The translations under genes were made by a program, and so were the position numbers. From positions 1 to 64,000 of the forward strand of contig NZ_AOLY01000040.1 of the NCBI RefSeq assembly GCF_000336635.1: 64,000 nt of DNA, given 5' to 3'. This document shows, piece after piece, positions 1-64,000 of the stretch. The DNA comes from Haloarcula japonica DSM 6131 (GTDB taxonomy: Archaea > Halobacteriota > Halobacteria > Halobacteriales > Haloarculaceae). Numbering within the stretch: the stretch's first letter is position 1; each line of letters starts with the position of its first letter. The notes beneath the pieces are model-generated. The model ran no database searches. It was given only the letters and a program-made list of their open reading frames with translations, and was not told where the DNA came from.

Positions 1-495
1 TATTATAGCTCATCTGCTAGTTCCGTTGCTGTATACGGGTTTGAGCTAGTAATAATTACCGATATGATGGAATATTGACTATCGAGATTTCACGCCATCA
101 GGCGATGTTTTTCGGACAGGCTCTCTTCCTTTTTCTATTGCCACTTAGTCCTTCCGTCAGTTCTCATTATTGATTTTTTAATTACAGATATACGTATTTA
201 AGTATAATTTTGTTACCAGGCAGAGTCTAAGTGTTGTTTGAATGGTGTTTTGGCGGAGATAAGAATGATTCTACGTCGTCGTCGATGTTGGTCCGAAGCC
301 TATTGTTATGACGCGAATTGATAACAGCCTCATGTATCCTTATGGGCTGAAGATTCCCGTAAGCTAACGGGAGCTAGACGCTATCTGGCGATATGAACTG
401 CTCAGACGGCTAATCCAGAAGTATAGATTATATGTCATTCCCGATGAATACCGTGTTCCAAACGTTGATAAGACCAAGTTAAAAAAAGATACACA
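1..495. other. AT-rich intergenic sequence
   Basis: No convincing coding region is visible in any frame. The stretch is richer in A+T than most of the window and has many short AT runs, as is common in accessory regions of haloarchaeal replicons. The last 60 bases should hold the promoter of the downstream CAP-domain gene, but no clear TATA box stands at the expected distance. Confidence 0.4.
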
Positions 496-1194
496 ATGAG
501 AACTAGCCTCCAGGCGGCGATTGGTATTATCATGGTTTTCATGCTAGTAGGGAGCATCGGGTTACTCTTGGGGGGGATGTTAGGAAGTTCTGAAAACAGC
601 CCTGCTGAAACACCGACCGAAGGAGTAGAAACTACGACACAACCGGCAACGGCAACACCATCAATGACGGCAACATCGTCACCAACAGTAACACCAGACT
701 TAGCATCAACTGAGCAAAATCTGAGCACGGATCATATTGAGTCACTAATTAAGAGTAATATCAACGATCACCCTGATTCTGTCACCACACTTTCGACAGA
801 TACGACGACGGCAGTGAAGCTTGACAATTTATCTAAAAACCACAGCAATACCATGTCTCAGTCAGCAACTGTTTCCCACGATGTTGGTTATGGCAACAGC
901 GAAACTCGATACCGAAACGCCGATTTATACGAACGATGTCAGTTCAAGGAACAAAAGTACATCGCTAATGCGAAGCGCAACAGACTCGAATCCATTGACC
1001 GCCTGAATTTGAACGAATATCGAGGTGAGACTGCAGAGATAACCGAACAGAACGTTGCTGATACGATTGTCGATAGTTGGTTCAATAGCTTCACCTATAG
1101 AGATAGGCTCAGGTACGAGAATGCGGAACATCTAGGCGTTGGGGTCAGCATCTCCGAAGATGGCCAGGTCTACGCTACAGCGACAGTATGCTGA
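496..1194 (+). CDS. Membrane-anchored or secreted CAP-domain protein
   Basis: A 232-residue protein. A hydrophobic segment at about residues 8-30 would anchor it or act as a signal. Residues 35-75 are rich in Thr, Ser and Pro, like a glycosylated stalk outside the cell. From about residue 105 onward it matches the CAP (SCP/PR-1/Ag5) pattern: a helix with HSNTM, a conserved His (SHD), then ITEQNVADTIVDSWFNS, then HLGVGV followed by a final beta strand ending in Cys. CAP proteins in prokaryotes are extracellular and mostly of unknown biochemical role. The domain is shorter than usual and the strand order is compressed, so assignment rests on the C-terminal half. It stands alone, without operon partners. 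Confidence 0.6.
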   Translation: MRTSLQAAIGIIMVFMLVGSIGLLLGGMLGSSENSPAETPTEGVETTTQPATATPSMTATSSPTVTPDLASTEQNLSTDHIESLIKSNINDHPDSVTTLSTDTTTAVKLDNLSKNHSNTMSQSATVSHDVGYGNSETRYRNADLYERCQFKEQKYIANAKRNRLESIDRLNLNEYRGETAEITEQNVADTIVDSWFNSFTYRDRLRYENAEHLGVGVSISEDGQVYATATVC

Positions 1195-1379
1195 TCTCTC
1201 TGAGTCCATTATTTCTACCGTCTGCAGGTCAATTCATTTATACACGACTGTTTACTAACTGATTTTAACGTCTTCAACTAGACTGACATTTTGTCGGAGA
1301 GCACTAGTGAGTTCCTTTTACGAATTCGACCGTCAGCAATCACATCTGATTACACTCCTTCCAATCCAAGTATTGTCGG

Positions 1380-1594
1380 TTTGATGACGCTACTTGCTGG
1401 CAGTAGTACAGAAGATTTCACAGGAAAGCAGTATGACGAACCGGATGTATCTACGACCAATTCGGCACTGTCTAGTTGAGGGCGCACGAAACATGGCTAC
1501 GGCGCTTCAGAAACCACTTCAACCACGAACGACCCACCAAGCACTCGATAGACGAACCCCAGCTGAGATTACAGTTGGTTTAGCGGGACTGTAA
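1380..1594 (+). pseudogene. Decayed DDE/integrase-type transposase fragment
   Basis: Short pieces in different frames together resemble the end of a DDE transposase of the integrase type. One frame reads FTGKQYDE, similar to the DNGxxFTxxxFDEF region. A later frame reads RNHFNHERP near 1506-1531, and after a shift of frame the sequence continues HQALDRRTPAEI, the usual RPHQALxxRTPAE ending of such enzymes. No intact reading frame or flanking terminal inverted repeat is seen. The family cannot be named with confidence. It is best read as the scar of an old insertion sequence. Confidence 0.42.
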
Positions 1595-1790
1595 TGCATA
1601 TTTGGGCTGATTCAGTGAACGGGAACTGATTCAGATTGCCCTCTAAACGCCCAATATTATTGGACTGACGATTATATACGTAAATTGCCACAAAGTGATA
1701 CACGCACTCGCACGGGACATGACATCGGTAATTCGCTATGTGAGTTGAGATGTCATTGATCTGGATGACCGCGCTGATAAGCAGTAGGCC

Positions 1791-2012
1791 CTAAGTACTA
1801 CTCTCCGTCGTTTCAGTAACTCCCTTATATGCGATATAGCCAACAAACCCTCCCGTATAGGCGACTGCAAGGAGGACTGAAGGGAGCGTGCGGCCAAGGA
1901 AAGTGATTATAATGATCACAATCGGCCCGAGAATAAGAAGTGCGTCGAATACGGAATCATCTGCGCCAGCCGCGAGGAGCGGGCCAATGACCGGAATATG
2001 TTCGAGTCGCAT
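1791..2012 (-). CDS. Small two-helix membrane protein downstream of trkH
   Basis: A 73-residue protein with two predicted membrane helices (about 22-39 and 43-62) and a short acidic/Thr-rich tail. Its ATG shares one base with the stop codon of the upstream trkH gene (TAATG), so it is almost certainly translationally coupled to it. I do not recognise the family. By position it may be an accessory or stabilising subunit of the TrkH channel, which is inference from gene order only. Confidence 0.55.
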   Translation of the reverse strand: MRLEHIPVIGPLLAAGADDSVFDALLILGPIVIIIITFLGRTLPSVLLAVAYTGGFVGYIAYKGVTETTESST

Positions 2013-3625
2013 TAGTCATAGACCTCCATCGAGACGAACAAACTCCGAAGGAGCACTAGGACCGGAATTATCTCAAGTCGACCGATCCACATGTTGAATA
2101 AGAACATGACCTTCGTTACCGTCGGCATCCCCGGACCGGTGATACCCGACGAGAGCCCAACATTACCTTGCGCGGAGGCAACCTCGAACAGAACGTTTTC
2201 CAGAGTGTAGCCGTCTGGACCCATCGGAAGGGCGATCATAAAGACGAATGCAGCGACGCCAAGGAAAAGGATCCAGAGGAACGTGATGATAGCGGCCTCT
2301 TCAAACTCCTGCGCTGCTTCGTCATCTGATAATGTTCGGTCATCCAGTCGGAATGTGCGAACAGCAGTTGAAGGGTAAAACACGTCACGGATACGAAACA
2401 GAATCCCCTTTCCGAGGGTGAGCAATCGGATGAGCTTGATACCTCCGACAGTTGATCCGGCAGCTGCCCCGACGATCATTCCGAACGCGACTGTCAGCTG
2501 TGCGGGTGCCGACCATCCCGGCCCGAGCGAGCCTGCGGTCTGGAATCCGGTGCAGGACGCCGCCGAGACGAACTGGAAGATGGCAAATCGAAACGTCTGA
2601 AGGAGCGTTGCTGTCCGGCCATGAAGGACGATTCCAGCAACGGTCATCGTCTCTGTCTGGTAGAATCCTTGACCAAACAGTACGGCAGTCAAAATCAACG
2701 TCCCGAGGCCAAAGAAAATGAAGACCCACCTCGTCTGGAGATCTTTGTAGAGGTTCCGGAGGTTCCCGCGTAGAATTAAATAATGAATCGGGAACGCGAT
2801 ACTCCCAAGAATCATGATGGGGATGAGTGCGAAGTCGATGGCGACACTGTTGTACGTACCTATCGAGTTATCCGTAATCGAGAATCCGCCAGTTGCGAGC
2901 CCGGTCATCGCATGGTTAATCGCATGCCACATCGGCATGCCAGCCAGCCACAGGAGGAGGATCGAGAAGAACGTGAACAGGAGGAAGATCCACCAGATCG
3001 TCCTGACGGTAGACACGATACTGGGATGAATTTTCTCCGAACGCGCTTCGCTTTCATAGAGCGTCAGTGACCCACTTCCCGGGCGTGCGAGAATAGCGGT
3101 CGTGAGCACGATTACCCCTACGCCACCAACCCATTCGATGAACGAACGCCACCACTGGAGCGTGTGCGGAAGCGCCGCCTCGTTGTCGGTCATTGTCAGT
3201 CCCGTTCCTGTGAAGCCGCTCATGCTCTCGAAGAACCCGTTGAGGGGATTCTGGAACGCAGCGAGCGTGCTGAACGTCCTGGTCCCCCCGGTCGTGAACC
3301 GGGCTGGAATTTCGAGGACGGTCGGATCGAGCCGCGCCGTCCAGGCAATAAGCAGGAATGGGACGGAACCGAAGACTGCGACGAAGAACCATCCAGAGGC
3401 GGCGATCATCATCCCATGCAATCGACCAGGATCATCTGCGTCCTGAAAGGCCCGCGATAGGCCAAATCCGACTAGCAAAGGGAGCAGTCCTGAAAGGATC
3501 ATTCCAGGAACAACCCACCACTCTCGCCAGACGAGCGGAATAAGAACGGAGACGAGAATGAGGCCTGCTAGCGCCTCGAGCATCCGACCGAGGTCGCGAG
3601 CAATTGTCCCAAGACGATTAGCCAT
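2012..3625 (-). CDS. trkH: TrkH-family potassium uptake channel subunit
   Basis: A 537-residue polytopic membrane protein with the four pore-loop repeats of the TrkH/KtrB superfamily. These are seen as FTGTGLT, TGLATGGFS, SCTGFQTAG and GNVGLSSG, each with the conserved filter glycine. The usual C-terminus follows (WIGRLEIIPVLVLL). The protein forms the ion-conducting subunit and relies on a cytoplasmic TrkA-type NAD-binding ring for gating. Candidate partners lie nearby (6854-7564, 11092-11778, 13543-14208), though none is in the same operon. A TATA-like TTTAAG lies about 27 bases upstream of the start on the minus strand, consistent with a leaderless transcript. A second TrkH is at 11799-13424. 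Confidence 0.93.
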   Translation of the reverse strand: MANRLGTIARDLGRMLEALAGLILVSVLIPLVWREWWVVPGMILSGLLPLLVGFGLSRAFQDADDPGRLHGMMIAASGWFFVAVFGSVPFLLIAWTARLDPTVLEIPARFTTGGTRTFSTLAAFQNPLNGFFESMSGFTGTGLTMTDNEAALPHTLQWWRSFIEWVGGVGVIVLTTAILARPGSGSLTLYESEARSEKIHPSIVSTVRTIWWIFLLFTFFSILLLWLAGMPMWHAINHAMTGLATGGFSITDNSIGTYNSVAIDFALIPIMILGSIAFPIHYLILRGNLRNLYKDLQTRWVFIFFGLGTLILTAVLFGQGFYQTETMTVAGIVLHGRTATLLQTFRFAIFQFVSAASCTGFQTAGSLGPGWSAPAQLTVAFGMIVGAAAGSTVGGIKLIRLLTLGKGILFRIRDVFYPSTAVRTFRLDDRTLSDDEAAQEFEEAAIITFLWILFLGVAAFVFMIALPMGPDGYTLENVLFEVASAQGNVGLSSGITGPGMPTVTKVMFLFNMWIGRLEIIPVLVLLRSLFVSMEVYD

Positions 3626-3821
3626 ACAATTTCGGTATGCTGAACGAGAACTTAAATTGGCTGATTCACGCCAAAGAGGTGAGCAGTTAGATTACGCCAT
3701 GGGAAATGGTTACCTGAGAGCACTGCTATCTGTGCGAAGTCCTGATATCGAGCACAGGTCATGTTCTATTTGGCTATCCGTATGAGATTTATATATACCA
3801 ATTATGAATCAGCACATTACT

Positions 3822-3838
3822 TTTATATTGATGTATGG
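3822..3838 (+). promoter_or_regulatory. TATA box for the small-protein/APC operon
   Basis: TTTATAT at about 3822-3828 is centred roughly 27 bases before the ATG at 3852, the spacing expected for a leaderless haloarchaeal transcript. A second AT run (TTTATATATA) lies at about 3788-3797 and could be an alternative site. Confidence 0.5.
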
Positions 3839-3851
3839 GAGACACAGAAAT

Positions 3852-4013
3852 ATGGTGTCCACGCTGACTATCGGCGCTATACTTACGCTGCTTGCGTGGG
3901 TAGGCCTCCAAGTTGCTGTTATACATGGCAAGTACGTCGTGGATAGTATAGCCGCGGGCGAGTATCAGAAGGGTCCGTTCAGCGAGGCTACGGGCGGTGG
4001 TTCTGATGAGTGA
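3852..4013 (+). CDS. Small single-helix membrane protein
   Basis: A 53-residue protein with one hydrophobic helix (about residues 4-25) followed by a polar tail. The ATG at 3852 was chosen over one at 3804 because it sits at leaderless distance from a TATA box and begins directly before the hydrophobic helix. Its 3' end overlaps the start of the downstream APC permease by eight bases, so the two are probably coupled. The family is not recognised. It could be a small accessory subunit of that permease, judged by context only. Confidence 0.5.
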   Translation: MVSTLTIGAILTLLAWVGLQVAVIHGKYVVDSIAAGEYQKGPFSEATGGGSDE

Positions 4014-6429
4014 CGACGAGGGATTGCCGGGTCATAGTCATAATGAGGATCTTGCCCGGGACCTCTCAGTATTCGACATTACGATGATCGGTATCGGTGC
4101 CATGATCGGTGCCGGAATCTTCGTCTTGACTGGGCTCGCTGCTGGTCAAGCAGGCCCTGGACTCGTGATGGCCTTCGCATTCAACGGGTTCATCACCATC
4201 TTCACGGGGATGGTCTATGCGGAGCTGGGGTCAGCAATCCCGGAAGCCGGCGGCGGGTATCTCTGGGTTCGCGAGGCACTCGGACGGTCACAAGCATTCC
4301 TCGCCGGCTGGATGTCTTGGTTCGCCCACGCCGTCGCTGGCTCGCTGTACACGCTCGGCTTCGGGGCGTTCGTTCACCTATTACTGACGGACTACTTCGG
4401 CATTGCCCTCTTCGAGCCAGTCGATCTGTTCTTACTCACAATCGGTCCAGAGAAGGTATTCGCAGTGTTCGCGGGAGCGCTTTTCGCGTACATCAATTTC
4501 CGTGGCGCCAAGGAAACTGGACTCGCTGGCAACATCGTGACCATGGTCAAGGTCACAGTCATCGTCATCCTCATCGCGTTTGGTTTGGGCTACATCTTCG
4601 GGAATCCGGCGGAAGCAAGCGATCGATTCCAACCGTTCCTTCCACGTGACTTTGGTGGTGTATTCATCGCGATGGGGCTGACCTTCATCGCCTTCGAGGG
4701 GTACGAGATCATCGTTCAATCCGGCGAAGAGGTCGTCAATCCGAAGAAATCCGTGCCGAAGGCGGTCTTCTACTCGATGTCCGTCGTCGTCACGATTTAC
4801 ATGCTCGTGGCAATCGTACTCATCGGGGCGGTCACAGTCACCCCCGACCTCTTCCAACTGGCGCAGGAAGGTGCTGCATCGGGTGCTCACGGTGCGACAA
4901 ACCTGCCTCCGGTTCCGGATAATATCGAAGACGCCGCTGTATGGGAAATCCTCGGTCATCTCGGAGAGCTCGGTCTCGCTCGCGCTGCGGGCCAGATAAT
5001 GCCGTACGGGACGGTCGTTATCCTCGTGGCCGGTATCTTCTCGACGCTCTCTGCCCTCAATGCGACTACCTATTCGTCGACGCGCGTCTCCTTCGCGATG
5101 GGTCGCGATCACGTTCTCCCCGACGCTTTCAGCGCAGTTCACGACGAGAAACGAACACCGCACATCGCTACAGCACTCTCAGGTGCCCTTATCGTCTTCA
5201 TGGCGGTAGCCCTCCCGATAGAGGCCGTCGCAGCTGCGACTGACGTGATGTTCCTCCTGTTGTTCCTCCAGGTGAACTACGCCGCTATTGTGATACGCCG
5301 AGAGTGGGGCGACCAGATCGATTACGGGTACGTGATGCCGTACTTTCCCTATGTCCCAATCATCGGAATTATCACCAAACTCGCCCTCGCAGTCTACCTG
5401 TTCAACTACAGCCCACTCGCGTGGTACGGAGCGATTGCGTGGATTCTCGTCGGCGTCGGAATCTTCTTCCTCTACTCGCGGAGTCGGGTCCGCGAAACCG
5501 AAGCAAAAGAGGAGACCCGTCTCATCACAGAAGAGCGAGCACCTGAACAACGAGGCTACCAAGTTCTCGTCCCGATTGCCAATCCCGATCATGCCGAACA
5601 GCTTATTCGTGCAGGGAGTGCCGTCGCTCGCCATCAAGACGGTGAGGTTCTGCTTACGAGTGTCGCCACAGTTCCCGAGCAAACGCCGCTGTCGGAAGGC
5701 CGTCGGTACGCTGATGAACAGCGGGAGCTACTCGACGAGGCGATGCAGTACGCTCCTGATGATGTCCCGGTACACCAGACCGTAACCATCGGCCATGATA
5801 TCGCGAAGAGCATCAACAACGTAGCCTATCAACGTGACAGCGATCTCGTGTTGCTCGGCTGGCGAGGGCAGCGGAAACATGTGTCCGATTACGCGCTGGG
5901 TTCAAACATCGACACCGTCGTCGAGAACGCCGAGTGTGATGTTGCTGTCCTAAAGACCGACGGGACGACGGATTCGAGCCGAGTCCTCGTTCCGACTGCA
6001 GGCGGACCGAACTCTGATCTCGCCGAGACCGTCGCCGCTGCATATGCTGGATCGGGTGCGGAAGTGACACTGTTCCACGTCGCGACCGATGGTGATGTCG
6101 ACGGTGATCGGTCGTTCCTTGAAAACAGACAAGAGGTGCTCGCTGAGTCTGATATCGATGTGGACATCGCAGTCGCAGAAGCCGGAGACATCACGCAAAC
6201 GATTCTCGACCACGCTCGTGATGGTGAGTTCGATTCGATCATCATCGGTGCAGCGGGTGAAGGGATTCTCCGTCGGGTACTGTTTGGCGAAATCCCAGAG
6301 ACGATCGGTGAAGAGTTCGAGGGTGAAGTCCTCATGGTACGCAAGCATCGGCCAGTCCAGTCAGCCGTGAAGCGGCTACTCGGCAAGTGGGTGGGCAAAG
6401 GCGCAAAAGCAACTAACCTCGGTGAGTGA
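4006..6429 (+). CDS. APC-family permease fused to two UspA domains
   Basis: An 807-residue protein. Residues about 20-465 form an amino acid-polyamine-organocation (APC) transporter with the start motif GIGAMIGAGIFVLTG and about 12 membrane helices. Two cytoplasmic universal-stress (UspA) domains follow, at about 515-645 and 655-790. The first keeps the nucleotide-binding pattern GWRGQRKHVSDYALGS. The second has a looser GAAGEGILRRVLFGE. Haloarchaeal proteins of this kind are usually annotated as cationic amino acid transporters, but the substrate is not shown by sequence. The UspA part probably senses ATP or energy state. I prefer the ATG at 4006; an in-frame GTG at 3997 is possible. A paralogue of the same design is at 15592-17865. 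Confidence 0.88.
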   Translation: MSDDEGLPGHSHNEDLARDLSVFDITMIGIGAMIGAGIFVLTGLAAGQAGPGLVMAFAFNGFITIFTGMVYAELGSAIPEAGGGYLWVREALGRSQAFLAGWMSWFAHAVAGSLYTLGFGAFVHLLLTDYFGIALFEPVDLFLLTIGPEKVFAVFAGALFAYINFRGAKETGLAGNIVTMVKVTVIVILIAFGLGYIFGNPAEASDRFQPFLPRDFGGVFIAMGLTFIAFEGYEIIVQSGEEVVNPKKSVPKAVFYSMSVVVTIYMLVAIVLIGAVTVTPDLFQLAQEGAASGAHGATNLPPVPDNIEDAAVWEILGHLGELGLARAAGQIMPYGTVVILVAGIFSTLSALNATTYSSTRVSFAMGRDHVLPDAFSAVHDEKRTPHIATALSGALIVFMAVALPIEAVAAATDVMFLLLFLQVNYAAIVIRREWGDQIDYGYVMPYFPYVPIIGIITKLALAVYLFNYSPLAWYGAIAWILVGVGIFFLYSRSRVRETEAKEETRLITEERAPEQRGYQVLVPIANPDHAEQLIRAGSAVARHQDGEVLLTSVATVPEQTPLSEGRRYADEQRELLDEAMQYAPDDVPVHQTVTIGHDIAKSINNVAYQRDSDLVLLGWRGQRKHVSDYALGSNIDTVVENAECDVAVLKTDGTTDSSRVLVPTAGGPNSDLAETVAAAYAGSGAEVTLFHVATDGDVDGDRSFLENRQEVLAESDIDVDIAVAEAGDITQTILDHARDGEFDSIIIGAAGEGILRRVLFGEIPETIGEEFEGEVLMVRKHRPVQSAVKRLLGKWVGKGAKATNLGE

Positions 6430-6837
6430 CCGAGGCACGGTTTCCGATTCCGAAGCGGCCGCGTTTAGCCCGCCAGATCAGTCGCTGAGTGGTCAAGTTG
6501 CGGGTGTAATCAAGCGACTCTGTGTCGTTGGGGCTCGAATTTCGATGCTGCTCTTCCTCCCGATAGGTGGCTATTATTGGTCTACCTACTCGGCGGATAT
6601 GCCCTCATCGGATTGGGGTTCTTGTCTCCTAGCTATGAATTTGTCTCCCTCACAGAGGCTGTCTATTTTGTCTGGCTGGGATTCCTAGCTGGCCTGGTTA
6701 TTTGTTCTGGCACCGGTGCACTCATGGGACTCACCTTCCTCAACGGGGGTGAAGGCCGAATCCACAATGAAGTCTCCATTCTGCAAACGGCTGTGAGGCG
6801 TTTTGAACCACCTTCCCGATTCTACGACTACCTTTGA
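6422..6837 (+). pseudogene. Frameshifted small membrane protein gene
   Basis: A GTG at 6422 overlaps the end of the APC permease by eight bases and opens a frame with a polar N-terminus and the start of a hydrophobic helix (MLLFLPIGG). Near 6567-6580 the hydrophobic character leaves that frame and continues in another (LLVYLLGGYALIGLGF, then two more helices), ending at 6837. Read together, the two frames give one three-helix membrane protein of about 137 residues. Either the gene has a one- or two-base indel, or the assembly has an error. If the downstream piece is translated alone, it would start near 6577. No family is recognised. Confidence 0.5.
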
Positions 6838-6853
6838 GCGACTCGCACGCCTC

Positions 6854-7564
6854 TCATAAACTGAACCTGTTCGAATTGTTCGTTTCGTGGTCCTCGTAAT
6901 GGCCGAAGATATCTGTCACCGCTGGTGTTGCTCCACTGCCAGAATACACCGTGAGCAAGTCACCGGCTTCGATGCGGGTCTGTCCCCGGGGGGTAATGGG
7001 GGAATCCGATTCGGACCGTTCAATCGCTACGACAAGTGTGTCCTCATCAAGCAGTCCCTCGTTGTCCGCTTCAACGAGGTTCAGACCGGCAATCGGTGCG
7101 TCCTCGGCGACCGTGATCTCGAACACTTCGGCGACATCGCCGACACGCATGTAATCAACAATCGACGGCCGATCCACAGACCGGAACAGTGATTCCGCGA
7201 TGAGGCGCTGTGGATTCTCCATTGTGTTGACGCCGATTTGCCTGAAGAGGTTCATGTGCTCAGGGTTATGGACGACTGAGACGATGCTAGGGATTTCGAG
7301 TTCCTGTGCGAGCAATGAGATCATGACATTGGTCGCATCCTGGTCCGTCGTTGAGATGAGCGCATCAGCCCGGTCCGCCCCGGCATCCTCCAACGTTTCC
7401 TTGATCGTCGCGTCCGCGTTGATGACTAAGCAGTCGAACTCATTAGCGACTTCGTCCGCTCTCGCAGCGTCTTTTTCGATGACGACGACTTCGTTTCCAG
7501 TTCCGGTTGCGATTTCAATGAGCGGCGTTCCGATATCGCCAGCTCCGACAGTGATTATGTACAT
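6854..7564 (-). CDS. trkA: TrkA-type NAD-binding regulator of potassium channel
   Basis: A 236-residue protein with an N-terminal Rossmann (RCK_N/KTN) domain at about 1-120. It starts VGAGDIGTPLI, has an acidic end to the second strand (VVIEKD), and the conserved NADATIKETLEDAGADRADA stretch split over helix and strand. The RCK_C/TrkA-C domain follows at about 140-225. TrkA proteins assemble on TrkH and gate it in response to nucleotides. It is about 75% alike by eye to the TrkA at 11092-11778, so the two arose by duplication. It is transcribed singly, opposite to the APC gene before it. Confidence 0.92.
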   Translation of the reverse strand: MYIITVGAGDIGTPLIEIATGTGNEVVVIEKDAARADEVANEFDCLVINADATIKETLEDAGADRADALISTTDQDATNVMISLLAQELEIPSIVSVVHNPEHMNLFRQIGVNTMENPQRLIAESLFRSVDRPSIVDYMRVGDVAEVFEITVAEDAPIAGLNLVEADNEGLLDEDTLVVAIERSESDSPITPRGQTRIEAGDLLTVYSGSGATPAVTDIFGHYEDHETNNSNRFSL

Positions 7565-7815
7565 GTGTTATCTGTCCTACTGGTGCCGTTTTTGGCTGCG
7601 TCCCTCATAATCAGTATCCCGTGTGAATCGCTCGTCTCGCTGTCTGCCGAAACACCGCAGACGTAATTGAGGGTTCACTTGGGGGAAAATTATGGTCCTG
7701 AAATAAAAACCTCGCTATCTTGCGTAATCCACATACTATCGGGAGGTAGGCCAGCAATCCGAAGAGGTGTAGAGTATAGTACGGGTCTAGAACGAGCGAA
7801 GAATCGCTCGGGTCC

Positions 7816-8580
7816 TTACGAATGTGTCATCGGTTGGTTCGTGTTGCCAAACGACTCCAGTGTCGACTTCGGCACGCCGTCCCGAGCGAATACGGAGATG
7901 AGATCACCAGCACGGATCTCCGTGTCACCTTTGGGCGTGATCATTTCATCTCCACGCTCAATGGCGATAACAAGCACTTCACTGCCGAGCAGCGATTGCT
8001 CGTTAGCTTCCCGTAGTGTCGTGTTGACGATAGGGGCGTCCTTACTGACGGTCACATCAACTACTTCGGCTCCCCCGGAGAGTGACACCATATCTGTCAT
8101 TGCACCCTGCTTGGTTGCGCCGTCCGGCCCGAACGGCTCGTACGGCGTAAAGTATTCCTCTTGAATCAGGTCCTCGTCCTCGATTTCCAGGCCGAGTTTA
8201 CTGAGCTGGTGGGCTATTCGCGTGAGGTCGCTCATCTCCTCGCCCACAGCCTTGATTTGTAGGTTCCCTCGGCCTGTCCTGAGTTCACGGACGTTCACGA
8301 CGCCGGGAACTGTGAGTGCCTTTCTGGCGAGGTCCTCCCGCTCACTCGCCGAAGTGTTACAAACGAATAGATTAGTCATGCGACTTTCACAGCGTTCGTA
8401 GTCGATATCAGCGTGATATCCTTTGATGATGCCCGCCTCCTCGAGCTGGTTGATTCGATTGCGAATGGTCCCCGGAGAGACGTCCATCTCCTCGGCGACC
8501 ATCGGAGCCGAGATATTCCGTGCATCCTGCTGCATCGCATATATAATGCGCTTGTCGATTTCGTCGAGACGTCGACTCAT
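7816..8580 (-). CDS. Lrp/AsnC-type regulator fused to RCK_C (TrkA-C) domain
   Basis: A 254-residue protein. Residues 1-60 form an AsnC/Lrp winged helix (LDEIDKRIIYAMQQDAR, then SPGTIRNRINQLEEAGII). Residues about 60-145 look like the linker and ligand-binding part of Lrp proteins. From about 165 to the end there is a TrkA-C/RCK_C domain (DVTVSKDAPIVN, ITPKGDTEIRAGDLISVF). The fusion suggests a transcription factor that senses the same small ligand as potassium-channel gating rings. It sits between trkA and UspA genes, so control of the transport island is a reasonable guess. A TATA-like ATATATAG lies just upstream of the start on the minus strand. Confidence 0.88.
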   Translation of the reverse strand: MSRRLDEIDKRIIYAMQQDARNISAPMVAEEMDVSPGTIRNRINQLEEAGIIKGYHADIDYERCESRMTNLFVCNTSASEREDLARKALTVPGVVNVRELRTGRGNLQIKAVGEEMSDLTRIAHQLSKLGLEIEDEDLIQEEYFTPYEPFGPDGATKQGAMTDMVSLSGGAEVVDVTVSKDAPIVNTTLREANEQSLLGSEVLVIAIERGDEMITPKGDTEIRAGDLISVFARDGVPKSTLESFGNTNQPMTHS

Positions 8581-8650
8581 ACTAGATATATAGGATGCGT
8601 GCCAATCCCTTTTTCCCCTGCGTGCAGGTAGTGGGGCCTTGCCCTACTGC

Positions 8651-8880
8651 CTACGATTCGAGGCGTCGAACGATGGTCTGACGAACTGACAGCGTGGATT
8701 CTTTCGGACCGTTCGCCGCTAACAGGTCTGGTCGGTCTGTTCATCTGTCGTTTCAGATAGCGAACGTAGACCGGTCTGTGCCACCGCGGAAGCGGGTCGT
8801 GCGTAGCAACTTACTGCCCCGACCAGTTGCCAGCGGATCGAGTCTGATATCCGCCAGCAGCTGTGTTTCGGCCATAGCCT
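8651..8880 (-). pseudogene. Relic of an APC-UspA permease C-terminus
   Basis: On the minus strand the last codons read GPKESTLSVRQTIVRRLES and stop, closely matching GPEESAMSIRQAIVRRLES at the end of the permease at 15592-17865. Upstream the match continues in other frames (SLSETTDEQTDQT against SLPETIGEQTDQT), with at least one frameshift and an in-frame stop. The homology extends past the stop codon into the flanking DNA (about 8611-8650 against 15551-15591). No transport domain remains. This is therefore a decayed second copy of that gene's end. Confidence 0.82.
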
Positions 8881-8948
8881 AGAGGACTGGTTTGGTGATC
8901 GATTGTCTCCGAAATCAATCCGTTGTATAGGGAATATAAATTCTTCTA

Positions 8949-8958
8949 GCTACGGAAT
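8949..8958 (+). promoter_or_regulatory. Conserved GCTACGGAAT element before UspA gene
   Basis: GCTACGGAAT lies 57 bases before the ATG at 9006. The same ten bases lie 58 bases before the ATG of the paralogue at 18506. A TATA-like AATATAAATT is just upstream here (about 8932-8942). This is either a kept regulatory site or shared ancestry of the two copies. Confidence 0.4.
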
Positions 8959-9005
8959 CAGTAACGATAGAGGGGATTTATTACGGATAGACAGTCAGTA
9001 GTGGC

Positions 9006-9878
9006 ATGGCTCACACTGAAACGAGTCTCCAAGAGTTTCTGGAGTGGTCCGACCCGCCCGATTCTCCACCCCAAATACTGTATCCAGTTTTCAGTTCACA
9101 TGATAACTTCACGTTTCAGGCTGCATTGAATATCGCAAAGGGGGCCGGAGCGGAACTCCTCGTATTGGATTTACTTACAGACGCCGGCCTCGAAACAGCA
9201 GAGACCTCACGTACCGGTCGAGAATTACTGCAAGCAAATCTAAATGAGGGTCATACCGTCGATGCACATCTCATTGTCGAGGAAACGAACAGTCCGCTAA
9301 AGACAGCGATTAGAGTGGCGAAACAACGGACTATCCAGTTGGCTGTCCTTGATGAACACACACCGGAACTGTTTGCCGAGGGAGTTCGTGGTGACGCCGC
9401 CGACCGGATGCGAAAAAAAGCATCGTGCGACGTAGTTTCAGTCATATACCCGCGTGCTGGACCGAGGGTCGCATCAGTGCTTGTTCCGGTCGCCGAAGGC
9501 AACCATTGTGGCCTCGGCGTCATCACCGGAGGCGCTCTCGGGGTGGGTGCAGATGCTCCCGTTGACCTTTTTCACGTGTCTGAAGACAAAACCGAAGCCG
9601 AAGTAACACGGGTTGAAGAACTGTTCGAAACGGCCAAGAAGCGACTTCCTGAATCTGTTGAACTGGACACATGGCATCTTGAAGCGCCTGACGTCGCGGA
9701 GGCAATCATCAACGAATCCGCACACTACGATGTGACTGTGATAGGCAAACCGACGCAACGCAGCCTTCTAGAGTTCGTCACGGGTTCGATCACTGCGAGC
9801 GTCACTGAAGAATCAGAGAACGCAGTCCTCACAGTACAGCGGAATGGTGGTGCGGGATTCAGTTTCGAAGAGAGGTAA
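9006..9878 (+). CDS. Tandem universal-stress (UspA) protein
   Basis: A 290-residue soluble protein made of two UspA folds (about 20-150 and 155-283). Both are divergent: the nucleotide-binding glycine motif is weak in the first, while the second has IGKPTQRSLLEFVTGSIT. It is clearly paralogous to the protein at 18506-19372 over its whole length, with shared stretches such as DAADxMRKKASCDVVSV and EAIIxESAHYDVTVIGKPTQ. Standing next to a relic of an APC-UspA gene, it mirrors the layout at 15592-19372 and is probably part of the same duplicated block. UspA proteins bind ATP or act as regulators; the partner is unknown. Confidence 0.85.
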   Translation: MAHTETSLQEFLEWSDPPDSPPQILYPVFSSHDNFTFQAALNIAKGAGAELLVLDLLTDAGLETAETSRTGRELLQANLNEGHTVDAHLIVEETNSPLKTAIRVAKQRTIQLAVLDEHTPELFAEGVRGDAADRMRKKASCDVVSVIYPRAGPRVASVLVPVAEGNHCGLGVITGGALGVGADAPVDLFHVSEDKTEAEVTRVEELFETAKKRLPESVELDTWHLEAPDVAEAIINESAHYDVTVIGKPTQRSLLEFVTGSITASVTEESENAVLTVQRNGGAGFSFEER

Positions 9879-10239
9879 TCTGGTACCAATCCTGGCATTG
9901 AGCGGACGGCCCACGGTAGTGGACTGTTACAAGGGCCTGCTGTGTACCGCACTACCTCAGCTTCCCGATTAGGTGACTCCATTCGACGATAAATTTTCAC
10001 GTAACTGTGAGACTCACCGGGTGACAGAATGACAGAGTACTAGACTGATTTCGGATTAAGCAATTTTGTCCAATTCTTTTACTGTATAAGGATACTAGAC
10101 GGTACTTTTTTAAGCAAGCGATATTTCTAGAGCGAGAAGACAGCTCCCGTGAGAGTAACCAAGTCGTTCGAACGGCTGACTCGCCAGCCGATATCGACTG
10201 CTCAACGGGGCCAGAAACAGAGCAGCACCCGAATAAAAT
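9879..10239. other. Intergenic region with a candidate promoter
   Basis: No gene is supported here. An AT run (ACTTTTTTAAGC) at about 10104-10115 could be a promoter for the downstream operon but lies 125 bases from the first start codon, implying a leader. The T-rich stretch near 10060-10080 could serve as a terminator for the UspA gene. Confidence 0.3.
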
Positions 10240-10590
10240 ATGACACAATCTGAGACCAACCCGCCCGAAGATATCCCGGAGGAAATCACGACTGCACTGG
10301 AAGCCAGCAGTGACGCGCGACTCAGGGAGATTATCCATTACGCACAACAGCTCCTGCGGGAGCATCCACCGCTCACAGATGCGATCGAATCTCGGGCGGG
10401 TGAAGAGCTCGTTCGAATAGAGGACCACGGAGCGTACACGATTGTCGTCGTGGAACGCCCGGAGGAAACGGGCGAAGCACGAGGCCCGTTCGCCTACAGA
10501 GTCGGATGGGAACACGGTATCGGCGACGAGGATGGACAGTACCGGTGGCACTATCTCGGAAAAGTCTACCGTGGAGACGGGGGTGACTGA
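10240..10590 (+). CDS. Conserved hypothetical protein leading the UspA-TrkA-TrkH operon
   Basis: A 116-residue acidic protein without signal or membrane segment. The N-terminal half is helical (EEITTALEASSDARLREIIHYAQQLL), and the C-terminal half looks like a small beta sheet (AYTIVVVERP, PFAYRVGWEHG, YRWHYLGKVY). The family is not one I can name with function. It ends one base before the UspA gene at 10592 and so starts a run of co-oriented genes for UspA, TrkA, TrkH, TrkA and UspA. A role in potassium homeostasis is suggested by context only. Confidence 0.65.
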   Translation: MTQSETNPPEDIPEEITTALEASSDARLREIIHYAQQLLREHPPLTDAIESRAGEELVRIEDHGAYTIVVVERPEETGEARGPFAYRVGWEHGIGDEDGQYRWHYLGKVYRGDGGD

Positions 10591-10591
10591 G

Positions 10592-11035
10592 ATGGCTGCG
10601 GAATTCTTCCAGCGAGTCGTCGTTCCGGTCGCTAACGAAGACGACGCAAGGGCGACAACGTCTGCACTCCGCCCGTACGTAGCAGGGTCAGGCTGCACTG
10701 TTATCGCCGTTCATGTCATCGAGAAAGCCGGTGGTGCGCCGGACAAAGCGTCAGTCGAACAGCGCAAATTGGTTTCGAGTGATATATTCGCTACCGTCAC
10801 CGAGAGATTCGCTGACACTGGTGTCACACTGGAAACAGAGCTTCGGTACGGGACCGATATCGCATCGACACTCATCGAGGTAGCACACGAACTTGACGCC
10901 AGTGCCATCGTCTTCACCCCCCGTGGGGGGAGCCGCTGGCAAAAACTGTTGGCTGGCGATGTGACGCACAACCTCATTAACGAGAGTGATGTCCCGATTC
11001 TGGCACTCCCTGACCGAGAGGTGAGTGACGCATGA
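10592..11035 (+). CDS. Single-domain universal-stress (UspA) protein
   Basis: A 147-residue UspA-fold protein starting RVVVPVAN and ending with the nucleotide-loop region FTPRGGSRWQKLLAGDVTHNL. The usual final Gly-Ser/Thr of the ATP motif is replaced by Gly-Asp, so classical phosphate binding may be altered. The motif GGAPDKASVEQR is identical in its paralogue at 17858-18295. The start at 10592 was chosen because it follows the previous stop by one base and aligns with the paralogue; the longer frame from 10442 would overlap the upstream gene. It probably acts with the adjacent TrkA/TrkH. Confidence 0.82.
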   Translation: MAAEFFQRVVVPVANEDDARATTSALRPYVAGSGCTVIAVHVIEKAGGAPDKASVEQRKLVSSDIFATVTERFADTGVTLETELRYGTDIASTLIEVAHELDASAIVFTPRGGSRWQKLLAGDVTHNLINESDVPILALPDREVSDA

Positions 11036-11091
11036 GTGTAACCAAGAGACGGACGTCCGGGTCGACAACAAACACCTAACTGAAACCATAT

Positions 11092-11778
11092 ATGTACATC
11101 ATCATCGTCGGCGCAGGCGACATCGGCTCACCGCTGATCAATATCGCCACTCGAACTGGAAACGAGGTTGTCGTTATCGAGAAAGATACAAGAAAAGCCG
11201 AGGAGATAGCAAGCGAGTTCGATTGCCTGGTCATCAACGCGGACGCGACGATCAAGGAGACGCTGGAGGATGCCGGAGCGGATCGAGCGGACGCGATCAT
11301 CTCGACGACTGATCAGGACGCGACGAACGTGATGGTCTGTCTGCTTTCCAAAGAGTTCGAGATTCCGGCAATCACGTCAGTCGTTCACGATGCAGCGCAT
11401 ATGAACCTCTTTCGTCAGATCGAGGTGAACACGGTCGAGAATCCACAGCAACTCATCGCCGAGCATCTCTACCGTGCGGTCGCCAGGCCGGCTATCGTCG
11501 ATTATATGCGAATCGGCGAGGACGCAGAAGTGTTCGAAATCACGGTCACGGAAGATGCACCAGTTGCTGGCAAAACACTCACAGAAGCCGGTGAGGAGGG
11601 TATCCTTCCGAACGATGTCTTGATCGTCGCCATCGGTCGTGAGGGCGAGGACAGGCCACTGACACCGCGCGGGAACACCCGAATCCAAACGAACGATCTG
11701 TTGACCGTCTACTCCGCAGCCGGTGCGAACCCGAATCTCACCGACATCTTCGGCCATTACGAAGACCAAACAGCGTGA
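11092..11778 (+). CDS. trkA: TrkA-type NAD-binding regulator of potassium channel
   Basis: A 228-residue RCK protein with an N-terminal Rossmann domain (VGAGDIGSPLI, VVIEKD) and a C-terminal TrkA-C domain (about 140-225). It precedes a trkH gene directly (11799), with the stop codon about 20 bases before that gene's ATG, so these two are the most likely TrkA-TrkH pair in the island. It is a close paralogue of the protein at 6854-7564, with near-identical stretches in both domains. Confidence 0.93.
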   Translation: MYIIIVGAGDIGSPLINIATRTGNEVVVIEKDTRKAEEIASEFDCLVINADATIKETLEDAGADRADAIISTTDQDATNVMVCLLSKEFEIPAITSVVHDAAHMNLFRQIEVNTVENPQQLIAEHLYRAVARPAIVDYMRIGEDAEVFEITVTEDAPVAGKTLTEAGEEGILPNDVLIVAIGREGEDRPLTPRGNTRIQTNDLLTVYSAAGANPNLTDIFGHYEDQTA

Positions 11779-11798
11779 TAACAGGAGAATCCAAATCA

Positions 11799-13424
11799 AT
11801 GTCCAATTCATCTGTCGGTCGTCTTGGCTTCCTGACAGCCTCGAAAACGGTCTGTAGAGACGTCGGTGCCTTGCAGGTACTCATCGGCGGGCTGATGTTA
11901 GTCCCCATGCTTGTCTCGCTGGTCTATCAAGAGTGGTACAGCGGACTATCGTTTCTGACCGGTGCTGGGATTACTGCACTCACTGGCGGGGCAGCCTACA
12001 AGCTATGCGAGGATGCCCCTGAACCGAAGCGTCACCACGCGATGATCGTCGCAGCCCTCGGGTGGCTCGCTACGGCGGCGTTCGGTGCTCTCCCGTTCGT
12101 AATCGCGGCCTACATCACGCCACCGGCAGTACTCGACTCCTTCGTGCCAGCGAGTGCGAGCTATCAGTCGAGCCTGCTCAACTTCCAGAACCCGCTCCAT
12201 GCCTTCTTCGAGAGCATGAGCGGGTACACAACGACGGGCCTCACGATGAGTGTGCACGAACCGACGGTGGGCCACGGCTTCCTCTGGTACCGCTCACAGA
12301 TGCAGTGGATCGGTGGCGCGGGGATGATCGTCCTTTCACTGGCAATTTTGCGTCAGCCGCACGGAACTGCGGGACTCTCGCTGTATCAATCGGAAGCACG
12401 AAACGAGAAACTTCGGCCGAGCATCGTGGGGACGGCGCGTGCAATCTGGAAAATCTACGTCGGCGTCACCGCACTGGTCGCCGTCTATCTGGCGGCGGCC
12501 ACCTTCCTCGTTACCCCGAGTTACGGTATCGAGCCGACGATTTTCGACGCTATAAACCACGCGATGACTGGTCAGTCCACCGGCGGGTTCAGCACACTCG
12601 ACAATTCCATCGCCGGCTACGACTCATACGCGATGGAGCTCGTTCACATCCCCGCGATGATTACCGGGGCAATTTCGATCCCAGTCTACTACGGGATGCT
12701 CTCCGAGCGGGACATCCGAGAGTTCACACGCGATCCACAGGTCAGAGTGTTGTTTGGCTTCTTCGTCATCGGTGTAGTCGGCCTGACGGCGTTTCTCGCC
12801 CGATGGGTCGGCGTGCCCTACAACGGTGAGCCCATCGCATACCTCGGGCGTGTGGCGACGAGTCAGGCGTTCCGTGATGGCCTCTTCCAGTTTATCAGCG
12901 CACAGACGACGACGGGGTGGCAGACGTCTGCTATCGGCGACTGGAACAACGGCGCGGTCATGTTCATCGTCTTCGGTGCGATGTTACTCGGCGGTTCTGC
13001 CGGGGCAACGGTCGGCGGGATCAAACTGCTGCGTGGCTATATTATCGCTCGCGGCATCAGTTGGGAGATCACGCGCGTGTTCCTCCCCGACCACGCTATC
13101 GACGATCTTCGGATTGGGCAGCGGATACTCAAAGCCGACGAGGCAAACACCGAGATTAGCGCCGCGACGACGTTCGCGTTCGCGTACCTCGTCTTGCTCG
13201 CCCTCTCGCTGTTCGTCCTGTTGGCAGTGCTTCCGACGGATTTCACGCTTGCCGATGGGATTTTCGAAGTAGCGACGGCACAGGGGACCGTCGGCCTATC
13301 GTCGGGGATTACTGGCCCAGAGATGCCGGTCATCGCTGAGGTCCTGTTCATCGTCCAGATGTGGATGGGGCGGCTCGAAATCATCCCCGTCCTAGTCCTG
13401 ATTAACGCGATCTTCAGGCGGTGA
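11799..13424 (+). CDS. trkH: TrkH-family potassium uptake channel subunit
   Basis: A 541-residue polytopic membrane protein with the four pore repeats TTTGLT, STGGFS, TTTGWQT and GTVGLSSG, and the C-terminal MWMGRLEIIPVLVL. The ATG at 11799 is preferred: it has a GGAG ribosome-binding site about 11 bases before it and begins the natural N-terminus. A GTG at 11775 overlapping the trkA stop is possible. It is flanked on both sides by trkA genes, a layout that suggests either regulator, or a mixed ring, may gate the channel. It is only moderately similar to the TrkH at 2012-3625, so this is not a recent copy. Confidence 0.93.
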   Translation: MSNSSVGRLGFLTASKTVCRDVGALQVLIGGLMLVPMLVSLVYQEWYSGLSFLTGAGITALTGGAAYKLCEDAPEPKRHHAMIVAALGWLATAAFGALPFVIAAYITPPAVLDSFVPASASYQSSLLNFQNPLHAFFESMSGYTTTGLTMSVHEPTVGHGFLWYRSQMQWIGGAGMIVLSLAILRQPHGTAGLSLYQSEARNEKLRPSIVGTARAIWKIYVGVTALVAVYLAAATFLVTPSYGIEPTIFDAINHAMTGQSTGGFSTLDNSIAGYDSYAMELVHIPAMITGAISIPVYYGMLSERDIREFTRDPQVRVLFGFFVIGVVGLTAFLARWVGVPYNGEPIAYLGRVATSQAFRDGLFQFISAQTTTGWQTSAIGDWNNGAVMFIVFGAMLLGGSAGATVGGIKLLRGYIIARGISWEITRVFLPDHAIDDLRIGQRILKADEANTEISAATTFAFAYLVLLALSLFVLLAVLPTDFTLADGIFEVATAQGTVGLSSGITGPEMPVIAEVLFIVQMWMGRLEIIPVLVLINAIFRR

Positions 13425-13542
13425 CTTGGATGGATAGTCAGCGTCAACTCCGCCCGCCTGTGCTCGATGTCCCCGGCCCGCCCTGCACAGTAGAAGGGCT
13501 TGCTCGCACCGCTACACAACCAATACCAGCAAACAACCACCA

Positions 13543-14208
13543 ATGTACGTAATCATCATCGGCGCAGGCCGCACCGGAAGCACCGTTATCAACCTCGCAA
13601 CGCAGGACGACCACGAGGTGGTCGTCATCGAACGCGATACAGAACTGGCCGAGGAGGTGAGTGCAACCTACGACTGTATGGTTATCAACGCTGACGCAGC
13701 ATCGAAAGAAATCCTGCTCGAAGCCGGCATTGAGGAGGCGGACGCACTTATTTCGACCACGGAAAACGACTCGGTAAATCTCATGGTGACCATGTTTGGG
13801 AAGCAGTATGGGGTCGAGTCGCTCGTGAGTTCCATCAACGACCCCGCCCACATGGAACTATTCGAGGACCTCGGCGTGAATATCGTCGAAAGCCCGCACC
13901 GTCTCAACGGTCAATATCTCTATCGGGCCGTCCAGCACCCGGGGATTCAGGATTTCCTGCCCATTGCTGGCCAAGCTGAAATCTTCGAGATGGCAGTCAG
14001 TGCGGGCGCTCCGATTGATGGCCTCGATTTAATCGAAGCTGATAACAACGATCTGTTGCCCGAAGAGACGATAATCGTCGCCATCGTTCGGGATGGCGAA
14101 CTGCTCATCCCGCAGGGGGAAAGCGAGATTCGTGCTGGTGATACCGTCACCGTTTTCGCGAAAAATGGGGCGACGAGTCGGATTACGGATGTGTTCAGAG
14201 GGTCATAA
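13543..14208 (+). CDS. trkA: TrkA-type NAD-binding regulator, divergent third copy
   Basis: A 221-residue RCK protein: Rossmann domain with IGAGRTGSTVI and VVIERD, then a TrkA-C domain from about residue 135. It differs clearly from the other two TrkA proteins (RTGST in place of DIGxP, ASKEILLEAGIEEADA in place of TIKETLEDAGADRADA), so it is an older lineage. Its stop lies two bases before the next UspA gene, so the two are coupled. It may sense a different nucleotide or form mixed rings; sequence cannot decide. Confidence 0.92.
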   Translation: MYVIIIGAGRTGSTVINLATQDDHEVVVIERDTELAEEVSATYDCMVINADAASKEILLEAGIEEADALISTTENDSVNLMVTMFGKQYGVESLVSSINDPAHMELFEDLGVNIVESPHRLNGQYLYRAVQHPGIQDFLPIAGQAEIFEMAVSAGAPIDGLDLIEADNNDLLPEETIIVAIVRDGELLIPQGESEIRAGDTVTVFAKNGATSRITDVFRGS

Positions 14209-14210
14209 CG

Positions 14211-15353
14211 ATGTCCGATAACTCCGAGCCGACCAGCGTTCGAATCACCGTCCCGGAGCGGTCTTCGGGTTCGGATGATGAACCGTATCTTCGTAGCGGG
14301 CCGCCTATTCAATCTCCAGGGTATAGAGTTATCGTTCCCGTTACTGAGACGCTGCTTGATAGCTATACAGGGATCAACGTCCGCCGGTTCCTCCAGACAG
14401 CAGTCGCACTAGCTGCTGATAACGGCGGCCGGGTGCTCTTACTCGGCATCGAGACGGTGGCAGACGAAGCGGAATTGGGCCATGTTCGAGAGTATATCCG
14501 GACGGAACAAGCGAACCAGGCCGATACGAATCCCACCATCGAGACACTGGAAAACAGACGGACACAGCTGGCGGAGATGAGTACTCTAGCGCAGGAACTC
14601 ACGCCAAGTGTTCCGGTCAGTGCAGCCGTCAGAACCGTGAAAGACCTGACTAAGGGTATTCTTGATGTCATAGACGATGAGAGTGAGGTGGCTGTCCTGC
14701 TGCCACGCGGGACCGGCCTCGATCAGGGCTGGTTGCTCAAGCGAAGTACAATTGACGCGGTCTTGGCGTCCGCTGAGTGCGACGTGTTCGTCGAAAAGAT
14801 GGGTAGCAAAGGAGGAGAGAATGCACTGTACGTACCGAGCGTTGATGAGCATACTGTCGCACCGCTCGCCGAATCGGAAGCGGAAACGATAGACTCGATA
14901 CTATTACCTGTCGGGGCAGGCCCACACTCAGCCCTCGCTGCGGAAGCAGCACGCGCGGTGGCACGTGCCACAGGTGCATCTGTGACCGTGTTCCACGTGG
15001 TACCACCTGAAGCATCTACTGAGGCGAGAAGCGACGGCGAAGACCTGCTAAAGTTCGCTGAATACGTGCTCGGTTCCGACGTAGCGATTACAACGACGAT
15101 CAAGGAGGCTGCTGATACCGCCGATGCAATTATAACGGAAACTGAGTCTCATGATGCCGTATCAATTGGAGCGCCGGAACAGAAGTCACAGCTCGAAACG
15201 TTAGTCTATGGGTCTGTACAAGAGACGCTCTCTGAGCTCGATGAGTTGACTATTCTCATGTCTCGTGATTCTGACCAGACTATGCGGTCTCTCTACTACC
15301 GATGGAAACGAGGAATTGAGGCCGAAAGTGGCGAGAGCGAGTCCAGCAAGTGA
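14211..15353 (+). CDS. Tandem UspA protein downstream of trkA
   Basis: A 380-residue soluble protein with a polar N-terminal extension (about 1-40) and two UspA-like domains (about 40-200 and 225-355). Domain 1 begins YRVIVPVTE and has a degenerate glycine loop (LLPRGTGLDQGWLLKRSTID). Domain 2 begins SILLPVGAGPHS and ends IGAPEQKSQLETLVYGSVQE, nearer to the ATP-binding pattern. The basic tail (YYRWKRGIEAES) resembles the tails of the APC-UspA fusions, suggesting it descends from the cytoplasmic part of such a permease. It ends the co-oriented operon that starts at 10240. Confidence 0.82.
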   Translation: MSDNSEPTSVRITVPERSSGSDDEPYLRSGPPIQSPGYRVIVPVTETLLDSYTGINVRRFLQTAVALAADNGGRVLLLGIETVADEAELGHVREYIRTEQANQADTNPTIETLENRRTQLAEMSTLAQELTPSVPVSAAVRTVKDLTKGILDVIDDESEVAVLLPRGTGLDQGWLLKRSTIDAVLASAECDVFVEKMGSKGGENALYVPSVDEHTVAPLAESEAETIDSILLPVGAGPHSALAAEAARAVARATGASVTVFHVVPPEASTEARSDGEDLLKFAEYVLGSDVAITTTIKEAADTADAIITETESHDAVSIGAPEQKSQLETLVYGSVQETLSELDELTILMSRDSDQTMRSLYYRWKRGIEAESGESESSK

Positions 15354-15560
15354 GGCCATACAGCAGAACTTCTTATCATTACTTTATCATCACAAGTTGG
15401 TGGCTACGGGACGAGTCGGGAAGCCAAGCGAGACAGCACTGTGGCCTGTGACAGTTCGGCCAGCACCAGCGACAGGATGGAACGAACTGAAGCGCTTGTC
15501 GCTTTCAGTGAGGTGCCGATTCATACACGAAGACAGGTGGAGGAGCAATGCGTTTTTCCC

Positions 15561-15590
15561 TGCGTGCAGTAGTGGGGACCTGCCCCACTG
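15561..15590. terminator. Hairpin between convergent UspA and APC genes
   Basis: AGTGGGG and CCCCACT form a perfect seven-base stem with a five-base loop (15571-15589), directly after the stop of the minus-strand permease and downstream of the plus-strand UspA gene. A T run (about 15552-15557) lies on the plus strand. A similar but imperfect structure accompanies the relic at 8611-8650. It may be a shared bidirectional terminator. Confidence 0.35.
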
Positions 15591-15591
15591 C

Positions 15592-17865
15592 CTACGATTC
15601 GAGGCGTCGAACGATGGCTTGGCGGATCGACATCGCGGATTCTTCAGGACCACGGGCCATGACCACAGTCTGATCCGTCTGTTCACCAATCGTCTCGGGC
15701 AGCGAGCCGAAGACAGCCTGTGACACCGCTCCCGTGCGGGTCGCTCCGACACAGATTGTATCGTACCCTGTAGCTGCATCGAGAATCGCCCCTTCGATAT
15801 CTTCGGCCACCTCGATACGGCTCTGGTACTGTGCCTCTTCGAGACCGGTCCGTTCAACGAACTCCTCGATGAGCGCCTCGCCCCGCTCCTGTGGGGAAAG
15901 GCCGTCATCGTCTTCGCTTGGCTCTTGAACGTTGAACAGTGTCAACGTGGTTTCCTCGTCGGCTGCCTCGGCAAACTCTCTGGCCCGACGAGCGGCGACT
16001 GGTGCGTGTGGGCCCTCACCGGCCAGGACCATGATGTCGCCCGTCGCGCGCCCATCTTCCGGACCGAGTTTCACGAGCGTCGCATCACACGATGCACGAC
16101 CGATGACAGGGTCGATTGTGGAGCCGAGAACGTGTTCTCGTCGGCTTCGTTTCCCCTGCCAGCCGAGGAGAACGTGGTCAGCGTCTTCCTCCTCAATAAC
16201 GTCCAGAATCGCCGAGCCGGCGTTGCGACCAACGATAGCGCGCGTTCGTAGCCCGACATCGAGGTCGTCAGCGATGTCCCGTGCAGAGTCGAGCAGTTCC
16301 TGCTGGCGTTGGACTCGTGCTTCCTCGAATGTGAGGTCCTGTTCCAGTGAAGTCTGCTGTGGGACTTCGATGATGTTCACCGCGACAACCTCGGCCGTTC
16401 CGCTATCGTGTGCGTGTGCGCTCGCTGCTGCCATCCGGAGAAGGTCCCGTTCAGTTTCGGGATTTGCCACGGGAACAACAACCCGATAGCGTCCCTGCCC
16501 GTCCGCGACTGTGGTCGGTTCTGGCGCGATTGCCTCCCCAACTAGGCTCTGGCTGAGTGCTCGGTTGCGGGCGTATACAAAGTACCAGAAGATTCCAAAG
16601 ACGACGATGACACCGCCGATGGCCTGCACGAGGAGGCTCATCTGGAGGAGAATGGCGAGACAAGCGATGAAACCGAGAATCGGGACAATTGGGTACAGCA
16701 CGCTCGGAATCCGGAACGACGGGTCGTAGGCGTCAGGATCGGCACGACGGAGAACGATGACGGCGATATGGACGAGCGCGTATGTGACGAGGTACATGAA
16801 ACTCGCCACTTCCGCGAGTGTCCCGATGCCGACCCCGATGGCGATGAGCAGGAGCGTGATAATACCGGTCGCGGAGATGGCACGGTATGGCGTCCGGAAC
16901 CGGTCGTGGACCTCGTTGAGCCAGTTGATGAGGATCTTGTCCCGACCCATGGCGAAGTTTACGCGGGCCGCCGAGAGGATACTCGCGTTCGCACTCGAAA
17001 TAGTCGCTAAAACGGCTCCCACGATCATCGCTAACGCTCCGATTGGCCCCATGATCTCCGTCGCTACGTCGGCGACGGGTATCGGAGAGTCTGCAAGCGC
17101 CTCGATTGAGAGCGTCCCGGTCGAGACGAACATCACCCCGACGTACATCAGCGTCGGCGTCACGACGGCCGCAATCATCGCCAGCGGAAGATTGCGGCTC
17201 GGGTTCTTTATCTCCTCGGCGCTGGTCGCAATCACTTCGAAGCCGATGAAGGTCACGTAGACGGTCCCGATCGTCGCTGCGACGGCCGGCCAGCCCTCTG
17301 GCGGGAGGAACGTTCCGATAGTCGGCCCACTCAGGACTCCCAGCCCGAGGAAGGCGACGATGAGACCGACAAGGGTGAGGACGATGACGTTCTGGAGTGC
17401 GCCGGTCTCTTTGACGCCGTAGTAGTTAACGCCGGTCAGCAGCGCCGCCATGACGAGTGCTGCGACGGTTATCCCGATTTCACCCCATCCGGCCAGGAAC
17501 CCGATGTACTGTCCAAGCCCGGGGAGCAGATATTGACCGAAACCGATCATGTAGAACGCGCTGGCGAAGGTCAGCCCGGCCCACATCCCCCAACCGACGA
17601 TACTGCCGAAAAACGGACCGAGCGCGCGGTTGACGTAATAGTAGCTGCCACCGGCTTTGGGCATCCCGGTTGCCAATTCCGACAGTGAAATAGCAGCGAG
17701 CAGCGATACTAAGCCGCCGGCAAAGAAGGAAATCATGCTCGCGGGTCCTGCCTGCTCCGCAGCGATGCTCGGGAGGACGAAGATGCCGGCACCGATCATC
17801 GTCCCGAGGCCAATCGTATACGCTTCGAGAAAGCCGAGGTCGCGTGCGAGTTCTTGATCAGTCAT
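15592..17865 (-). CDS. APC-family permease fused to two UspA domains
   Basis: A 757-residue protein of the same design as the one at 4006-6429. An APC transporter with IGLGTMIGAGIFVLPS and about 12 helices fills residues 10-440, and two UspA domains follow (about 460-600 and 608-740). UspA 1 carries GWQGKRSRREHVLGSTID; UspA 2 carries GATRTGAVSQAVFGSLPE. Both keep a recognisable nucleotide loop. The substrate is probably an amino acid, but is not fixed by sequence. Its start overlaps the UspA gene at 17858-18295 by eight bases, so that single-domain UspA is made just before it. A decayed copy of the 3' end lies at 8651-8880. Confidence 0.88.
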   Translation of the reverse strand: MTDQELARDLGFLEAYTIGLGTMIGAGIFVLPSIAAEQAGPASMISFFAGGLVSLLAAISLSELATGMPKAGGSYYYVNRALGPFFGSIVGWGMWAGLTFASAFYMIGFGQYLLPGLGQYIGFLAGWGEIGITVAALVMAALLTGVNYYGVKETGALQNVIVLTLVGLIVAFLGLGVLSGPTIGTFLPPEGWPAVAATIGTVYVTFIGFEVIATSAEEIKNPSRNLPLAMIAAVVTPTLMYVGVMFVSTGTLSIEALADSPIPVADVATEIMGPIGALAMIVGAVLATISSANASILSAARVNFAMGRDKILINWLNEVHDRFRTPYRAISATGIITLLLIAIGVGIGTLAEVASFMYLVTYALVHIAVIVLRRADPDAYDPSFRIPSVLYPIVPILGFIACLAILLQMSLLVQAIGGVIVVFGIFWYFVYARNRALSQSLVGEAIAPEPTTVADGQGRYRVVVPVANPETERDLLRMAAASAHAHDSGTAEVVAVNIIEVPQQTSLEQDLTFEEARVQRQQELLDSARDIADDLDVGLRTRAIVGRNAGSAILDVIEEEDADHVLLGWQGKRSRREHVLGSTIDPVIGRASCDATLVKLGPEDGRATGDIMVLAGEGPHAPVAARRAREFAEAADEETTLTLFNVQEPSEDDDGLSPQERGEALIEEFVERTGLEEAQYQSRIEVAEDIEGAILDAATGYDTICVGATRTGAVSQAVFGSLPETIGEQTDQTVVMARGPEESAMSIRQAIVRRLES

Positions 17866-18295
17866 TGTCAGATTCAGGTAGTGTAATAACGGGTACGTCG
17901 CTCTCGGAGACGAGTGACAGTCCCACGTCGCCGGTCAGCAGGCGAACCCACCGGCTGCCACCTCGTGGTGTGAACACGATCGCGCTCGCGTCGATTTCAT
18001 GCGCGGTTTCAATAACCGTCTCTGCAACGTCAGTCCCATAGCGGATTTCGGTCGTGAGCGTGCAGTCGGTATCGGCCAGCTCACCACGAGCACTGCTGAA
18101 CATTTCGTTTGCGTAATCCTCTCGCTGCTCGACTGACGCTTTGTCCGGCGCGCCGCCCGCCTTCTCGATGACGTTAATAACGGTTACATCTCCACCTACT
18201 GGTTCTACATACGGTCGCAACGCCCGCATGGTCGACTCTGCGTCTTCCGGTGACGCAACAGGTACCAGCGCGTGTCTGAACAGCGACTCCGGCAT
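17858..18295 (-). CDS. Single-domain universal-stress (UspA) protein
   Basis: A 145-residue UspA protein, paralogue of the one at 10592-11035, with the identical motif GGAPDKASVEQR and the same altered loop FTPRGGSRWVRLLTGDVG, where Asp stands at the usual Ser/Thr position. It leads a two-gene operon with the APC-UspA permease, overlapping it by eight bases, so a regulatory role on that permease is likely. A TATA-like GATATAAG lies about 40 bases upstream on the minus strand. Confidence 0.83.
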   Translation of the reverse strand: MPESLFRHALVPVASPEDAESTMRALRPYVEPVGGDVTVINVIEKAGGAPDKASVEQREDYANEMFSSARGELADTDCTLTTEIRYGTDVAETVIETAHEIDASAIVFTPRGGSRWVRLLTGDVGLSLVSESDVPVITLPESDND

Positions 18296-18447
18296 ACTAC
18301 GCCCACCGAAGCCGACTGTCGATGTGTTGATGGTGCTTATATCCCGCGGCCGTAGTGTGTCTCATGGTGACTAGTCTCTCGGGCTGTATATGAATTATTT
18401 GTCTTCGCCGCTATCCATTGGTCATCCAACTATTACACGGCTGATTT

Positions 18448-18457
18448 GCTACGGAAT
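18448..18457 (+). promoter_or_regulatory. Conserved GCTACGGAAT element before UspA gene
   Basis: The same ten bases as at 8949-8958, here 58 bases before the ATG at 18506. The match in both sequence and spacing supports the chosen start codons and marks a candidate promoter-proximal site. Confidence 0.4.
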
Positions 18458-18505
18458 GCGGAATCAACACCTGCGTTTAATACTGATGGGCCACCACTCG
18501 CTTAC

Positions 18506-19372
18506 ATGAGTCATGATGAGGGTAGTCTCCGGGAGTTTCTAGAGCGGTCCGAGACTCCCGATTCGCCACCCCGTATCCTCTATCCGATATTCAGTACCCA
18601 CGACAACTTCACGTTCGAGACGGCGATGAATATCGCTGAGGGTGTCGAGGGCGAATTACTTGTCCTTGATTTACTCGACGACAACAGCATCCATAGCGCT
18701 GAGACGACGTCAATCGGCCGAAAATTACTGCAGGCACATATAGACGAGGACCACACTGTTGACGCCCATTTAATCGTTGAAGAGACAGACAGTCCACTCT
18801 CGACTGCGATTACCGTCGCACAGCAACGGAATATCCAGCTCGTCGTGTTCGACGAACACACACCCGAGTTGCTCGGCGAAGGGATTCGCGGTGACGCGGC
18901 CGACCAGATGCGAAAAAAAGCATCATGTGACGTAGTATCAGTCACACATCCGCGGAGTGGGGCAAGTATCTCTTCGGTGCTCGTCCCACTTGCTGGTGGC
19001 GAACATTCTGGTCTCGCAGTCGTCGTCGGCGGAGCGCTGGCAGCAGGCGCGAACGCTGTTGTCGAGCTCTTGCATGTCTCACAGGCCAAAGATGACACCG
19101 CACAGGTCACAGAACTGTTCGATACGGCACGGGCACGGCTCCCCGAGTCGGTTGAACTGGATACGCAGCATCTTGACGCGCCCGACGTTGCGGAGGCAAT
19201 CATCGACGAGTCCGCCCACTACGACGTCACTGTAATAGGCAAACCGACGCAGAACCGTCTCATAGAGTTTATTACTGGCTCGGTTACCAAATCCGTGACC
19301 GACGCCTCAGAAAACGCGGTGCTTACAGTCCAGCGTGGTGAAGAAGGTGGGTTCAGTTTTGAGAACCGCTAA
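18506..19372 (+). CDS. Tandem universal-stress (UspA) protein
   Basis: A 288-residue protein with two UspA folds, paralogous along its whole length to the protein at 9006-9878. I chose the ATG at 18506 because it aligns with that paralogue (SLREFLERSETP against SLQEFLEWSDPP); an earlier in-frame ATG at 18446 would add 20 unrelated residues and overlap the shared upstream element. The second domain ends IGKPTQNRLIEFITGSVTKSV, a recognisable nucleotide loop. It is divergent from the UspA/APC operon to its left. Its stop codon overlaps the convergent gene at 19369. Confidence 0.85.
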   Translation: MSHDEGSLREFLERSETPDSPPRILYPIFSTHDNFTFETAMNIAEGVEGELLVLDLLDDNSIHSAETTSIGRKLLQAHIDEDHTVDAHLIVEETDSPLSTAITVAQQRNIQLVVFDEHTPELLGEGIRGDAADQMRKKASCDVVSVTHPRSGASISSVLVPLAGGEHSGLAVVVGGALAAGANAVVELLHVSQAKDDTAQVTELFDTARARLPESVELDTQHLDAPDVAEAIIDESAHYDVTVIGKPTQNRLIEFITGSVTKSVTDASENAVLTVQRGEEGGFSFENR

Positions 19373-19632
19373 TCTTCGCGCGTTGGGGTCTCCTCGTGGT
19401 CCGGTTCGACGACCCATTCGGTACCTTGCTGTACCACCGTGCCAGTGTACGACTGATCAATAGCGTCGCCAACCTGTTCGACCACCTCGTACTCGTAATC
19501 CTGGTCGGTAACAGCCTCGAGTGACGAGATTCGGACGCCCCTGTCACCATTGGCCTGTGCATACACAAACAGCGCGGAGTAATAGTCACGAATGGCGTCT
19601 TCTATCTGCTCTTCAGCAGTATCATCTGTCAT
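19369..19632 (-). CDS. Small acidic hypothetical protein
   Basis: An 87-residue acidic protein with no signal or membrane segment. It has an N-terminal helix (AEEQIEDAIRDYYSALFVYAQANGD), then beta strands ending in a polar tail. The helix-plus-sheet pattern with a conserved Tyr/Asp start recalls small NTF2/SnoaL-like folds, but this is not certain. Its 3' end overlaps the convergent UspA gene by four bases. Function is unknown. Confidence 0.5.
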   Translation of the reverse strand: MTDDTAEEQIEDAIRDYYSALFVYAQANGDRGVRISSLEAVTDQDYEYEVVEQVGDAIDQSYTGTVVQQGTEWVVEPDHEETPTRED

Positions 19633-19818
19633 AGGCTATGGATAAACAACCACATATAAAAAGGCTATGTTGGATGCGTATTCTCGTCTATTTTACGCCG
19701 GGATGACTGATGCCCTTGAGTCTACAGGCAGTCCAAGTCGAACCCCTCGGCGTAGATGTCGACCCGATGATCCCACTCAGTGGAAGAATGGCACTTACTT
19801 TGCTCCGGTGTATTGGTG

Positions 19819-19914
19819 CTACCACTCCCAGAACGAGCGAGTGAAGAGCACCAGCATAGGAATCACTTCGAGTTGGCCAAGACCACTAAAACCGATAGAT
19901 AGCCACTCACAGTG
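19819..19914 (-). pseudogene. Relic of a TrkH C-terminus
   Basis: About 31 codons on the minus strand read EWLSIGFSGLGQLEVIPMLV, then LFTRSFWEW and a stop. This matches the end of TrkH proteins (MWIGRLEIIPVLVLL in the gene at 2012-3625). The conserved GxLExIPxLVLxxRSF core is intact. The rest of the gene is missing: no TrkH pore motifs are seen between this point and the PHP gene at 20014. It is a remnant of a third TrkH in the island. Confidence 0.72.
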
Positions 19915-20013
19915 AGATATGCGCTGTGCTCACAGCATTCGAACAGTCGATAGTGCTATCTCATCGATAACAGATTCCGTACAGAGAACTGACCGCTTTC
20001 TTACCGGGCTAGG

Positions 20014-20805
20014 TTACTCAAAATCACGATGCCGTTGGTTGTCGCCTAGTACATCAGAAACAGGATACCGGTCTAGAGTTCCGGTCACCGCTCGTAGTTG
20101 GGGGACTCGCTGCGAGAGTTCCGCAGGCGTGTGGCTGTCCGATCCAAGAACGAACTGAATTCCATACTCGGTGAACAGATCTAGCACTGCTGGGTCGGGA
20201 TGTACTCGGCCAAGTGAGCTATGGACGCGGCCAGCGTTTACTTCAGGGACTGTCTTGGAGTCAGCAAGCGCTCGTGCGACCCGGTCGTAATCCGCCCGAG
20301 TTGTGTGCCGTCGTAATACTGGAATGCGTTCTGGGAGGTCAAGATGCCCTACTACGTCGAAGAGTTCAGATTCGATGAGCGCAACGACCGCATCGTAGTA
20401 CCGCTCGACGGCCCTCCGTCGTTGCGTTGCGGACGCAGTGCCGTACTGCGTTTCACTGGTGTAGTTGTACTGGTCGGCGAAGTGGACGCTTCCGATAGTG
20501 TATGCGAAGTCGGCCGTGTCGAGAAACGACGCAATCCGCGACTCGGTGCCTTCGACGTAGCTTACTTCGGCAGCATCATACAATCGGAGTTCAGTCGTAT
20601 CTCTGGCAGCACGAATGTCTTCCCGGCGTTGTTGATACGTTTCGACGAGGTCGTATCTCGCACGTCGCCCGAAGTCGTCTTCAGTGACGATACAATGATC
20701 GGTCAGCCCGAGTGCAGACAAACCAGCCTGTTCGGCCGCCGTAATCATTGCATCAAGGTCCGACCCATCCGAGTACGTGGTATGCGTGTGGATATCGGTC
20801 TGCAT
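20014..20805 (-). CDS. PHP-domain phosphoesterase
   Basis: A 263-residue protein of the PHP superfamily with the expected metal-binding motifs in order: DIHTHTTYSDGS (residues 4-15), LTDH (about 35), AEVSYVEG, GSVHFAD, GHLDLPER and GSDSHTP near the C-terminus. Members include histidinol-phosphate phosphatases (HisK type) and other phosphoesterases. The length and the motif spacing fit a stand-alone histidinol-phosphatase-like enzyme. Its ATG overlaps the stop of the ComB-like gene (ATGA), so the two phosphatase-type proteins are made together. The substrate is unknown; no his genes are near. Confidence 0.85.
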   Translation of the reverse strand: MQTDIHTHTTYSDGSDLDAMITAAEQAGLSALGLTDHCIVTEDDFGRRARYDLVETYQQRREDIRAARDTTELRLYDAAEVSYVEGTESRIASFLDTADFAYTIGSVHFADQYNYTSETQYGTASATQRRRAVERYYDAVVALIESELFDVVGHLDLPERIPVLRRHTTRADYDRVARALADSKTVPEVNAGRVHSSLGRVHPDPAVLDLFTEYGIQFVLGSDSHTPAELSQRVPQLRAVTGTLDRYPVSDVLGDNQRHRDFE

Positions 20806-21560
20806 CAGGTCTCGCTCTCTCCACTTACGTCATAGAGTCGTTGCCCGTCCAGTTTCGGAACGACGTCACGGCTGTCGAACGCGAGTGTGTACTCGTAAAG
20901 ATCCGTCCGCTTGATCTGTGGTTTCTCCTCGTACTTCGGCCCCTTCCCGAACTGAACGACTTCGCGATAGATGTCGCGTTGCTCCGGTGTCAGTGGCTTC
21001 CCGTGCAGTTGCCGCGCAATATACAGCGCGCCAACGAGATCCTCAGGTGAGGGTTTCCCTTTCGAGCCGGCGGCAACGAAATACGTCTCTCGGTCGCTGT
21101 CTGCGAGATAGTTAGCAACTGCTTTCCCGTTAGTCAAGCCACCAACGTAGATATCGACGTCGTCACCGCCGGCCAAGCGGAGATCGGTGACCGCGTTCCC
21201 ACCGTTGGTTGAGGTCATTGCAGTCGGTCGACCAGCGACGTCAATATCTTGGACAAAGCTCGGCGAATTGAAGAAGTCGTATCCTTCCTCGCCCCGATAG
21301 TCCGGGCCGGAACTCCCCCCGATTTTTGCGTCTGGATGCTCAGCTTTGAATGCTGGTTCGTTCCCTCGTTCCTCGGTAATATAGATGTACTCCGCGCCAT
21401 TTACAAACAGTTCCGGAACCGTCGTCGAGAACTGCGCTACGTCGACGACGACATAGTTCCCTGGATCGGGGTCGTCCGGTATCTTTGCTCGTCCCAGAAT
21501 AATCGTCTCCAGCAGTTTCGATTCGAGTGAGTTACCAGTAATCAGGCTCACATTTCTCAC
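20805..21560 (-). CDS. ComB-like (2-phosphosulfolactate phosphatase family) protein
   Basis: A 251-residue protein with the order of motifs of the ComB family: an early strand with NYVVVDVAQFSTTVPELFVNGA, a Gly-rich GGSSG region, a GYDFFNSP segment, a TSTNGG nucleophile-loop region, then YVGGLTNGKAVANYL and AAGSKGKPSPEDLVGA. ComB acts in coenzyme M synthesis in methanogens, but haloarchaea are not known to make coenzyme M, so the real substrate is probably another phospho-compound. It is the first gene of a pair with a PHP phosphoesterase. A TATATAT box lies about 55 bases before the start on the minus strand. Confidence 0.75.
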   Translation of the reverse strand: MRNVSLITGNSLESKLLETIILGRAKIPDDPDPGNYVVVDVAQFSTTVPELFVNGAEYIYITEERGNEPAFKAEHPDAKIGGSSGPDYRGEEGYDFFNSPSFVQDIDVAGRPTAMTSTNGGNAVTDLRLAGGDDVDIYVGGLTNGKAVANYLADSDRETYFVAAGSKGKPSPEDLVGALYIARQLHGKPLTPEQRDIYREVVQFGKGPKYEEKPQIKRTDLYEYTLAFDSRDVVPKLDGQRLYDVSGESET

Positions 21561-21733
21561 TCAACCCGTCATGTCAAAAGGACCGCTAAGAGTCCTATAC
21601 ACCTGTTACACTCAATATATATGGCTCAATAGGCCTGTACAACACCAGTAGATTGCTCTGTATAACCAGTCGGAACGGTAGTATGAGAGTGAGAATGAGA
21701 AGCCAAAGAGAGCGGAACGATCAACGGCAGACA

Positions 21734-22543
21734 TTAGAAGAAAAACGCGAGCGCGGCAACGACAAGGAGAGAGCCGACAAAGAATCCGACATCGATGGGC
21801 CGGATCTGCATATCTGCCAGCCGAAGTTCAGTGCTCGCCTCGTCATTTAATGAGTGTGAGAATCCCCGTGCTTCCATGGCTTCGACAGTGACGCGGCTTC
21901 GCTTTGCAACATTGAATATCATGGGATAGAACGCACGCACCGATAGCTTCAGCAGGTAGGCGTAGTGACGCCAACGGAATCGCCCGGGTGAGTCAGGAGC
22001 GGTACTCCGTAGCCTGAACGAATTCACCAGATCGTGGTATTCCTCAAACAGTACTGGGAGCATTCGGTAACCGTACGTGATGAGGAACGTGAACTGTCGT
22101 GGTATCCCGAGACTCCTGAGGCCTTGAGAAAGGGTCTTCGGTCCCATGCTCGAGAACACTGCCAAACTCGACACGGAGATAATCGTTAACTTCAGCGTAT
22201 ACGGAATTAGCGCTCGAACTGCCGCGACAGGATCACCTGTGAAGACAGTCACGACAGCGTACGATCCTAACGTCGTCACCACAGTAAACGCCATCAGTCC
22301 GACGAGAAACAGGCTGACCCGTGACAGTACTGCGAGCACCGACACGAACGCTAGCAGTCCGAGAAGGACGGTCATATCGTAGAACAGCCACGGGACGAAC
22401 AGGAAGACGACGTACCAGAGTAACAGGACTCTGGGGTCCAAGCGGTGGAGGAACGAACCCTCGTTTTCGTAGGCCGTCCGAAGTAAGTCAGACTTGATCG
22501 CCTCGACAGACGTGGCATCACGAAGCGCATCGAGTGTCGTCAT
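21734..22543 (-). CDS. ecfT: ECF transporter transmembrane protein EcfT
   Basis: A 269-residue membrane protein of the CbiQ/EcfT family, with about five to six helices and the coupling-helix signature VEAMEARGF near residue 235 that contacts the ATPases. EcfT joins the ATPase pair to the substrate-capturing component in energy-coupling-factor vitamin and metal importers. Its ATG shares one base with the stop of the upstream ATPase gene (TAATG). The operon runs membrane component, double ATPase, EcfT. The imported compound is not shown. Confidence 0.88.
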   Translation of the reverse strand: MTTLDALRDATSVEAIKSDLLRTAYENEGSFLHRLDPRVLLLWYVVFLFVPWLFYDMTVLLGLLAFVSVLAVLSRVSLFLVGLMAFTVVTTLGSYAVVTVFTGDPVAAVRALIPYTLKLTIISVSSLAVFSSMGPKTLSQGLRSLGIPRQFTFLITYGYRMLPVLFEEYHDLVNSFRLRSTAPDSPGRFRWRHYAYLLKLSVRAFYPMIFNVAKRSRVTVEAMEARGFSHSLNDEASTELRLADMQIRPIDVGFFVGSLLVVAALAFFF

Positions 22544-24288
22544 TACTGCTCCTCCACGGGCGATTTTGCTGTCTCGGTCGACGGACTTGCCGTGTTCAAT
22601 CGGTCTGTGAACGCCTCGACTGTGAGTGGGGCTGGAGTGAGACCGAGTTCTGTCCCGAGGCGGACCACTTGCGGCGGGCGAAGGTTTGCTTGTTTGAGGG
22701 AGGCAAGGTCAGCAAACACGTCACTTGGCGGACCGTCAGCGATGATATCACCGTCGTCGAGTACGACGATACGAGTCGCCCACGATGCCGCGAGTTCGAG
22801 GTCGTGTGTCGCAATCACGACCGTCTCGACACGCTCGCCTGCCCGATTGATCGTTCGACTGACCTCCTCACGACTCCCGAGGTCGAGACTGCCAGTTGGT
22901 TCGTCGAGCAGGATAATCGACGGGTTCGTCGCCAACCCGATCGCCAGTGACGCCCGTCGCTGCTGGCCGACGCTGAGCAGACGGCCATCCCGGGACTGCA
23001 GGTTTTCCAGGTCGAGGAATTCGATTACCTCGTCGACTCGCTGCTCAACGTTCGGGTAGTCCCTATCGTCGAGATAGTGGGCGACATCGGCTCGGACACT
23101 ATCGTCGATAAACATCTCTTCGGGGTTCTGTTTGACGTAGACGACCTCCTCGGCCAGTTGCTCCGGGAGTACATCTTCAGTGTCCGTTCCGCCGACGGTT
23201 ACCGTCCCTTCGTCGGGAGTCTCCAAGCCAGTCACCAGTTGCATGAGCGTGGATTTCCCAGCGCCGTTGCTGCCGGCGAGGACGACCCGCTCGTCCGGGT
23301 AGATATTCAGTGAGAGGGTATCAATAACGTCTTTCGTCCCGCTTCGGAGTGTATCGTATGAATGCGAGATGTTATTAAAGGAGATGACAGGCTTCCCTGT
23401 CCGGTTTACTTTCGACGATCCATCAGTTCGTGCTCCAGTGTTGCTACCGTAATCGGTGAACAAATCAAGACCATCCGAAAGCGTCACCGGGAGCGGGCGA
23501 GCATCGTCAAGGACGCACTCGGCGATTCGCGTGACCTGTGGGGGATGGACATCTTGCCCTCTGAGATCTTCCAGCCGATTGAGGGCCGCCTCGACCGGTA
23601 ATTTCCAACTGACAATGCCATCCTCAACGAGGACAACGCTATCACAATATTCGGCGATGAACTCTGTCTGATGCTCGATAGTGACCACAGTTTTCCCGTG
23701 GGTTTCGTTGAGCATGGCGAGACGGTCATAGGTCTCTCGGGCGTTGACTGGATCAAGCTGTGCCGCTGGTTCGTCGACGACGAGGATGGCAGGGTCTAGT
23801 GATAATGCTGCTGCCAGCGCAACCAAGTGTTTCTGTCCGCCGGAGAGTTCCCAGACGAAACGGTCCTCCAGCCCACCCAGATCAAGCAGATCTAATGTTC
23901 GGTGGACTCGTTCGCGGTAGTCCTCGTGCCCATAGTTCATCGGGGCGAACGCGACTTCCTCGAACACAGTCGGACTGACAAGTTGGTTGTCGAACTCTTG
24001 GAACACGTAGCCGACGTGCTGAGAGAGCTCTGCAACAGAGCTTTCCGAGACTTCGTGTCCAGCGACGGTAACTTGTCCTTGCACATCACCCTCGTAAAAA
24101 TGGGGGATGATCCCGTTGAACGACTTACACAGCGTCGTCTTGCCCGACCCGTTCCCGCCGATGATGGCGACGAACTCGCCGGGTTCGATTGTCAGATCTG
24201 TCCCGGTCAACACGGCTTCGTCAGCACCAGGATACCGGAACTGCAGTTGTTCAACGTCAATTTGAGAGTTATGTGTCGTTGTCATCAT
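22543..24288 (-). CDS. ecfA: ECF transporter double ATPase (EcfA-EcfA fusion)
   Basis: A 581-residue protein with two complete ABC ATPase domains. Domain 1 has Walker A GGNGSGKTT, signature LSGGQKHLVALAAAL and Walker B ILVVDEPAAQLDP. Domain 2 has GSNGAGKSTLMQL, signature LSVGQQRRASLAIGL and IILLDEPTGSLDLGS. Such fused ATPases power ECF-type importers. The ATG at 24288 is one base after the upstream stop; another ATG at 24285 is equally possible, and a longer frame to 24348 would overlap the membrane gene. The second signature has Val in place of the first Gly of LSGGQ, common in ECF ATPases. Confidence 0.92.
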   Translation of the reverse strand: MMTTTHNSQIDVEQLQFRYPGADEAVLTGTDLTIEPGEFVAIIGGNGSGKTTLCKSFNGIIPHFYEGDVQGQVTVAGHEVSESSVAELSQHVGYVFQEFDNQLVSPTVFEEVAFAPMNYGHEDYRERVHRTLDLLDLGGLEDRFVWELSGGQKHLVALAAALSLDPAILVVDEPAAQLDPVNARETYDRLAMLNETHGKTVVTIEHQTEFIAEYCDSVVLVEDGIVSWKLPVEAALNRLEDLRGQDVHPPQVTRIAECVLDDARPLPVTLSDGLDLFTDYGSNTGARTDGSSKVNRTGKPVISFNNISHSYDTLRSGTKDVIDTLSLNIYPDERVVLAGSNGAGKSTLMQLVTGLETPDEGTVTVGGTDTEDVLPEQLAEEVVYVKQNPEEMFIDDSVRADVAHYLDDRDYPNVEQRVDEVIEFLDLENLQSRDGRLLSVGQQRRASLAIGLATNPSIILLDEPTGSLDLGSREEVSRTINRAGERVETVVIATHDLELAASWATRIVVLDDGDIIADGPPSDVFADLASLKQANLRPPQVVRLGTELGLTPAPLTVEAFTDRLNTASPSTETAKSPVEEQ

Positions 24289-24289
24289 C

Positions 24290-25144
24290 TTAAGCCGTCT
24301 GCGTTGCGCGGTACCAGACGAGGGTCGCGACAATAGCGGAGACGACAATCGGGACTACAATGTAGCTCTGGCCGAACGTCGCGAGGAATTCCGGCTCCCA
24401 GACTACGTTGACTGCCCCACCGACTTCGCTGGCAGCCTCGGCCACGAAGGCGAGCGGGAAGGCGATAAGCACCGCCAACAGTGCCTTCGGCGAAAAGCCA
24501 CGCCACATCGACCCGCCGCGTTCACCTTCAAACGGCTCCATGCCGAGCAGCGGTTCGACTTTCCCGTGAAGCTTGGGGTAGAGATACAGTGCGGGAATTA
24601 CGCCGAAAAGAATCCCCGTGATCAGCATCTGTGTAAGGAAATCGACCCCTTCAAGCACGATAATGCTCTCGGGGAGACCGGGTACGGCTTCCAATTCTTC
24701 AACCCCGACATAGACCTTCCCAATATCGATGAACGTAGCGAAGAACTCTTCGAGTGCCTCAGCCAGAAACACGACAATTGCCAACTGAGTGGTGTTTTCC
24801 GGGTCCTGAAGCAGTTTCGCGGCGAAATAATAGCAAACAGGGATGAGGAGCAATCCCTCCATGGCACCCAGTCCATCGAACTCACCGAGTAGTATTTCAC
24901 CGAATACGATTTCGCCAACAGGAACGGCTACTGCAGCCCAGTAGGTCCTGAAGAGTAGCACCAGCACAATCGGGATGAAAATGAAGCCACCAACGCCCAG
25001 TTCTAGCGGTCCGACCGTGAACTCAGGCATGATTTCTGTGAACGCATTCTGCAACCCAGTAAGGGACATAACGAGTATGAACACCATCATGTCCTGTTTA
25101 CCAAACGATAACCAACCCTCCGTATCAGCCGAGAGTGTGCTCAT
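24290..25144 (-). CDS. Membrane component of ECF-type transporter (probable S component)
   Basis: A 284-residue membrane protein with about seven hydrophobic segments, first gene of the ECF operon. It contains buried acidic stretches (FLAEALEEFFATF) and Gly-rich helices. By position it should be the substrate-binding S component, but it is larger than the usual 170-220 residues and I cannot name the vitamin or metal. The start at 25144 was chosen since it lies about 40 bases from a strong TATA box; an open frame runs on to 25390 but its extra residues look unrelated. Confidence 0.65.
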   Translation of the reverse strand: MSTLSADTEGWLSFGKQDMMVFILVMSLTGLQNAFTEIMPEFTVGPLELGVGGFIFIPIVLVLLFRTYWAAVAVPVGEIVFGEILLGEFDGLGAMEGLLLIPVCYYFAAKLLQDPENTTQLAIVVFLAEALEEFFATFIDIGKVYVGVEELEAVPGLPESIIVLEGVDFLTQMLITGILFGVIPALYLYPKLHGKVEPLLGMEPFEGERGGSMWRGFSPKALLAVLIAFPLAFVAEAASEVGGAVNVVWEPEFLATFGQSYIVVPIVVSAIVATLVWYRATQTA

Positions 25145-25181
25145 GCTACACTGGAACGCATACTGATGACGTGTTTGAGCA

Positions 25182-25198
25182 TTTATAATATATATACT
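25182..25198 (-). promoter_or_regulatory. TATA box of the ECF transporter operon
   Basis: TTTATAATATATATA lies on both strands at 25182-25196, about 40 bases before the minus-strand ATG at 25144. It is the strongest AT-rich promoter-like element in this gap. Confidence 0.5.
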
Positions 25199-25200
25199 GA

Positions 25201-25688
25201 GTACTATGAACTGTCCACCGTAGCTCATAATACTATATACGGCCCTGTTTAGATGTCTCCAAAAACGTGGGTGGTGGCTGTGTCGGCTGAACAGGCCCAA
25301 TCTGTGAGAGTTTCTGTTCGGTTTCACGTTTCCAACGGCTACCGGCTCGGCCGATCGACACTGCGTCGAAACGAGGCCTGTTGATAACAAGTACTATTGG
25401 GTACTACAGGCTAGTTCCGGGATGGTCGGTACTCGAAGGAGACAGTGCAGAAGGGGGCATCCGTGGCGGGACCCGGTCAGCAATCCTGGAGTCGTCCACC
25501 CGCCGGGACAGTGATGCCCTCTTCACGAGCGTAGTCTGCGACGGTCTCGTTGAAAACTGTCACTTATAAATCTATTTGAGTGCGATCTTCGTTATCCCGT
25601 TTTTTCGGCACTTCGGGCCATCTGACACCAGTCCCACGATGTTTTGCTGAAGCTAGCGTGTATTAACGCGAGAATCTAACGGGCCGCC
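25201..25688. other. Intergenic region, possibly with gene fragments
   Basis: No supported gene. A 28-codon minus-strand stretch (25477-25563, GTG to TGA) reads like the C-terminal end of an enzyme (FNETVADYAREEGITVP), but nothing upstream continues it. It may be a remnant; I cannot assign it. The T-rich stretch near 25596-25604 may end transcription from the left or right. Confidence 0.3.
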
Positions 25689-26795
25689 TCATTCCGAGTC
25701 GTCGACCAGCGTTTTGAGTTCCACCAGCCGCGGCAGTTCTGAAACGCCGCTGAGTACGACCAGAACCGACAATGTGTCCCGGTCTGGCGTCGGCATATCG
25801 CCGCTCCGTACCTCCGGTGACTGGAGTTCCTCCGTGAGCCATCGCCGCCCGTCGGTAACGGCATCCCGGATCAACCACGCGGGCGGCCCGGCAAACACGG
25901 CCAGGGCTCTATCGACGGAGTCAAGCTCGCACTGGGCCGTCAGTTTGCCACGGACCGCTCGGCGAAGTGTCGTCTCGACGGCGTTGTATGCCTCGATTTC
26001 GTCGACGTCGTCTGAGTTATCGCCGAGAAAACGGTTCTTGAGCTGGTCTATGACTGTCCCGTCACCCCCGCCATCGGCCGATTGCAGGTCCTGACTGGCG
26101 TAGCCAAGCGCTGTGAAGCCCGAGTCTGAGAGGGTGTTGATTATTTCGCTGGCGTCGACGACACTCTGGCCGACTGCCTCGGATGCCGTCGCCTCACCTG
26201 CTGCGAACAGCGCCCCCAGCCGTGTCACGACCGTCTCGTTCAGCGTCTCGGCGGCCTCATCGACCGTCTGTCCGCTCCCGAGCCACGCTTCGTTGTCGAA
26301 CAGTATCTGCCCGTCGACGGTCGCTTCCACCGCTCGAAGTGCTTGGATAGTGTTCGCGGCTGCTTCGTCGTCTCTGCCGGCGGGTAACACCGACAGACAG
26401 TAAACTGGGATCGAGTAAATCTCTCTGAGTGCGTCGGCAACGTGGGCCGTGGCACCGCTGCCCGTCCCGCCCGCAAGCCCGGCCGCGAGGACGATGGCAT
26501 CAATATCGCTCGTTACCAATTCGTCTATCGCCCGGCGCACTTCGAGCCGTTCGTCTTCGATAGCGGCGACACCGCTCATCCGGTCCCCGTTCGTCCCGGT
26601 CCCATTTGTTTCGGAGAGTCCGAAGGCATGCCGCCGGTCGTCCGGAAGTGCGTCGAGTTCAGTGAGCGCTTCGGTGTCCGTGTCGACGGCGCAGGCCGCG
26701 CCGAGATACGTCGCCTCGCGGCGTTCGTTGTCCTGCCACAGCCGTTCAACGATCCGGCCCCCAGCACTACCGATTCCGACTGCCGCGACTCGCAT
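25689..26795 (-). CDS. Tubulin/FtsZ-superfamily GTPase, CetZ-like
   Basis: A 368-residue protein with the tubulin-superfamily GTPase layout: N-terminal GIGSAGGRIVERL, then the signature loop LAGGTGSGATAH at about residues 109-120, and the T7-like region VVDASEIINTLSDSG. The usual first residue of the FtsZ T7 loop (Asn) is replaced by Val, while the acidic residues are kept. CetZ proteins control cell shape and motility in haloarchaea. It lacks the conserved FtsZ C-terminal tail. This member is divergent, and an orphan or regulatory type is possible. It is not in an operon. Confidence 0.82.
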   Translation of the reverse strand: MRVAAVGIGSAGGRIVERLWQDNERREATYLGAACAVDTDTEALTELDALPDDRRHAFGLSETNGTGTNGDRMSGVAAIEDERLEVRRAIDELVTSDIDAIVLAAGLAGGTGSGATAHVADALREIYSIPVYCLSVLPAGRDDEAAANTIQALRAVEATVDGQILFDNEAWLGSGQTVDEAAETLNETVVTRLGALFAAGEATASEAVGQSVVDASEIINTLSDSGFTALGYASQDLQSADGGGDGTVIDQLKNRFLGDNSDDVDEIEAYNAVETTLRRAVRGKLTAQCELDSVDRALAVFAGPPAWLIRDAVTDGRRWLTEELQSPEVRSGDMPTPDRDTLSVLVVLSGVSELPRLVELKTLVDDSE

Positions 26796-27290
26796 ACGTC
26801 GAGTTTAGTGTAGACTGACATTAATTGTCCGACTCGGTGTTAGACCATCACTGGTACTTCGTCGCATGATGAGGGACAGCGGAAGCGGCACAGGAGTTTC
26901 AGTAGCGCCTCACTGGACTGGTGTGCGGCAACGATACTGTCAGCACCCGACGGAGAAAGTTTCATACGGCAAGCGCTGAACGAGGCGGTGTCTCGGGACC
27001 TCGACAACGGACCATCCGATACCCCTCTGTCATCATCTCCGGCGGGTCGATAGGGGTCCCCTCCTGGGACGTGGTCTACCGCCAGTTGCGAGCGGGGCAT
27101 TGAATGTGGCCTCGAATTATAAATCACAGATAACCGGCCATTTAGTACTGTATCAGAATATGTTCGCTTCTCTGAATAGTGTGACTCGCTCTAATACGGC
27201 CTCTACTCCCACATAACTGGAAATACTGTTATCAAATATTGGGAATACTCTAAATAATATAGTACAGCGTCAGCGAGAATTCGAACCAGA
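26796..27290. other. Intergenic region with promoter for small membrane gene
   Basis: No convincing gene. A minus-strand open frame at 26840-27127 and plus-strand frames overlap with none looking protein-like. The distal part is AT-rich; ATAATATAGT at 27255-27264 lies about 30 bases before the ATG at 27291 and is the probable TATA box of that gene. Confidence 0.35.
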
Positions 27291-27563
27291 ATGCAACTGA
27301 ACATCCTCGCCCTAACCACAATCAAGACAGTGATTCTGTTTTGTGGGACCATACTGACATGGCTCACGTACAAAGCCTACCGCCGAAAGAAATCATCTCA
27401 CTTGCGGGCCCTTTGTCTGGGAATCGGTTTTATTACGACTGGCACTCTGCTCGCCGGAAGTGCTCATCAGCTCTTCTCTCTGCCAGTCGTCGAAAGCGCG
27501 ATCATCCAGAGTAGCTTCACTGCCGTCGGATTCGTGATGCTCATGTACTCACTGCACTCTTGA
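27291..27563 (+). CDS. Small three-helix membrane protein
   Basis: A 90-residue protein with three hydrophobic segments (about 5-25, 41-62 and 68-88) and a basic loop YRRKKSS after the first. The pattern of KT..L..G..L..L..KAYRRK followed by LGIGF..TG...AG resembles small haloarchaeal membrane proteins often encoded beside helix-turn-helix genes, for example the DUF7521 type. That assignment is from memory of the pattern. No function is known. A TATA box about 30 bases upstream supports the start. Confidence 0.6.
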   Translation: MQLNILALTTIKTVILFCGTILTWLTYKAYRRKKSSHLRALCLGIGFITTGTLLAGSAHQLFSLPVVESAIIQSSFTAVGFVMLMYSLHS

Positions 27564-27666
27564 CGGCTTGGCTCCAGCACAGCGAGGCCCAATTGGACCC
27601 AGTAGTTGACCGCTTAGAGAGAGGAAATAGTCCGGTAGGCGTCCAAGTAAGCCTCACCAGGCCAGC

Positions 27667-27795
27667 CTACTGAGACTGTGAACTCCGCTCTTTGAGATCA
27701 AGCAAGCGCCCACACGAGGGGCAATTCTCGTCAACGATCGTTACCTGTGTATCGCAGTCCGGACAGTACTCCCGATAACAGGCTGGGTCACCCAT
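27667..27795 (-). CDS. Zinc-ribbon mini-protein
   Basis: A 42-residue protein with two CxxC pairs (CPDC and CPSC, 13 residues apart), a typical haloarchaeal zinc ribbon. The ATG at 27795 gives a compact zinc finger; an in-frame ATG at 27858 would add 21 unrelated residues. Such small zinc-finger proteins are common in haloarchaea and some affect swarming, biofilm or stress. It faces away from the molybdoenzyme operon. Confidence 0.6.
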   Translation of the reverse strand: MGDPACYREYCPDCDTQVTIVDENCPSCGRLLDLKERSSQSQ

Positions 27796-27985
27796 AGGCA
27801 ACCGTTTGTTGGATACTAACAAAACGATTTGGTTGACAGTCAGATTCAGTTCAAACAATAGGCCCGTTTTCGCCGAATATCTTCGTGCCCTGTCTCACCA
27901 ATTGAGAACCTGTGGTATTGTTCATTTAGCAAAGGCCGTGGGTCCCACGTATGCAGATACGCGCTGTCCAACGGAGTGATGCCAA

Positions 27986-30900
27986 GTGAAACTGTCACGG
28001 CGCGACTTCCTGACCGCGGCGGGTGCGGGGACGGTCGGCGCGCTCGCCGAAGGAGCATGGGGTGCAACACAGTCCACGGAACCGATAACGAGCGTGGACA
28101 ACCCGCTCAAGTCCTATCCGAACCGGGACTGGGAGCAGGTGTACCACGACATCTACGCCTACGACGAGGTGGACTGGACGGTGTGTCACCCCAACTGCAC
28201 CCAGTCGTGTGCACTGAACTTCTACATGAAAAACGGGGTCCCGATACGGGCCGAGCAGGTGTACCACAACGAGGAGCCCTCGGTCGGCCCGTCGGGCTAC
28301 GAGGACGCCGGCGTCAGTCAGCACTGGAACCCCCGCGGATGCATGAAGGGGTTGTCCCTACACCGCCGGACGTTCGAACCGTCCCGCATCAAGTACCCGA
28401 TGGTTCGAAAGGGGTGGGACCCCGAGGACCCCAATCCAGAAGGACGGGGCGAGGACGAGTTCGAGCGCGTCTCCTGGGAGGAGGCTATCGACCTCATCGC
28501 GGAGAAGATGGCGAACTTAGAGGACAACAAGCGGTTCCACATCTTCAACGCCATCAAAGCCGACGGACTGTTCACCCGCCACGGTTCGGGTCGGCGACTC
28601 GCGTCTGTTTTCGGCGGCTGTGAGTGGACCGAGTACGACTGGTACGCCGACCTCCCGCCGGGCCACGTCATCACGACCGGCTACCAGACCTCCGACTCCG
28701 ACGCCGTCGCCTGGCGGAAGGCCGACTACACCATCATCCAAGGGAAGAACCTTATTCACAACAAACTCGCGGACAACCACTTCCTGCAGGAGACCCGCGA
28801 GCGCGGCGGGAAGATGGTCGGCGTCTACCCCGACTACTCGCCGACGGTCCAGAAGTGCGACCGGTGGCTGCCGGTCCGCCCCGGGAGCGACCCGGCGTTC
28901 GCCCTGGGCATGGCGCACGTCATCATGGACGAGGAGCTGTACGATGCCGAGTTCATGCGGAAGTTCACGAGCCTCCCGCTGTTGATCCGGGAGGATACCG
29001 GCAAATACCTGCGCGCACACGAAGTGTTCGAGGACCACGAGGGGCCCCCAGAGGACCTCGATGAGCAGCACGAGCACAACGACTGGGGCGATTTCGTCGT
29101 GCTGGGCGAGAACGGCGAGCCGGTCCCAATGACACGCGAGGAGGTCGGCGAGGAGATGCCGACCACCCCGCAGTTAGACGTCGCCAGCGACGTGGCACTA
29201 ACCGATGGCTCGACCGTCTCCGTCAGGAGCGACTTCGCCCGCCAGCGGGACAACATCATCGAGAACTACGACCCGGAGACGGTCGAGGAAATCACCACGA
29301 TTCCGGCGGACAAACTCGCCCAGACGGCGCGGGAGTTCGCCGACGCCGAGAAGGGCCAGTGGTTCACCGGCGAGGGGATCAACCACTGGTTCCACTCCAA
29401 CGACGCGCTCCAGCGGGCGGTGTTCCTCGTTCAGGCGATGCTCGGGAACATCGGCGACGCCGGTCAGGGGTACTACAACTACTCCGGCCAGTACAAGATC
29501 GAGCTGCTGGACGGGTACCCCCACTACGTCAACCCCGACGGCAACGCCGCCCACGGGATGTATCCCGGCTACGCTTTCGCCTTCTTCGGCGGCGAGAAAC
29601 TCGACCCGCACGATATCCGGGGCGATTTCGACCGCGAGATGGACCTCGTGCCACAGGGCGACGCCGAGGAGCCGGTGATGCCGAAAAACGCGGGGTCGTA
29701 CACCATGTCCAAGCCGTCGATCCTGTGGACGATGAACTGCAACCTCCTGAACCAGACGAAACACCAGGAGCACGTCATCGAGAACTTCGTCAAACACCCC
29801 GACACGGAGAACGACCTGTTCATCGTCTCGGATATGCACATGACCTACTCCGCCCGGCACGCCGACATCGTGCTCCCGGTGCCGTCCTGGCTAGAGTGTG
29901 AGTACCCCGACATCACCATCGGTCCGGAGAACCCCTTCGTCCAGATGGACCACGGCGTGATGGACCCCATGTACGACACCAAGCAGGACGGGGAAGCCGT
30001 CGCGATGGTGGCCGAGAAACTGGACGAGAAGATCCCGCCGGCGGAGCGTAACGTCGACTCCTATCGGGCGTACTTCGAGGAGTTCCTGGATGAAGACGGC
30101 GACGTGACCAACTACATCCAGGATACCTTCGACCGCGGGATGACGACCCAAAGCATCGATGTCGAGGACCTGGAGGACGGGCCGGAACGCCTGGACCTGA
30201 AAACCTATCCGCGGATCCCGTTCTACTCGCAGGTCCACGAAGACCGGCCGTTCTACACGAAGACCGGCCGGATGGAGTTCCACAAGGAGGAGGACCGCTT
30301 CATCGAACTCGGTCGGGACGACATCGACCACGTCGAGAGCGTCGAGGGAACCCCCTACGGCGTGAACAAGAAGTGGGACGAGGCCAAGGACGAGGAGAAC
30401 CCGCTGTACCACGACGAGGGCAACCAGTTCTACTACAACACGCCACACCCGAAGTACCGAACCCACTCCTCGTGGGGGATGACAGACTGGAACCTCATCT
30501 GGGCCTCGCGTGACTTCGGCAGCGTCAGCGGCGATCCAGAAGGAACTGACCGCCTCGTCGACGACTTCTCGTTCCCCACCGGCGCCGGCGAGTCCGAAGA
30601 CGTCGCGCCGCTCGGTGAGGCGTTCGTCGAGATGCACCCGAGCGACGCCGAGAACATCGACGTGGAGAACGGCGACTACGTCCGCATCACGGGCAAGCGC
30701 GGCGACCTCGTCGTCAGGGCGATGGTCAGCGAGCGCCAGCGCCCGCGGTCGGCCGGCGACATGGGACAGCTGACGCTGTGGCACGGCTGGTGGCCCCAGC
30801 ACTTCCCCGACGACGAGGCCGACGAGGACAGCGTCAAGGGGTACAACACGATCACCAACATCTGGCTCGACCCGCTGCAGGAGACCGACGACCTCGTCCA

Positions 30901-31177
30901 CAAGGCGGTGTTCGGCGACCCGAACGTCTCCGACATCGTCGACGAGGACATCGCCTGGCACGGCGCGGAACTGGAGCACGGCTACGAGGAGACGGTGTGG
31001 GCCCCGACGGGGACCAACCGGGACGACCTCGTGGACGTCGAGAAGTACGAGGAAGCGGACTGGTGGCCCGGCGACGCCCGCCGGGACGACCTCGTCGAGG
31101 ACTACATCGGCGGGTCACTGCAGCCAAGCGGCAGCGGGAGTAGTACCGGCACGAAGACCCCAGGAGGCGATGACTGA
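27986..31177 (+). CDS. Molybdopterin oxidoreductase, type II DMSO-reductase family alpha subunit
   Basis: A 1063-residue catalytic subunit. The N-terminus SRRDFLTAAGAG is a Tat signal, so the enzyme works outside the membrane. The iron-sulphur FS0 site is Cys67-x3-Cys71-x3-Cys75 with Cys119 (RGCMKG). The overall sequence is nearest to NarG and to the type II enzymes (selenate, chlorate, dimethylsulfide, ethylbenzene): for example RFHIFNA, TIIQGKN, VGVYPDYSPTVQKCDRWLPV and DMHMTYSARHADIVLPVPSWLE. The molybdenum Asp is probably Asp237 or Asp239 in YQTSDSDAVAW. The start is GTG at 27986. Partner genes follow with overlapping ends. The substrate (nitrate, chlorate, selenate, DMSO or other) is not fixed by sequence. 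Confidence 0.9.
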   Translation: MKLSRRDFLTAAGAGTVGALAEGAWGATQSTEPITSVDNPLKSYPNRDWEQVYHDIYAYDEVDWTVCHPNCTQSCALNFYMKNGVPIRAEQVYHNEEPSVGPSGYEDAGVSQHWNPRGCMKGLSLHRRTFEPSRIKYPMVRKGWDPEDPNPEGRGEDEFERVSWEEAIDLIAEKMANLEDNKRFHIFNAIKADGLFTRHGSGRRLASVFGGCEWTEYDWYADLPPGHVITTGYQTSDSDAVAWRKADYTIIQGKNLIHNKLADNHFLQETRERGGKMVGVYPDYSPTVQKCDRWLPVRPGSDPAFALGMAHVIMDEELYDAEFMRKFTSLPLLIREDTGKYLRAHEVFEDHEGPPEDLDEQHEHNDWGDFVVLGENGEPVPMTREEVGEEMPTTPQLDVASDVALTDGSTVSVRSDFARQRDNIIENYDPETVEEITTIPADKLAQTAREFADAEKGQWFTGEGINHWFHSNDALQRAVFLVQAMLGNIGDAGQGYYNYSGQYKIELLDGYPHYVNPDGNAAHGMYPGYAFAFFGGEKLDPHDIRGDFDREMDLVPQGDAEEPVMPKNAGSYTMSKPSILWTMNCNLLNQTKHQEHVIENFVKHPDTENDLFIVSDMHMTYSARHADIVLPVPSWLECEYPDITIGPENPFVQMDHGVMDPMYDTKQDGEAVAMVAEKLDEKIPPAERNVDSYRAYFEEFLDEDGDVTNYIQDTFDRGMTTQSIDVEDLEDGPERLDLKTYPRIPFYSQVHEDRPFYTKTGRMEFHKEEDRFIELGRDDIDHVESVEGTPYGVNKKWDEAKDEENPLYHDEGNQFYYNTPHPKYRTHSSWGMTDWNLIWASRDFGSVSGDPEGTDRLVDDFSFPTGAGESEDVAPLGEAFVEMHPSDAENIDVENGDYVRITGKRGDLVVRAMVSERQRPRSAGDMGQLTLWHGWWPQHFPDDEADEDSVKGYNTITNIWLDPLQETDDLVHKAVFGDPNVSDIVDEDIAWHGAELEHGYEETVWAPTGTNRDDLVDVEKYEEADWWPGDARRDDLVEDYIGGSLQPSGSGSSTGTKTPGGDD

Positions 31178-32358
31178 TGGCACAAACGTACAATCCACAA
31201 CTCGGCCGCGAGCATAGCTACCCATACGAACACCGCGAAGAGGAGCGCGACTACCACTGGGGCATGGTCATCAACACGAACCGGTGTATCAACTGCAACA
31301 CCTGCTCCTTTGCCTGTAAGTCCACCTGGACCAGCGGCGAGGGCGAGGAGTACATGTGGTGGATGAACGTCGAGACCGAGCCCTACGGCGGCTACCCGAT
31401 GGGCTGGGACATGCGGCTGCTCGACGACCTGGAGGCCGACCAGACTATCTTCGACGCCGCCGAGAACGGCGAGCAGGTCCGCGGCTACATCGCCGAGAAG
31501 CAGGCCTGGGAGTACCCCGCGCTGGGCGACGACCAGGTCCACGGGGAGTACCCCGAGGGCGAGGTCGTCGAGTCAGACCTGGAGAACGACGAGTACCACG
31601 ACATCTGGCAGTTCTACCTCCCGCGGCTCTGTAACCACTGCAAGAACCCGGCCTGTCTGGCGGCCTGCCCGCGCAAGGCCATCTACAAGCGCGAGGAGGA
31701 CGGCATCGTCCTGCTGGACCAGGAGCGCTGTCGCGGCTACCGCCGCTGCGTGAAGGCCTGTCCGTACCACAAGCCGATGTACAACCCCGAAACGGGCGTC
31801 ACCGAGAAGCCGGTCGGCTGCTACCCCCGCATCGAGGAGGGGAACGTTCCCCGGTGTGTCTCCTCCTGCATCGGGAAGACGCGGCTCCACGGTAACATCA
31901 ACCGCGGGCCTGACGCCGGACCAGCGGGGGGCAAATCCTCCGCCGCGTCGGGGCGCTCGCCCATCAACTATCTCGTCCACTCCGACGAGAAGGTGGCCCT
32001 GCCGCTGTACCCGCAGTTCGGGACCCAGCCGCAGGTGTTCTACATGCCGCCGTACCACGTCCCGCCGGAGTTCCTGACCCAGATGTTCACGCCCAACACC
32101 GAGGTCAAGGAAAACGAGTGGCCGGGCGACACCTACGAGGAGTCGGTCCGCATCGTCCAGGAGCGGGCTCGCAACCCCAGCCACGAAGTGCTGGGCATCC
32201 TCCAACTGTTCGGCGCGACGACGCGGCTCATCGAGACCTACAACGTCAAGGAAAACCGCGTGAAGGGATGGGACCGCAACGGCGAGAAGGTCGTCGACGT
32301 GCCCATCGAGGAGCCCATGGAGGTCCGCGAGGGCGAACAGTGGACCAACCAGCCCTGA
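31177..32358 (+). CDS. Iron-sulphur beta subunit of type II molybdoenzyme
   Basis: A 393-residue protein with four cysteine clusters: CINCNTCSFACKSTW, CNHCKNPACLAACPRKA, CRGYRRCVKACPYHKP and CxxxC-type CVSSC. In the third cluster Tyr stands where an ordinary ferredoxin has Cys (CRGYRRC), which in NarH and its relatives marks a 3Fe-4S centre. It closely follows the NarH/SerB/PcrB/EbdB plan (WTSGEGEEYMWWMNVETEP). It carries electrons between the haem gamma subunit and the molybdenum site. The ATG shares a base with the alpha stop (TGATG). It lacks its own signal and would be exported with alpha. Confidence 0.93.
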   Translation: MAQTYNPQLGREHSYPYEHREEERDYHWGMVINTNRCINCNTCSFACKSTWTSGEGEEYMWWMNVETEPYGGYPMGWDMRLLDDLEADQTIFDAAENGEQVRGYIAEKQAWEYPALGDDQVHGEYPEGEVVESDLENDEYHDIWQFYLPRLCNHCKNPACLAACPRKAIYKREEDGIVLLDQERCRGYRRCVKACPYHKPMYNPETGVTEKPVGCYPRIEEGNVPRCVSSCIGKTRLHGNINRGPDAGPAGGKSSAASGRSPINYLVHSDEKVALPLYPQFGTQPQVFYMPPYHVPPEFLTQMFTPNTEVKENEWPGDTYEESVRIVQERARNPSHEVLGILQLFGATTRLIETYNVKENRVKGWDRNGEKVVDVPIEEPMEVREGEQWTNQP

Positions 32359-32368
32359 GGTGCGCACA

Positions 32369-33088
32369 ATGAAGAACACGCCACAACACCACACGCGACG
32401 TGCCGCGCTGTACGGGTTCGCCGCGACGGTCTTCCAGTACCCGGACGAGACCGTCATCGCCGATCTGCAGGACCAAGAGGTACAGGACGCCGTCCGGCAG
32501 GCCGGCGCTGCGCTCGAACTCGAAACTGAGGTCAACACGCTGCTGGACGCGCTGGACGGGGTTGACCGCGACTCGCTCGAACCGGCGTACAACCGACTGT
32601 TCGGCCTCCCGGGCGACGGGGGGACCTATCCGGTCGTCCCCTACGAGGCCCACTACACGACCGGCGATGAGGTCAACGAGAGCCAGCGCCGCATCGCCAC
32701 GGTCGTGGGCCTGCTGGAGGAGTTCGGGCTCGAAATCAGCGACGAGTTCGACGAGCGCCACGACCACGTCACCGTTGAACTGGAGCTGCTACAGGTGCTG
32801 GCCGCACAGCGGGCGGTCGCCCTCGACGGCGACGACGACGAGACGGCCGTCCGGCTCGCACGAGCGGGCGCGACGGTGCTGGACGAGCATCTCGGCAATT
32901 TTGTCCCTGCGTTCGCTCACCGAGTCCGGAAGACCGTCGACGGCGACGGCAGTTCCGACCGAGAGGGGCCCGAAGCGAGCACCGTCTACGCCGCCGCCGC
33001 GGACCTGGCGGCGGCCCTGGTCGAGTTCGACGAGGCGAGCCATCCCGACCCGGTCTCGCCCGGAACGGGGGTGAGAGCCGATGGTTGA
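32369..33088 (+). CDS. TorD/DmsD-family chaperone for molybdoenzyme
   Basis: A 239-residue all-helical protein (RRAALYGFAATVFQYPDETVIADL, then LEPAYNRLFGLPGDGG, VPYEAHYT) matching the TorD/NarJ/DmsD family, which holds the alpha subunit for cofactor loading and Tat export. The ATG at 32369 has a good ribosome-binding site (GAGGTG, seven bases away); a GTG at 32360 lies inside that site and is less likely. It overlaps the next gene by eight bases. Confidence 0.85.
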   Translation: MKNTPQHHTRRAALYGFAATVFQYPDETVIADLQDQEVQDAVRQAGAALELETEVNTLLDALDGVDRDSLEPAYNRLFGLPGDGGTYPVVPYEAHYTTGDEVNESQRRIATVVGLLEEFGLEISDEFDERHDHVTVELELLQVLAAQRAVALDGDDDETAVRLARAGATVLDEHLGNFVPAFAHRVRKTVDGDGSSDREGPEASTVYAAAADLAAALVEFDEASHPDPVSPGTGVRADG

Positions 33089-34106
33089 ACTCGACTACGA
33101 GGCGGCCCGGCGGGCGACAACGGCGACGGCGCTCGTTATGGCGCTGCTCGTCGCCGGCCAGATGGCCGTGGCGGCGGCCGTCACCGGCGGCCAGCAGCCT
33201 TTGGTCGCGACTGACGAAGTCCCACAGACCGCCGACAGCGACCGCTGGTCGGATGCCCCATCGCGGACCGTCTCGCTGTCGAAACAGCAGATGGCCGTCC
33301 CCTACGGCGGCGGGAGCATCGACGAGATAGAGGTGCAGGCGCTGACCAACGAGACCCACGTCGCCTTCCGTCTGACCTGGACGGACCCGACGAAAGACAC
33401 GAACATCCGGTCGCCGAAGAACTACAGCGACGCGGCGGCCGTGATGCTCCACAGCGGCGAGAAACCGCCGATCACGATGGGTGCCGGCGGCGACCCGGTC
33501 AACATCTGGTACTGGCGCTCGCAGTGGCAGTACGGGAATGACAAGAACGCGGAGTGGAGCAACGACATGTACGCCTACCCGAACCCGGACGAGGAGACCA
33601 AACCGGGGCTCGCGGCCGGGAACCCGCTGTCACAGAGCCAGTACGAGAACTACGGCCAGAACTACTACGCGGCCGGCTACGGGTCGCTGAGCAACGCACC
33701 ACAACAGAACGTAGACGCACAGGCCACTCGGAACGGTGACGAGTGGTCCGTCGTCTTCGTCCGGGAGCATACCGGCGAAGGCCAGCACGACGCGACGTTC
33801 TCACAGAACGAGACGATGTATCTCGCCTTCGCTGTCTGGAACGGCAGCGCCGACGAGGTCAACGGCAAGAAGTCACTGACGATGCAGTACAGCACGCTCG
33901 ACACGGAGTCCGGCGAACTCACCGCACCCGAGAGCGGGGGAAGCGGAGACAGTTCGAGTACAGGTTCAGGTAGCGCCGCCGGCGGGGGAGACTCCAGCGG
34001 TGACGGCGGTTCGGGCGGCAGCAGCAATCCGCTGTACACGTCGCTCGGGACGCTCATAGCGGCAACGGTCGCCGGCTGGACGGTCCTCTACTGGAGGCTG
34101 GCCTGA
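33081..34106 (+). CDS. Haem-binding gamma subunit, ethylbenzene dehydrogenase type
   Basis: A 341-residue protein with a signal or anchor helix at about 17-36, an extracellular domain, a Gly/Ser-rich linker (about 275-320) and a C-terminal helix (about 322-338). The domain matches the haem b gamma subunit of type II enzymes (EbdC, DdhC, SerC, PcrC): MGAGGDPVNIWYWRSQWQ supplies the likely axial Met, and NGKKSLTMQYS the likely Lys. Most bacterial gamma subunits are soluble; here the extra C-terminal helix fixes the complex to the outer face of the membrane. It receives electrons from, or gives them to, membrane carriers. Confidence 0.87.
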   Translation: MVELDYEAARRATTATALVMALLVAGQMAVAAAVTGGQQPLVATDEVPQTADSDRWSDAPSRTVSLSKQQMAVPYGGGSIDEIEVQALTNETHVAFRLTWTDPTKDTNIRSPKNYSDAAAVMLHSGEKPPITMGAGGDPVNIWYWRSQWQYGNDKNAEWSNDMYAYPNPDEETKPGLAAGNPLSQSQYENYGQNYYAAGYGSLSNAPQQNVDAQATRNGDEWSVVFVREHTGEGQHDATFSQNETMYLAFAVWNGSADEVNGKKSLTMQYSTLDTESGELTAPESGGSGDSSSTGSGSAAGGGDSSGDGGSGGSSNPLYTSLGTLIAATVAGWTVLYWRLA

Positions 34107-35020
34107 TGAGCTACGAGAACTGGAGCGCACGCGGTCGGACGCCGGGCGAGTCTGAGGCGGAGGTCCGCGACGCACTCGACGCCTCACGGGTCCGAACCCG
34201 GCAGGACGCCGCAATTGCGCTGGTCGATGCGGCGGAGTCCGGCCTCGACAGGGAGACCATCGACGCGCTGGGCGAGTGCGCACTGGACGACGACGACCCC
34301 GAGGTGCGGCAGTTCGCTATAGAAGCGCTTGGGGTCGCCGGGGCCGCGCCGGCCGTCGTCCGGCAGGCCCTCGACGACCCGGAGCCGTGGGTCCGAGCCG
34401 AAGCCGTCGTCGCCCTCTCGCGGGTCGGCGGCGACGCTAACCAGTTGGAGGGGGCGCTTGACGACGACAGCGGCTGGGTCCGACGGAACGCCGTCATCGC
34501 GATGGGCAAGCGCGGCGACGCAGACCAGTCGCTGCTGGTCGACTGCATCAAGACCGACCCCCATCCAGCGGTCCGTGAGTACGCAGCCCAGTTCCTCGGC
34601 GGCGTCGCCGAGGACGTGTCGGAGGCCGAGCGAATCCTGGCCGCGATGTTGGCCCGGGAGCCGAACGCCTTCGCCCGGGCGAAAGCCGCCGAGAGCCTCG
34701 GCGAACTCGCGACCGACCGGGCCGAGCAGGCGCTCGAAGCCCACGGCGTGACCGACCAGAGCGAGGACGTTGCCCGCGCGGCCAAGCAGGCGCTCGCGGG
34801 TGCCCGCGGGACTGATCCCGAGGAGCTAGATGTCGAAATCGGGCCGCCGTCTGCTCCCGGTAGCGGGCCGGACACACCTGCAGAGCAGTCCGTCGACGGG
34901 TACGATCCTGCCGGCTCCTTTGGCTCGGCCCGATCCGGGAGCGGGTCGCCGGCCCCCGGCGGCGCGCCCGGGTTCGAGCCCCGACGCGATCTGAACACCG
35001 ACCCGGAGGACAGGACCTGA
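34106..35020 (+). CDS. HEAT-repeat protein in molybdoenzyme operon
   Basis: A 304-residue acidic protein. Residues about 20-235 hold six or so HEAT/PBS-lyase repeats (DDDPEVRQFAIEALGVAG, DDPEPWVRAEAVVALSRVG, DDDSGWVRRNAVIAMGKRG and so on). The last 70 residues are Gly/Pro/Ser-rich and disordered. HEAT proteins are scaffolds. No signal peptide is seen, so it stays in the cytoplasm. The start overlaps the gamma stop (TGATG). The same kind of gene occurs in other archaeal type II molybdoenzyme operons, where an assembly role has been supposed. Confidence 0.85.
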   Translation: MSYENWSARGRTPGESEAEVRDALDASRVRTRQDAAIALVDAAESGLDRETIDALGECALDDDDPEVRQFAIEALGVAGAAPAVVRQALDDPEPWVRAEAVVALSRVGGDANQLEGALDDDSGWVRRNAVIAMGKRGDADQSLLVDCIKTDPHPAVREYAAQFLGGVAEDVSEAERILAAMLAREPNAFARAKAAESLGELATDRAEQALEAHGVTDQSEDVARAAKQALAGARGTDPEELDVEIGPPSAPGSGPDTPAEQSVDGYDPAGSFGSARSGSGSPAPGGAPGFEPRRDLNTDPEDRT

Positions 35021-35022
35021 CG

Positions 35023-35634
35023 ATGCCATACGAACTCGACTCGGCCGGAACGACAGCGGAACAGGGCGAAGACAAGTCAGAAAGCGACGATGGCGGCGGT
35101 CTCGAGTCATCGCTGGGCATGACGATTCCAGACGACCACGTCGGCGCGTTCGTCGCCGAAGCGCTGGAAGACCCTGAACGAGCGACGACTTGGGATGACG
35201 TCGTCGACACGATGGTCGCGCCAGCCGCACGGGACGCCTGGGCGGAGCTGAGCCCGGTCGAGCAGGCCACGGAAGTGCTCTCGAAGGCAGCCGAGTTCGA
35301 CCAGCGGGCCATCGAACACTTCGAGGCCGTCCCGCTGGACGGGGACCGCAGCGAGGCAGAGACGGACATCGACGAGGGCCTGCGGTGTCGACGCAACGCC
35401 GACACGTTCCGGGACGGCGTCGCCGCCGCCTACGGCGACGGGCGGCTCGACGACGAGGGCCTCGTCGACGCACTGGAGGCCGCGGAGTTCGACACCGAGG
35501 TTATCGCCGAGCGCGAGGACCTAATAGAGCGTATCGACAGCGTGTTCGAAATCGACTACCGTCCCTACGGCGGGACGCTGATGGATGATGACGACGGCCC
35601 CGAGCCGGATACCGAACACGGGGAGACGTGGTAA
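35023..35634 (+). CDS. Conserved operon protein of unknown function
   Basis: A 203-residue, strongly acidic soluble protein with a disordered N-terminus (1-30), a helical middle (HVGAFVAEALEDPERATTWDDVVDTMVAPAARDAWAELSPVEQ) and helical C-terminal part ending in an acidic tail. There are few cysteines (one, in LRCRRNADTF), so it is not an Fe-S protein. It lies two bases after the HEAT gene and one base before the Mrp gene, so it is a true operon member. I do not recognise the family; a role in assembly or maturation of the complex is inferred. Confidence 0.7.
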   Translation: MPYELDSAGTTAEQGEDKSESDDGGGLESSLGMTIPDDHVGAFVAEALEDPERATTWDDVVDTMVAPAARDAWAELSPVEQATEVLSKAAEFDQRAIEHFEAVPLDGDRSEAETDIDEGLRCRRNADTFRDGVAAAYGDGRLDDEGLVDALEAAEFDTEVIAEREDLIERIDSVFEIDYRPYGGTLMDDDDGPEPDTEHGETW

Positions 35635-35635
35635 T

Positions 35636-36883
35636 ATGTCCGGGAAAGAAAACGAACCCTCGGAAGACGCGATCAGGGACGAACTTCGAACTGTGGCCGC
35701 CCCCGACGGCGACGAGAACGTGGTCGCCGCGGGGTTGGTGTCGTCCGTGACCGTCACCGATGGGACCGTCACCGTCGACCCGACACTGTCCGGTATGGAG
35801 CCCGCCACAGCAGACACGCTCGCCGACCGGATGCGGACAGCGGTGCTAGAGTGTGGCGGTGTCGAGGAGGTCCGCGTAGAAACGGACGTTGCGGAGCCGG
35901 ACCACGGTACCGTCGTGCCCGGCGTGGACCGCATCGTCGCCGTCGCCAGCGCGAAAGGCGGCGTCGGCAAGACCACCGTGGCGACCCAGTTGGCGCGTGG
36001 ACTGGCCGCCTCCGGCGAGCGGGTCGGCCTGTTCGATGCCGACGTGTACGGCCCAAATACGCCGGAGCTACTCGACATCGAGGGACCGCTCGGCTCGACC
36101 GACGACGGCCGTGCCGAGCCGGTCGAGGTCGACAGCCTGCAAGTCGTCAGCGTCGGCTTGATCGCCAACGACGAACCGATGGCCTGGCGCGGTGCGATGG
36201 CCCACGAAGCAGTCGAGGGACTGCTGACCGACGCCGCCTGGGACGTCGACACTCTGGTGCTTGACCTGCCGCCGGGGACCGGCGACATCGTGCTGACGAC
36301 GCTGCAGTCGTTCCCCGTCGACGGCGCGGTGTTCGTGACGACGCCGTTCCCGACTGCCGCCGGCGATACGGAGCGCTCGACAGCACTGTTCCGCGAGGAG
36401 GGCGTCCCGGTACTCGGGGCCGTTGTCAACATGGCCGGGTTCACCTGTCCCACCTGTGGCGACGACCACGCGCCGTTCGGCAGCGACCCCGACCTCAGTG
36501 CGGACGTACTCGCGGAGCTCCCTATCGACAAATCGCTTCGCTCGACCGAGGGTGAGGTACCCGCGGCCTTCCGGGACCTCGGCGACGATGTACGCGAAGC
36601 CCTTGCGGACCGGACAACGGTGACGGTTCCCGAGACTGCGCTCGACCTCCGTGGCGTCCCCGACCGGGCGCGTATCGAACAGGTTCGCGCGGAGTTCGGC
36701 GCGCTCGCTCCCGGTGAGTCGCTCCATCTCGTAACTGACACCCGTCCGGGCGACGTCAGCGGAGCTCTCGAAGATCTGGCCTCGGCACCGCCACGGGTGG
36801 CCGTTGAACAGAAGGGGTCTAGCGTGTGGGCGCTACAGATATCCAAGACCGCCTCTGACCCAGCCGAAGACGTGACCTGCTAA
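35636..36883 (+). CDS. Mrp/ApbC-family Fe-S cluster carrier ATPase
   Basis: A 415-residue protein: an N-terminal MIP18/DUF59 domain (about 8-85) and a ParA-like P-loop ATPase (ASAKGGVGKTTVATQLARGL at about 103-122, then DADVYGPNTPELL and VLDLPPGTGDIVLT). A CPTCG pair at about 265-269 is the likely cluster-binding Cys motif. An extra C-terminal domain of about 90 residues follows. Mrp proteins transfer iron-sulphur clusters to target enzymes. As the last gene of the operon it would load the clusters of the alpha/beta subunits before export. The frame starts after TAAT; an earlier in-frame ATG at 35585 overlaps the upstream gene. Confidence 0.88.
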   Translation: MSGKENEPSEDAIRDELRTVAAPDGDENVVAAGLVSSVTVTDGTVTVDPTLSGMEPATADTLADRMRTAVLECGGVEEVRVETDVAEPDHGTVVPGVDRIVAVASAKGGVGKTTVATQLARGLAASGERVGLFDADVYGPNTPELLDIEGPLGSTDDGRAEPVEVDSLQVVSVGLIANDEPMAWRGAMAHEAVEGLLTDAAWDVDTLVLDLPPGTGDIVLTTLQSFPVDGAVFVTTPFPTAAGDTERSTALFREEGVPVLGAVVNMAGFTCPTCGDDHAPFGSDPDLSADVLAELPIDKSLRSTEGEVPAAFRDLGDDVREALADRTTVTVPETALDLRGVPDRARIEQVRAEFGALAPGESLHLVTDTRPGDVSGALEDLASAPPRVAVEQKGSSVWALQISKTASDPAEDVTC

Positions 36884-37025
36884 CCGACGGTTGAACGCCC
36901 GGGTTACCAGACGTTCCCGGTTCGCTTTTCCCTATCAGCTAAGTGGTGTGGCCGGTTCGAGATGAGAGATGACTCTCCGCACCGACGAGAGGGGGTGCTT
37001 CTCTACCGGCGCTCGACTGACGCGT

Positions 37026-37089
37026 CGGTGTTGCAAAACACCGAAGTTATTTATATTTATTTCGCAAATATGCAACACAGTGTACACTG
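37026..37089 (+). promoter_or_regulatory. Promoter with two palindromes before HTH-nucleotidyltransferase cassette
   Basis: A TATA box (TTATTTATATTTAT, about 37047-37060) lies some 25-30 bases before the GTG at 37080. Directly upstream of it is CGGTGTTGCAAAACACCG (37026-37043), with perfect seven-base arms. Over the start codon is the perfect palindrome CAGTGTACACTG (37078-37089). GTGTTGCA upstream and TGCAACAC (37071-37078) also form an inverted pair flanking the TATA box. These look like operators for the encoded helix-turn-helix protein. Confidence 0.6.
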
Positions 37090-38000
37090 AGGCAGAGCTT
37101 CGGGCGCTGGAAGCCCTGCAAGGAGAGTCGACAGTTTCGGGACTCGCCGAGGAACTGGACCGGAGTCGCAGTTACGTGTCCGAACTCGTTACCCGGATGG
37201 AATCGAAGGGGTTGGTTCACACCAGCCGTGAGGGAAAGCAGAAACGGATTAATCGATCAGACGCCCGAGCCATCGAACTGTTCGACAGTTTCGTCCAACA
37301 GTACACCCATATCCCGTTTCCCGAATTGCTCGGCGGTGCAACGCTACGTATTCTGTACTACCTACAGTCACCGGCAAGTGCCACCCAACTCGCGGAGCAA
37401 GTCGGCGTTCATCGGAGCACGGTACACCGGTCGTTGTCCCCGCTGGAGAACCGCGGGATGATATACAAGTCAGATGGGAAGTACACGCTCAACGATGACT
37501 TCAAGGAGCTATCTACCGTGGCCCGTGAGTTTGCGCACTTGCGGCACAGACACCGCATCGAAGACCACACAGAGTCGTTCACAATCCTCTGGGAATCGCT
37601 GGACGACTGTCTCGTCCAGACCCGCGCCGAGATCAAGGCGGATGCGTTCCTCCTAACGGGGCCGGAATTGTTCCAAGCGTACGATCTCCCGTTGATGGCT
37701 CGTCAGCGTCGGTACTACCTGTATTCGGAGACAGTTGAAGAGGTATCGCCGGCGGAGCTGTGTTGTCATATGCTCGTGGTCGATGACGGAACGCGCTCGC
37801 AGTCCTACTGCCTCCTCTTGCTCAGCGAGGCGGCAATCGACCGCGACGAGGTGCTCCAAGCCGCACAAAAGTACGAGGTCGACGAACAGGTGTCGAACCT
37901 CCTCGAATACCTCGATACCGAGGGAGAGAGCCGGTCGGGACGCCTCCCGCGGTGGGAGGAGTTCCGTGACCTCGCCGACGAGTACGGGGTGGCAGTATGA
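37080..38000 (+). CDS. Winged-helix regulator of the nucleotidyltransferase cassette
   Basis: A 306-residue protein with two winged-helix domains: residues about 3-65 (AELRALEALQGESTVSGLAEELDRSRSYVSELVTRMESKGLV, MarR/ArsR-like) and about 82-140 (RILYYLQ, ATQLAEQVGVHRSTVHRSLSPLENRGMI). The C-terminal 160 residues may contact the partner protein. The GTG at 37080 is chosen: it stands 25 bases from a TATA box, and the earlier ATG at 36969 would precede that TATA box and add odd residues. It overlaps the nucleotidyltransferase gene by four bases (ATGA). It probably represses its own operon, like AbiEi antitoxins. Confidence 0.78.
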   Translation: MYTEAELRALEALQGESTVSGLAEELDRSRSYVSELVTRMESKGLVHTSREGKQKRINRSDARAIELFDSFVQQYTHIPFPELLGGATLRILYYLQSPASATQLAEQVGVHRSTVHRSLSPLENRGMIYKSDGKYTLNDDFKELSTVAREFAHLRHRHRIEDHTESFTILWESLDDCLVQTRAEIKADAFLLTGPELFQAYDLPLMARQRRYYLYSETVEEVSPAELCCHMLVVDDGTRSQSYCLLLLSEAAIDRDEVLQAAQKYEVDEQVSNLLEYLDTEGESRSGRLPRWEEFRDLADEYGVAV

Positions 38001-38809
38001 GGCGGCGGTTCGACAGCGAGTACATCGAGTCTGAACTGCGACGGGTCGGCAGGCAACTCGAAACTGAACTGACTGTCTATCTGATCGGCGGCGGTGCGAT
38101 GGCGTTCCGCGGTCTCAAGAACACCACCAAGGACATCGACCTCATCGTTAGCTCCGGCGACGAGCTTCGAGTGCTACAGGCAGCCTTGCTGGCAAACGGG
38201 TATGATATCGTCAAAGAGCCCGGAGAGGAGTACGACGACCTCGGAGCGCAGCGGATCCTCGAGAACGACGACGGGTGTCGTATCGACATTTTCAACCAAC
38301 AGGTGATCGACAAGCTCGTCCTTTCGGAGGGGATGCGCCGGCGGAGCGAAGCCTATCTCGACGCCGGGAGGCTGTCGGTCGCGCTGGTCAGTTCCGAGGA
38401 CATCTTCCTGTTCAAGTCGGTCGCCGGGCGCACGGACGACATCGAGGACATGTTTTCGCTCGTGCAGACCGAACTCGATTTCGACGTTATCGAGGACGAG
38501 CTTGAGCTGCAAAGCGACTTGCTGGGACAGGAGCTATTCGTCACCCATGCGAACGAGGCATTACTGAAACTGGAAGAGCAGCACAACATCTCGACGCCGT
38601 TGGCCGAGCGAATCTCCGAAATCACCGAACGCGTGTACCGAGAACTCGAAGTGTTGCAGGCCTTCGACGAGTCGATCTCCCGGGCAGAGTTGAAAGCCGC
38701 GGTCGACCTTTCTCCCGAGGACGTAGACGAGGCTCTCGAACATCTCGTAGCGAAGGATGTCATCGCGGTCGAAGACGACGAGATAGGCCGGAAGTCGACC
38801 ACCCTCTAA
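37997..38809 (+). CDS. Nucleotidyltransferase-fold protein (AbiEii/DUF6036-like)
   Basis: A 270-residue protein. Residues about 20-130 show the polymerase-beta-type nucleotidyltransferase core: IGGGAMAFRG, then TKDIDLIV (the metal-binding DxD), then an acidic CRIDIFN strand. The C-terminal half is helical (LSEITERVYRELEVLQAFDES) and ends with a winged-helix-like part (ISRAELKAAVDLSPEDVDEALEHL). Proteins of this type paired with a helix-turn-helix partner include AbiEii toxins, which modify tRNA or other targets. Start overlaps the regulator (ATGA). Toxin activity is inferred from the pairing; it could also be a metabolic nucleotidyltransferase. Confidence 0.78.
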   Translation: MRRRFDSEYIESELRRVGRQLETELTVYLIGGGAMAFRGLKNTTKDIDLIVSSGDELRVLQAALLANGYDIVKEPGEEYDDLGAQRILENDDGCRIDIFNQQVIDKLVLSEGMRRRSEAYLDAGRLSVALVSSEDIFLFKSVAGRTDDIEDMFSLVQTELDFDVIEDELELQSDLLGQELFVTHANEALLKLEEQHNISTPLAERISEITERVYRELEVLQAFDESISRAELKAAVDLSPEDVDEALEHLVAKDVIAVEDDEIGRKSTTL

Positions 38810-39369
38810 CAGGGCCATCACCCTCGACGAGTGCGGCGCTGAACGAGTGGGCGTTTAGCAGCCCTCTGGTGTTCTGATGGCTCCAAAAGAGTGGCATGTA
38901 TCTGAGACACCATCTCGGCATCAGGTCTATAGTCAGAAACGAAGGAACGCTTCCACCGTAGAAACGATCCCTCTGCAGGAAGACGGATTTCGTGAGGACG
39001 ACCGCTGATCGGACTCAAACTCCTTCCGTTCGTCGACACGCCGGGGATCACCTACAACTATCGCGTGGCGTTCGAGGACGGCACCGGCGGCGTGATATGC
39101 GAGGAAACCCTCCCCGTCTTCGTCGATGCTGCGCAAGAGGACGCCCAGCAGGCGCTTGGTGAACGTGTCGTCGAGGGCGACTCGGTGGCAGCAAAGCCCG
39201 ACGTCGAGAGCAGATCATCTCCCTTGCGCCAGAGGTTGAGAACTACTGCTTGACTCTTCCACTCTGAATTGAGTTGGTACTGTAGCCAGAGTAGCCGAGA
39301 TATCTATCGGCTAACGAGATTGTCTCGGCAAAAGTGAAGTGGGCCGAAACTCTTGGTGAGTAGTATTCG
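38810..39369. other. Degraded region after the HTH-nucleotidyltransferase cassette
   Basis: No intact gene. A plus-strand frame from about 39003 to 39250 looks protein-like (LPFVDTPGITYNYRVAFEDG, then GGVICEETLPVFVDAAQEDA) but lacks a start and ends early; it may be the wreck of another gene. I cannot name the source family. Confidence 0.35.
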
Positions 39370-40004
39370 ATGAACGATACGCTTCTAACTGGTCCCCAAC
39401 ATTCAGGTTTGGAACAAGCTGCTTTTGAACGGGCGGACCAGATGGTTGCTGACCTTCTTGGCTCCGTCCTGTATATAACACGGAATGGCGCTCGTAGAAG
39501 TGAAGTTGCGGACAATTGGGCCACGACACACGACCCGCTCTGTCTTCGCACCGAGACGCTCGATGCAGTCGTTCGTGAGTGATACGAGTCCCTCCACGAT
39601 CCGGTCCAACCCCCCACCGGGCAGCTGAACCGCCGGTTGACAGAGTACACGCTCGACAGAACGACAGCCGAGACGACAGGGACTCTCGCCGGCGAACCCA
39701 CCTCAGCCGCCCTCGCGGATTCGTTCAGTAGTCGCTTCTCGCTGACGAACTCCTCTGTCGAGCAAGCCGAGAGGGGCAGGCGCGTGGACATCTCGGAAGC
39801 CTCGACTGCCGGATTGGCCGAACACTATCGACCCCAGATGCTCGCCTACGCGTAGCGCTCCTCCAGCACGACCGGAACCGCAGTATCTGTGCGTCTCTTC
39901 GGTTCACTGATGCCGGTGTGGAAGAGCGATTCGACTGGGACTCAACCGAATACTCCCAGATAGAATCCGAGCTCAATTCCATGATTGAATTGGTTTCTGA
40001 ATGA
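39370..40004 (+). pseudogene. Broken gene, possible RecB-like nuclease or helicase C-terminus
   Basis: One frame runs from 39370 past a TGA at 39580-39582 (VVRE*YESLHDPVQP) and on to 39855. It reads LAEHYRPQMLAYA, then a single-base loss shifts the frame, and the reading goes on as ALLQHDRNRSICASLRFTDAG to a stop at 40002-40004. The HYRPQMLAYA...ASLRFT pattern resembles the QxxxY end of the RecB/Cas4 PD-(D/E)xK nuclease domain in UvrD/RecB-type proteins. No helicase motif is seen upstream, so only the terminal part survives. The two breaks make this a pseudogene unless the assembly is wrong. Confidence 0.5.
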
Positions 40005-40799
40005 GACTAACCAAGAAGAGAAGTGCCGCTCCCGACACAGCCAGGCGAGGTGGTCATTTTGGAGAGAGCGCCGAAATTTCCTCCAAAGGAGTGTCGTAAT
40101 TACGACGCGTCGCTGACAGTCGACTGGATATACCCCTTCCGAGAGCGTGTTCGTGGCCGTGCAGCAATCACGGAACCGGCAGACTGCAAGTAGATATCAC
40201 AACTGTTTTTGTTACCAACTGTTTACCGTTAGGTGGGTTCTGGTCCTCGCTCCATTTCCCCCTTGAATCCGATTCAGATCATCGATTGGCCCGAGTCCAG
40301 AACCTGTCGTCGTGGATGACGACTACGAATGGTGCGTTGCACGCCACTCCCCCCGGCTGCCCACCATTCTTTTCCTGACCTGAAGTGAGACGACCCTCGT
40401 GACACGTCTCCGGAAGTTCGTCCGCCGTCACTGCCGTGTCTCTCCAGTAGCGGGGCGGCTACAGGTCGTTTCGAGTATGGCGTGGCTCTTGTGTAAGACA
40501 TCGTAGTTTCACGTATACACATTAGTGCGAGAATCACGATTAGACAGTATATCCTTTTCGCCATCCGAGTCGCACTAACGGCCCCGCTACCTTCCTTGCA
40601 GAATGATGTACCTCACGACACTGTATCCGTCGATAGGATGTCTCACAATACGGAGAAGGGGGAAACCAGGTTGGCAGACACTGGCGTTGGCCCCACTGGC
40701 TATATACACCCCATACACATAAGGTTTTTGACAGTTATCATACAATATTATGTATCCAAATAAACGGATAATAATAGGCGATACGGGCTGGCTGCTCGC
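40005..40799. other. Non-coding stretch with decayed sequence
   Basis: No gene is supported. A minus-strand run near 40285-40440 is open in two frames and may be a fragment of a lost gene (PFVVVIHDDRFWTRANR in one of them). The last 120 bases are AT-rich. It connects two decayed genes, and with them forms a three-kilobase zone of gene loss. Confidence 0.3.
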
Positions 40800-41285
40800 C
40801 TACATTACTTTCTTGCGCAGATAGGCAGAGATGGCTTCACTGATGAGCACAAGGCCCAGAATAGAGATGAGTATCGTCAGGACTGCTTCCCAGTTGAAGT
40901 AATTAATCTCTGTTTGTAGCGGGACACCGATCCCACCTGCACCGACGAACCCGATGATCGTCGACGCTCTGACGTTGATATCCCATCGAAGCGTCGCGAC
41001 GCTGATGAACGCCGGCTTGATCTGTGGAACGATGCTGTAGATGAGTACATCAACAGGTGATGCCCCAGCTGCCGTGATCGCTTCGACAGACCCGCGGTCG
41101 ATCTCCTCGATGGCTTCCGCAATTAGCTTTGCAGTGAACCCGATCGACCTGATCGAAATCGCCAGCACGCCATCGAGAGCCCCAGGGCCGAAGATAACCA
41201 CAAAGATCAGCGCCCAGATGATGACGTTAACTGAACGGGTGAACGAGATGATGAACTTACCCAGCAGGTACGCCAGAACGTTCAG
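40800..41285 (-). pseudogene. phnE: Truncated phosphonate ABC permease phnE
   Basis: About 161 codons equal to the C-terminal two thirds of a PhnE permease: NVIIWALIFVVIFGPGALDG, then IAEAIEEIDRGSVEAITAAG (EAA loop), then RWDINVRASTIIGFVGAGGIG. The N-terminal part with its first helices is gone: upstream of about 41285 the frame runs into the end of the ugpC-type ATPase gene, which overlaps it by about 29 bases in another frame. No phnC or phnD is in the window. It is a remnant and probably not functional. Confidence 0.82.
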
Positions 41286-42390
41286 ACGATTCCGCCGCCG
41301 CTGCGTGATAGATGGCTTCGCCCGTCTGTGGATCGAACAGGTGGAGCCGCTCGGTCTCAACTGTCAGCGCAACTCGGTCGCCCGGCTCGACAGCCGTTCG
41401 GGGTTCGGCATGTAGTTTGAACTCCTGATCGCCGGTCCGACACTCCAGTAAGAGGCTATCACCGAGCGGTTCGGTGACGGTTACCTCAGCGGCGAAGGAA
41501 CTTCGGTCGGCCGAATCAGCTACCGAAAGGCTCTCCGGCCGAACGCCTAACAGCGCCTTCGCTCCGGCGGCTGTTTCCAAGCCGTCGCCCTCGGGTAACG
41601 GGATGCGAAACGTCGGCCCAACGGCCTCGTATTCAGTCCCATCACGGGAGATATCTACGGAGAGCATGTTCATCGCGGGGTCGCCGATGAACTCCGCGAC
41701 GAACCGAGTCTCGGGGTAGTCGTACAGTCGCTGTGGACTGTCGACCTGCTGGATGCGGCCGTCGTTCATCACGACCACCCGGTCACCGAGAGTCAGCGCC
41801 TCTGTCTGGTCGTGTGTCACGTAGATTGTCGTAGTGCCGAATTCGCTGTGGAGTTTCGCCAGTTCGGCCCGCATCTTGATCCGGAGTTTGGCATCGAGGT
41901 TCGACAGCGGTTCGTCCATGAGGAACACCTCCGGGTCCCGGACTAATGCGCGGCCGAGGGCGACTCGCTGTCGTTCACCGCCGGATAGCTCGCCGGGCTT
42001 TCGGTCGAGCAGGTCGTCGATGTCGAGCACCGCTGTGGCTTCCTCCACCTGGCGGTCGATTTCCTCGTCACTGAAGTCGCCGGCTGACTTCATGCCGAAC
42101 GTGATGTTCCGGCGCGCGGTCATGTGGGGGTACAGCGCGTAGTTCTGGAACACCATGGCGACATCGCGGTCTTTCGGTTCAACGCCGGTGACGTCCTGAT
42201 TGCCCATCTGAATCGTGCCGTCAGTGGCCTGCTCCAGCCCAGCGATCAGCCGAAGCGTGGTGCTTTTGCCACACCCACTGGGTCCGACGACAGTCACGAA
42301 CGCCCCGTCCGGGATCTGGAGGTCGATGTTTTTCACGGCGACGACACCATCGAATTCCTTTCGTACGTTCTGTAAGGTTACATCAGTCAT
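41257..42390 (-). CDS. ugpC: ABC transporter ATPase, UgpC/MalK type
   Basis: A 377-residue ATPase with Walker A GPSGCGKSTTLRLIAG, signature LSGGERQRVALGRAL, Walker B VFLMDEPLSNLDAKLR and a C-terminal TOBE region, as in the importers for sugars and glycerol-3-phosphate. It is the last gene of the ugpB-A-E-C set. Its C-terminus (after TGEAIY) carries about 15 residues whose DNA overlaps the truncated phnE, suggesting the original stop was lost when the two sequences were joined. Confidence 0.9.
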   Translation of the reverse strand: MTDVTLQNVRKEFDGVVAVKNIDLQIPDGAFVTVVGPSGCGKSTTLRLIAGLEQATDGTIQMGNQDVTGVEPKDRDVAMVFQNYALYPHMTARRNITFGMKSAGDFSDEEIDRQVEEATAVLDIDDLLDRKPGELSGGERQRVALGRALVRDPEVFLMDEPLSNLDAKLRIKMRAELAKLHSEFGTTTIYVTHDQTEALTLGDRVVVMNDGRIQQVDSPQRLYDYPETRFVAEFIGDPAMNMLSVDISRDGTEYEAVGPTFRIPLPEGDGLETAAGAKALLGVRPESLSVADSADRSSFAAEVTVTEPLGDSLLLECRTGDQEFKLHAEPRTAVEPGDRVALTVETERLHLFDPQTGEAIYHAAAAESSERSGVPAG

Positions 42391-42400
42391 TGGTATCCAC

Positions 42401-43303
42401 TCATTTTTGTTGGATCGTAAACGTCTCCAGCAGCTGTCGTCGGAACAGCATTAGCAGCGCCAGCGGTGGCAACAGAGTCAGTATCGACCCTGTCATCACC
42501 ATTGACCAAGCCACCTCGCCGGTGCTGGCCTGTCCTCGAAGCAGATTCAGCCCGACCTGTGCGACCTGCAGGTTCTCGGCGTTGATGATCACCAACGGCC
42601 AGAGGTACTGGTTCCACGTGTAGACGAACATGATCACCGACACGCCCACGAGAACGGCACGAGACATCGGGACCAGAACAGACCACAGAAAGCGCAACGG
42701 ACCGACACCGTCGACCTTCGCCGTCTCGACGAGCGAGGCCGGAATCGATAAGAAGTGCTGGCGCAAGATAAACACGGTCGTCGCGCTGGCCAGATACGGC
42801 ACCGTGATCGCGAAGAAGGTGTTTCCCATGCCAAGCTCCGTCGTCAATCGATACAGCGGAACGAACCTGACCGGGACCGGGAGTAAGAGGGTAAAGAGGA
42901 TAAACAGGAATACGGCGTTCTTGTACGGGAACCTGTAGTAGACGATCACCAGCGCGGCCAGCAGCGACACAATCAGCTTTCCGACGACGACGGCGACAGA
43001 CATCACGAATGAGTTCAGCATGAATCGCCAGAATTCGAGGCCAATGAGGGCACGCCGGTAGTTCGACAGCGCGTGGCCGCCGGGTACCAGATCGCCGATT
43101 GAGGTAACGATCCCGGCCCGCTTCGTTGAGACGAGCGCCGCGATCAACACTGGTAGTACGATCAGGAACACGACGGTCGCTGCGAGCACGTGCAGCGTGA
43201 GCTGCTCCGTCTCGAATCGCCGGATGCGTTCACTGGTAGTTCGTCCCGCGGCCTGGGAACGCTCAACAGCGGCAGTCAATGCGGTAAGGAGTGAGCCGAG
43301 CAT
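42401..43303 (-). CDS. ugpE: ABC transporter permease, UgpE/MalG type
   Basis: A 300-residue permease with six membrane helices and the EAA loop ETAKVDGVGPLRFLWSVLVPMSR. It pairs with the permease at 43305-44189 and with the adjacent ATPase. The N-terminal 40 residues are polar and basic and do not resemble a signal. Confidence 0.88.
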   Translation of the reverse strand: MLGSLLTALTAAVERSQAAGRTTSERIRRFETEQLTLHVLAATVVFLIVLPVLIAALVSTKRAGIVTSIGDLVPGGHALSNYRRALIGLEFWRFMLNSFVMSVAVVVGKLIVSLLAALVIVYYRFPYKNAVFLFILFTLLLPVPVRFVPLYRLTTELGMGNTFFAITVPYLASATTVFILRQHFLSIPASLVETAKVDGVGPLRFLWSVLVPMSRAVLVGVSVIMFVYTWNQYLWPLVIINAENLQVAQVGLNLLRGQASTGEVAWSMVMTGSILTLLPPLALLMLFRRQLLETFTIQQK

Positions 43304-43304
43304 G

Positions 43305-44189
43305 TTATCCTCCGTAGTAGGCGTATCTGTCGCTCAGCCGGAACTGACCGTACATCAACAGCCCGACGGCGATGAACAGCACAACGGACTTCGCTGAGGC
43401 GAATCCGAACTCGTAGAACTGGAAGGCGGTCCGGTAGAGGTCATAGATGAGGATGTTCGTCGCACCAGCTGGTCCACCTTTCGTCATGAGATCGACCATC
43501 GCGAACGTCCCGAAAAAGCCGTAGATCGTGTTCATGATGACTAGAAACACGAGCGTCGGTGAGATGATCGGAACGTACACGCGGAGCAGTCGTTGCGTTC
43601 GGGAGACGCCGTCGAGTTCGGCGGTCTCAGTCAACGAATCGGGGATGTTTCCGAGTGCGGCTGTCATGAAGATGACGTTGTACCCGATCTGCTTCCACAC
43701 TGCGGCGATCAGCACGACCACGAACGCCTGTGGACCGTTACTGAACCAGTTGACATCGACGCCAAGGGCCTCGATGTAACTCGTGAAGATTCCGATGTTC
43801 GGGTGTGCGATGAACAGGAACACCAGCCCAGCGACGGCCGGGGGCAGTGCGTACGGCCAGATAACTGCTACCAGATACAACCCCTTTCCGACCTCGATCT
43901 CGTGGATAAGGAAGGAGACACACAGAGCAACGGCCATCACGCCGACGACGACACACGTAGCGAACAGTACCGATATCAAGACGCTCCGGAGATACTCCCC
44001 GGAGCCGGCTAACCGCCTGTAGTTCTCTAACCCGACGAACACGTCACTTCGGGCGAGCGAGGCCCGGTAAAAACTGAGTCCAACTGCACGGACCGTCGGG
44101 TAATAGAGGAACAACAGCGACACAAGCATCGTCGGTAACAGCAACACACCGGCCTGCAGGCGGTCTGTATAGACTTCTCGCGTGGACAT
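43305..44189 (-). CDS. ugpA: ABC transporter permease, UgpA/MalF type
   Basis: A 294-residue permease with six helices and the EAA loop ETAELDGVSRTQRLLRVYVPIISP. Its ATG shares a base with the stop of the binding-protein gene (TAATG), and the next permease gene starts one base after its stop, so the operon is tight. The substrate is taken to be glycerol-3-phosphate or a sugar, by likeness of the set to ugpBAEC. Confidence 0.88.
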   Translation of the reverse strand: MSTREVYTDRLQAGVLLLPTMLVSLLFLYYPTVRAVGLSFYRASLARSDVFVGLENYRRLAGSGEYLRSVLISVLFATCVVVGVMAVALCVSFLIHEIEVGKGLYLVAVIWPYALPPAVAGLVFLFIAHPNIGIFTSYIEALGVDVNWFSNGPQAFVVVLIAAVWKQIGYNVIFMTAALGNIPDSLTETAELDGVSRTQRLLRVYVPIISPTLVFLVIMNTIYGFFGTFAMVDLMTKGGPAGATNILIYDLYRTAFQFYEFGFASAKSVVLFIAVGLLMYGQFRLSDRYAYYGG

Positions 44190-45550
44190 TAGCTGTAGTA
44201 TCGGTTAAGCTCTTCTTCGACGGCAGATTTCAGTTCGGAGAGTCCCTCGTCGACACTAACCTCGCCGCTGAACAACTCGACCGACATGTCCTGAATCGTT
44301 GTCTGGACCTGGCGAGCCGGGCCGATGAGCATCCGTTTCGTCGCCGGTGTGTTCTCGGCCTGCATCAACTGGTCGAACGCGGTTCGGTACATCGGGTTCT
44401 CCGCAAACCAGCCGTCGTTTTCGAGTTGCTCGACAGCAGTCTGTCGGATCGGGTAGTAGCCAGTCCCCTTGTGCCAGGTGATCTGTGACTCCGGTCGACC
44501 CATGAATTCGAGGAAGCTGCCGATGTCGTCCTGCCGCTCCTGTGGCAGTCCGGAGGGGACGAACCACGAGGCCCCGCCGATAACCGGCCCGGTTCGGTCG
44601 CCGTCAATCGTCGGATAGAAGGCGTTGTCGACCTCGAACCCGTTCTCCTCCGCGCCGGAGCGGATACCAGTGACCGATGCTGTCGAGGTCAGCAACATAG
44701 CGGCTTTTCCGGTAAGGAATGTGGACGTTGCTTCCCCCCAGGCCTCGATTCCAGGGTTGCTGAACAGGCCGTTGTCGGCCATTTCGTGCCACCACTCATA
44801 CAGGGACCGGGCCGTATCGGTGTCCGTTCGCATCGTCGTCGGCTGGCCAGCGTGGCCGTTATCGGCGTCGAGTAGCGTCTGTCCGTCGACGGAGTAGAAG
44901 TGCTCGACAAACCAGACGTGGTTCGGCCAGGTGAGCCCGGCGTCGGTAACTCCTTCGTCGACAAGCGTCTGTGAGTAGCTACGCACTTCCTCCAGTGTCG
45001 TCGGCGGGCTGTCCGGGTCGAGCCCGGCTTCCTCGAACGCCGACCGGTTGTAATAGAGGATGGCGTTGGAGTTGTTGAACGGCATCGATGTGAGCGTGTC
45101 ATCGATGGTGAAAAACGAGGTCACGTTCGGCAGGAAGTCATCGACCGGGTAGTCGTCGGAGAGCAAGTTCTCGACGGGCTCGACTGCATCCGTATCGAGG
45201 ACTTGCTGGGCGAACAGGCTGTCAATCTGGAAGACGTCGGGGACCTCGCCGGAGTCTAGTGCACTCAGTGTGTTCGTCAGCACACCCTCGTAGGAGTCCT
45301 GAAAAACGAGGTTCGCGTTGATATCCGTCTCGGACTGGAACTGGTCGACCAACCCCTGCAGCGTCTCACCGTTGGTACCACCCATAGCATGCCAAATGGT
45401 GAGGCTGTTTTGGTCGACCGGCTGGACACTGGCACCGCTGCTACTGCTACACCCAGCCAGACCCACGGTTCCAACCGTGAGTGCAGTCCCCGATGCTTTC
45501 AGAACCGACCGCCGCGATACATGGTCGTACCCGCCACCACTGTGAACCAT
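44189..45550 (-). CDS. ugpB: Tat lipoprotein, UgpB-type solute-binding protein
   Basis: A 453-residue lipoprotein precursor: RRSVLKASG is a twin-arginine signal and GLAGCS is the lipobox, so the mature protein is lipid-anchored outside the membrane. The mature part fits family-1 solute-binding proteins, and best UgpB (ITIWHAMGG-like start, VPDVFQID, then RPESQITWHKGTGYYPIR). Known UgpB proteins bind sn-glycerol-3-phosphate, a sensible nutrient for cells living on archaeal and algal glycerol lipids. The start at 45550 leaves a normal Tat signal length; an ATG at 45565 is possible. A TATA-like ATTATAAT lies about 35 bases upstream. Confidence 0.85.
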   Translation of the reverse strand: MVHSGGGYDHVSRRSVLKASGTALTVGTVGLAGCSSSSGASVQPVDQNSLTIWHAMGGTNGETLQGLVDQFQSETDINANLVFQDSYEGVLTNTLSALDSGEVPDVFQIDSLFAQQVLDTDAVEPVENLLSDDYPVDDFLPNVTSFFTIDDTLTSMPFNNSNAILYYNRSAFEEAGLDPDSPPTTLEEVRSYSQTLVDEGVTDAGLTWPNHVWFVEHFYSVDGQTLLDADNGHAGQPTTMRTDTDTARSLYEWWHEMADNGLFSNPGIEAWGEATSTFLTGKAAMLLTSTASVTGIRSGAEENGFEVDNAFYPTIDGDRTGPVIGGASWFVPSGLPQERQDDIGSFLEFMGRPESQITWHKGTGYYPIRQTAVEQLENDGWFAENPMYRTAFDQLMQAENTPATKRMLIGPARQVQTTIQDMSVELFSGEVSVDEGLSELKSAVEEELNRYYS

Positions 45551-45838
45551 ATCCGGTGCCAGCAATGCATGAAAGATGAATGATTATAATTGCTCTCTAT
45601 ACTGTCCAATATGTATACAAAGGTATTGTGATAGAACAGTAGGCGCTGTCAGTTGCGATAGCGGCTCGTGAATGGCTGTCGGCCATGAGATGCACTGCGG
45701 GAGTTTCCGCACGGTCACGCCATATCGGAGGGGAACGAATTGCAGCCGCTCCGCCGGCAGACGATATTTGATAACGGCTGGCACTATTCGGCATATGCTG
45801 AACCACCCGTTAATTGTGTTATCCGCTTATCCGTCGAC

Positions 45839-46957
45839 GTGACACTGTTCGACGAAACGACGCTCAATGAGTTGTCGCTAGACAATCGAGTTGGCCTCGC
45901 ACCGATGACGCGTGTGAGCGCCACCGACGACGGCCGTGCGACGGCGGAGATGGCACAGTACTATCAGCGGTTCGCCGAAGGTGGGTTCTCGTTTCTCATT
46001 ACTGAGGGGACGTATCCCGACGACACATACAGCCAGGGGTACCTGAACCAACCAGGTCTGGCAACCGACGCACAGACAGCGGCCTGGCAACGGGTTACGG
46101 AGACAGTCCACGACGCTGGCGTCCCAATTCTCGCCCAGCTGATGCACGCCGGTGCACAGAGTCAGGGGAATCCACATGTCGACGGGGAACAGACGATTGC
46201 CCCGTCAGCGGTGCAACCGGACGGGCAAAAGGCCGAAGCCTACGGCGGGAGCGGTGACTTCCCCACGCCGAAAGCAGCCACGGTCGATGACCTCGCCGAC
46301 ATCCGTGATTCATTCGTCAAGTCGGCGCAGAACGCCATCGAAGCGGGATTCGATGGTGTCGAGATACACGGTGCGAACGGGTATCTGATTCACGAATTCC
46401 TCTCGTCTGAGTTCAATCAGCGTGATGACGAGTACGGTGGGGAGCCTGCGAACCGGGTGCGCTATCCGCGTGAGGTCGTCGCTGCGGTCGACGAGGCGAC
46501 ACCCGACGGTTTCGTCGTTGGCATCCGTGTCTCACAGTCGACCGCCCTTGACGAGGACCACCGGTGGGCGGAAGGTGAGGACGCCGCAGCGGTGTTCTTT
46601 GAGGAATTATCGACGGCCGGGGCCGACTACATCCACGTCACCGAACCTGATGCGACCACGCCAGCGTTTGGCGATGACGGGCCGACCCTAGCCGAGGCCG
46701 CAGCCGAATACGCCACGGATGAGACGGTCATCATCGACAACGGCGGGCTTGGTACGCCTGATGCGGCACGCGAGAAGGTCGATGCCGGTGCCGATTTAGT
46801 AACGCTGGCGACGAGCGCACTCGCTAATCCGGACTGGCCTGAAAAGGTCTCAGAGGGCGAGGAACTGACCGCGTTCGACCCTGCTGAGTTCCTCGCTCCG
46901 TCCGCTGCACTCTCCGAGCATGAGGTGCAGAAAGAGGGTGCCTCGGCAGACGATTGA
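45839..46957 (+). CDS. Old Yellow Enzyme-family NADH:flavin oxidoreductase
   Basis: A 372-residue FMN enzyme of the OYE family: LSLDNRVGLAPMTR at the start, LITEGTYPD, AQLMHAGAQSQ, the FDGVEIHGANGYLIHEFLS motif, and the phosphate-binding VIIDNGGLGTPD with LVTLATSALANPDWP. Members reduce alkene double bonds next to carbonyl groups or dienoyl-CoA. The start is GTG at 45839, which aligns to the family start; the open frame continues to 45740 but those residues look foreign. It is divergent from the ugp operon and stands alone. Confidence 0.9.
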   Translation: MTLFDETTLNELSLDNRVGLAPMTRVSATDDGRATAEMAQYYQRFAEGGFSFLITEGTYPDDTYSQGYLNQPGLATDAQTAAWQRVTETVHDAGVPILAQLMHAGAQSQGNPHVDGEQTIAPSAVQPDGQKAEAYGGSGDFPTPKAATVDDLADIRDSFVKSAQNAIEAGFDGVEIHGANGYLIHEFLSSEFNQRDDEYGGEPANRVRYPREVVAAVDEATPDGFVVGIRVSQSTALDEDHRWAEGEDAAAVFFEELSTAGADYIHVTEPDATTPAFGDDGPTLAEAAAEYATDETVIIDNGGLGTPDAAREKVDAGADLVTLATSALANPDWPEKVSEGEELTAFDPAEFLAPSAALSEHEVQKEGASADD

Positions 46958-47094
46958 GCGGATTGCTGTAACTGTGTACCGATACGGCCGCATGGTGTGG
47001 TGCGGTCGATACCGAACTGAGTCTCAGTAGTTACGTTGAGACAGTCTTCTCTCACTTTCAGGGAGATGGATTTCTCAGTACAGGAGTGTAGCTG

Positions 47095-47262
47095 TTAGGG
47101 CCACGTATCTGAAAGCAGCGCCGTCAAGAAAACAGCTGTTCCCAGAGCACCGAACACCAGCCCAATAGTCGGATACGGAAAGACTCCTTCGAAGAGTACG
47201 ACCAGAAACAGACCGACGAGCGTCAACTGCACGCCAAGAAGCTCCGCCTCTATCTTCTCCAT
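47095..47262 (-). CDS. Very small two-helix membrane protein
   Basis: A 55-residue reading frame (ATG at 47262, TAA at 47095) with a charged start MEKIEAELLG, then a hydrophobic helix (VQLTLVGLFLVVLF), a short EGVFPYP turn, and a second helix (IGLVFGALGTAVFLTALL). The two-helix layout, with no stop in the frame, supports a real gene. It is convergent with the OYE gene at 45839 and divergent from the thiolase. Family and function are unknown. Confidence 0.5.
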   Translation of the reverse strand: MEKIEAELLGVQLTLVGLFLVVLFEGVFPYPTIGLVFGALGTAVFLTALLSDTWP

Positions 47263-47379
47263 ATCGCTTCGCCTCTACCAGCCGATAAAAAAATGATTGT
47301 GTGGTTCGACAGATGAACAGTTCAGAAATAGTAAAAATGAGAACAGCTAACTAGGAACGTTGCGACGTGGGAGGTACAG

Positions 47380-48549
47380 ATGCCAGAGCCAGTCATCGCG
47401 TCGGTCGGGGCTTCACCGCTCGGCCGCACAGACCTCCCGGGCCGGGACCTGTTCTCGGTCGCCCTCGGAGAGGCGTTTGACGAATTGCCCGACCCCGCCG
47501 ACATCGTCGAGGCGGTGTACGTCGGCAATCAGTCGGAGAGCTACGAACATCAGATCATGTACGGGACGCTGCTGGCCGAATGGGCCGGTCTCCGTCACGT
47601 CCCCGCCGAGCGGGTCGAAGGGTGTGCCGCCGCGGGCGCGCTCGCATTGCGCCATGCAGTCAAGGACGTTCGCAACGGCGAACACGAGGCAGTACTCGCG
47701 TGCGGCGTCGAGAAGATGACGTCCGCGGGCACCAGCGGCGCGACTGATGCGCTCTCGGCGGCATTCGACCGAGCCATCGAGCAACGTTCCGGCATCACCG
47801 CACCCAGCCAATACGCACTGCTCGCCCAGCGGTACCTCCACGAGACCGACGCCACGGAGCGTGACCTCGCCAAGATCGCAGTGAAGAACCACGGCAACGC
47901 GGCTCGCAATCCCCGGGCGCAGTTCCCGAAAGAGATCGACGTGGCGACCGTGCTGGAATCGGACCCCGTCGCCCCGCCGCTGAAGCTCTACGACTGTGCG
48001 CCGGTCGGGGACGGTGCCGCCGCCGTACTCGTGACGACCGCCGAGCTGGCGGCAGATCTCGACCAGCCGCAGGTGCACGTCGCGGGCAGCGGGGCCTCCG
48101 CGAACAACATCGCGGTCGCCGAGCGGGACATGACCGACATCGCGGGCGCTCGCATTGCCGCCGAGACGGCCTACGAGGAAGCGGGCATCGACGTCGCGGC
48201 CGTCGACATCGCGGAGGTCCACGACGCATTCACCGTCTGCGAGGCGCTGCTCGCGGAGGCCGCCGGCTTCGCGCCCGCAGGAACGGGCTATCAGAGCTAC
48301 CAGCCGCCAGCGGAGCGGGCTGACGGCTGGACGGACGTGCAGTTGAGCCCGAGTGGCGGACTGAAGGCCCGCGGTCACCCCATCGGTGCGACCGGACTCT
48401 TGCAGGCGCTCGAAGCCTACGAACAACTCACGGGAGCCGCGGGAGACCGGGCAGTCGAGGATGCCGAGACAGCCCTGTTGCTCAACGAAGGGGGCGTCGC
48501 GGATGCGGTTACCGTTGGCCACGTGCTCACGACGGCGGAGGCACAATGA
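47380..48549 (+). CDS. Thiolase (SCP2-type acetyl-CoA acetyltransferase)
   Basis: A 389-residue thiolase of the archaeal SCP2 kind: nucleophile Cys in EGCAAAGALALRHAV (about residue 83), the central KNHGNAARNPRAQF, and the C-terminal GGLKARGHPIGATG with catalytic His. Archaeal thiolases of this type work with a DUF35 OB-fold protein, and that gene follows directly with a four-base overlap. Usual role is acetoacetyl-CoA formation for mevalonate synthesis or fatty acid breakdown. No HMG-CoA synthase is next to it, so a degradative role is also possible. Confidence 0.9.
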   Translation: MPEPVIASVGASPLGRTDLPGRDLFSVALGEAFDELPDPADIVEAVYVGNQSESYEHQIMYGTLLAEWAGLRHVPAERVEGCAAAGALALRHAVKDVRNGEHEAVLACGVEKMTSAGTSGATDALSAAFDRAIEQRSGITAPSQYALLAQRYLHETDATERDLAKIAVKNHGNAARNPRAQFPKEIDVATVLESDPVAPPLKLYDCAPVGDGAAAVLVTTAELAADLDQPQVHVAGSGASANNIAVAERDMTDIAGARIAAETAYEEAGIDVAAVDIAEVHDAFTVCEALLAEAAGFAPAGTGYQSYQPPAERADGWTDVQLSPSGGLKARGHPIGATGLLQALEAYEQLTGAAGDRAVEDAETALLLNEGGVADAVTVGHVLTTAEAQ

Positions 48550-48977
48550 CTGACGGCGATCTGGATGCGACCGACCCGCGGACACTACCGGGGTTCTTCG
48601 ATGCGCTCGCCGATGGCGAACTCCTAGGCGGTGTCTGTGCGGACTGTGGACAGGTCCTGTTGCCGCCGCGACCGGCCTGCTACGCCTGTGGTAGCCGCGC
48701 CGTCGACGTCGAACCGCAGTCCCCCGAGGGCCAAATCTTCTCGTACACGGAGGTCCACACGCCGCCGCCGGCGTTCGCAGCGGACGCGCCCTACACGGTT
48801 GCCGTCGTGGAACTCGCGGACGGTGGCCGCCTGCTTGGGCGAGTCGCCGCCGATTACGCCGATGTCACTATCGGCGACGCAGTCGAACTCACGGTTCGGG
48901 AGCCGACGGCCACAGAGCAGGAGATCGCGCTCGACTACGAGCACGACTGGCCGGTCCACGTCTTCGAACCGCGGTGA
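48546..48977 (+). CDS. DUF35 zinc-ribbon/OB-fold partner of thiolase
   Basis: A 143-residue acidic protein with a rubredoxin-like zinc ribbon (CADC...CYACG, residues about 35-57) followed by an OB fold (GQIFSYTEVHTPPPAF, TVAVVELADGGRLLGRV). In archaeal thiolase/HMG-CoA synthase complexes such proteins tie the two enzymes and pass CoA. Its start overlaps the thiolase stop (ATGA). Confidence 0.88.
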   Translation: MTDGDLDATDPRTLPGFFDALADGELLGGVCADCGQVLLPPRPACYACGSRAVDVEPQSPEGQIFSYTEVHTPPPAFAADAPYTVAVVELADGGRLLGRVAADYADVTIGDAVELTVREPTATEQEIALDYEHDWPVHVFEPR

Positions 48978-49050
48978 GGGACGGGCCGACTCTCTGACTG
49001 GACTGGGAGTTGTAGATGATCTGGCCCAGCGACTGTAACAGGAATGGGTG

Positions 49051-49081
49051 CACACCCCCACCCCACTGCTTCCGCTGTTAG
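49051..49081 (-). repeat. Origin repeat, inverted left copy
   Basis: Read on the minus strand this is CTAACAGCGGAAGCAGTGGGG followed by TGGGGGTGTG. It faces the copy at 49240 across about 160 bases of A+T-richer DNA, the arrangement of paired origin boxes around an unwinding element. Confidence 0.7.
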
Positions 49082-49239
49082 GAGATAAATAGACGGCACC
49101 ACCCCCGTGGGAGGGGGTGCTTTGCTATTTTGTGATAACGGTCTACGGATATCGTTTTCTGCCGATATACTTGAAGTTATTCACTAGCTCTAGAAATGTT
49201 GAGGCTGTGATCTGGATAGGTCACCACCAACTTTCAGTG

Positions 49240-49753
49240 CTAACAGCGGAAGCAGTGGGGTGGGGGTAGAGGTAGGGGGTGAGAGGAAAGGTATCTAATC
49301 CACCTTTCCATCTAGACGGCACGATCTGTTTTGGTAGTTCGTGTTATGGTAATTCGCCGCGGAGAGACTGGAATCTCGGGGTGTCCTTAGATACTCGACC
49401 TGTTCAGAGCGGAGAAATAGCGAACTCCAACAGTTTATGTCCGCTTTTATCGAACTAACAGCGGAAGTAGTGGGGTGGGTGTGTCGATCCACCACTGAAA
49501 TCCCGCTACATCTTGCTGTCTAACCACTCACAGTTACTCGATCTTCTCCCTCGAAGAGGGCACTGCTCTGCTACCGTGCTAACAGCGGAAGTAGTGGGGT
49601 GGGGGTGTCGGAGGTGCGCTATCTCATTTCTCATCTAACAGCGGAAGCGGTGGGGTGGGGGAGTGGTCAGTCAAGTGTTCCCCTCTCATCTAACAGCGGA
49701 AGTGGCGGGGTCGTTCATTTATATACTCAACCGAACAGCGGAAGCAGCGGAAC
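49240..49753 (+). repeat. Six direct origin repeats upstream of orc1/cdc6
   Basis: Copies begin at 49240, 49455, 49579, 49635, 49690 and 49732. The first four carry AGTGGGG or GGTGGGG and a G-rich tail; the last two degrade (AGTGGCGGGG; GAAGCAGCGG). The copies at 49579, 49635 and 49690 are 55-56 bases apart, roughly five helical turns, so bound proteins would lie on the same face. The last copy is within 40 bases of the orc1/cdc6 start, so the initiator may also control its own gene. Confidence 0.72.
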
Positions 49754-49790
49754 CAAAGGTTAAGACACTCCGTGTTGCAACTACACACAA

Positions 49791-50978
49791 ATGAGCGATA
49801 TTACGTTTTCGCCCACCTCCACAATATTCGAACAACGCGAGGCACTACTCGAAGAGTGGACCCCTGAGGAGCTCGTCGGACGTGACGAGGAACTCCAGCA
49901 GTATCACGCCGCTCTCCAGCCAGTCATCAACAACGAAACCCCGTCGAACATCTTTCTGTACGGGAAAAGCGGCGTCGGGAAGACTGCTGCCACCCGATAC
50001 CTTCTTTCCGCCCTGGAACGCGATGCAGCAGATGTCGACGGACTGGATCTCAGTACGGTCGAAGTCAACTGCGATGGACTCAATTCGAGCTATCAGGCCG
50101 CGGTTGCAATCGTCAACACACTTCGTGACCCGGCGAATCAAATCTCCAACACCGGATATCCACAGGCTTCGGTGTATCAATTCCTCTTCGACGCACTCGA
50201 TGATTTGGGCGGAACGGTACTCATTGTTCTCGACGAAGTCGATCACATCGAAGACGATTCGTTGCTGTACAAACTTCCCCGTGCCAGATCGAACGGTGAC
50301 ATCTCCGAAGCGAAACTGGGCGTCATCGGCATCTCAAACGATCTCGATTTCCGCAACCAACTGTCCTCGAAAGTCCGGTCGAGTCTCTGTGAAAAGGAAG
50401 TGTCTTTTTCGGCGTACAACGCCAACGAGCTTCAACTCGTTCTGAAACAGCGTGAGGCCGTCGCGTTTCAGGACGATGTCCTCGATGACGGCGTCATAGA
50501 AATGTGTGCTGCGTACGGCGCGAAAGACTCCGGGGACGCCCGTCAGGCACTGGACCTCCTCCTTGAGGCCGGAGACCTTGCTCGGGAGTACGACGATGAA
50601 CTCGTAACGGAACATCACGTACGCGAAGCCCGGCAACGGCTTCAAACCGACCAAGTCGTTGAAGGTATCCGTAACTACTCCGATCACGGCCAACTCGTTC
50701 TCTATGCGCTTACTGGGCTCGCCGAAGACAATGACACCCCGGCCCGGACACGAGACATTCTGGGCGCGTATCAGGAGTTAGCACGTGATGAGGGTCTGGA
50801 CCCGGTTTCGGAGCGTTCGGTCCGTGACTATCTCGGTGAGCTCACACAACTCGGAATTGTGTCTTCAGCGGAGTACAACCGAGGGAAAGGCGGTGGCAAG
50901 TACAAGGAATTCGAGTTAGAGCAATCCATCAGCTCGATCAAAACAGGGCTGTCAGAACTCCTGAAAAAAAGCCCGTAA
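49791..50978 (+). CDS. Orc1/Cdc6 replication initiator
   Basis: A 395-residue AAA+ protein: Walker A YGKSGVGKTA (about 57-66), Walker B VLIVLDEVDHI (about 143-153), sensor 1 GISND and the usual sensor 2 region DSGDARQALDLL. The C-terminal winged helix (about 300-390) holds the DNA-binding wing and recognition helix (RSVRDYLGELTQLGIVS). Orc1/Cdc6 marks and opens archaeal origins. It is surrounded by repeats expected as its binding sites. A TTAAGA box about 30 bases before the ATG is the probable promoter. This version is somewhat divergent from the main-chromosome Orc1, so it could serve a megaplasmid or second origin. Confidence 0.92.
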   Translation: MSDITFSPTSTIFEQREALLEEWTPEELVGRDEELQQYHAALQPVINNETPSNIFLYGKSGVGKTAATRYLLSALERDAADVDGLDLSTVEVNCDGLNSSYQAAVAIVNTLRDPANQISNTGYPQASVYQFLFDALDDLGGTVLIVLDEVDHIEDDSLLYKLPRARSNGDISEAKLGVIGISNDLDFRNQLSSKVRSSLCEKEVSFSAYNANELQLVLKQREAVAFQDDVLDDGVIEMCAAYGAKDSGDARQALDLLLEAGDLAREYDDELVTEHHVREARQRLQTDQVVEGIRNYSDHGQLVLYALTGLAEDNDTPARTRDILGAYQELARDEGLDPVSERSVRDYLGELTQLGIVSSAEYNRGKGGGKYKEFELEQSISSIKTGLSELLKKSP

Positions 50979-51023
50979 CCCCACTGGTTCCGCTGTTAGC
51001 CACCCCACTGGTTCCGCTGTTAG
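50978..51023 (-). repeat. Two inverted origin repeats after orc1/cdc6
   Basis: Two adjacent copies, 50978-50999 and 51001-51023, read on the minus strand as CTAACAGCGGAACCAGTGGG plus a final G and T. Both share the variant ACCAG in place of AGYAG, so they were probably made by local duplication. The first overlaps the orc1/cdc6 stop codon. Confidence 0.68.
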
Positions 51024-51387
51024 ACGGAGAGCAGAAACAGACTATCGACGCAATTCCGAACCGCGAGCGACAAGCCACTGCGATCCAACGAATGCGGGGT
51101 CTGTCCCATCTCGATGACGTGCTCTGACTGTCGGCAACGTTGAACGGACCGTCCTGACGTGTTTTATCGAGCTGCTGCTTACGATGGCGCGAACTCGTTT
51201 TCGTCCATCTGTTAACACTCTCTCGACACTAGTGAGCTGTACGTTTCAGCTCACAGAGGGGGCAATTCGAGCGACAAACTGTGGTCGGGATGCATGGATC
51301 AGTGAAACGGTGGGTTGACGACGGTACATATATGCCATTGGGACAAGAGGTTGCTAAGAACATCAGCAAAACAACTGAGGGCAGGTA
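51024..51387. other. Gap after the origin region
   Basis: No gene is seen. A short plus-strand frame from about 51029 to 51127 ends RERQATAIQRMRGLSHLDDVL and a stop, which looks like the tail of a lost gene, but there is no start or other domain. The sequence just before 51388 may hold the promoter for the next gene; no clear TATA box stands at leaderless distance. Confidence 0.35.
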
Positions 51388-51882
51388 ATGTCGAGCCACT
51401 ACATCACGTCAGCGGACCATCTCCCCGAGGAAGCACAGACAGAAACCACACTACAGATCACGGATGCCCAAACGAAACGCATTTTCGAGGCACGCGTTCG
51501 GATTGCCAAGGACCCCGATGCACTCACTGACCCGGAGCCGCTAACAATCGTCGCCGGGCCACACGAGAGCGTCAGCGAGACCAGATACGTCGAATTGCTT
51601 GACGAGACTGATGCGACCGGTATCGATCAGGAGCTGGTGGCACATCTGGCGGCCGATCAGGAGACGGCGTCGAACATCCTCAATACTCGATCCGACGACC
51701 TGAAGGTCATCTTACAGTATCTCGTCGAGACTGGTGAGTACGAGTCAACGTCTGATGCGCTTCGCGAGATCGCGTTCGACTACTTCGCCGCAGAACGACC
51801 GGCCCTGCTTGACGCCTACGCGGAGGTCCGCCGCGAACTCAACGACGACCCACTGACACGCGTCCTCGATAAGCAGGAGTGA
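51388..51882 (+). CDS. Conserved hypothetical protein upstream of UbiD pair
   Basis: A 164-residue acidic soluble protein. The first half is beta-rich (TTLQITDAQTKRIFEARVRI), the second helical (DDLKVILQYLVETGEYESTSDALREIAFDYFAAERPALLDAYAEVRRE), recalling small DNA-binding or regulator-type proteins in shape but with no motif I trust. It is three bases from the UbiD gene, so the three genes at 51388-54791 form one operon. Function is unknown. Confidence 0.65.
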   Translation: MSSHYITSADHLPEEAQTETTLQITDAQTKRIFEARVRIAKDPDALTDPEPLTIVAGPHESVSETRYVELLDETDATGIDQELVAHLAADQETASNILNTRSDDLKVILQYLVETGEYESTSDALREIAFDYFAAERPALLDAYAEVRRELNDDPLTRVLDKQE

Positions 51883-51885
51883 CAG

Positions 51886-53391
51886 ATGTCCGTTAATTCG
51901 CTCCGCGAGTACCTCGATTTGCTCGACACGACCGGCTGGCTCCGGACTTTTGACCAGCCGGTGTCGTGGGACCTCGAAGCAAGTGCAGCGACGATGCTTG
52001 CCAATATCCGTGACGGCCCGATTCCGGTGTTTGAGTCCATCGGGGGGCTAGAGACGGAGTCGAAACTGGTCGGCGATCCGTACCGCGGCCCCCAGACGCG
52101 CCCTTGGGATCACTTCGCCCGCGCACTGGGACTCCCAACTGACCTTTCGGGACGTACGTACTACGACCGAGTGATTGATCGCCTCAACGCGCCGCAAGCG
52201 CCCCGAACTGTCGCGAGAAACGGGGCCCCCTGCAAAGAAACAGTGCGGACGGGGAACGGGGTCGACCTCCTGTCGTTCCCGTGGCCATATATCCACGAGG
52301 GCGACGGGGGACGGTACTCGAACCACCACACCATCGTCGCACCGGACCCCGACACGGAGTGGGGGACTTGGTCGAGCCATCGCATGATGGTCCACGACCG
52401 TTCTCTGGCCAGTCTGCTGTTACTGGCCGGTGAGCAGGTTCCCAACCGCTACTACTACGACTACGAGCAACGTGGCGAACCGATGCCTGTCGCGGTCGTT
52501 ATCGGTGCGGAACCCACCGTTGAGAGTACCGCAGATATGTGGATTCCGACAGGACGGAGCGAAGCGGCCTTCGCGGGCGGCCTGAAAAACGCGCCCGTGG
52601 ACCTCGTCCAGTGCGAAACCAATGACCTGTACGTCCCGGCGACGGCCGAGTTGGTTCTCGAAGGGCACGTTCGACCCGACGACCGGCTGGATGAGGGACC
52701 GTTCGGAGACTACTTCGGCTACATGAACGGCCCGCGACGCTCCATGCCGGTGTTCGAGGTCGATGCGATCACTCACCGCCACGAACCGCGAATACCGTTT
52801 TGCGTTGAAGGGAGCGGTGTCGGATACGGGCAGAACTCGACAAGTACGCTACGACTCGTCGCAGCCGGTCCCGACGCGACTGTCGGACTTCGGGCCGCCG
52901 GATTCGACGTTGCGATGGCGGTCCCGTGGCGATTCACCGCTCGTACCGTCTGGGTCATCGCGACGGACCGACCGTATCCGGGCTATCTCCACGAACTGGC
53001 GAACTTTATTTTCACGACGTGGGGAATGCTCCACATCGACTTCTTCGTCTTTGTCGACGCTACCGTTGACCCGCTTGATCCGCGAGCAGTGTTGTCGGCC
53101 ATTGCGCTTGAGGCCGATCCCGACGCCGACTTCCACCAGTTCGGCGTCGAGCGGATGCCGAAAGTTCCGCTCAATATCTACCAGACCCCCGATGAGAAGG
53201 GCAGTGCGGACGTGGGAACTTCGAAGGCGAAGACGGCCAAAGCCTACATCGACGCAACGACTGACGATGAGGCCACGGATACGACGGCGACCCCAAAAAC
53301 ACGGAAGAAAGCGCAGAAACGGCTGGTCGAAGCGGGACTAGACGCTGCGCGGTTCGACCGACTCGACGAGCGAGAGGGGACATTCCAGTGA
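51886..53391 (+). CDS. UbiD-family prenylated-FMN decarboxylase
   Basis: A 501-residue protein with the family signatures: an N-terminal domain with LREYLDLLDTTGWLRTFDQP, the RYSNHHTIVAPDPDTEW stretch carrying the conserved Arg/His region, and the EGPFGDYFGYMNGP loop that supplies the catalytic acidic residues. UbiD enzymes reversibly (de)carboxylate aromatic or alpha,beta-unsaturated acids and need prenyl-FMN from a UbiX partner, which is not in the window. It overlaps the next gene by four bases (GTGA). The substrate is unknown; the cluster context is acyl-CoA breakdown. Confidence 0.88.
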   Translation: MSVNSLREYLDLLDTTGWLRTFDQPVSWDLEASAATMLANIRDGPIPVFESIGGLETESKLVGDPYRGPQTRPWDHFARALGLPTDLSGRTYYDRVIDRLNAPQAPRTVARNGAPCKETVRTGNGVDLLSFPWPYIHEGDGGRYSNHHTIVAPDPDTEWGTWSSHRMMVHDRSLASLLLLAGEQVPNRYYYDYEQRGEPMPVAVVIGAEPTVESTADMWIPTGRSEAAFAGGLKNAPVDLVQCETNDLYVPATAELVLEGHVRPDDRLDEGPFGDYFGYMNGPRRSMPVFEVDAITHRHEPRIPFCVEGSGVGYGQNSTSTLRLVAAGPDATVGLRAAGFDVAMAVPWRFTARTVWVIATDRPYPGYLHELANFIFTTWGMLHIDFFVFVDATVDPLDPRAVLSAIALEADPDADFHQFGVERMPKVPLNIYQTPDEKGSADVGTSKAKTAKAYIDATTDDEATDTTATPKTRKKAQKRLVEAGLDAARFDRLDEREGTFQ

Positions 53392-54791
53392 TACCGTTCA
53401 CGCAGTACGTCCGTGGACTGGCCGGCGACGACGACCTCGTCCGACTCGACGGCCCATTCGAGGTCCCGGTTGACGTGCTTGCGGCGGAGGCGCTCCGTGC
53501 GAGTGGGCCGGCGCTTCGGTTCCAGCGGTCTACGGGCATGGATCTAGTTAGCGGTGTGTTCAGCGGTCCCGACCAGACACAGCAGCGTGAGGCCAGGCCG
53601 TGGTCGCGGCTGTCGCTCGGCCTCGGACTCGACCCGGAGGCCACGCTCGTTGAGCTACTAGAAACGATCAGCACTCTCGGTCCGGCCAGCGGGAATCCGG
53701 AGCCGACGTACACGGGCCAAGCGGCCTCGGGGACAGATATCGACGCACAGGACCTGCAGTTCCCGCAGGGCGAAACCGATACGTGGCCCGCAGTGACGCT
53801 TGGGGTCGCATCGGTTTCGACTGCTGACGGCACACACTGGGCACCGGTTCACGGCTCGGTCGTGGGCGGCGACACACTCAGAGTGCGCGTCCCGGACGCG
53901 CTATCGCCGCTTATTGCTGACGGGACAACGACGACGATAGCGCTTGGCGTGCCGCCGGCGGCGATCACGACGGCATACCTGCTCGCTGTCACCGAGCAAA
54001 CTGCCACGCCGATCCAGTCCTGTGGGGTAACTGGCACCGTTTCGCTCGTCCCGACCAACGGTGGACTCGTCCCGAGTGCGACGGAAGTCGTCATGGAGAC
54101 GACGGTCGTGGACCGCCAACCGGACTTCCGTTCCGACCGTCGAGAGGGTTGGGAGTACGTCGTTGAGAGCGGCCCGCTCTCGTTGTCGGTCGAGCGCGTC
54201 CGCACTACTGAAAACCCGGTCATCCCCATCTCTCCCGTCGGTCGGCCACTCGCGGATGACACCCGTCTCACGGGGCTCGCGACCGCCGCAGCGCTCTATC
54301 ACCGGGTCAACAACTACTGGGGTATCTCGCCAGTGGAATGGATTATGTTGCCGGCGGAGGCCGAACTCGGGATCTGTTTCGTAGCGAGTGACGTACTCTA
54401 CGGCGGCTTCGAGTGGCAACTCGCGAACATCCTCTTTTCGTTCTCGTCGCTTTTCGACACAGTCGTTATCGTCGACGAAGACGTTCCGCCACAGGACTTC
54501 GGCCGCGTTCTGGCCGATATCTGGCTGAAATCTCACCCGGCCCGCGACTGGACGTTCAGCGAACCGGATGCACCGGCGGCGACACGCCCTCACTACCGAC
54601 GAGACAACGCGACCGGCTCGCGCCTGTACGTGAACGCGGCGTGGGACCCACGCTGGAAGGAAACCTACATCGCGCCGCGAGTCACGTTCGAGAATTCGTT
54701 CCCGAACGACGTCCGCGACGTAGCTCGTGTCCTGTGGGACGAACTCGCCACCGCTTCCGGAGAGACGATTGAAAACGAATCGTCCGATTAA
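53388..54791 (+). CDS. UbiD-like protein lacking the catalytic acidic loop
   Basis: A 467-residue protein with the UbiD fold but strongly diverged. The place where the first protein has EGPFGDYFG reads RREGWEYVV here, and the RYSNHHT block is lost (APVHGSVVGGDTLRVRV). So it probably lacks decarboxylase activity. The C-terminal part keeps UbiD shape (GGFEWQLANILFSFSSLFDTVVIVDEDV, YVNAAWDPRW). Coupled by a four-base overlap to an apparently normal UbiD, it may be a structural or regulatory partner, like the unequal subunits seen in some multi-component carboxylases. The start is GTG. Confidence 0.78.
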   Translation: MIPFTQYVRGLAGDDDLVRLDGPFEVPVDVLAAEALRASGPALRFQRSTGMDLVSGVFSGPDQTQQREARPWSRLSLGLGLDPEATLVELLETISTLGPASGNPEPTYTGQAASGTDIDAQDLQFPQGETDTWPAVTLGVASVSTADGTHWAPVHGSVVGGDTLRVRVPDALSPLIADGTTTTIALGVPPAAITTAYLLAVTEQTATPIQSCGVTGTVSLVPTNGGLVPSATEVVMETTVVDRQPDFRSDRREGWEYVVESGPLSLSVERVRTTENPVIPISPVGRPLADDTRLTGLATAAALYHRVNNYWGISPVEWIMLPAEAELGICFVASDVLYGGFEWQLANILFSFSSLFDTVVIVDEDVPPQDFGRVLADIWLKSHPARDWTFSEPDAPAATRPHYRRDNATGSRLYVNAAWDPRWKETYIAPRVTFENSFPNDVRDVARVLWDELATASGETIENESSD

Positions 54792-54859
54792 ATATGTCTC
54801 TCGAATGTACATATATTCAAATATGTTGTAATCAGTTCTGTTTTCACCTTATTGAGTCA

Positions 54860-54950
54860 AGATAATACCTACGTAGGAAACAAAAATAAAATATATACAA
54901 TATATTTTTTGCAAAAAATAACCGGTACAGTTATACCAGAATCCGGTATT
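54860..54950 (+). promoter_or_regulatory. AT-rich promoter region of the acyl-CoA gene cluster
   Basis: A run of A+T (AAAATAAAATATATAC, then AATATATTTTTTGCAAAAAA) about 30-80 bases before the ATG at 54962. It stands out against the GC-rich surroundings. It contains the near-symmetrical TTTTTTGCAAAAAA, a possible regulator site. Confidence 0.5.
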
Positions 54951-54961
54951 CCGAGCGGTGT

Positions 54962-56644
54962 ATGGTCACTAGCCACAACCTCCCGGATTACGACACAGCG
55001 CGGAACGAGTTCTCCTGGGACGAGATCTACGCGGCAGCGGACTGGGACGCACCGAACGACCTGAACATCGGGCACGAAGTCGCCGACCGACACGCGACCG
55101 ACCGGGGACAGGTCGCACTCTATCAGGTCGGGACCGACGGAGAGCTGTCGAAAATGACGTTCTGGGAGCTTGCCGACCGCTCAAGCCAGTTTGCTAACAT
55201 CCTCGACGACCTCGGGGTTGCGCAGGGTGACCGGGTCTTCTCGTACATGCCGCGCATCCCCGAGCACTACGTGGCGCTGGTCGGCACGCTCAAACACGGC
55301 GCGGTCTGGGGAAGCGTTAACGAGCGGTTTGGTCCCGACGGCATCTCGTACCGTCTGGACGACTGCGACGCGAAGGTCGTCGTCACCACGACCGACAATC
55401 GCGACACGGTCGAAGACGCACTGGACGATGCGCCCACGGTCGAACACGTGATTACCGTTGACCGCGGTGGCGGCGCACCTGCTGATGACGTGGTTTTCAA
55501 TACCGCGCTCGACGGCGCGAGCACTGCCTACGAGGTTGCCGAGACCAGCGGGGAGGACGACGCACTGCTGTACTACACATCGGGAACGACTGGGCTGGCC
55601 AAGGGCGTCCTCCACAGACAGCGCTGGATCGCCGGTGTCGCGGCAACACAGAAGTACGCCGTGGACCTTCAGGACGGCGACCTGTACTGGTCGACCGGCG
55701 ACCTCGGCTGGCTAACGGGTGCAATCAACACACTCGGTGCTTGGTTCTGGGGTGCATCGCTGTTCACGTACGAGGGCGAGTTCGATACCGACGAGTGGGC
55801 CGCCCTGCTCGACGAATACCCGATCAGCGTCCTGTTTTCGGTTCCGACAGCGTACCGGATGCTTCGGGAGAACGAGGAGGTCCTCGCCGATGTCGACCTC
55901 GATCTGCGTCATGCCCTCTCCATCGGCGAACCACTCAGCGCCGGGGTCGTCGAGTGGGGGGAGGAGGAACTCGGCGTCACGATTCTGGACACGTACGGGC
56001 AGACCGAGACGGGGAACATGATTATCAACAACTATCCGACGATGGAACTCCGGCCCGGGTCGATGGGGAAACCACTCCCCGGAATCGAGGCCGACATCGT
56101 CGACCCACAGAGCGGTGCGGTTCTGGAACCCGGCGAAACGGGCGAGATCGCACAGCGGGGTGACTACCCGTGTTTCTTTGCAGAGTTCTGGAACAAGCCC
56201 GAGAAGACCCAACGGGCGTTCATCGACGGTCCGGACGGGACATGGTATCTCTCGGGCGACCTGGCACACAAAGACGAGGACGGCTATTTCTGGTTCGAAG
56301 GCCGGGCAGACGACGTGATCCTCTCTTCCGGCTACCGCATCGGCCCGTTCGAGGTCGAGAGTTCGCTGGGCGAACATGAAGCGGTTGCTGAGGCGGCCGT
56401 CGTCCCCAAACCACACGAGGAGCGCGGGAACATCGTCAAGGCCTATGTTGTGCCGAGCGAGGATGCAGAACCGTCTGACCCACTCAAAGAAGACATCCAG
56501 AGCTACGTGAAAGAAGAGCTCTCAGCACACGAGTACCCGCGCGAAATCGAGTTCCGCGAGGAACTGCCAAAGACTGTGACCGGGAAGATCCGCCGAACCG
56601 AGCTCCACGACGACGCCGAAGCAGAAGCCGAAGTCGAATCCTGA
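54962..56644 (+). CDS. Acyl-CoA synthetase (AMP-forming)
   Basis: A 560-residue adenylate-forming ligase: YYTSGTTGLAKGVLH (P-loop), DLGWLTGAIN, LDTYGQTETGNMII, and the C-terminal LPKTVTGKIRRTEL with its catalytic Lys. It converts a carboxylic acid, ATP and CoA to acyl-CoA. The sequence is of the acetyl/medium-chain-CoA synthetase branch; the exact acid is uncertain. As first gene of the cluster it supplies the CoA ester for the dehydrogenase and carboxylase encoded next. ATG at 54962 follows a strong AT-rich promoter. Confidence 0.9.
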   Translation: MVTSHNLPDYDTARNEFSWDEIYAAADWDAPNDLNIGHEVADRHATDRGQVALYQVGTDGELSKMTFWELADRSSQFANILDDLGVAQGDRVFSYMPRIPEHYVALVGTLKHGAVWGSVNERFGPDGISYRLDDCDAKVVVTTTDNRDTVEDALDDAPTVEHVITVDRGGGAPADDVVFNTALDGASTAYEVAETSGEDDALLYYTSGTTGLAKGVLHRQRWIAGVAATQKYAVDLQDGDLYWSTGDLGWLTGAINTLGAWFWGASLFTYEGEFDTDEWAALLDEYPISVLFSVPTAYRMLRENEEVLADVDLDLRHALSIGEPLSAGVVEWGEEELGVTILDTYGQTETGNMIINNYPTMELRPGSMGKPLPGIEADIVDPQSGAVLEPGETGEIAQRGDYPCFFAEFWNKPEKTQRAFIDGPDGTWYLSGDLAHKDEDGYFWFEGRADDVILSSGYRIGPFEVESSLGEHEAVAEAAVVPKPHEERGNIVKAYVVPSEDAEPSDPLKEDIQSYVKEELSAHEYPREIEFREELPKTVTGKIRRTELHDDAEAEAEVES

Positions 56645-56689
56645 CAGAGGGTATCAAGCAGTACGAGTACCAACGCATACCCACCACCA

Positions 56690-57856
56690 ATGAATTTCGA
56701 AGCTACAGAGGAACGTTCGATGATTCGGTCGACCGCAGCGGACGTGGCGGCCGAGTACGGACCGGAGTACTGGCGCGAGAAAGAAGAAGCAGGCGAGTTC
56801 GGAGAGGAGTTCTGGGACGAACTGGCCGCAGCCGGCTTCCACGGCCTGCTGGTCCCGCCGGAGTACGAGGGGGCCGGGATGGGGATACAGGAGATGGGGC
56901 TGGTCATGGAGACGCTCTGTGCCGAAGGCTGTGGCATGGCGGGCACTTGGTATCTGGTGCTCACCGCCGGCATGGCTGCTGTCGGTATCAGCGAGAATGG
57001 GACAGAGGAACAGAAACAGACCTATCTGCCGGACATCGCCAACGGCAAGCGGAACTTCTCCATCGGTATCACAGAGCCCGAGGCCGGGACAAACACGTTG
57101 AACGTCGCGACCCGCGCCGAGAAAGACGGTGACGAGTACGTCTTGAACGGGAACAAGGCCTGGATTACCTTTGCCGACCGGGCTGACAATATGATCCTTG
57201 TCACGCGCACGACCCCACGCGACGAGGTCGAGCGCGGGACCGACGGTATAAGCCTGTTTATCGTCGATATGGACGACCCCGCCATCGACGTCTCGCCGAT
57301 CCCCAAACACGGTATCAACTACTCGAAGTCCTGTGAAGTCTTCATCGAGGACGTTCGGGTCCCCGAGGAGAACCTTCTGGGCGAGGAAGACGACGGCTGG
57401 TGGGCCCTGGTCGATATGTTGAATCCGGAACGCATCGGCTTTGCAGCCGCCGGGACCGGTATCGGCAAACTAGCCGCCGACACTGCTATCGAGTACGCTA
57501 GCGACCGGGAAGTGTTCGATGCACCTATCGGGAGCCATCAGGCCGTCTCGTTCCCGATCACCAAGGCGTACGCCCGCATGGAAACGGCGGCGCTCATGCG
57601 TGAGAAGGCGTCCTGGCTCTACGATCAGGGTGAGGAGTGCGGATACGAGACAAACATCGCGAAGGCGACGGCCGTCAGTGCTGGTATCGAAGCAGTCAAA
57701 CAATCGATGCAGGCGTTCGGCGGCTGGGGTTACGCGAAGGAGTACGACGTCGAGCGGTGGTGGCGTGAAATCAACTTAACGCGGCTAGCCCCGGTCTCCC
57801 AGCAGATGGCGTACAACCATATCGGGCAACACCTCGGCTTCCCCAGATCCTACTAA
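56690..57856 (+). CDS. Acyl-CoA dehydrogenase
   Basis: A 388-residue FAD enzyme with the standard layout: helical N-domain ([26 protein letters not shown]), beta domain ([39 protein letters not shown]) and C-domain ([41 protein letters not shown]). The short-branched acyl-CoA subtype (isovaleryl-CoA or isobutyryl-CoA) fits the neighbouring genes; catalytic Glu position cannot be fixed with certainty. Its stop overlaps the next ATG (TAATG). Confidence 0.9.
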
Positions 57857-59640
57857 TGTTCGAGAAAGTCCTTGTCGCAAACCGCGGCGAAATCGCGGTT
57901 CGTGTGATGGCTGCGTGTGAAGAGCTGGGTATCGAGACGGTCGCCGTCTACAGCGACGCCGACCGCAACGCCGGCCACGTCGAGTACGCCGACGACGCAT
58001 ACAACGTCGGGCCGGCACCTGCAAGCGAGTCGTACCTCGACCAGACAGCGATCCTCGATGTCGCTGAGCGGGCCGGGGCCGACGCAATCCATCCGGGGTA
58101 CGGTTTCCTCGCGGAAAACGCCGAGTTCGCCAGCCGCGTCGAGGCGGCCGACGGTCTCACGTGGGTCGGCCCGCCAAGCGACGCGATGGAGACGCTGGGC
58201 GAAAAAACGAAAGCCCGGACGGTGATGCAGGACGCCGGCGTCCCAGTCGTCCCCGGCACGACGGACCTCGTCAGTGAGCCAGCGGAAGTACGGGAACTGG
58301 GCGCGGAGTACGGCTACCCCATCGCGATAAAGGCCGAGGGCGGCGGTGGCGGTCGCGGCATGAAGATCGTCCGGAGCGAGGCCGAGGTTGCGGAGGCGCT
58401 CAAAAGCGCACGGCGTGAGGGCGAAGCCTATTTCGGCAATGACTCGGTGTACGTCGAGAAGTACCTCGAAGCCCCGAAACACGTCGAAGTACAGGTGCTT
58501 GCGGACGAACACGGCAACGTCCGCCACCTCGGTGAGCGCGACTGCTCGCTACAGCGTCGCCACCAGAAGGTCATCGAGGAAGCCCCGAGTCCAGCACTCG
58601 ATGCCGAATTACGTTCGCAGATCGGGGAAGCTGCCAGACGCGGTGTCAGTGAAACCGGCTACACGAACGCCGGCACGGTGGAGTTCCTCGTCGAAGACGG
58701 CGAGTTCTATTTCATGGAGGTGAACACCCGAATCCAGGTCGAGCACACCGTCACCGAAGCAGTAACGGGGATCGACATCGTTCGCTGGCAGCTCCGGGTC
58801 GCTGCGGGTGAGCAACTGGATTTCACGCAGGACGACGTCTCGATAGAGGGCCACGCCGTCGAGTACCGGATCAACGCAGAAAACCCGGCAGAGGACTTCG
58901 CACCGACGCCGGGACCGCTGACCACGTACGAGCCACCAAGCAGTATCGGTGTCCGGCTCGACCACGCGGTTTCCCAGGGCGACGATATTGGTGGCGACTA
59001 CGACTCGATGATCGCGAAGCTCATCGTCGCTGGCGAGGACCGGCAACACTGTCTGGACCGGTCGAGGCGGTCTCTCGACCATTTCACCGTCGAGGGGGTC
59101 CATACGACTATTCCGTTCCATCGGCTGATGCTCGACGACGACACCTTCGTCGCCGGGACGCACACGACGAAATATCTCGATCAGGAACTCGCCGACGATG
59201 CCCTCGACGCGGCTGTTGCACGATGGGGGACCGACGAGGTTGGCGGCGACGCCTCGTCGGCATCGACTGACGAAATCGCTGTCGAAGTCGATGGGAAGCG
59301 CTTCGATGTCGTCGTTACGGACGGCCTACCCCGCGTCTCCCGTGATGGCAACGCCAGTGTCAGCCCTGGCAGTGACAATTCGGGAGGCAATTCGCCCGGT
59401 GCCGGCACGGCGGACGTGACCACGTCGGGTGCGATTACGGCCGAGATGCAGGGAACGATTCTCTCGACAGAAGTCACGCCCGGTGACGATATTGCTGGTG
59501 GCGACGTCGTCTGCGTACTGGAGGCGATGAAAATGGAAAACGACGTGGTGGCGTCCACGGGTGGAACCGTTGCGTCCGTCCCGGTTACAGAGGGCGACTC
59601 CGTAGACATGGGTGACACCCTCGTTGTACTGGAGGAGTAA
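57856..59640 (+). CDS. Biotin carboxylase with C-terminal biotin carrier domain
   Basis: A 594-residue protein: biotin carboxylase N-domain ([21 protein letters not shown]), ATP-grasp ([16 protein letters not shown]-type [39 protein letters not shown]), a linker and a biotinyl domain (about 520-594) with the biotin Lys in EAMKMENDV. This is the alpha subunit type of acyl-CoA carboxylases (acetyl-, propionyl- or methylcrotonyl-CoA). Gene neighbours suggest a branched unsaturated acyl-CoA such as 3-methylcrotonyl-CoA. The following carboxyltransferase starts two bases after its stop. Confidence 0.92.
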
Positions 59641-59642
59641 GT

Positions 59643-61361
59643 ATGCAAGTCAGAATTTCAGGCGACGCAACCGAATCGGAAGCACAGGCCATTGCCGAGG
59701 CGCTGGCGACACACTTCGAGGACGACGTTACTATCGTCGTCGACAGCGGCGAAGCGGTCGGCAGCGCGACCTACAACGGCAATGGACGGGACGAATCCCC
59801 AGAACAGGTCGACGACAACCTCGGCCCGACCGAACGCGAGGAGAAGCTACGCAAGGAGATCGAAGAGATCCTCGAAGGCGGGCCGGAAAAATATAAAAAG
59901 CAGTTGCCCGAGGAAGGCAAGCTGTTCGTCCGGGACCGTATCGACCTGTGGTTCGGCGACGATTTCCTGTTTGAGGACGGGAGGTTTGCGGAGTTCGACG
60001 CCGACGACCAACTCCCGGCTGATGGGCTCATCACGGGGGCCGCGGAGTTCGAGGGCCGTGATCTGCATTTCATGGCCAACGATTACACGGTCAAACGCGG
60101 TAGCATGGCCGCGAAGGGCGTCGAGAAGTTCCTCCGGATGCAACAGCGGGCGCTGAAAACAGGCCGTCCGGTGCTGTATCTGATGGACTCCTCGGGCGGC
60201 CGTATCGACCAGCAGACGGGCTTTTTCGCCAACCGCGAGGGTATCGGGAAGTTTTACTACAACCACTCGATGCTCTCTGGGCGTGTCCCGCAGATCTGTG
60301 TATTGTACGGTCCCTGTATCGCCGGCGCGGCGTACACGCCGGTGTTCGCGGATTTCACCGTTATGGTTCGAGATATGAGTGCAATGGCCATCGCCAGCCC
60401 CCGGATGGTCGAAATGGTCACCGGCGAAGAGATCAGCCTCGAAGAGCTCGGTGGCCCCGACGTACACGCACAGCACTCCGGGAGTGCGGACCTCATTGCC
60501 GACGACGAGGAACACGCCCGTGAACTCGTCGCGAAACTCATCGGCTATCTGCCCGACAACGCCGACGAGGACCCACCGCAGACCAGCAGGACGGCCCCGA
60601 AGCGTTCGCCGGAGGGTATCGATTCTGTTGTGCCAGAAAAGCCTAACAAGGGCTATGATATGTTCGACGTGATCGAGCGGGTCGTCGATGCCGGATCGAC
60701 GCTCGAACTCCGGCCCGAGTACGGCAAGGAGATCATCACGTCGTTTGCCCGGATAGACGGCCGTCCGGTCGGGGTCATCGCCAACCAGCCAGCCCAGCGA
60801 GCAGGGGCCATCTTCCCGGACGCGGCGGAGAAAGCCGCCCAGTTCATCTGGACCTGTGACGCCTACAACATCCCGCTGTTGTATCTCTGCGATACGCCGG
60901 GGTTCATGGCTGGCTCAGGCGTCGAGAAGGAGGGCATCCTCGAACAGGGCAAGAAGATGATCTACGCCACGTCTTCGGCGACAGTGCCCAAGCAGTCCGT
61001 CGTGGTCAGGAAGGCCTACGGCGCTGGCATCTACGCGATGTCCGGTCCCGCGTACGACCCCGAGTCGACAATCGGCCTTCCGAGCGGGGAAATCGCAATC
61101 ATGGGCCCCGAAGCAGCAATCAACGCCGTCTACGCACGCAAACTCTCCGAAATCGATGACGAGGACGAACGACAGCAAAAAGAGCAAGAACTCCGCGAGG
61201 CCTATCGCGAGGATATCGACATTCATCGAATGGCCAGCGAAGTCGTCGTCGACGACATCGTCCCGCCGAGCGACCTCAGAACGGAACTGGTGAACCGGTT
61301 CGCGTTCTACGAGACCGTCGAGAAAGACCTCCCGGACAAGAAACACGGAACCATCCTCTGA
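59643..61361 (+). CDS. Acyl-CoA carboxyltransferase with extra N-terminal domain
   Basis: A 572-residue protein. Residues about 55-572 form a normal carboxyltransferase: DRIDLWFGDDFLFEDG, MDSSGGRIDQQTGFFANREGIG, the GPCIAGAAYTPVFADF oxyanion region, and the second-half GVIANQPAQRAGAIF, LCDTPGFMAGSGVEKEG and RKAYGAGIYAMSG. The first 55 residues (MQVRISGDATESEAQAIAEA) look like the small acc operon protein/PccX of haloarchaea, which elsewhere is a separate gene (about 86 residues) of propionyl-CoA carboxylase. Here it seems fused. It forms a complex with the biotin carboxylase subunit. Nearest by context to methylcrotonyl-CoA carboxylase. Confidence 0.88.
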   Translation: MQVRISGDATESEAQAIAEALATHFEDDVTIVVDSGEAVGSATYNGNGRDESPEQVDDNLGPTEREEKLRKEIEEILEGGPEKYKKQLPEEGKLFVRDRIDLWFGDDFLFEDGRFAEFDADDQLPADGLITGAAEFEGRDLHFMANDYTVKRGSMAAKGVEKFLRMQQRALKTGRPVLYLMDSSGGRIDQQTGFFANREGIGKFYYNHSMLSGRVPQICVLYGPCIAGAAYTPVFADFTVMVRDMSAMAIASPRMVEMVTGEEISLEELGGPDVHAQHSGSADLIADDEEHARELVAKLIGYLPDNADEDPPQTSRTAPKRSPEGIDSVVPEKPNKGYDMFDVIERVVDAGSTLELRPEYGKEIITSFARIDGRPVGVIANQPAQRAGAIFPDAAEKAAQFIWTCDAYNIPLLYLCDTPGFMAGSGVEKEGILEQGKKMIYATSSATVPKQSVVVRKAYGAGIYAMSGPAYDPESTIGLPSGEIAIMGPEAAINAVYARKLSEIDDEDERQQKEQELREAYREDIDIHRMASEVVVDDIVPPSDLRTELVNRFAFYETVEKDLPDKKHGTIL

Positions 61362-61364
61362 GCT

Positions 61365-61829
61365 ATGACAGGACTATACTACGAGGAGTTCGAGGTCGGC
61401 GAAACCATCGAACACGAGAAGCGCCGCACGATCAGCGAGCGCGACAACCAGCAGTTCTGCGATATGACGATGAACCAGCAACCGTTGCATCTCGACGCCG
61501 AGTTCGCGGCTGAGACGGAGTTCGGTGAGCGACTGGTCAACGGACTCTACACGATGAGTTTAGCTGTCGGACTAACCATCCCGGAGACGACCGATGGCAC
61601 TATCGTCGCGAACCTCTCATACGACAGTGTCGAGCATCCGAACCCGGTGTTTCACGGCGATACGATCCGCGTACAGTCGACTGTGACCGACAAACGTGAG
61701 ACCAGTGACGGTGACCGCGGCATCGTCACGATGCACGTCGAGGTGTTCAAACTCACAGATGCGGACGAGGTCCTCGTCTGTGAGTTCGACCGCACCGTGC
61801 TGTCACTGAGACGCGATCACGACGACTGA
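61365..61829 (+). CDS. MaoC-like (R)-specific enoyl-CoA hydratase
   Basis: A 154-residue hot-dog-fold protein: FEVGETIEHEKRRTISERDNQQFCDMTMNQQPLHLDAEFA has the catalytic D-x4-H pattern of MaoC proteins, then FGERLVNGLYTMSLAVGL. It would add water to the unsaturated acyl-CoA made by the carboxylase. The close M. tuberculosis analogue cluster (FadE19-AccD1-AccA1-MaoC-CitE) suggests methylglutaconyl-CoA hydratase. It starts three bases after the carboxyltransferase stop. Confidence 0.85.
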   Translation: MTGLYYEEFEVGETIEHEKRRTISERDNQQFCDMTMNQQPLHLDAEFAAETEFGERLVNGLYTMSLAVGLTIPETTDGTIVANLSYDSVEHPNPVFHGDTIRVQSTVTDKRETSDGDRGIVTMHVEVFKLTDADEVLVCEFDRTVLSLRRDHDD

Positions 61830-61869
61830 GGCGGGACTGATCGGCGACCAAACCGCAAATCGGAGTCAT

Positions 61870-62592
61870 CTATTCTGGGACACCGATGACCCATCGCCAT
61901 CGTTGCTCGAACGTCCCATCGAGAGAGCCGAGAAGTTCGCGGGCTCGTCGAACTCGTTTTTCCGTATCGAGCTTCGGATAGAGCCGTGCGGCCATCGCAG
62001 GAATCGCGTGGAACAGCCGGATATTTTCGGCAGTCGTCGAAAACTTCCACGTACCTGTCGACGTCGAGAACTCACCAGCGACGGCTTCTTCGACAGCCGA
62101 TGTGTCAGTCGGAGAGCGTGATTCGCGCTCGAACTGTTCGAACACGTCCGTGCCGTCAGGCCGGAACCAGCCAAGCGGTGCGACGGCCCCGATCACGCCG
62201 TCCGCTCGGAGGACTTTGGCGGCTTCCCGTACTGCAGTCGCTGGCTCAGGGACCAGAAAGAGCGAGGCGGTGAACGCGATGGCATCGACCGACTGATCTC
62301 TGAGCGGGAGGTGGTCGAAATCGGCCTGCAACCGGGCAGTGGAGTCGATTTTACGCAACATCTCGCGACTGATGTCGAGCGCAATGGTATCCGCTGTTGT
62401 TTCAGCGAACACGCGCGTGCTCACACCTGTTCCTGCGCCCGCATCGAGTACTGTCCCGAGTCCCCCGTCAGTGCGAGCGGTCATCTCGGCGGCGAGCAGC
62501 CGTGCGAGTGAGGTGAACCGATTGGTCCGCCGCTCGTAGGTCGTGTAGGCGTCGACGCTGGCATCGAAGTTCTGCCGGACGACGGCTTTCAT
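61870..62592 (-). CDS. SAM-dependent methyltransferase (class I)
   Basis: A 240-residue methyltransferase of the UbiE/BioC kind: motif I VLDAGAGTGVSTRVFAE, acidic motif II (IALDISREML), then DHLPLRDQSVDAIAF and the post-motif regions. A longer frame begins at 62604; the ATG at 62592 is a better start (MKAVVRQNF). It could methylate a metabolite in the pathway or a quinone. No substrate evidence. It faces the operon that ends at 61829. Confidence 0.82.
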   Translation of the reverse strand: MKAVVRQNFDASVDAYTTYERRTNRFTSLARLLAAEMTARTDGGLGTVLDAGAGTGVSTRVFAETTADTIALDISREMLRKIDSTARLQADFDHLPLRDQSVDAIAFTASLFLVPEPATAVREAAKVLRADGVIGAVAPLGWFRPDGTDVFEQFERESRSPTDTSAVEEAVAGEFSTSTGTWKFSTTAENIRLFHAIPAMAARLYPKLDTEKRVRRARELLGSLDGTFEQRWRWVIGVPE

Positions 62593-62634
62593 ACACGACA
62601 GCACTGGCAGGTCCCGGATAGGTGTTGCCGTTGG

Positions 62635-63468
62635 CTACCGCTGACCGGCCTCGCGAGCACGTTCGAGGACACGCTCCGCCTGTGCGATAAGCGGTGCATC
62701 GATCATTTCTCCGTCAACCTCGAACACCCCAGCATTTGTTTCTTCGTCGGCCGCAACGATGCGTTCGGCCCATGCGATGTCCTCGTCACTGGGGGTGAAC
62801 GCGTCGTTGATGACCGCGACCTGCTCCGGATGGATCGCCATCTTCCCGTCGTACCCGAGTTGGGCAGCGAACTCGGTGGCGTCATGGAGGCCATCCAGAT
62901 CACCGTAGTCGGGGTAGATCGTGTCGATTGCGTCGATTCCCGCGGCGCTGGCCGCAACGACGACCCGCTGGCGTGCATAGAGCACCTCCCGTCCCTCGCT
63001 GGTGCGACTCGCACCGATGTCGGCCGCGAGGTCTTCGGCCCCGAACAGGAGCGCATCGGTGGAATCGGCGGCTGCAATCTCAGCCGCGTTGAGGACGCCA
63101 GCGGCCGATTCGACCAGCGCAAGCACCGGGAGGTCCGCGCTATATTCGTCGAGAAGCCGTTCCAGTGCTGATATGTCGTCGGCCGAACTGGCCTTCGGGA
63201 GCATCACACTGTCGGGAGTGGTGTCTGTCAGTATCGCAGCGAGGTCGGCTGTGGCACTTACTCCTACTGGGTTGATACGAACGCAGATGTGGCTGTTCGA
63301 GCTGACAGTCGAGAGTACCAACTGAACCGACTCACGCGCCTGTTCTTTATCCGCCGGTGCAACCGCATCTTCGAGATCGAAGACGACGACATCAGCGTCG
63401 CCGTCGGCTGCTTTCCGCATCAACTCCGCATTGTCACCCGGTGCGAACAAAACACTGCGACGAACCAT
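62635..63468 (-). CDS. CitE-like/HpcH-family acyl-CoA lyase
   Basis: A 277-residue TIM-barrel protein: RRSVLFAPGDNAELMRKAADGDADVVVFDLEDAV (metal and CoA region), RINPVG, LPKASSADD, LVESAAGVLNAAEIAA, ALLFGAEDLAADIGAS, and GYDGKMAIHPEQVAVIN. It cleaves or makes carbon-carbon bonds of beta-hydroxyacyl-CoA, as in citramalyl-CoA, malyl-CoA or 3-hydroxy-3-methylglutaryl-CoA lyases. The ATG at 63468 is chosen to fit the family length; the open frame runs to 63648. Partner enzymes (carboxylase, MaoC) are encoded next to it. Confidence 0.87.
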   Translation of the reverse strand: MVRRSVLFAPGDNAELMRKAADGDADVVVFDLEDAVAPADKEQARESVQLVLSTVSSNSHICVRINPVGVSATADLAAILTDTTPDSVMLPKASSADDISALERLLDEYSADLPVLALVESAAGVLNAAEIAAADSTDALLFGAEDLAADIGASRTSEGREVLYARQRVVVAASAAGIDAIDTIYPDYGDLDGLHDATEFAAQLGYDGKMAIHPEQVAVINDAFTPSDEDIAWAERIVAADEETNAGVFEVDGEMIDAPLIAQAERVLERAREAGQR

Positions 63469-63682
63469 AACCGTCTCTTCACCCCCCGGAAGTAAGATCG
63501 TAGGGGATAGACGGCCGGTCATACACAGGGTGACCGTGCGTCTGGCGACCTGTTCGCCTGTCGCAGTCAGCACGATGCTTCTCGAATCAGCGATCGGTGC
63601 CACAAATCCAGCTACTCCGGTGGGTCTGCTGCACAGCACAAACAGCATGGATTTTTTATCATACTGGGTAAAATCTCCCTCT

Positions 63683-64000
63683 GTGACAACTGACCTCCCT
63701 GGTGTTGCCGAGAAGCAACTGTTCGATACGCACGCCCATCAGCCGACCAGTGAGTTCCTCCACGACGCCGGCGGCGAAATGATGCAAGACGCCGCCGACC
63801 GGTTCGGCACTGATCTTGAGACGTGGGACTACGACGAAATGATCGCGGAATACCACGAGGCGGGCGTCGGTGGCGCTGTCCTGCTTGGCTGGGATGCGGA
63901 GACGAACACCGGGAACCCACCCGTCCCAAACGACTACGTCGCCGAGGTTCGGGACGAGTATTCCGACTTCTTCGTCGGGTTCGGGAGCGTCGACCCGCTG
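63683..64000 (+). CDS. Amidohydrolase-family enzyme, cut by window edge
   Basis: The first 106 codons of a metal-dependent hydrolase run off the right end. The N-terminus QLFDTHAHQPTSEFL carries the HxH metal motif, followed by AVLLGWDAETNTGNPPVPNDYVAEV and SDFFVGFGSVDPL, as in the amidohydrolase-2 family (decarboxylases of the ACMSD type and relatives). The start is GTG at 63683, with a TTTTTTATCAT box about 27 bases upstream, typical of a leaderless gene. Its role probably continues the catabolic theme of the region. Confidence 0.75.
   Translation, partial: MTTDLPGVAEKQLFDTHAHQPTSEFLHDAGGEMMQDAADRFGTDLETWDYDEMIAEYHEAGVGGAVLLGWDAETNTGNPPVPNDYVAEVRDEYSDFFVGFGSVDPL

Follow-up and report, generated by a model that had tools for sequence, protein, structure and literature searches.

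A decayed APC-Usp transporter gene end beside an Lrp-type regulator in Haloarcula japonica and the probable deletion behind it

Between an intact Lrp/AsnC-type regulator gene and an intact gene for a two-domain Usp protein (Usp2), the genome of Haloarcula japonica DSM 6131 carries what is left of an APC-Usp transporter gene, its decayed 3' end. We consider it highly probable that an original Lrp-adjacent gene block lost about 2.5 kb here, that the deletion left a decaying remnant next to an intact Usp2, and that the complete block found further along the same contig (copy 2) is an older paralogue; the synteny, the junction, the decay and the age of the paralogy can be read directly from the alignments and trees. 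The DNA examined was a stretch of 64 kb from contig NZ_AOLY01000040.1 (hereafter the window), which was compared with H. sebkhae (G003), H. argentinensis (G031), H. amylovorans (G027), H. hispanica (G012) and the genomes G022, G026 and GH36. A first-pass annotation had described the site as a half-lost duplicate of the block around 15592; the relic itself was confirmed, while the history proposed for it found partial support and needs revising. The relevant features of the window are:

7816-8580, minus strand: intact Lrp/AsnC-type regulator gene with a TrkA_C domain (Pfam HTH_24 and TrkA_C), marking the original site of the block
8617-8676, no strand: putative gene conversion tract, reaching across the stop codon of APC to about 30 bp past it
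8651 to about 8805, minus strand: decayed APC-Usp 3' end, a pseudogene remnant (similarity to the intact H. amylovorans block; stops/frameshifts)
about 8806-8821, no strand: deletion junction (blastn against intact blocks; same join in H. sebkhae, H. argentinensis and G022 C4)
8822-9005, plus strand: retained Usp2 upstream region (74-77% against the Usp/Usp2 intergenic region of intact blocks)
9006-9878, plus strand: Usp2, intact two-domain Usp protein (Pfam Usp), the surviving member of the original block
10592-11035, plus strand: single-domain Usp of the Trk cluster, outside the duplicated block (synteny with G026 C4, tree)
15492-15524, minus strand: edge of copy 2 carrying the first 33 bp of an Lrp gene, aligned with 8548-8580
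15592-17865, minus strand: intact APC-Usp transporter of copy 2 (Pfam AA_permease_2 and Usp)
17858-18295, minus strand: intact single-domain Usp of copy 2 (Pfam Usp; 78-81% identity to the Usp of four intact blocks)
18506-19372, plus strand: intact Usp2 of copy 2 (69% identity to 9006-9878)

The Lrp-adjacent block and its deletion junction

A protein search with Usp2 (9006-9878) revealed strong relatives in 7 of 32 Haloarcula genomes (E at most 1e-60) and, across 146 genomes of the family (E at most 1e-40), one further relative in G086 with 43% identity. The Lrp-type regulator is encoded at nine loci of the same seven genomes with at least 87% identity, and G004 contains one distant match (52%). 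Gene order was read at ten Lrp loci, namely these nine and one on a GH36 plasmid. At four of them (G026 C4, G026 C2, H. amylovorans and GH36) the block is complete, reading Lrp(-), APC-Usp(-), Usp(-), Usp2(+), while five retain Lrp and an intact Usp2 with no intact APC or Usp between (the window, H. sebkhae, H. argentinensis, H. hispanica and G022 C3) and the last, G022 C4, retains Lrp and only a fragment of Usp2 (residues 212-275). The blocks of H. amylovorans LR21 and Haloarcula sp. GH36 agree with the window in site, order and orientation, and their two ends match the two halves of the relic; the sequence that separates these ends in H. amylovorans LR21 is absent from the window. The four complete loci beside Lrp thus bear out the proposal of the first-pass annotation that the arrangement relic(-), Usp2(+) is APC(-), Usp(-), Usp2(+) without its middle.

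By blastn, 8534-8805 corresponds to positions 1-264 of the H. amylovorans block (75%, E 2e-50) and 8822-9066 to positions 2817-3072, so that 2,552 bp are missing relative to H. amylovorans and 2,567 bp relative to G026 C4, in good agreement with the previously postulated loss of about 2.5 kb. The relic had been placed at 8651-8880. Its match to the end of APC-Usp holds up to about 8805, but from 8817/8822 onwards the sequence is the Usp2 upstream region of intact blocks, and 8822-8880 accordingly belongs to the Usp/Usp2 intergenic region and not to APC. As the identical join occurs in all four relics, these data point to a single deletion in the common ancestor of the window genome, H. sebkhae, H. 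argentinensis and G022. A direct repeat was considered as its cause, since the 9-bp sequence CGCATCGAG lies near both ends in G026 C4; the junction could not be placed on this repeat, and therefore no deletion mechanism is claimed.

Two further observations concern the same genes in relatives. In G022 C4, the Usp2 fragment at 7472-7663 (92% identity) records a second deletion at the relic site, and 4357-4874 contains pieces of another APC-Usp gene, the one at 3997-6429 of the window (residues 546-575 and 568-719, 78-83% identity), so that this other transporter also looks relic-like in G022. In G086, a distant member of the family, positions 5879-10045 encode Lrp(-), Usp2(+), TrkA and TrkH, and no APC gene separates Lrp from Usp2; the APC-Usp pair may thus have been inserted between these two genes at a later time.

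Age and origin of copy 2

Local blastn of 8401-11100 against 15001-19700 aligned 8548-8787 with 15492-15729 (73%, E 4e-41), 8949-9881 with 18448-19375 (69%, E 1e-151) and 10640-11013 with 18247-17874 in reverse (62%, E 1e-33); the similarity between the intact Usp2 genes at 9006 and 18506, as noted in the first reading, is thus real. Searching the complete genome with 8548-8880 returned two places only (E 1.7e-172 and 1.6e-32) among the 20 matches listed, and no third copy of the relic was found among them, the next best match having an E value of 1.24. In copy 2, the AA_permease and Usp domains of APC-Usp lie within one intact frame (Pfam).

All four genomes aligned have the 33-bp Lrp start in their copy 2. 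Bearing this fragment at its edge, copy 2 (15492-19372) must, as far as the sequence tells, be a paralogue descended from an Lrp-adjacent block. In G026 C4, the orthologue of the 14211 gene is present and blastn detected no remnant of copy 2 after it, which indicates that copy 2 came to lie behind the 14211 gene secondarily. At E 1e-40, an orthologue of 14211 is absent from both H. amylovorans and H. hispanica, so that the copy-2 site is not comparable in these two. The wording of the first-pass annotation makes the relic block a duplicate of the one at 15592. The relationship is the reverse: the relic occupies the usual Lrp-adjacent place, and the intact copy is the displaced one.

A recent tandem duplication within the lineage of H. 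japonica, followed by the half-loss of one copy, would agree with the location of both copies within 11 kb of one contig in the same order and orientation, and with the restriction of copy 2 to four genomes that also carry the relic. The Usp2 trees tell otherwise, as the Usp2 of the relic site groups with those of H. amylovorans, G026 C4 and GH36, while the copy-2 Usp2 stands apart. Uniting the relic-site and copy-2 Usp2 in one group was rejected by the AU test (p = 1.5e-5), so that the two copies are not each other's nearest relatives, and so was the same group with H. amylovorans added (p = 0.0016); the group that further includes G026 C4 and GH36 was not rejected (p = 0.108). Moreover, the two Usp2 copies differ at 64-70% of fourfold-degenerate sites, which is near saturation, compared with 15-18% between species sharing both copies. 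The copies thus parted before the split of H. amylovorans. Recent tandem duplication is ruled out by the AU tests for Usp2, and for the block as a whole we regard it as very improbable. The Usp2 outgroup is very distant (branch length 1.06 after midpoint rooting, 1.71 in all), the APC protein tree, in which only copy 2 is comparable, is star-like and weakly resolved, and the deep order is left open by the APC and Lrp protein trees. As a tentative suggestion, to which we would give somewhat less than even chances, copy 2 might be an import and not a duplicate made on this replicon; its source would have been a block standing next to Lrp on another replicon or in another species of Haloarcula, and copy 2 would have taken over the transporter function and since then have been replacing short pieces of the dying original by gene conversion.

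The single-domain Usp at 10592 had been proposed as the third member of the duplicate, moved to its present place. Synteny and trees exclude this, because its orthologue in G026 C4 follows g10240 exactly as in the window, beside a complete block with a Usp of its own, and the two kinds of single-domain Usp form separate groups with 100/100 support. The gene is a member of the Trk cluster (10240-15353) and not of the duplicated block. This cluster is also conserved in another family, with g10240, Usp, TrkA, TrkH, TrkA and the Usp2-type 14211 gene at 68-86% on plasmid 4 of Halalkalicoccus jeotgali (7440-13139), where the APC block is absent and a g6577 homologue lies alongside. A match of 50 bp between 10715-10764 and 18172-18123 (90%) was considered as a second conversion tract and dropped, as it encodes a conserved motif, the peptide VIEKAGGAPDKASVEQR, which is unusually rigid in both kinds of single-domain Usp; 12 of the 13 Usp rows, drawn from both kinds, carry it unchanged, and G022C4_10592 differs by a T in place of one A.

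Decay of the remnant and a tract shared with copy 2

About 50 codons of APC-Usp remain at the relic site, with the homology split across two frames and interrupted by internal stops or frameshifts, and in the alignment the APC stop codon itself is gone from the three other relics. Over 8677-8805 (129 sites), the four relics differ by 11.6-20.9%, and the fourfold-degenerate sites of Lrp, Usp2 and the copy-2 genes differ by about 2.5-18% between the same species pairs. Since the remnant diverges at about the rate of fourfold sites, there is no sign of constraint. The remnant lies where an APC-Usp gene is expected, in the right orientation and with significant similarity to the intact gene, its frame is broken, and purifying selection is not visible, the latter over 129 sites only; by its sequence it is a neutral pseudogene. 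The remnant might be argued to have been retained for some use, encoding a small RNA, supplying a leader or extending the regulatory region that separates Lrp from Usp2, since it is still recognisable in four species and the flanks closest to the Lrp gene are better conserved (0-9% different over 32 bp). The remnant proper, however, varies at least as much among the relics as the fourfold sites of neighbouring genes, and at the equivalent site of H. hispanica no APC remnant was detectable by blastn. A function is thus unsupported by the divergence data, and we consider it scarcely credible.

One short segment departs from this picture. Across about 8617-8676, 57 of the 62 columns aligned are matches between the window relic and its own copy 2; the corresponding figure is 40 positions in H. 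amylovorans and 38-40 in the three orthologous relics. On both sides of the tract the match to copy 2 falls to 67-68%. A stretch of about 11 bases is common to the window relic and all four copy-2 sequences and is missing from the three other relics and from the intact blocks of H. amylovorans and G026 C4. None of 20,000 permutations placed the informative sites in as clustered a run, although two of the ten clustered sites (8660 and 8669) are ancestral by comparison with H. amylovorans and carry no weight for conversion. The tract is therefore sharply bounded and closer to its paralogue than to its orthologues, a pattern that ancestral retention could also produce, and we consider it likely that it was copied from the intact copy 2 by gene conversion.

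If the tract were instead an inherited, ancestral gene end lost in the three other relics, the two ancestral sites would find a ready explanation. The window genome branches outside H. sebkhae, H. argentinensis and G022, so that changes in the ancestor of these three would give the same pattern, and their tracts are themselves decayed, meaning that ancestral sequence could have been lost there. Inheritance nevertheless fits poorly with the absence of the 11-bp stretch from both intact blocks and with the much weaker match outside the tract, and we regard it as unlikely. Gene conversion would account for the good match across the stop codon which the first-pass annotation had observed. This similarity is real and not confined to coding sequence, reaching about 100 bp beyond the APC stop; it consists partly of the Lrp gene start (8548-8580 against 15492-15524) and partly of the converted-looking tract.

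Persistence of Usp2 and the proposed history

Orthologues of the window Usp2 show 94-95% identity in H. sebkhae and H. argentinensis, 81% in H. amylovorans and 79% in G026 C4, and its retained upstream region still matches the intact blocks of G026 C4, H. amylovorans and GH36. The sequence TTTATTA at 8977-8983, which we take to be an archaeal TATA-type box, is unchanged in 7 of the 10 rows compared, and the other three read TTTATTG, CTTATTA and TTTAATA; expression of Usp2 presumably continues. As in the window, plasmid pHH400 of H. hispanica ATCC 33960 and G022 C3 keep Lrp(-) and Usp2(+) and have neither APC-Usp nor Usp, with a weak APC remnant recognisable in G022 C3 (46% over about 50 residues, E 3e-8). 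As the Usp2 proteins of these two sites form a group separate from that of the window in the Usp2 trees (100/100), the loss of APC-Usp and Usp there was apparently a separate one. The H. hispanica genome has no APC left at E 1e-200, and its Usp2 persists. Retention of Usp2 alone at two separately branching Lrp sites, together with its persistence in a genome lacking APC, suggests that Usp2 may work independently of this transporter. Fusions of an amino-acid permease with Usp domains are described as frequent in halophilic archaea (PMC12159084). This is also the architecture of 15592-17865, in which nothing unusual was found. No paper on the Lrp/APC-Usp/Usp/Usp2 block was among the matches listed in the literature search.

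In the history we favour, the original Lrp-adjacent site would have carried Lrp(-), the APC-Usp transporter(-), Usp(-) and Usp2(+). In the ancestor of the window genome, H. sebkhae, H. argentinensis and G022, the deletion would have taken out Usp together with the whole transporter gene except some 50 codons at its 3' end, leaving Usp2 with its own upstream region intact in three of the four genomes; in G022 Usp2 would then have been shortened by the second deletion. The older copy 2, which supplies an intact predicted transporter and Usp, probably made this loss tolerable. The remnant would since have drifted without visible constraint, except within some 60 bp, where copy 2 has probably overwritten it. 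All of this is an ordinary course of paralogy, deletion and decay into a pseudogene, to which gene conversion has probably added a small tract, and no new type of system is involved.

Related species thus show clearly, at one site, how an archaeon lost genes step by step, from the whole block to a block without its middle and finally to one with a truncated last gene. The site also advises caution, as gene conversion can locally refresh a relic, so that close similarity to a neighbouring paralogue is no proof of recent duplication. If the tentatively suggested import of copy 2 were true, the replicons of Haloarcula genomes would be exchanging this block, the original beside Lrp being lost time and again and Usp2 being kept.

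Follow-up and report, generated by a model that had tools for sequence, protein, structure and literature searches.

A seven-gene haloarchaeal operon for a predicted second exported nitrate reductase on the nitrite oxidoreductase branch

The stretch of DNA analysed here (the window) comprises 64,000 nucleotides of contig NZ_AOLY01000040.1 from Haloarcula japonica DSM 6131. Seven complete open reading frames on one strand occupy positions 27986-36883 and are nearly contiguous, the junctions being 1-8 base overlaps or 1-2 base gaps (Table 1). The families of the seven proteins were assigned with Pfam and NCBIfam. In the case of Mrp, whose frame is open from 35585, the start given is the first ATG in the family register. 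The gene kinds of the tight seven-gene block described in the original prediction were confirmed, and its order recurs in 35 of 391 haloarchaeal genomes sampled, which rules out chance. The enzyme encoded here is referred to below as type B, the canonical haloarchaeal enzyme as type A, and a third lineage of haloarchaea, whose alpha subunit is longer, as type C.

Table 1. Genes of the type B operon in the window
Product	Length (aa)	Position	Strand	Family or remark
Catalytic alpha subunit	1063	27986..31177	+	Pfam Molybdopterin + Molydop_binding; GTG start
Fe-S beta subunit	393	31177..32358	+	4Fe-4S family
TorD/NarJ-like maturation chaperone	242	32360..33088	+	Nitrate_red_del PF02613; TIGR03482 79 bits
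Haem-b gamma subunit	341	33081..34106	+	EB_dh fold
HEAT-repeat protein	304	34106..35020	+	HEAT_2
Acidic all-helical protein	203	35023..35634	+	no Pfam family
Mrp/ApbC-type P-loop Fe-S carrier ATPase		35636..36883	+	NUBPL/Mrp, FeS_assembly_P, C-terminal DUF2249

The GC content of the operon is 66.4%, against 55.2% in the first 28 kb of the window. The operon is, as had been predicted, richer in GC than the first 25 kb. However, a similar value (65% GC) is seen for the genome's canonical nar locus on another contig, which makes the flank with 55% GC the unusual portion rather than the operon. In Haloarcula relatives, DNA identity of 89-93% spans about 27.9-36.9 kb while the flanking DNA is common only in part, and the type B operon is therefore a discrete cassette. 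Its alpha subunit is 97% identical to those of Haloarcula amylolytica and H. mannanilytica.

Several other features of the window were recorded. A TrmB-type regulator (HVO_2833 C-terminal family; 36969-38000) lies directly 3' of the operon and is not among the neighbours that recur in at least three genera. TrkH/TrkA potassium transport genes are densely clustered with universal-stress proteins and amino-acid permeases at 2012-19372, and an orc1/cdc6 gene at 49791-50978 points to a secondary replicon. A catabolic cluster of acyl-CoA carboxylase type (UbiD-like pair, AMP ligase, acyl-CoA dehydrogenase, biotin carboxylase, carboxyltransferase, MaoC and HpcH lyase) occupies 51886-63648.

Named genera carrying type B are Haloarcula, Halosimplex, Halorussus, Natrinema, Halostella, Halobaculum (where the operon is on plasmids) and Natrialba. 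The order alpha, beta, TorD, gamma, HEAT, 203-aa gene is kept wherever the contig reaches; Mrp is last in most operons; a few have it upstream, or none was detected in the stretch fetched. Two Natrinema alpha copies (G034, G091) are split into two frames. Absence of the HEAT and Mrp genes from close relatives had been named as a point that would count against the original prediction; both genes are present in relatives.

A four-cluster beta subunit, a TorD-like chaperone and an EB_dh haem gamma subunit occur together in this operon, as expected of a type II molybdoenzyme. The alpha subunit carries the Tat motif SRRDFL, and the gamma subunit has an N-terminal hydrophobic export signal and a C-terminal membrane helix (anchor), conserved across the type B clade. 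The reading of the locus as an operon for an exported type II-like molybdoenzyme, equipped with a dedicated chaperone, haem gamma subunit and Fe-S ATPase and kept in relatives, is thus upheld. The best family for alpha is NCBIfam TIGR03479, though its 436 bits are below the curated cut-off of 984.75; gamma scores 144 bits against TIGR03477, whose cut-off is 170.

The FS0 ligand positions of type B alpha are Cys67, Cys71, Cys75 and Cys119 (motif CHPNCTQSC...NPRGC). All four are present in 93 of 93 translated type B copies (redundant loci included), and the His/Asp ligand of other type II enzymes is absent. FS0 is bound by His and three Cys in NarG and by Asp71 and three Cys in Kuenenia nitrite oxidoreductase (NXR) (PMC8387239); types A and C keep the His and the Asp, respectively, while type B has Cys at the position of the NXR Asp (NDTHxC). 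The Asp equivalent to NarG Asp222/NXR Asp275 lies within DWYADLPPG, and CEWTEYDWYADLPPG, aligned with NXR Asp275, is found in 93/93 translated copies, as expected of an Asp ligand to Mo. The substrate Asn (equivalent to NarG Asn52/NXR Asn70) is Asn70 of type B alpha, in CHPNC, and is conserved. Of the 15 cysteines that serve as ligands in NarH, the beta subunit has 14. At the position of NarH Cys244, which we take to be an FS2 ligand, it has Pro212; Pro is found in 91/91 type B copies (two apparent exceptions in type B loci are canonical operons adjoining in Halosimplex) and Cys in all other sequences examined. We infer from these residues a four-Cys ligation of FS0 in type B, as well as the cluster types of FS0 and FS2. 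The haem ligands of the window's gamma subunit are Met (TMG..PVNIWYW) and Lys (GKKS), as in NXR-C/EbdC.

No export signal was found in TorD, the HEAT protein, the 203-aa helical protein or Mrp, and for that reason the four probably act in cytoplasmic maturation. Mrp has the features of an Mrp/ApbC Fe-S carrier: a P-loop NTPase domain, CPTC (CXXC) and a PF10609 match of 214 bits. The 203-aa protein is modelled by AF2 with a core pLDDT above 90, and a Foldseek search with it gave no match with E <1; a second structural alignment returned generic helical bundles only (best Z 8.3) and no convincing fold, and BLAST showed no kinship with TorD. It is found in exactly the 35 type B genomes and, as fragments, in two others. 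At one of these loci (L147:9883-10287) a shortened gene has Mrp nearby, and at the other (L148:9746-9874) a short fragment lies near halocyanin; no alpha gene is present in either fetched stretch. These remnants suggest loss of a type B operon.

In a maximum likelihood tree of alpha, type B is sister to Kuenenia NXR plus type C, with support of 100/99 with an outgroup and 100/100 without; canonical haloarchaeal NarG, E. coli NarG, PcrA, ClrA and EbdA fall on the other side. The tree has long branches and one NXR sequence of bacterial origin, reconstructed from HMMER alignments (945 residues), and SerA and DdhA were left out of it. A clade of type B with canonical haloarchaeal NarG was rejected (p-AU 2e-59). 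On this tree type B alpha is outside the NarG/PcrA/ClrA/EbdA group, so that the comparison proposed in the original prediction, run with those four references, places it in no clade of defined reductase substrate. Kuenenia NXR is the top solved-structure match for alpha, beta and gamma, and type B beta shares 50% identity with NXR-B over 293 positions, compared with 41% for the organism's own NarH. Our tree agrees with a published one (PMC12758564), in which two paraphyletic groups of Halobacteriales surround NXR. Archaeal and bacterial nitrate reductases make up part of the branch closest to periplasmic NXR (PMC8387239, PMC3578206).

Among the 35 genomes that carry type B, qNor is present in 34 and NirK in 32; at a stricter cut-off NirK is found in 31/35 type B genomes versus 210/391 genomes of the class (Fisher p 9e-6, with no correction for phylogeny). 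In 10/35 genomes from five genera, type B has nirK or qNor within ca. 15 kb, where 0.7 would be expected (rough binomial, p about 1e-9; 6e-7 counted by genus). Within Natrinema, NirK presence does not separate carriers from non-carriers. Neighbours recurring in at least three genera are halocyanin, qNor, a radical-SAM protein, a small Moco-fold protein, a cupin and a molybdate/tungstate-type binding protein (assigned by eye); the blue-copper halocyanin is near type B in four genera. In two Halosimplex species (L078, L094), a canonical nar operon is located about 7-10 kb upstream of type B on the opposite strand.

Canonical NarG is lacking in 18 of the 35 carriers, two of which have type C. Natrinema altunense AJ2 (G004/L088) and N. 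versiforme JCM 10478 (G164/L095) carry type B, and neither type A nor type C was found in their genomes. In a survey of haloarchaeal denitrification, both species are listed among those growing anaerobically on nitrate without NarGH, and another molybdoenzyme was suggested to reduce nitrate in NarGH-less species (PMC8400030); this physiology is second-hand, and AJ2 may be other than the N. altunense strain tested. NapA was considered as an alternative nitrate reductase in NarG-less carriers, these two among them, and gave weak sub-cut-off matches only. Halobacterium salinarum and others on the NarGH-less list are not among the type B loci found; type B would explain part, not all, of the NarGH-less nitrate respirers.

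The substrate, left open in the original prediction, is no longer wholly so: the genomic location of the operon, its co-occurrence with denitrification genes and the Natrinema paradox point to nitrate or nitrite. We consider it rather likely that type B is a second exported respiratory nitrate reductase of haloarchaea, belonging to the NXR branch and performing the first step of denitrification at the outer face of the membrane. Because N. altunense and N. versiforme carry it and lack types A and C, it is probably the enzyme with which some haloarchaea lacking the canonical one respire nitrate. Against this reading, about half of the carriers, including H. japonica, have canonical NarGH, which makes a second nitrate reductase needless there. 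The two split alpha copies in Natrinema, and the failure of NirK to mark out the carriers in that genus, also count against it.

The scheme we propose takes its subunits, export motif, ligand residues, phylogeny, co-occurrence and linkage from the sequence; its substrate, direction, electron donor and accessory protein roles are our interpretation. In the cytoplasm, alpha and beta would receive Mo-bisPGD and their Fe-S clusters with the aid of TorD, Mrp, the HEAT protein and the helical protein, and would then be exported by Tat. Outside the cell, alpha-beta would dock on the membrane-tethered haem-b gamma subunit. As the operon is without a Rieske/cytochrome-b module, the electron partner would be encoded elsewhere; halocyanin appears the best candidate, and electrons would enter at gamma, probably from it or from another redox partner. 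From gamma they would pass through the beta clusters and FS0 to Mo, where nitrate would be converted to nitrite, with NirK and qNor carrying the nitrite onward.

Since NXR works in both directions in vitro (PMC8387239, PMC3578206), sequence cannot settle the catalytic direction of type B; genomic context favours reduction. That its closest characterised relative is a nitrite oxidoreductase nevertheless counts against the proposed role. Oxidation of nitrite to nitrate outside the cell, with electrons passing through the haem gamma subunit to halocyanin and a terminal oxidase, is in our view improbable, considering that the carriers are organotrophs, that qNor and NirK, found in nearly all of them, constitute a reductive pathway, that NarG-less Natrinema species respire nitrate, and that the FS0 Asp of NXR is missing. 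In its favour are the closeness of all three subunits to Kuenenia NXR, the lack of a quinol-oxidising module in the operon, and the halocyanin nearby in four genera, NXR clusters also holding cupredoxins (PMC3578206). An archaeal nitrite oxidoreductase at the cell surface, with type B electrons going to halocyanin, has a slim chance of being correct; if true, it would to our knowledge be the first enzyme of nitrite oxidation in Archaea and would place part of the diversity of the NXR branch in that domain.

A role in reducing chlorate, perchlorate or another oxyanion (bromate, iodate, selenate), nitrate then being a side substrate, seems similarly improbable. Type II reductases are promiscuous, haloarchaeal NarGH reducing chlorate and perchlorate (PMC8301774), and a bacterial operon linked to chlorite dismutase is distantly related (33%); yet PcrA and ClrA stand apart from alpha (in a tree without SerA), and chlorite dismutase is not among the recurrent neighbours of type B. 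A dehydrogenase of an organic or sulfur compound (EbdABC- or DdhABC-like), with gamma as the electron acceptor site, is very unlikely, for although gamma is of EB_dh type and the UbiD/acyl-CoA carboxylase cluster lies 15 kb downstream in the window, EbdA is among the least similar references (25%), EB_dh gamma subunits also occur in NXR and haloarchaeal Nar, and the recurrent neighbours include qNor and halocyanin rather than catabolic genes.

Type B is of interest for what it may explain rather than for its gene count. Two species on the published NarGH-less list (PMC8400030) carry the operon, and genome surveys for canonical NarG only would miss it. If type B is a nitrate reductase, an enzyme of the NXR branch with a different Fe-S ligand set is added to the haloarchaeal nitrogen cycle, and it would offer a cultivable NXR relative for studying what sets the direction of nitrate/nitrite catalysis.

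Kuenenia NxrABC (PDB 7b04) shares with type B the Mo Asp, the substrate Asn, the Met/Lys haem ligands of gamma and a TorD partner. Type B alpha is, however, 35% identical to it, with an all-Cys FS0 in place of 3Cys+Asp71 and, in beta, a Pro where NXR has an FS2 Cys; the type B operon adds HEAT, helical and Mrp genes, and its hosts encode denitrification.

The operon was originally regarded as a fuller kit than usual. This does not hold, as haem gamma, TorD, HEAT and Mrp are already present in canonical haloarchaeal nar operons. That of Haloferax larsenii (L130) reads hypothetical - Rieske - cytochrome b - small protein - NarG - NarH - EB_dh gamma - TorD - membrane protein - HEAT - Mrp - small Moco-fold protein, and the window's own genome has a canonical nar operon on another contig (L054); gamma, HEAT and Mrp, found in both, are thus the standard haloarchaeal nar set. 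Canonical pNar (Haloferax, Haloarcula) resembles type B in its alpha-beta-gamma-TorD-HEAT-Mrp kit, Tat export and nirK/qNor linkage. It differs in that type B alpha is 32% identical and outside the haloarchaeal NarG clade (100% support), the FS0 and FS2 ligands are not the same, and the type B operon, in a different gene order, is without Rieske, cytochrome b and small membrane protein and has the soluble 203-aa protein where the pNar operon has a membrane protein.

Type C (Natrialbaceae, alpha about 1170-1200 aa) is like type B in its NXR-branch position, in identities of 32-34% (alpha) and 42% (beta), and in its Mrp and TorD neighbours; it differs in a CxPND Asp FS0 motif and a full set of beta Cys, and HEAT and gamma were not found nearby. 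Its alpha (L052:8844-12350, minus strand; also L051, L053, L055, L128 and L133) gives a full-length match to Kuenenia NXR alpha (765 bits) with FS0 CxPNDTHxC. Type C probably corresponds to the "long NarG of Natrialbaceae" (PMC8400030) and is a possible archaeal NXR. A putative (per)chlorate operon on a Roseobacter conjugative plasmid (L127:6672-13387) has the order chlorite dismutase - type II alpha - beta - TorD - cytochrome c - Mrp. It includes an Mrp gene of its own, and its alpha is 33% identical to type B. PcrA, ClrA and EbdA have the type II fold and four-gene core in common with type B, but are 25-28% identical to it and stand across the deepest branch of the tree.

Follow-up and report, generated by a model that had tools for sequence, protein, structure and literature searches.

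The gene pair and its predicted operator

The window, meaning the whole stretch of 64,000 nucleotides of Haloarcula japonica DSM 6131 that was analyzed, forms the beginning of a 234-kb contig in a 4.28-Mb genome whose nearest DNA relatives are Haloarcula species. It holds a bicistron in which a regulator gene comes first and a nucleotidyltransferase (NTase) gene second (Table 1). The original prediction had described a double winged-helix regulator and an NTase-fold protein with a 4-bp gene overlap, and the open reading frames, Pfam, AF2 models, and Foldseek bore this out. A second copy of the pair, alike in order and overlap and with an NTase that is 50% identical, was found on another contig of the genome.

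Table 1. Positions in the window of the gene pair, its promoter elements, and the flanking BREX-5 remnants
Feature	Position	Strand	Description
BREX scar, left	36969-37018	+	First ~16 brxA codons fused to last brxC codons at TCGCTCGACT-like repeat
Palindrome 1 of the original prediction	37026-37043		Present; no conservation beyond part shared with dyad
Operator-like dyad	37029-37077		TGTTGCA-N6-CGAA-N15-TTCG-N6-TGCAACA; conserved; 49 bp, centered on TATA box
TATA-box region inside dyad	37047-37057	+	Position conserved; predicted leaderless promoter
Palindrome 2 of the original prediction	37078-37089		Present; consists mainly of start codons (GTG TAC AC); palindromic pairing not conserved
Regulator gene (putative antitoxin)	37080-38000	+	306 aa, GTG start; Pfam and AF2 model
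ATGA overlap, regulator stop/NTase start	37997-38000	+	Same 4-bp overlap in all 23 inspected pairs
DUF6036 NTase gene (putative toxin)	37997-38809	+	270 aa; NTase fold, helical part, C-terminal wHTH at ~residues 205-265
Cargo remnant	38858-39003	+	5' end of 347-aa gene that other BREX-5 loci carry between brxC and pglX
BREX scar, right	38994-39207	+	Internal brxHII helicase fragment; L249 16665-16882, 89% identity; BrxHII by PADLOC
BREX scar, brxHII 3' end	39202-39269	+	Aligns to L249 17184-17251

The regulator, modeled by AF2 with a pLDDT of 93.7, has one winged helix-turn-helix (wHTH) at about residues 4 to 56, a second one at about residues 86 to 138 that is TrmB/IclR-like by Pfam, and a C-terminal domain at residues 187 to 304. 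The last of these had been called large and unlike classic AbiEi, correctly so: it is the Pfam domain HVO_2833_C (PF24271; E=2.9e-44, 150.7 bits against a curated cut-off of 34) and not the AbiEi domain. The protein is a clear member of the HVO_2833_C regulators, many of which have no NTase partner, and literature text searches for the Pfam names of the family (HVO_2833_C, DUF6036) found no paper. We place the start of the gene at GTG 37080, where the V/M-Y-T-E beginning is conserved in relatives and the start is leaderless relative to the TATA box. An upstream in-frame ATG at 36969 was rejected as the start, being the start codon of a deleted brxA.

The 49-bp dyad ends 2 nt before this GTG and is present in one perfect copy in the genome, the next-best site having three mismatches. 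In the upstream regions of 29 relatives, its boxes were kept in 90% of cases versus a background of 58%, the conservation at random complementary positions. Two other palindromes had originally been named as operators. Both sequences exist, but they are ordinary by chance count: the 64 kb holds 17 perfect 12-bp palindromes (∼16 expected) and 5 such repeats with 7-bp arms (∼4 expected). Conservation of their base pairs in the same relatives was 56% and 65%, no better than background, and we therefore rejected them as operators; the conserved element is the dyad.

In other subfamilies, the dyads keep this layout and the symmetry about the TATA box but differ in their letters, as in TGTAACA...TGTTACA and GTCTCAAA...TTTGAGAC. 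The dyads of cluster 2 are centered at −27.5 in 29 of 29 cases, and those of cluster 0 regulators are less regular by ungapped score. Box letters that change while symmetry is kept are the pattern given by an operator evolving with its repressor. The AbiE operator, TGTTGCTTTTA-N27-TAAAAGCAACA (Dy et al. 2014, PMC3985639), has the outer hexamers TGTTGC/GCAACA and the 49-bp span in common with the dyad; the common letters may be coincidence, because the other subfamilies differ in them, and the geometry is alike. On the basis of its sequence and conservation, we predict that the dyad is the operator of the regulator. A leaderless TATA promoter would then yield a two-gene mRNA, a regulator dimer with four winged helices would bind the four dyad boxes around the TATA box and block transcription, and the ATGA overlap would couple synthesis of the NTase to that of the regulator.

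The nucleotidyltransferase and known toxin families

The second protein matched DUF6036 (PF19502) with an E-value of 4.9e-7 and 30.1 bits, above the curated cut-off of 23.6. Its AF2 model (pLDDT 93) gave as best Foldseek matches in the PDB MenT1 (E=1.2e-6), a tRNA nucleotidyltransferase toxin of Mycobacterium tuberculosis, and then JHP933, with E-values of 1e-6 to 1e-5. Although MenT1 is the closest solved fold (8an5, 8an4), the NTase is only ∼17% identical to it. A C-terminal wHTH resembling those of the regulator was seen in the AF2 model and in a profile search from a clean alignment; the finding rests on this alignment, as an iterated NTase HMM had recruited regulator wHTHs.

Thirteen residues are invariant in 43 diverse NTase sequences: G31, G32, K41, T44, D46, D48, D97, K106, R116, K140, R145, D148, and D151. 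Motifs I and II, hG[GS]x(n)DhD, are present as G31-G32-x13-D46-I-D48, the spacing being x13 here versus x15 in AbiEii (PMC3985639). Motifs III and IV are represented by K140, R145, D148, and D151, with a Lys-x4-Arg spacing shorter than that of AbiEii. The positive residue before DxxD is missing in this subfamily, where it is D147, and is Arg in another. Mutation of catalytic residues abolishes the toxicity of AbiEii (PMC3985639) and MenT1 (PMC10435456), and by motif alignment the positions needed in both are invariant here; T39, D41, K137, and D152 of MenT1 correspond to T44, D46, K140, and D151.

The likeness to AbiE (AbiEi/AbiEii, DUF1814) thus extends over an antitoxin-first two-gene operon, a winged-helix repressor with a separate C-terminal domain, and an NTase with the GG...DxD motif and, apart from the deviations just described, counterparts of the Lys...Arg and DxxD motifs. 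The differences lie in the families. The NTase belongs to DUF6036 and not to PF08843, and it carries the extra C-terminal wHTH; a Pfam search gave no match to PF08843 (AbiEii/DUF1814) at E≤1. Comparison by hhalign with haloarchaeal AbiEii profiles was not significant (probability 0.4%), with the motifs nonetheless in register, and true AbiEii proteins (PF08843 matches) in related genomes occupy other loci. The regulator has two wHTHs and the PF24271 domain, whereas AbiEi has an N-terminal wHTH and the AbiEi C-terminal domain; the PADLOC AbiEi model matched it weakly (E=0.007), on the wHTH. MenA1 inhibits MenT1 by direct binding (PMC10435456), and none of our searches found the regulator to be a MenA1 relative. 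In AbiE, the antitoxin neutralizes the toxic NTase and the two form no stable complex.

Could the NTase instead be a benign modifying enzyme, acting for instance on an antibiotic or a metabolite, under a ligand-responsive regulator and with no toxin involved? The TrmB/IclR-like second wHTH of the regulator is consistent with this, LnuA, an antibiotic NTase, is among the weaker Foldseek matches, and we know of no tested function for DUF6036. We consider this explanation unlikely, given that the best fold matches are MenT1 and JHP933 and that the NTase is essentially never found without the regulator, as described below.

Distribution and decay of the pair in haloarchaea

The pair is widespread in haloarchaea and often found on plasmids. 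In a class-wide sample of 292 haloarchaeal genomes, the regulator was present in 182 and the NTase in 141, and the NTase was found in 94 plasmid records; phage records and viral contigs held no NTase relatives. The neighbors of the pairs include IS605-type and DDE transposases, integrases, and Orc/Cdc6 genes, and the transposases and integrases recur near pairs and do not figure among the top neighbors in matched controls. PADLOC matches to Cas12f among the neighbors were rejected as defense genes; the E-value cut mixes IS605 OrfB with Cas12f models, and we read these matches as transposons.

The regulator lies directly upstream in 147 of 148 NTases checked, and the one exception is a fragment. 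NTase homologs without the regulator in metabolic operons, which would have spoken against a toxin, were looked for and did not occur. Among 136 distinct loci, both genes were intact in 74, and 38 had a regulator without an NTase. An intact regulator next to a broken or displaced NTase was seen in 18 loci, and an intact NTase with a broken regulator in none (sign test, 4e-6). A strict count gives 12 to 0 (about 2e-4), because four of the 18 loci involve another type of wHTH-NTase pair, located 2.5 kb downstream, and two are weak. The polarity is the same in strains KBTZ03 and R1 of Halobacterium salinarum, a laboratory model: an intact regulator lies beside an NTase with a frameshift, and R1 has an additional insertion. 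That insertion (L347 3085-3601), of roughly 0.5 kb, encodes a small protein; the frameshift is common to both strains, and KBTZ03 lacks the insertion.

The NTase depends on the regulator, and the regulator survives alone, so this polarity fits a toxin and its antitoxin. It also argues against a benign NTase, as do the plasmid and mobile context and the several divergent copies per genome. The regulator may have other duties, since many genomes retain it in the absence of the NTase, and such a regulator would also survive. The roles might also be reversed, with the NTase as the antitoxin and the regulator or another gene as the toxic part. In HEPN/MNT systems, the MNT enzyme AMPylates the toxin; MNT antitoxins thus exist, and the NTase fold alone does not separate toxin from antitoxin. 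Pfam found no HEPN partner beside the NTase, its partner being the PF24271 regulator, and dozens of loci have kept a regulator alone, which is not so for NTases; a toxic regulator would give the opposite pattern. We regard this arrangement as very improbable.

These data suggest that the pair is probably a toxin-antitoxin operon that resembles AbiE, represses itself, and belongs to a haloarchaeal family of its own. The AbiE assignment of the original prediction thus stands for the order of the bicistron, the inverted repeats at the promoter, the AbiEii/MenT residues and fold, the dependence of the NTase on the regulator, and the defense and mobile context; it fails at the level of profile families, as there is no PF08843 match, true AbiEii lies elsewhere, and the C-terminal domain is not that of AbiEi. 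Once the regulator is lost, through deletion of the locus or viral host shut-off, the NTase would be freed. Judging from its fold and catalytic residues, the free enzyme would arrest growth by adding nucleotides to an RNA, the likeliest site being the tRNA acceptor end, as for MenT. The regulator would neutralize it, probably through the HVO_2833_C domain. The family, found in about half of the sampled haloarchaeal genomes, is a putative archaeal counterpart of AbiE/MenAT that can be tested directly.

Some orphan regulators have other gene pairs nearby. In L180, L185, and L188 (∼6210-7575), a different haloarchaeal pair with abutting or overlapping open reading frames (wHTH, 224 aa; NTase, 231 aa) sits about 2.5 kb from an orphan PF24271 regulator. 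In L027, L037, and L188, orphan regulators adjoin other toxin-antitoxin-like pairs (VapBC-like and RelBE-like, with the translations judged by eye).

The pair and the BREX-5 operon

The decayed DNA beside the pair had been taken as typical of defense islands, and this proved apt: it is the scar of a BREX-5 operon deleted on both sides, with the pair left intact. The left scar aligns to L242 7993-8041 and to the 3' end of brxC in L249, and no match to BrxC was found in the genome of the window. Collinearity between H. sebkhae and the window extends over the left junction and the first of the right junctions, and both have the pair intact. The dN/dS of the pair is 0.16 to 0.20, a value that may be affected by recombination of BREX-plus with BREX-minus alleles; the H. 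sebkhae regulator has a dS of 0.07 to a BREX-plus allele and of 0.26 to the window.

The full operon in Haloarcula reads brxA-brxC-brxB-brxC-[pair]-pglX-pglZ-pglX-brxHII, with each BREX gene confirmed by PADLOC (E-values from 4e-115 to 0) and annotated as BREX-5 by NCBI. The closest orthologs of the pair reside in this locus, and the scar in the window derives from it. Placement of the pair after brxC was seen in G169, G016 (H. argentinensis), G115 (H. amylolytica), G242, G079 (a Halorhabdus tiamatea plasmid), and G254; in G242 and G079, one cargo gene intervenes. It is an optional cargo and not a core component, occupying the brxC-pglX slot in 6 of 19 close BREX-5 loci (a weak BrxC-like match in L088 was left out of the count), and the other loci hold different cargo there. 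Several interchangeable genes (of 347, 391, 226, and 210 aa, among others) make the brxC-pglX gap a hotspot for cargo, and cargo genes downstream of brxC were seen in L259, L262, L263, L265, L266, L267, L268, and L271.

One might ask whether the pair is a BREX-5 accessory, consisting of a BREX regulator and an NTase effector that acts only with BREX. In bacteria, BREX has a regulator of its own, BrxR, and in six BREX-5 loci of the sample and two Halobacterium salinarum strains, the pair lies within the operon on the same strand, right after or near brxC. However, it is at this slot in only a minority of close BREX-5 loci, the majority of pairs in the family lie far from brxC, and the pair has its own promoter and unique dyad and is intact where BREX is gone. 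An accessory role of this kind therefore seems quite unlikely to us. CreTA, a CRISPR-regulated toxin-antitoxin guard known in Haloarcula, is likewise a toxin module embedded in a haloarchaeal defense locus, but its repression depends on the CRISPR effector (PMC9458426), which it guards. The pair here carries its own repressor and outlives BREX; BREX is therefore not needed by the pair.

An operon removed on both sides of an intact pair is a natural experiment, and its outcome is what an addictive module predicts. The best reading is that of a toxin-antitoxin pair that forms a family distinct from AbiE by profile and has survived the deletion of a BREX-5 operon. The pair would move between replicons and genomes, with the brxC-pglX slot holding it as one cargo module among several. 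AbiE is not mentioned in the main text of a recent BREX survey (PMC12839542), as judged by a term search. More tentatively, it is possible that this separate archaeal family (a DUF6036 NTase with its winged helix and an HVO_2833_C repressor) acts as a backup abortive-infection or addiction module in BREX-5, and that the NTase reads DNA via its winged helix as a corepressor or sensor. To our knowledge, such control through the winged helix of the NTase itself has not been described for AbiE or MenAT.

A deletion beside the pair was also seen in related Haloarcula (L242 8129-8362, L240 7655-7888, and L256 12244-12477), where a molybdopterin/nitrate-reductase-like operon has been lost and the start of its first gene is fused to the end of an Mrp gene. 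The window keeps this operon (27986-36883) and has lost BREX.
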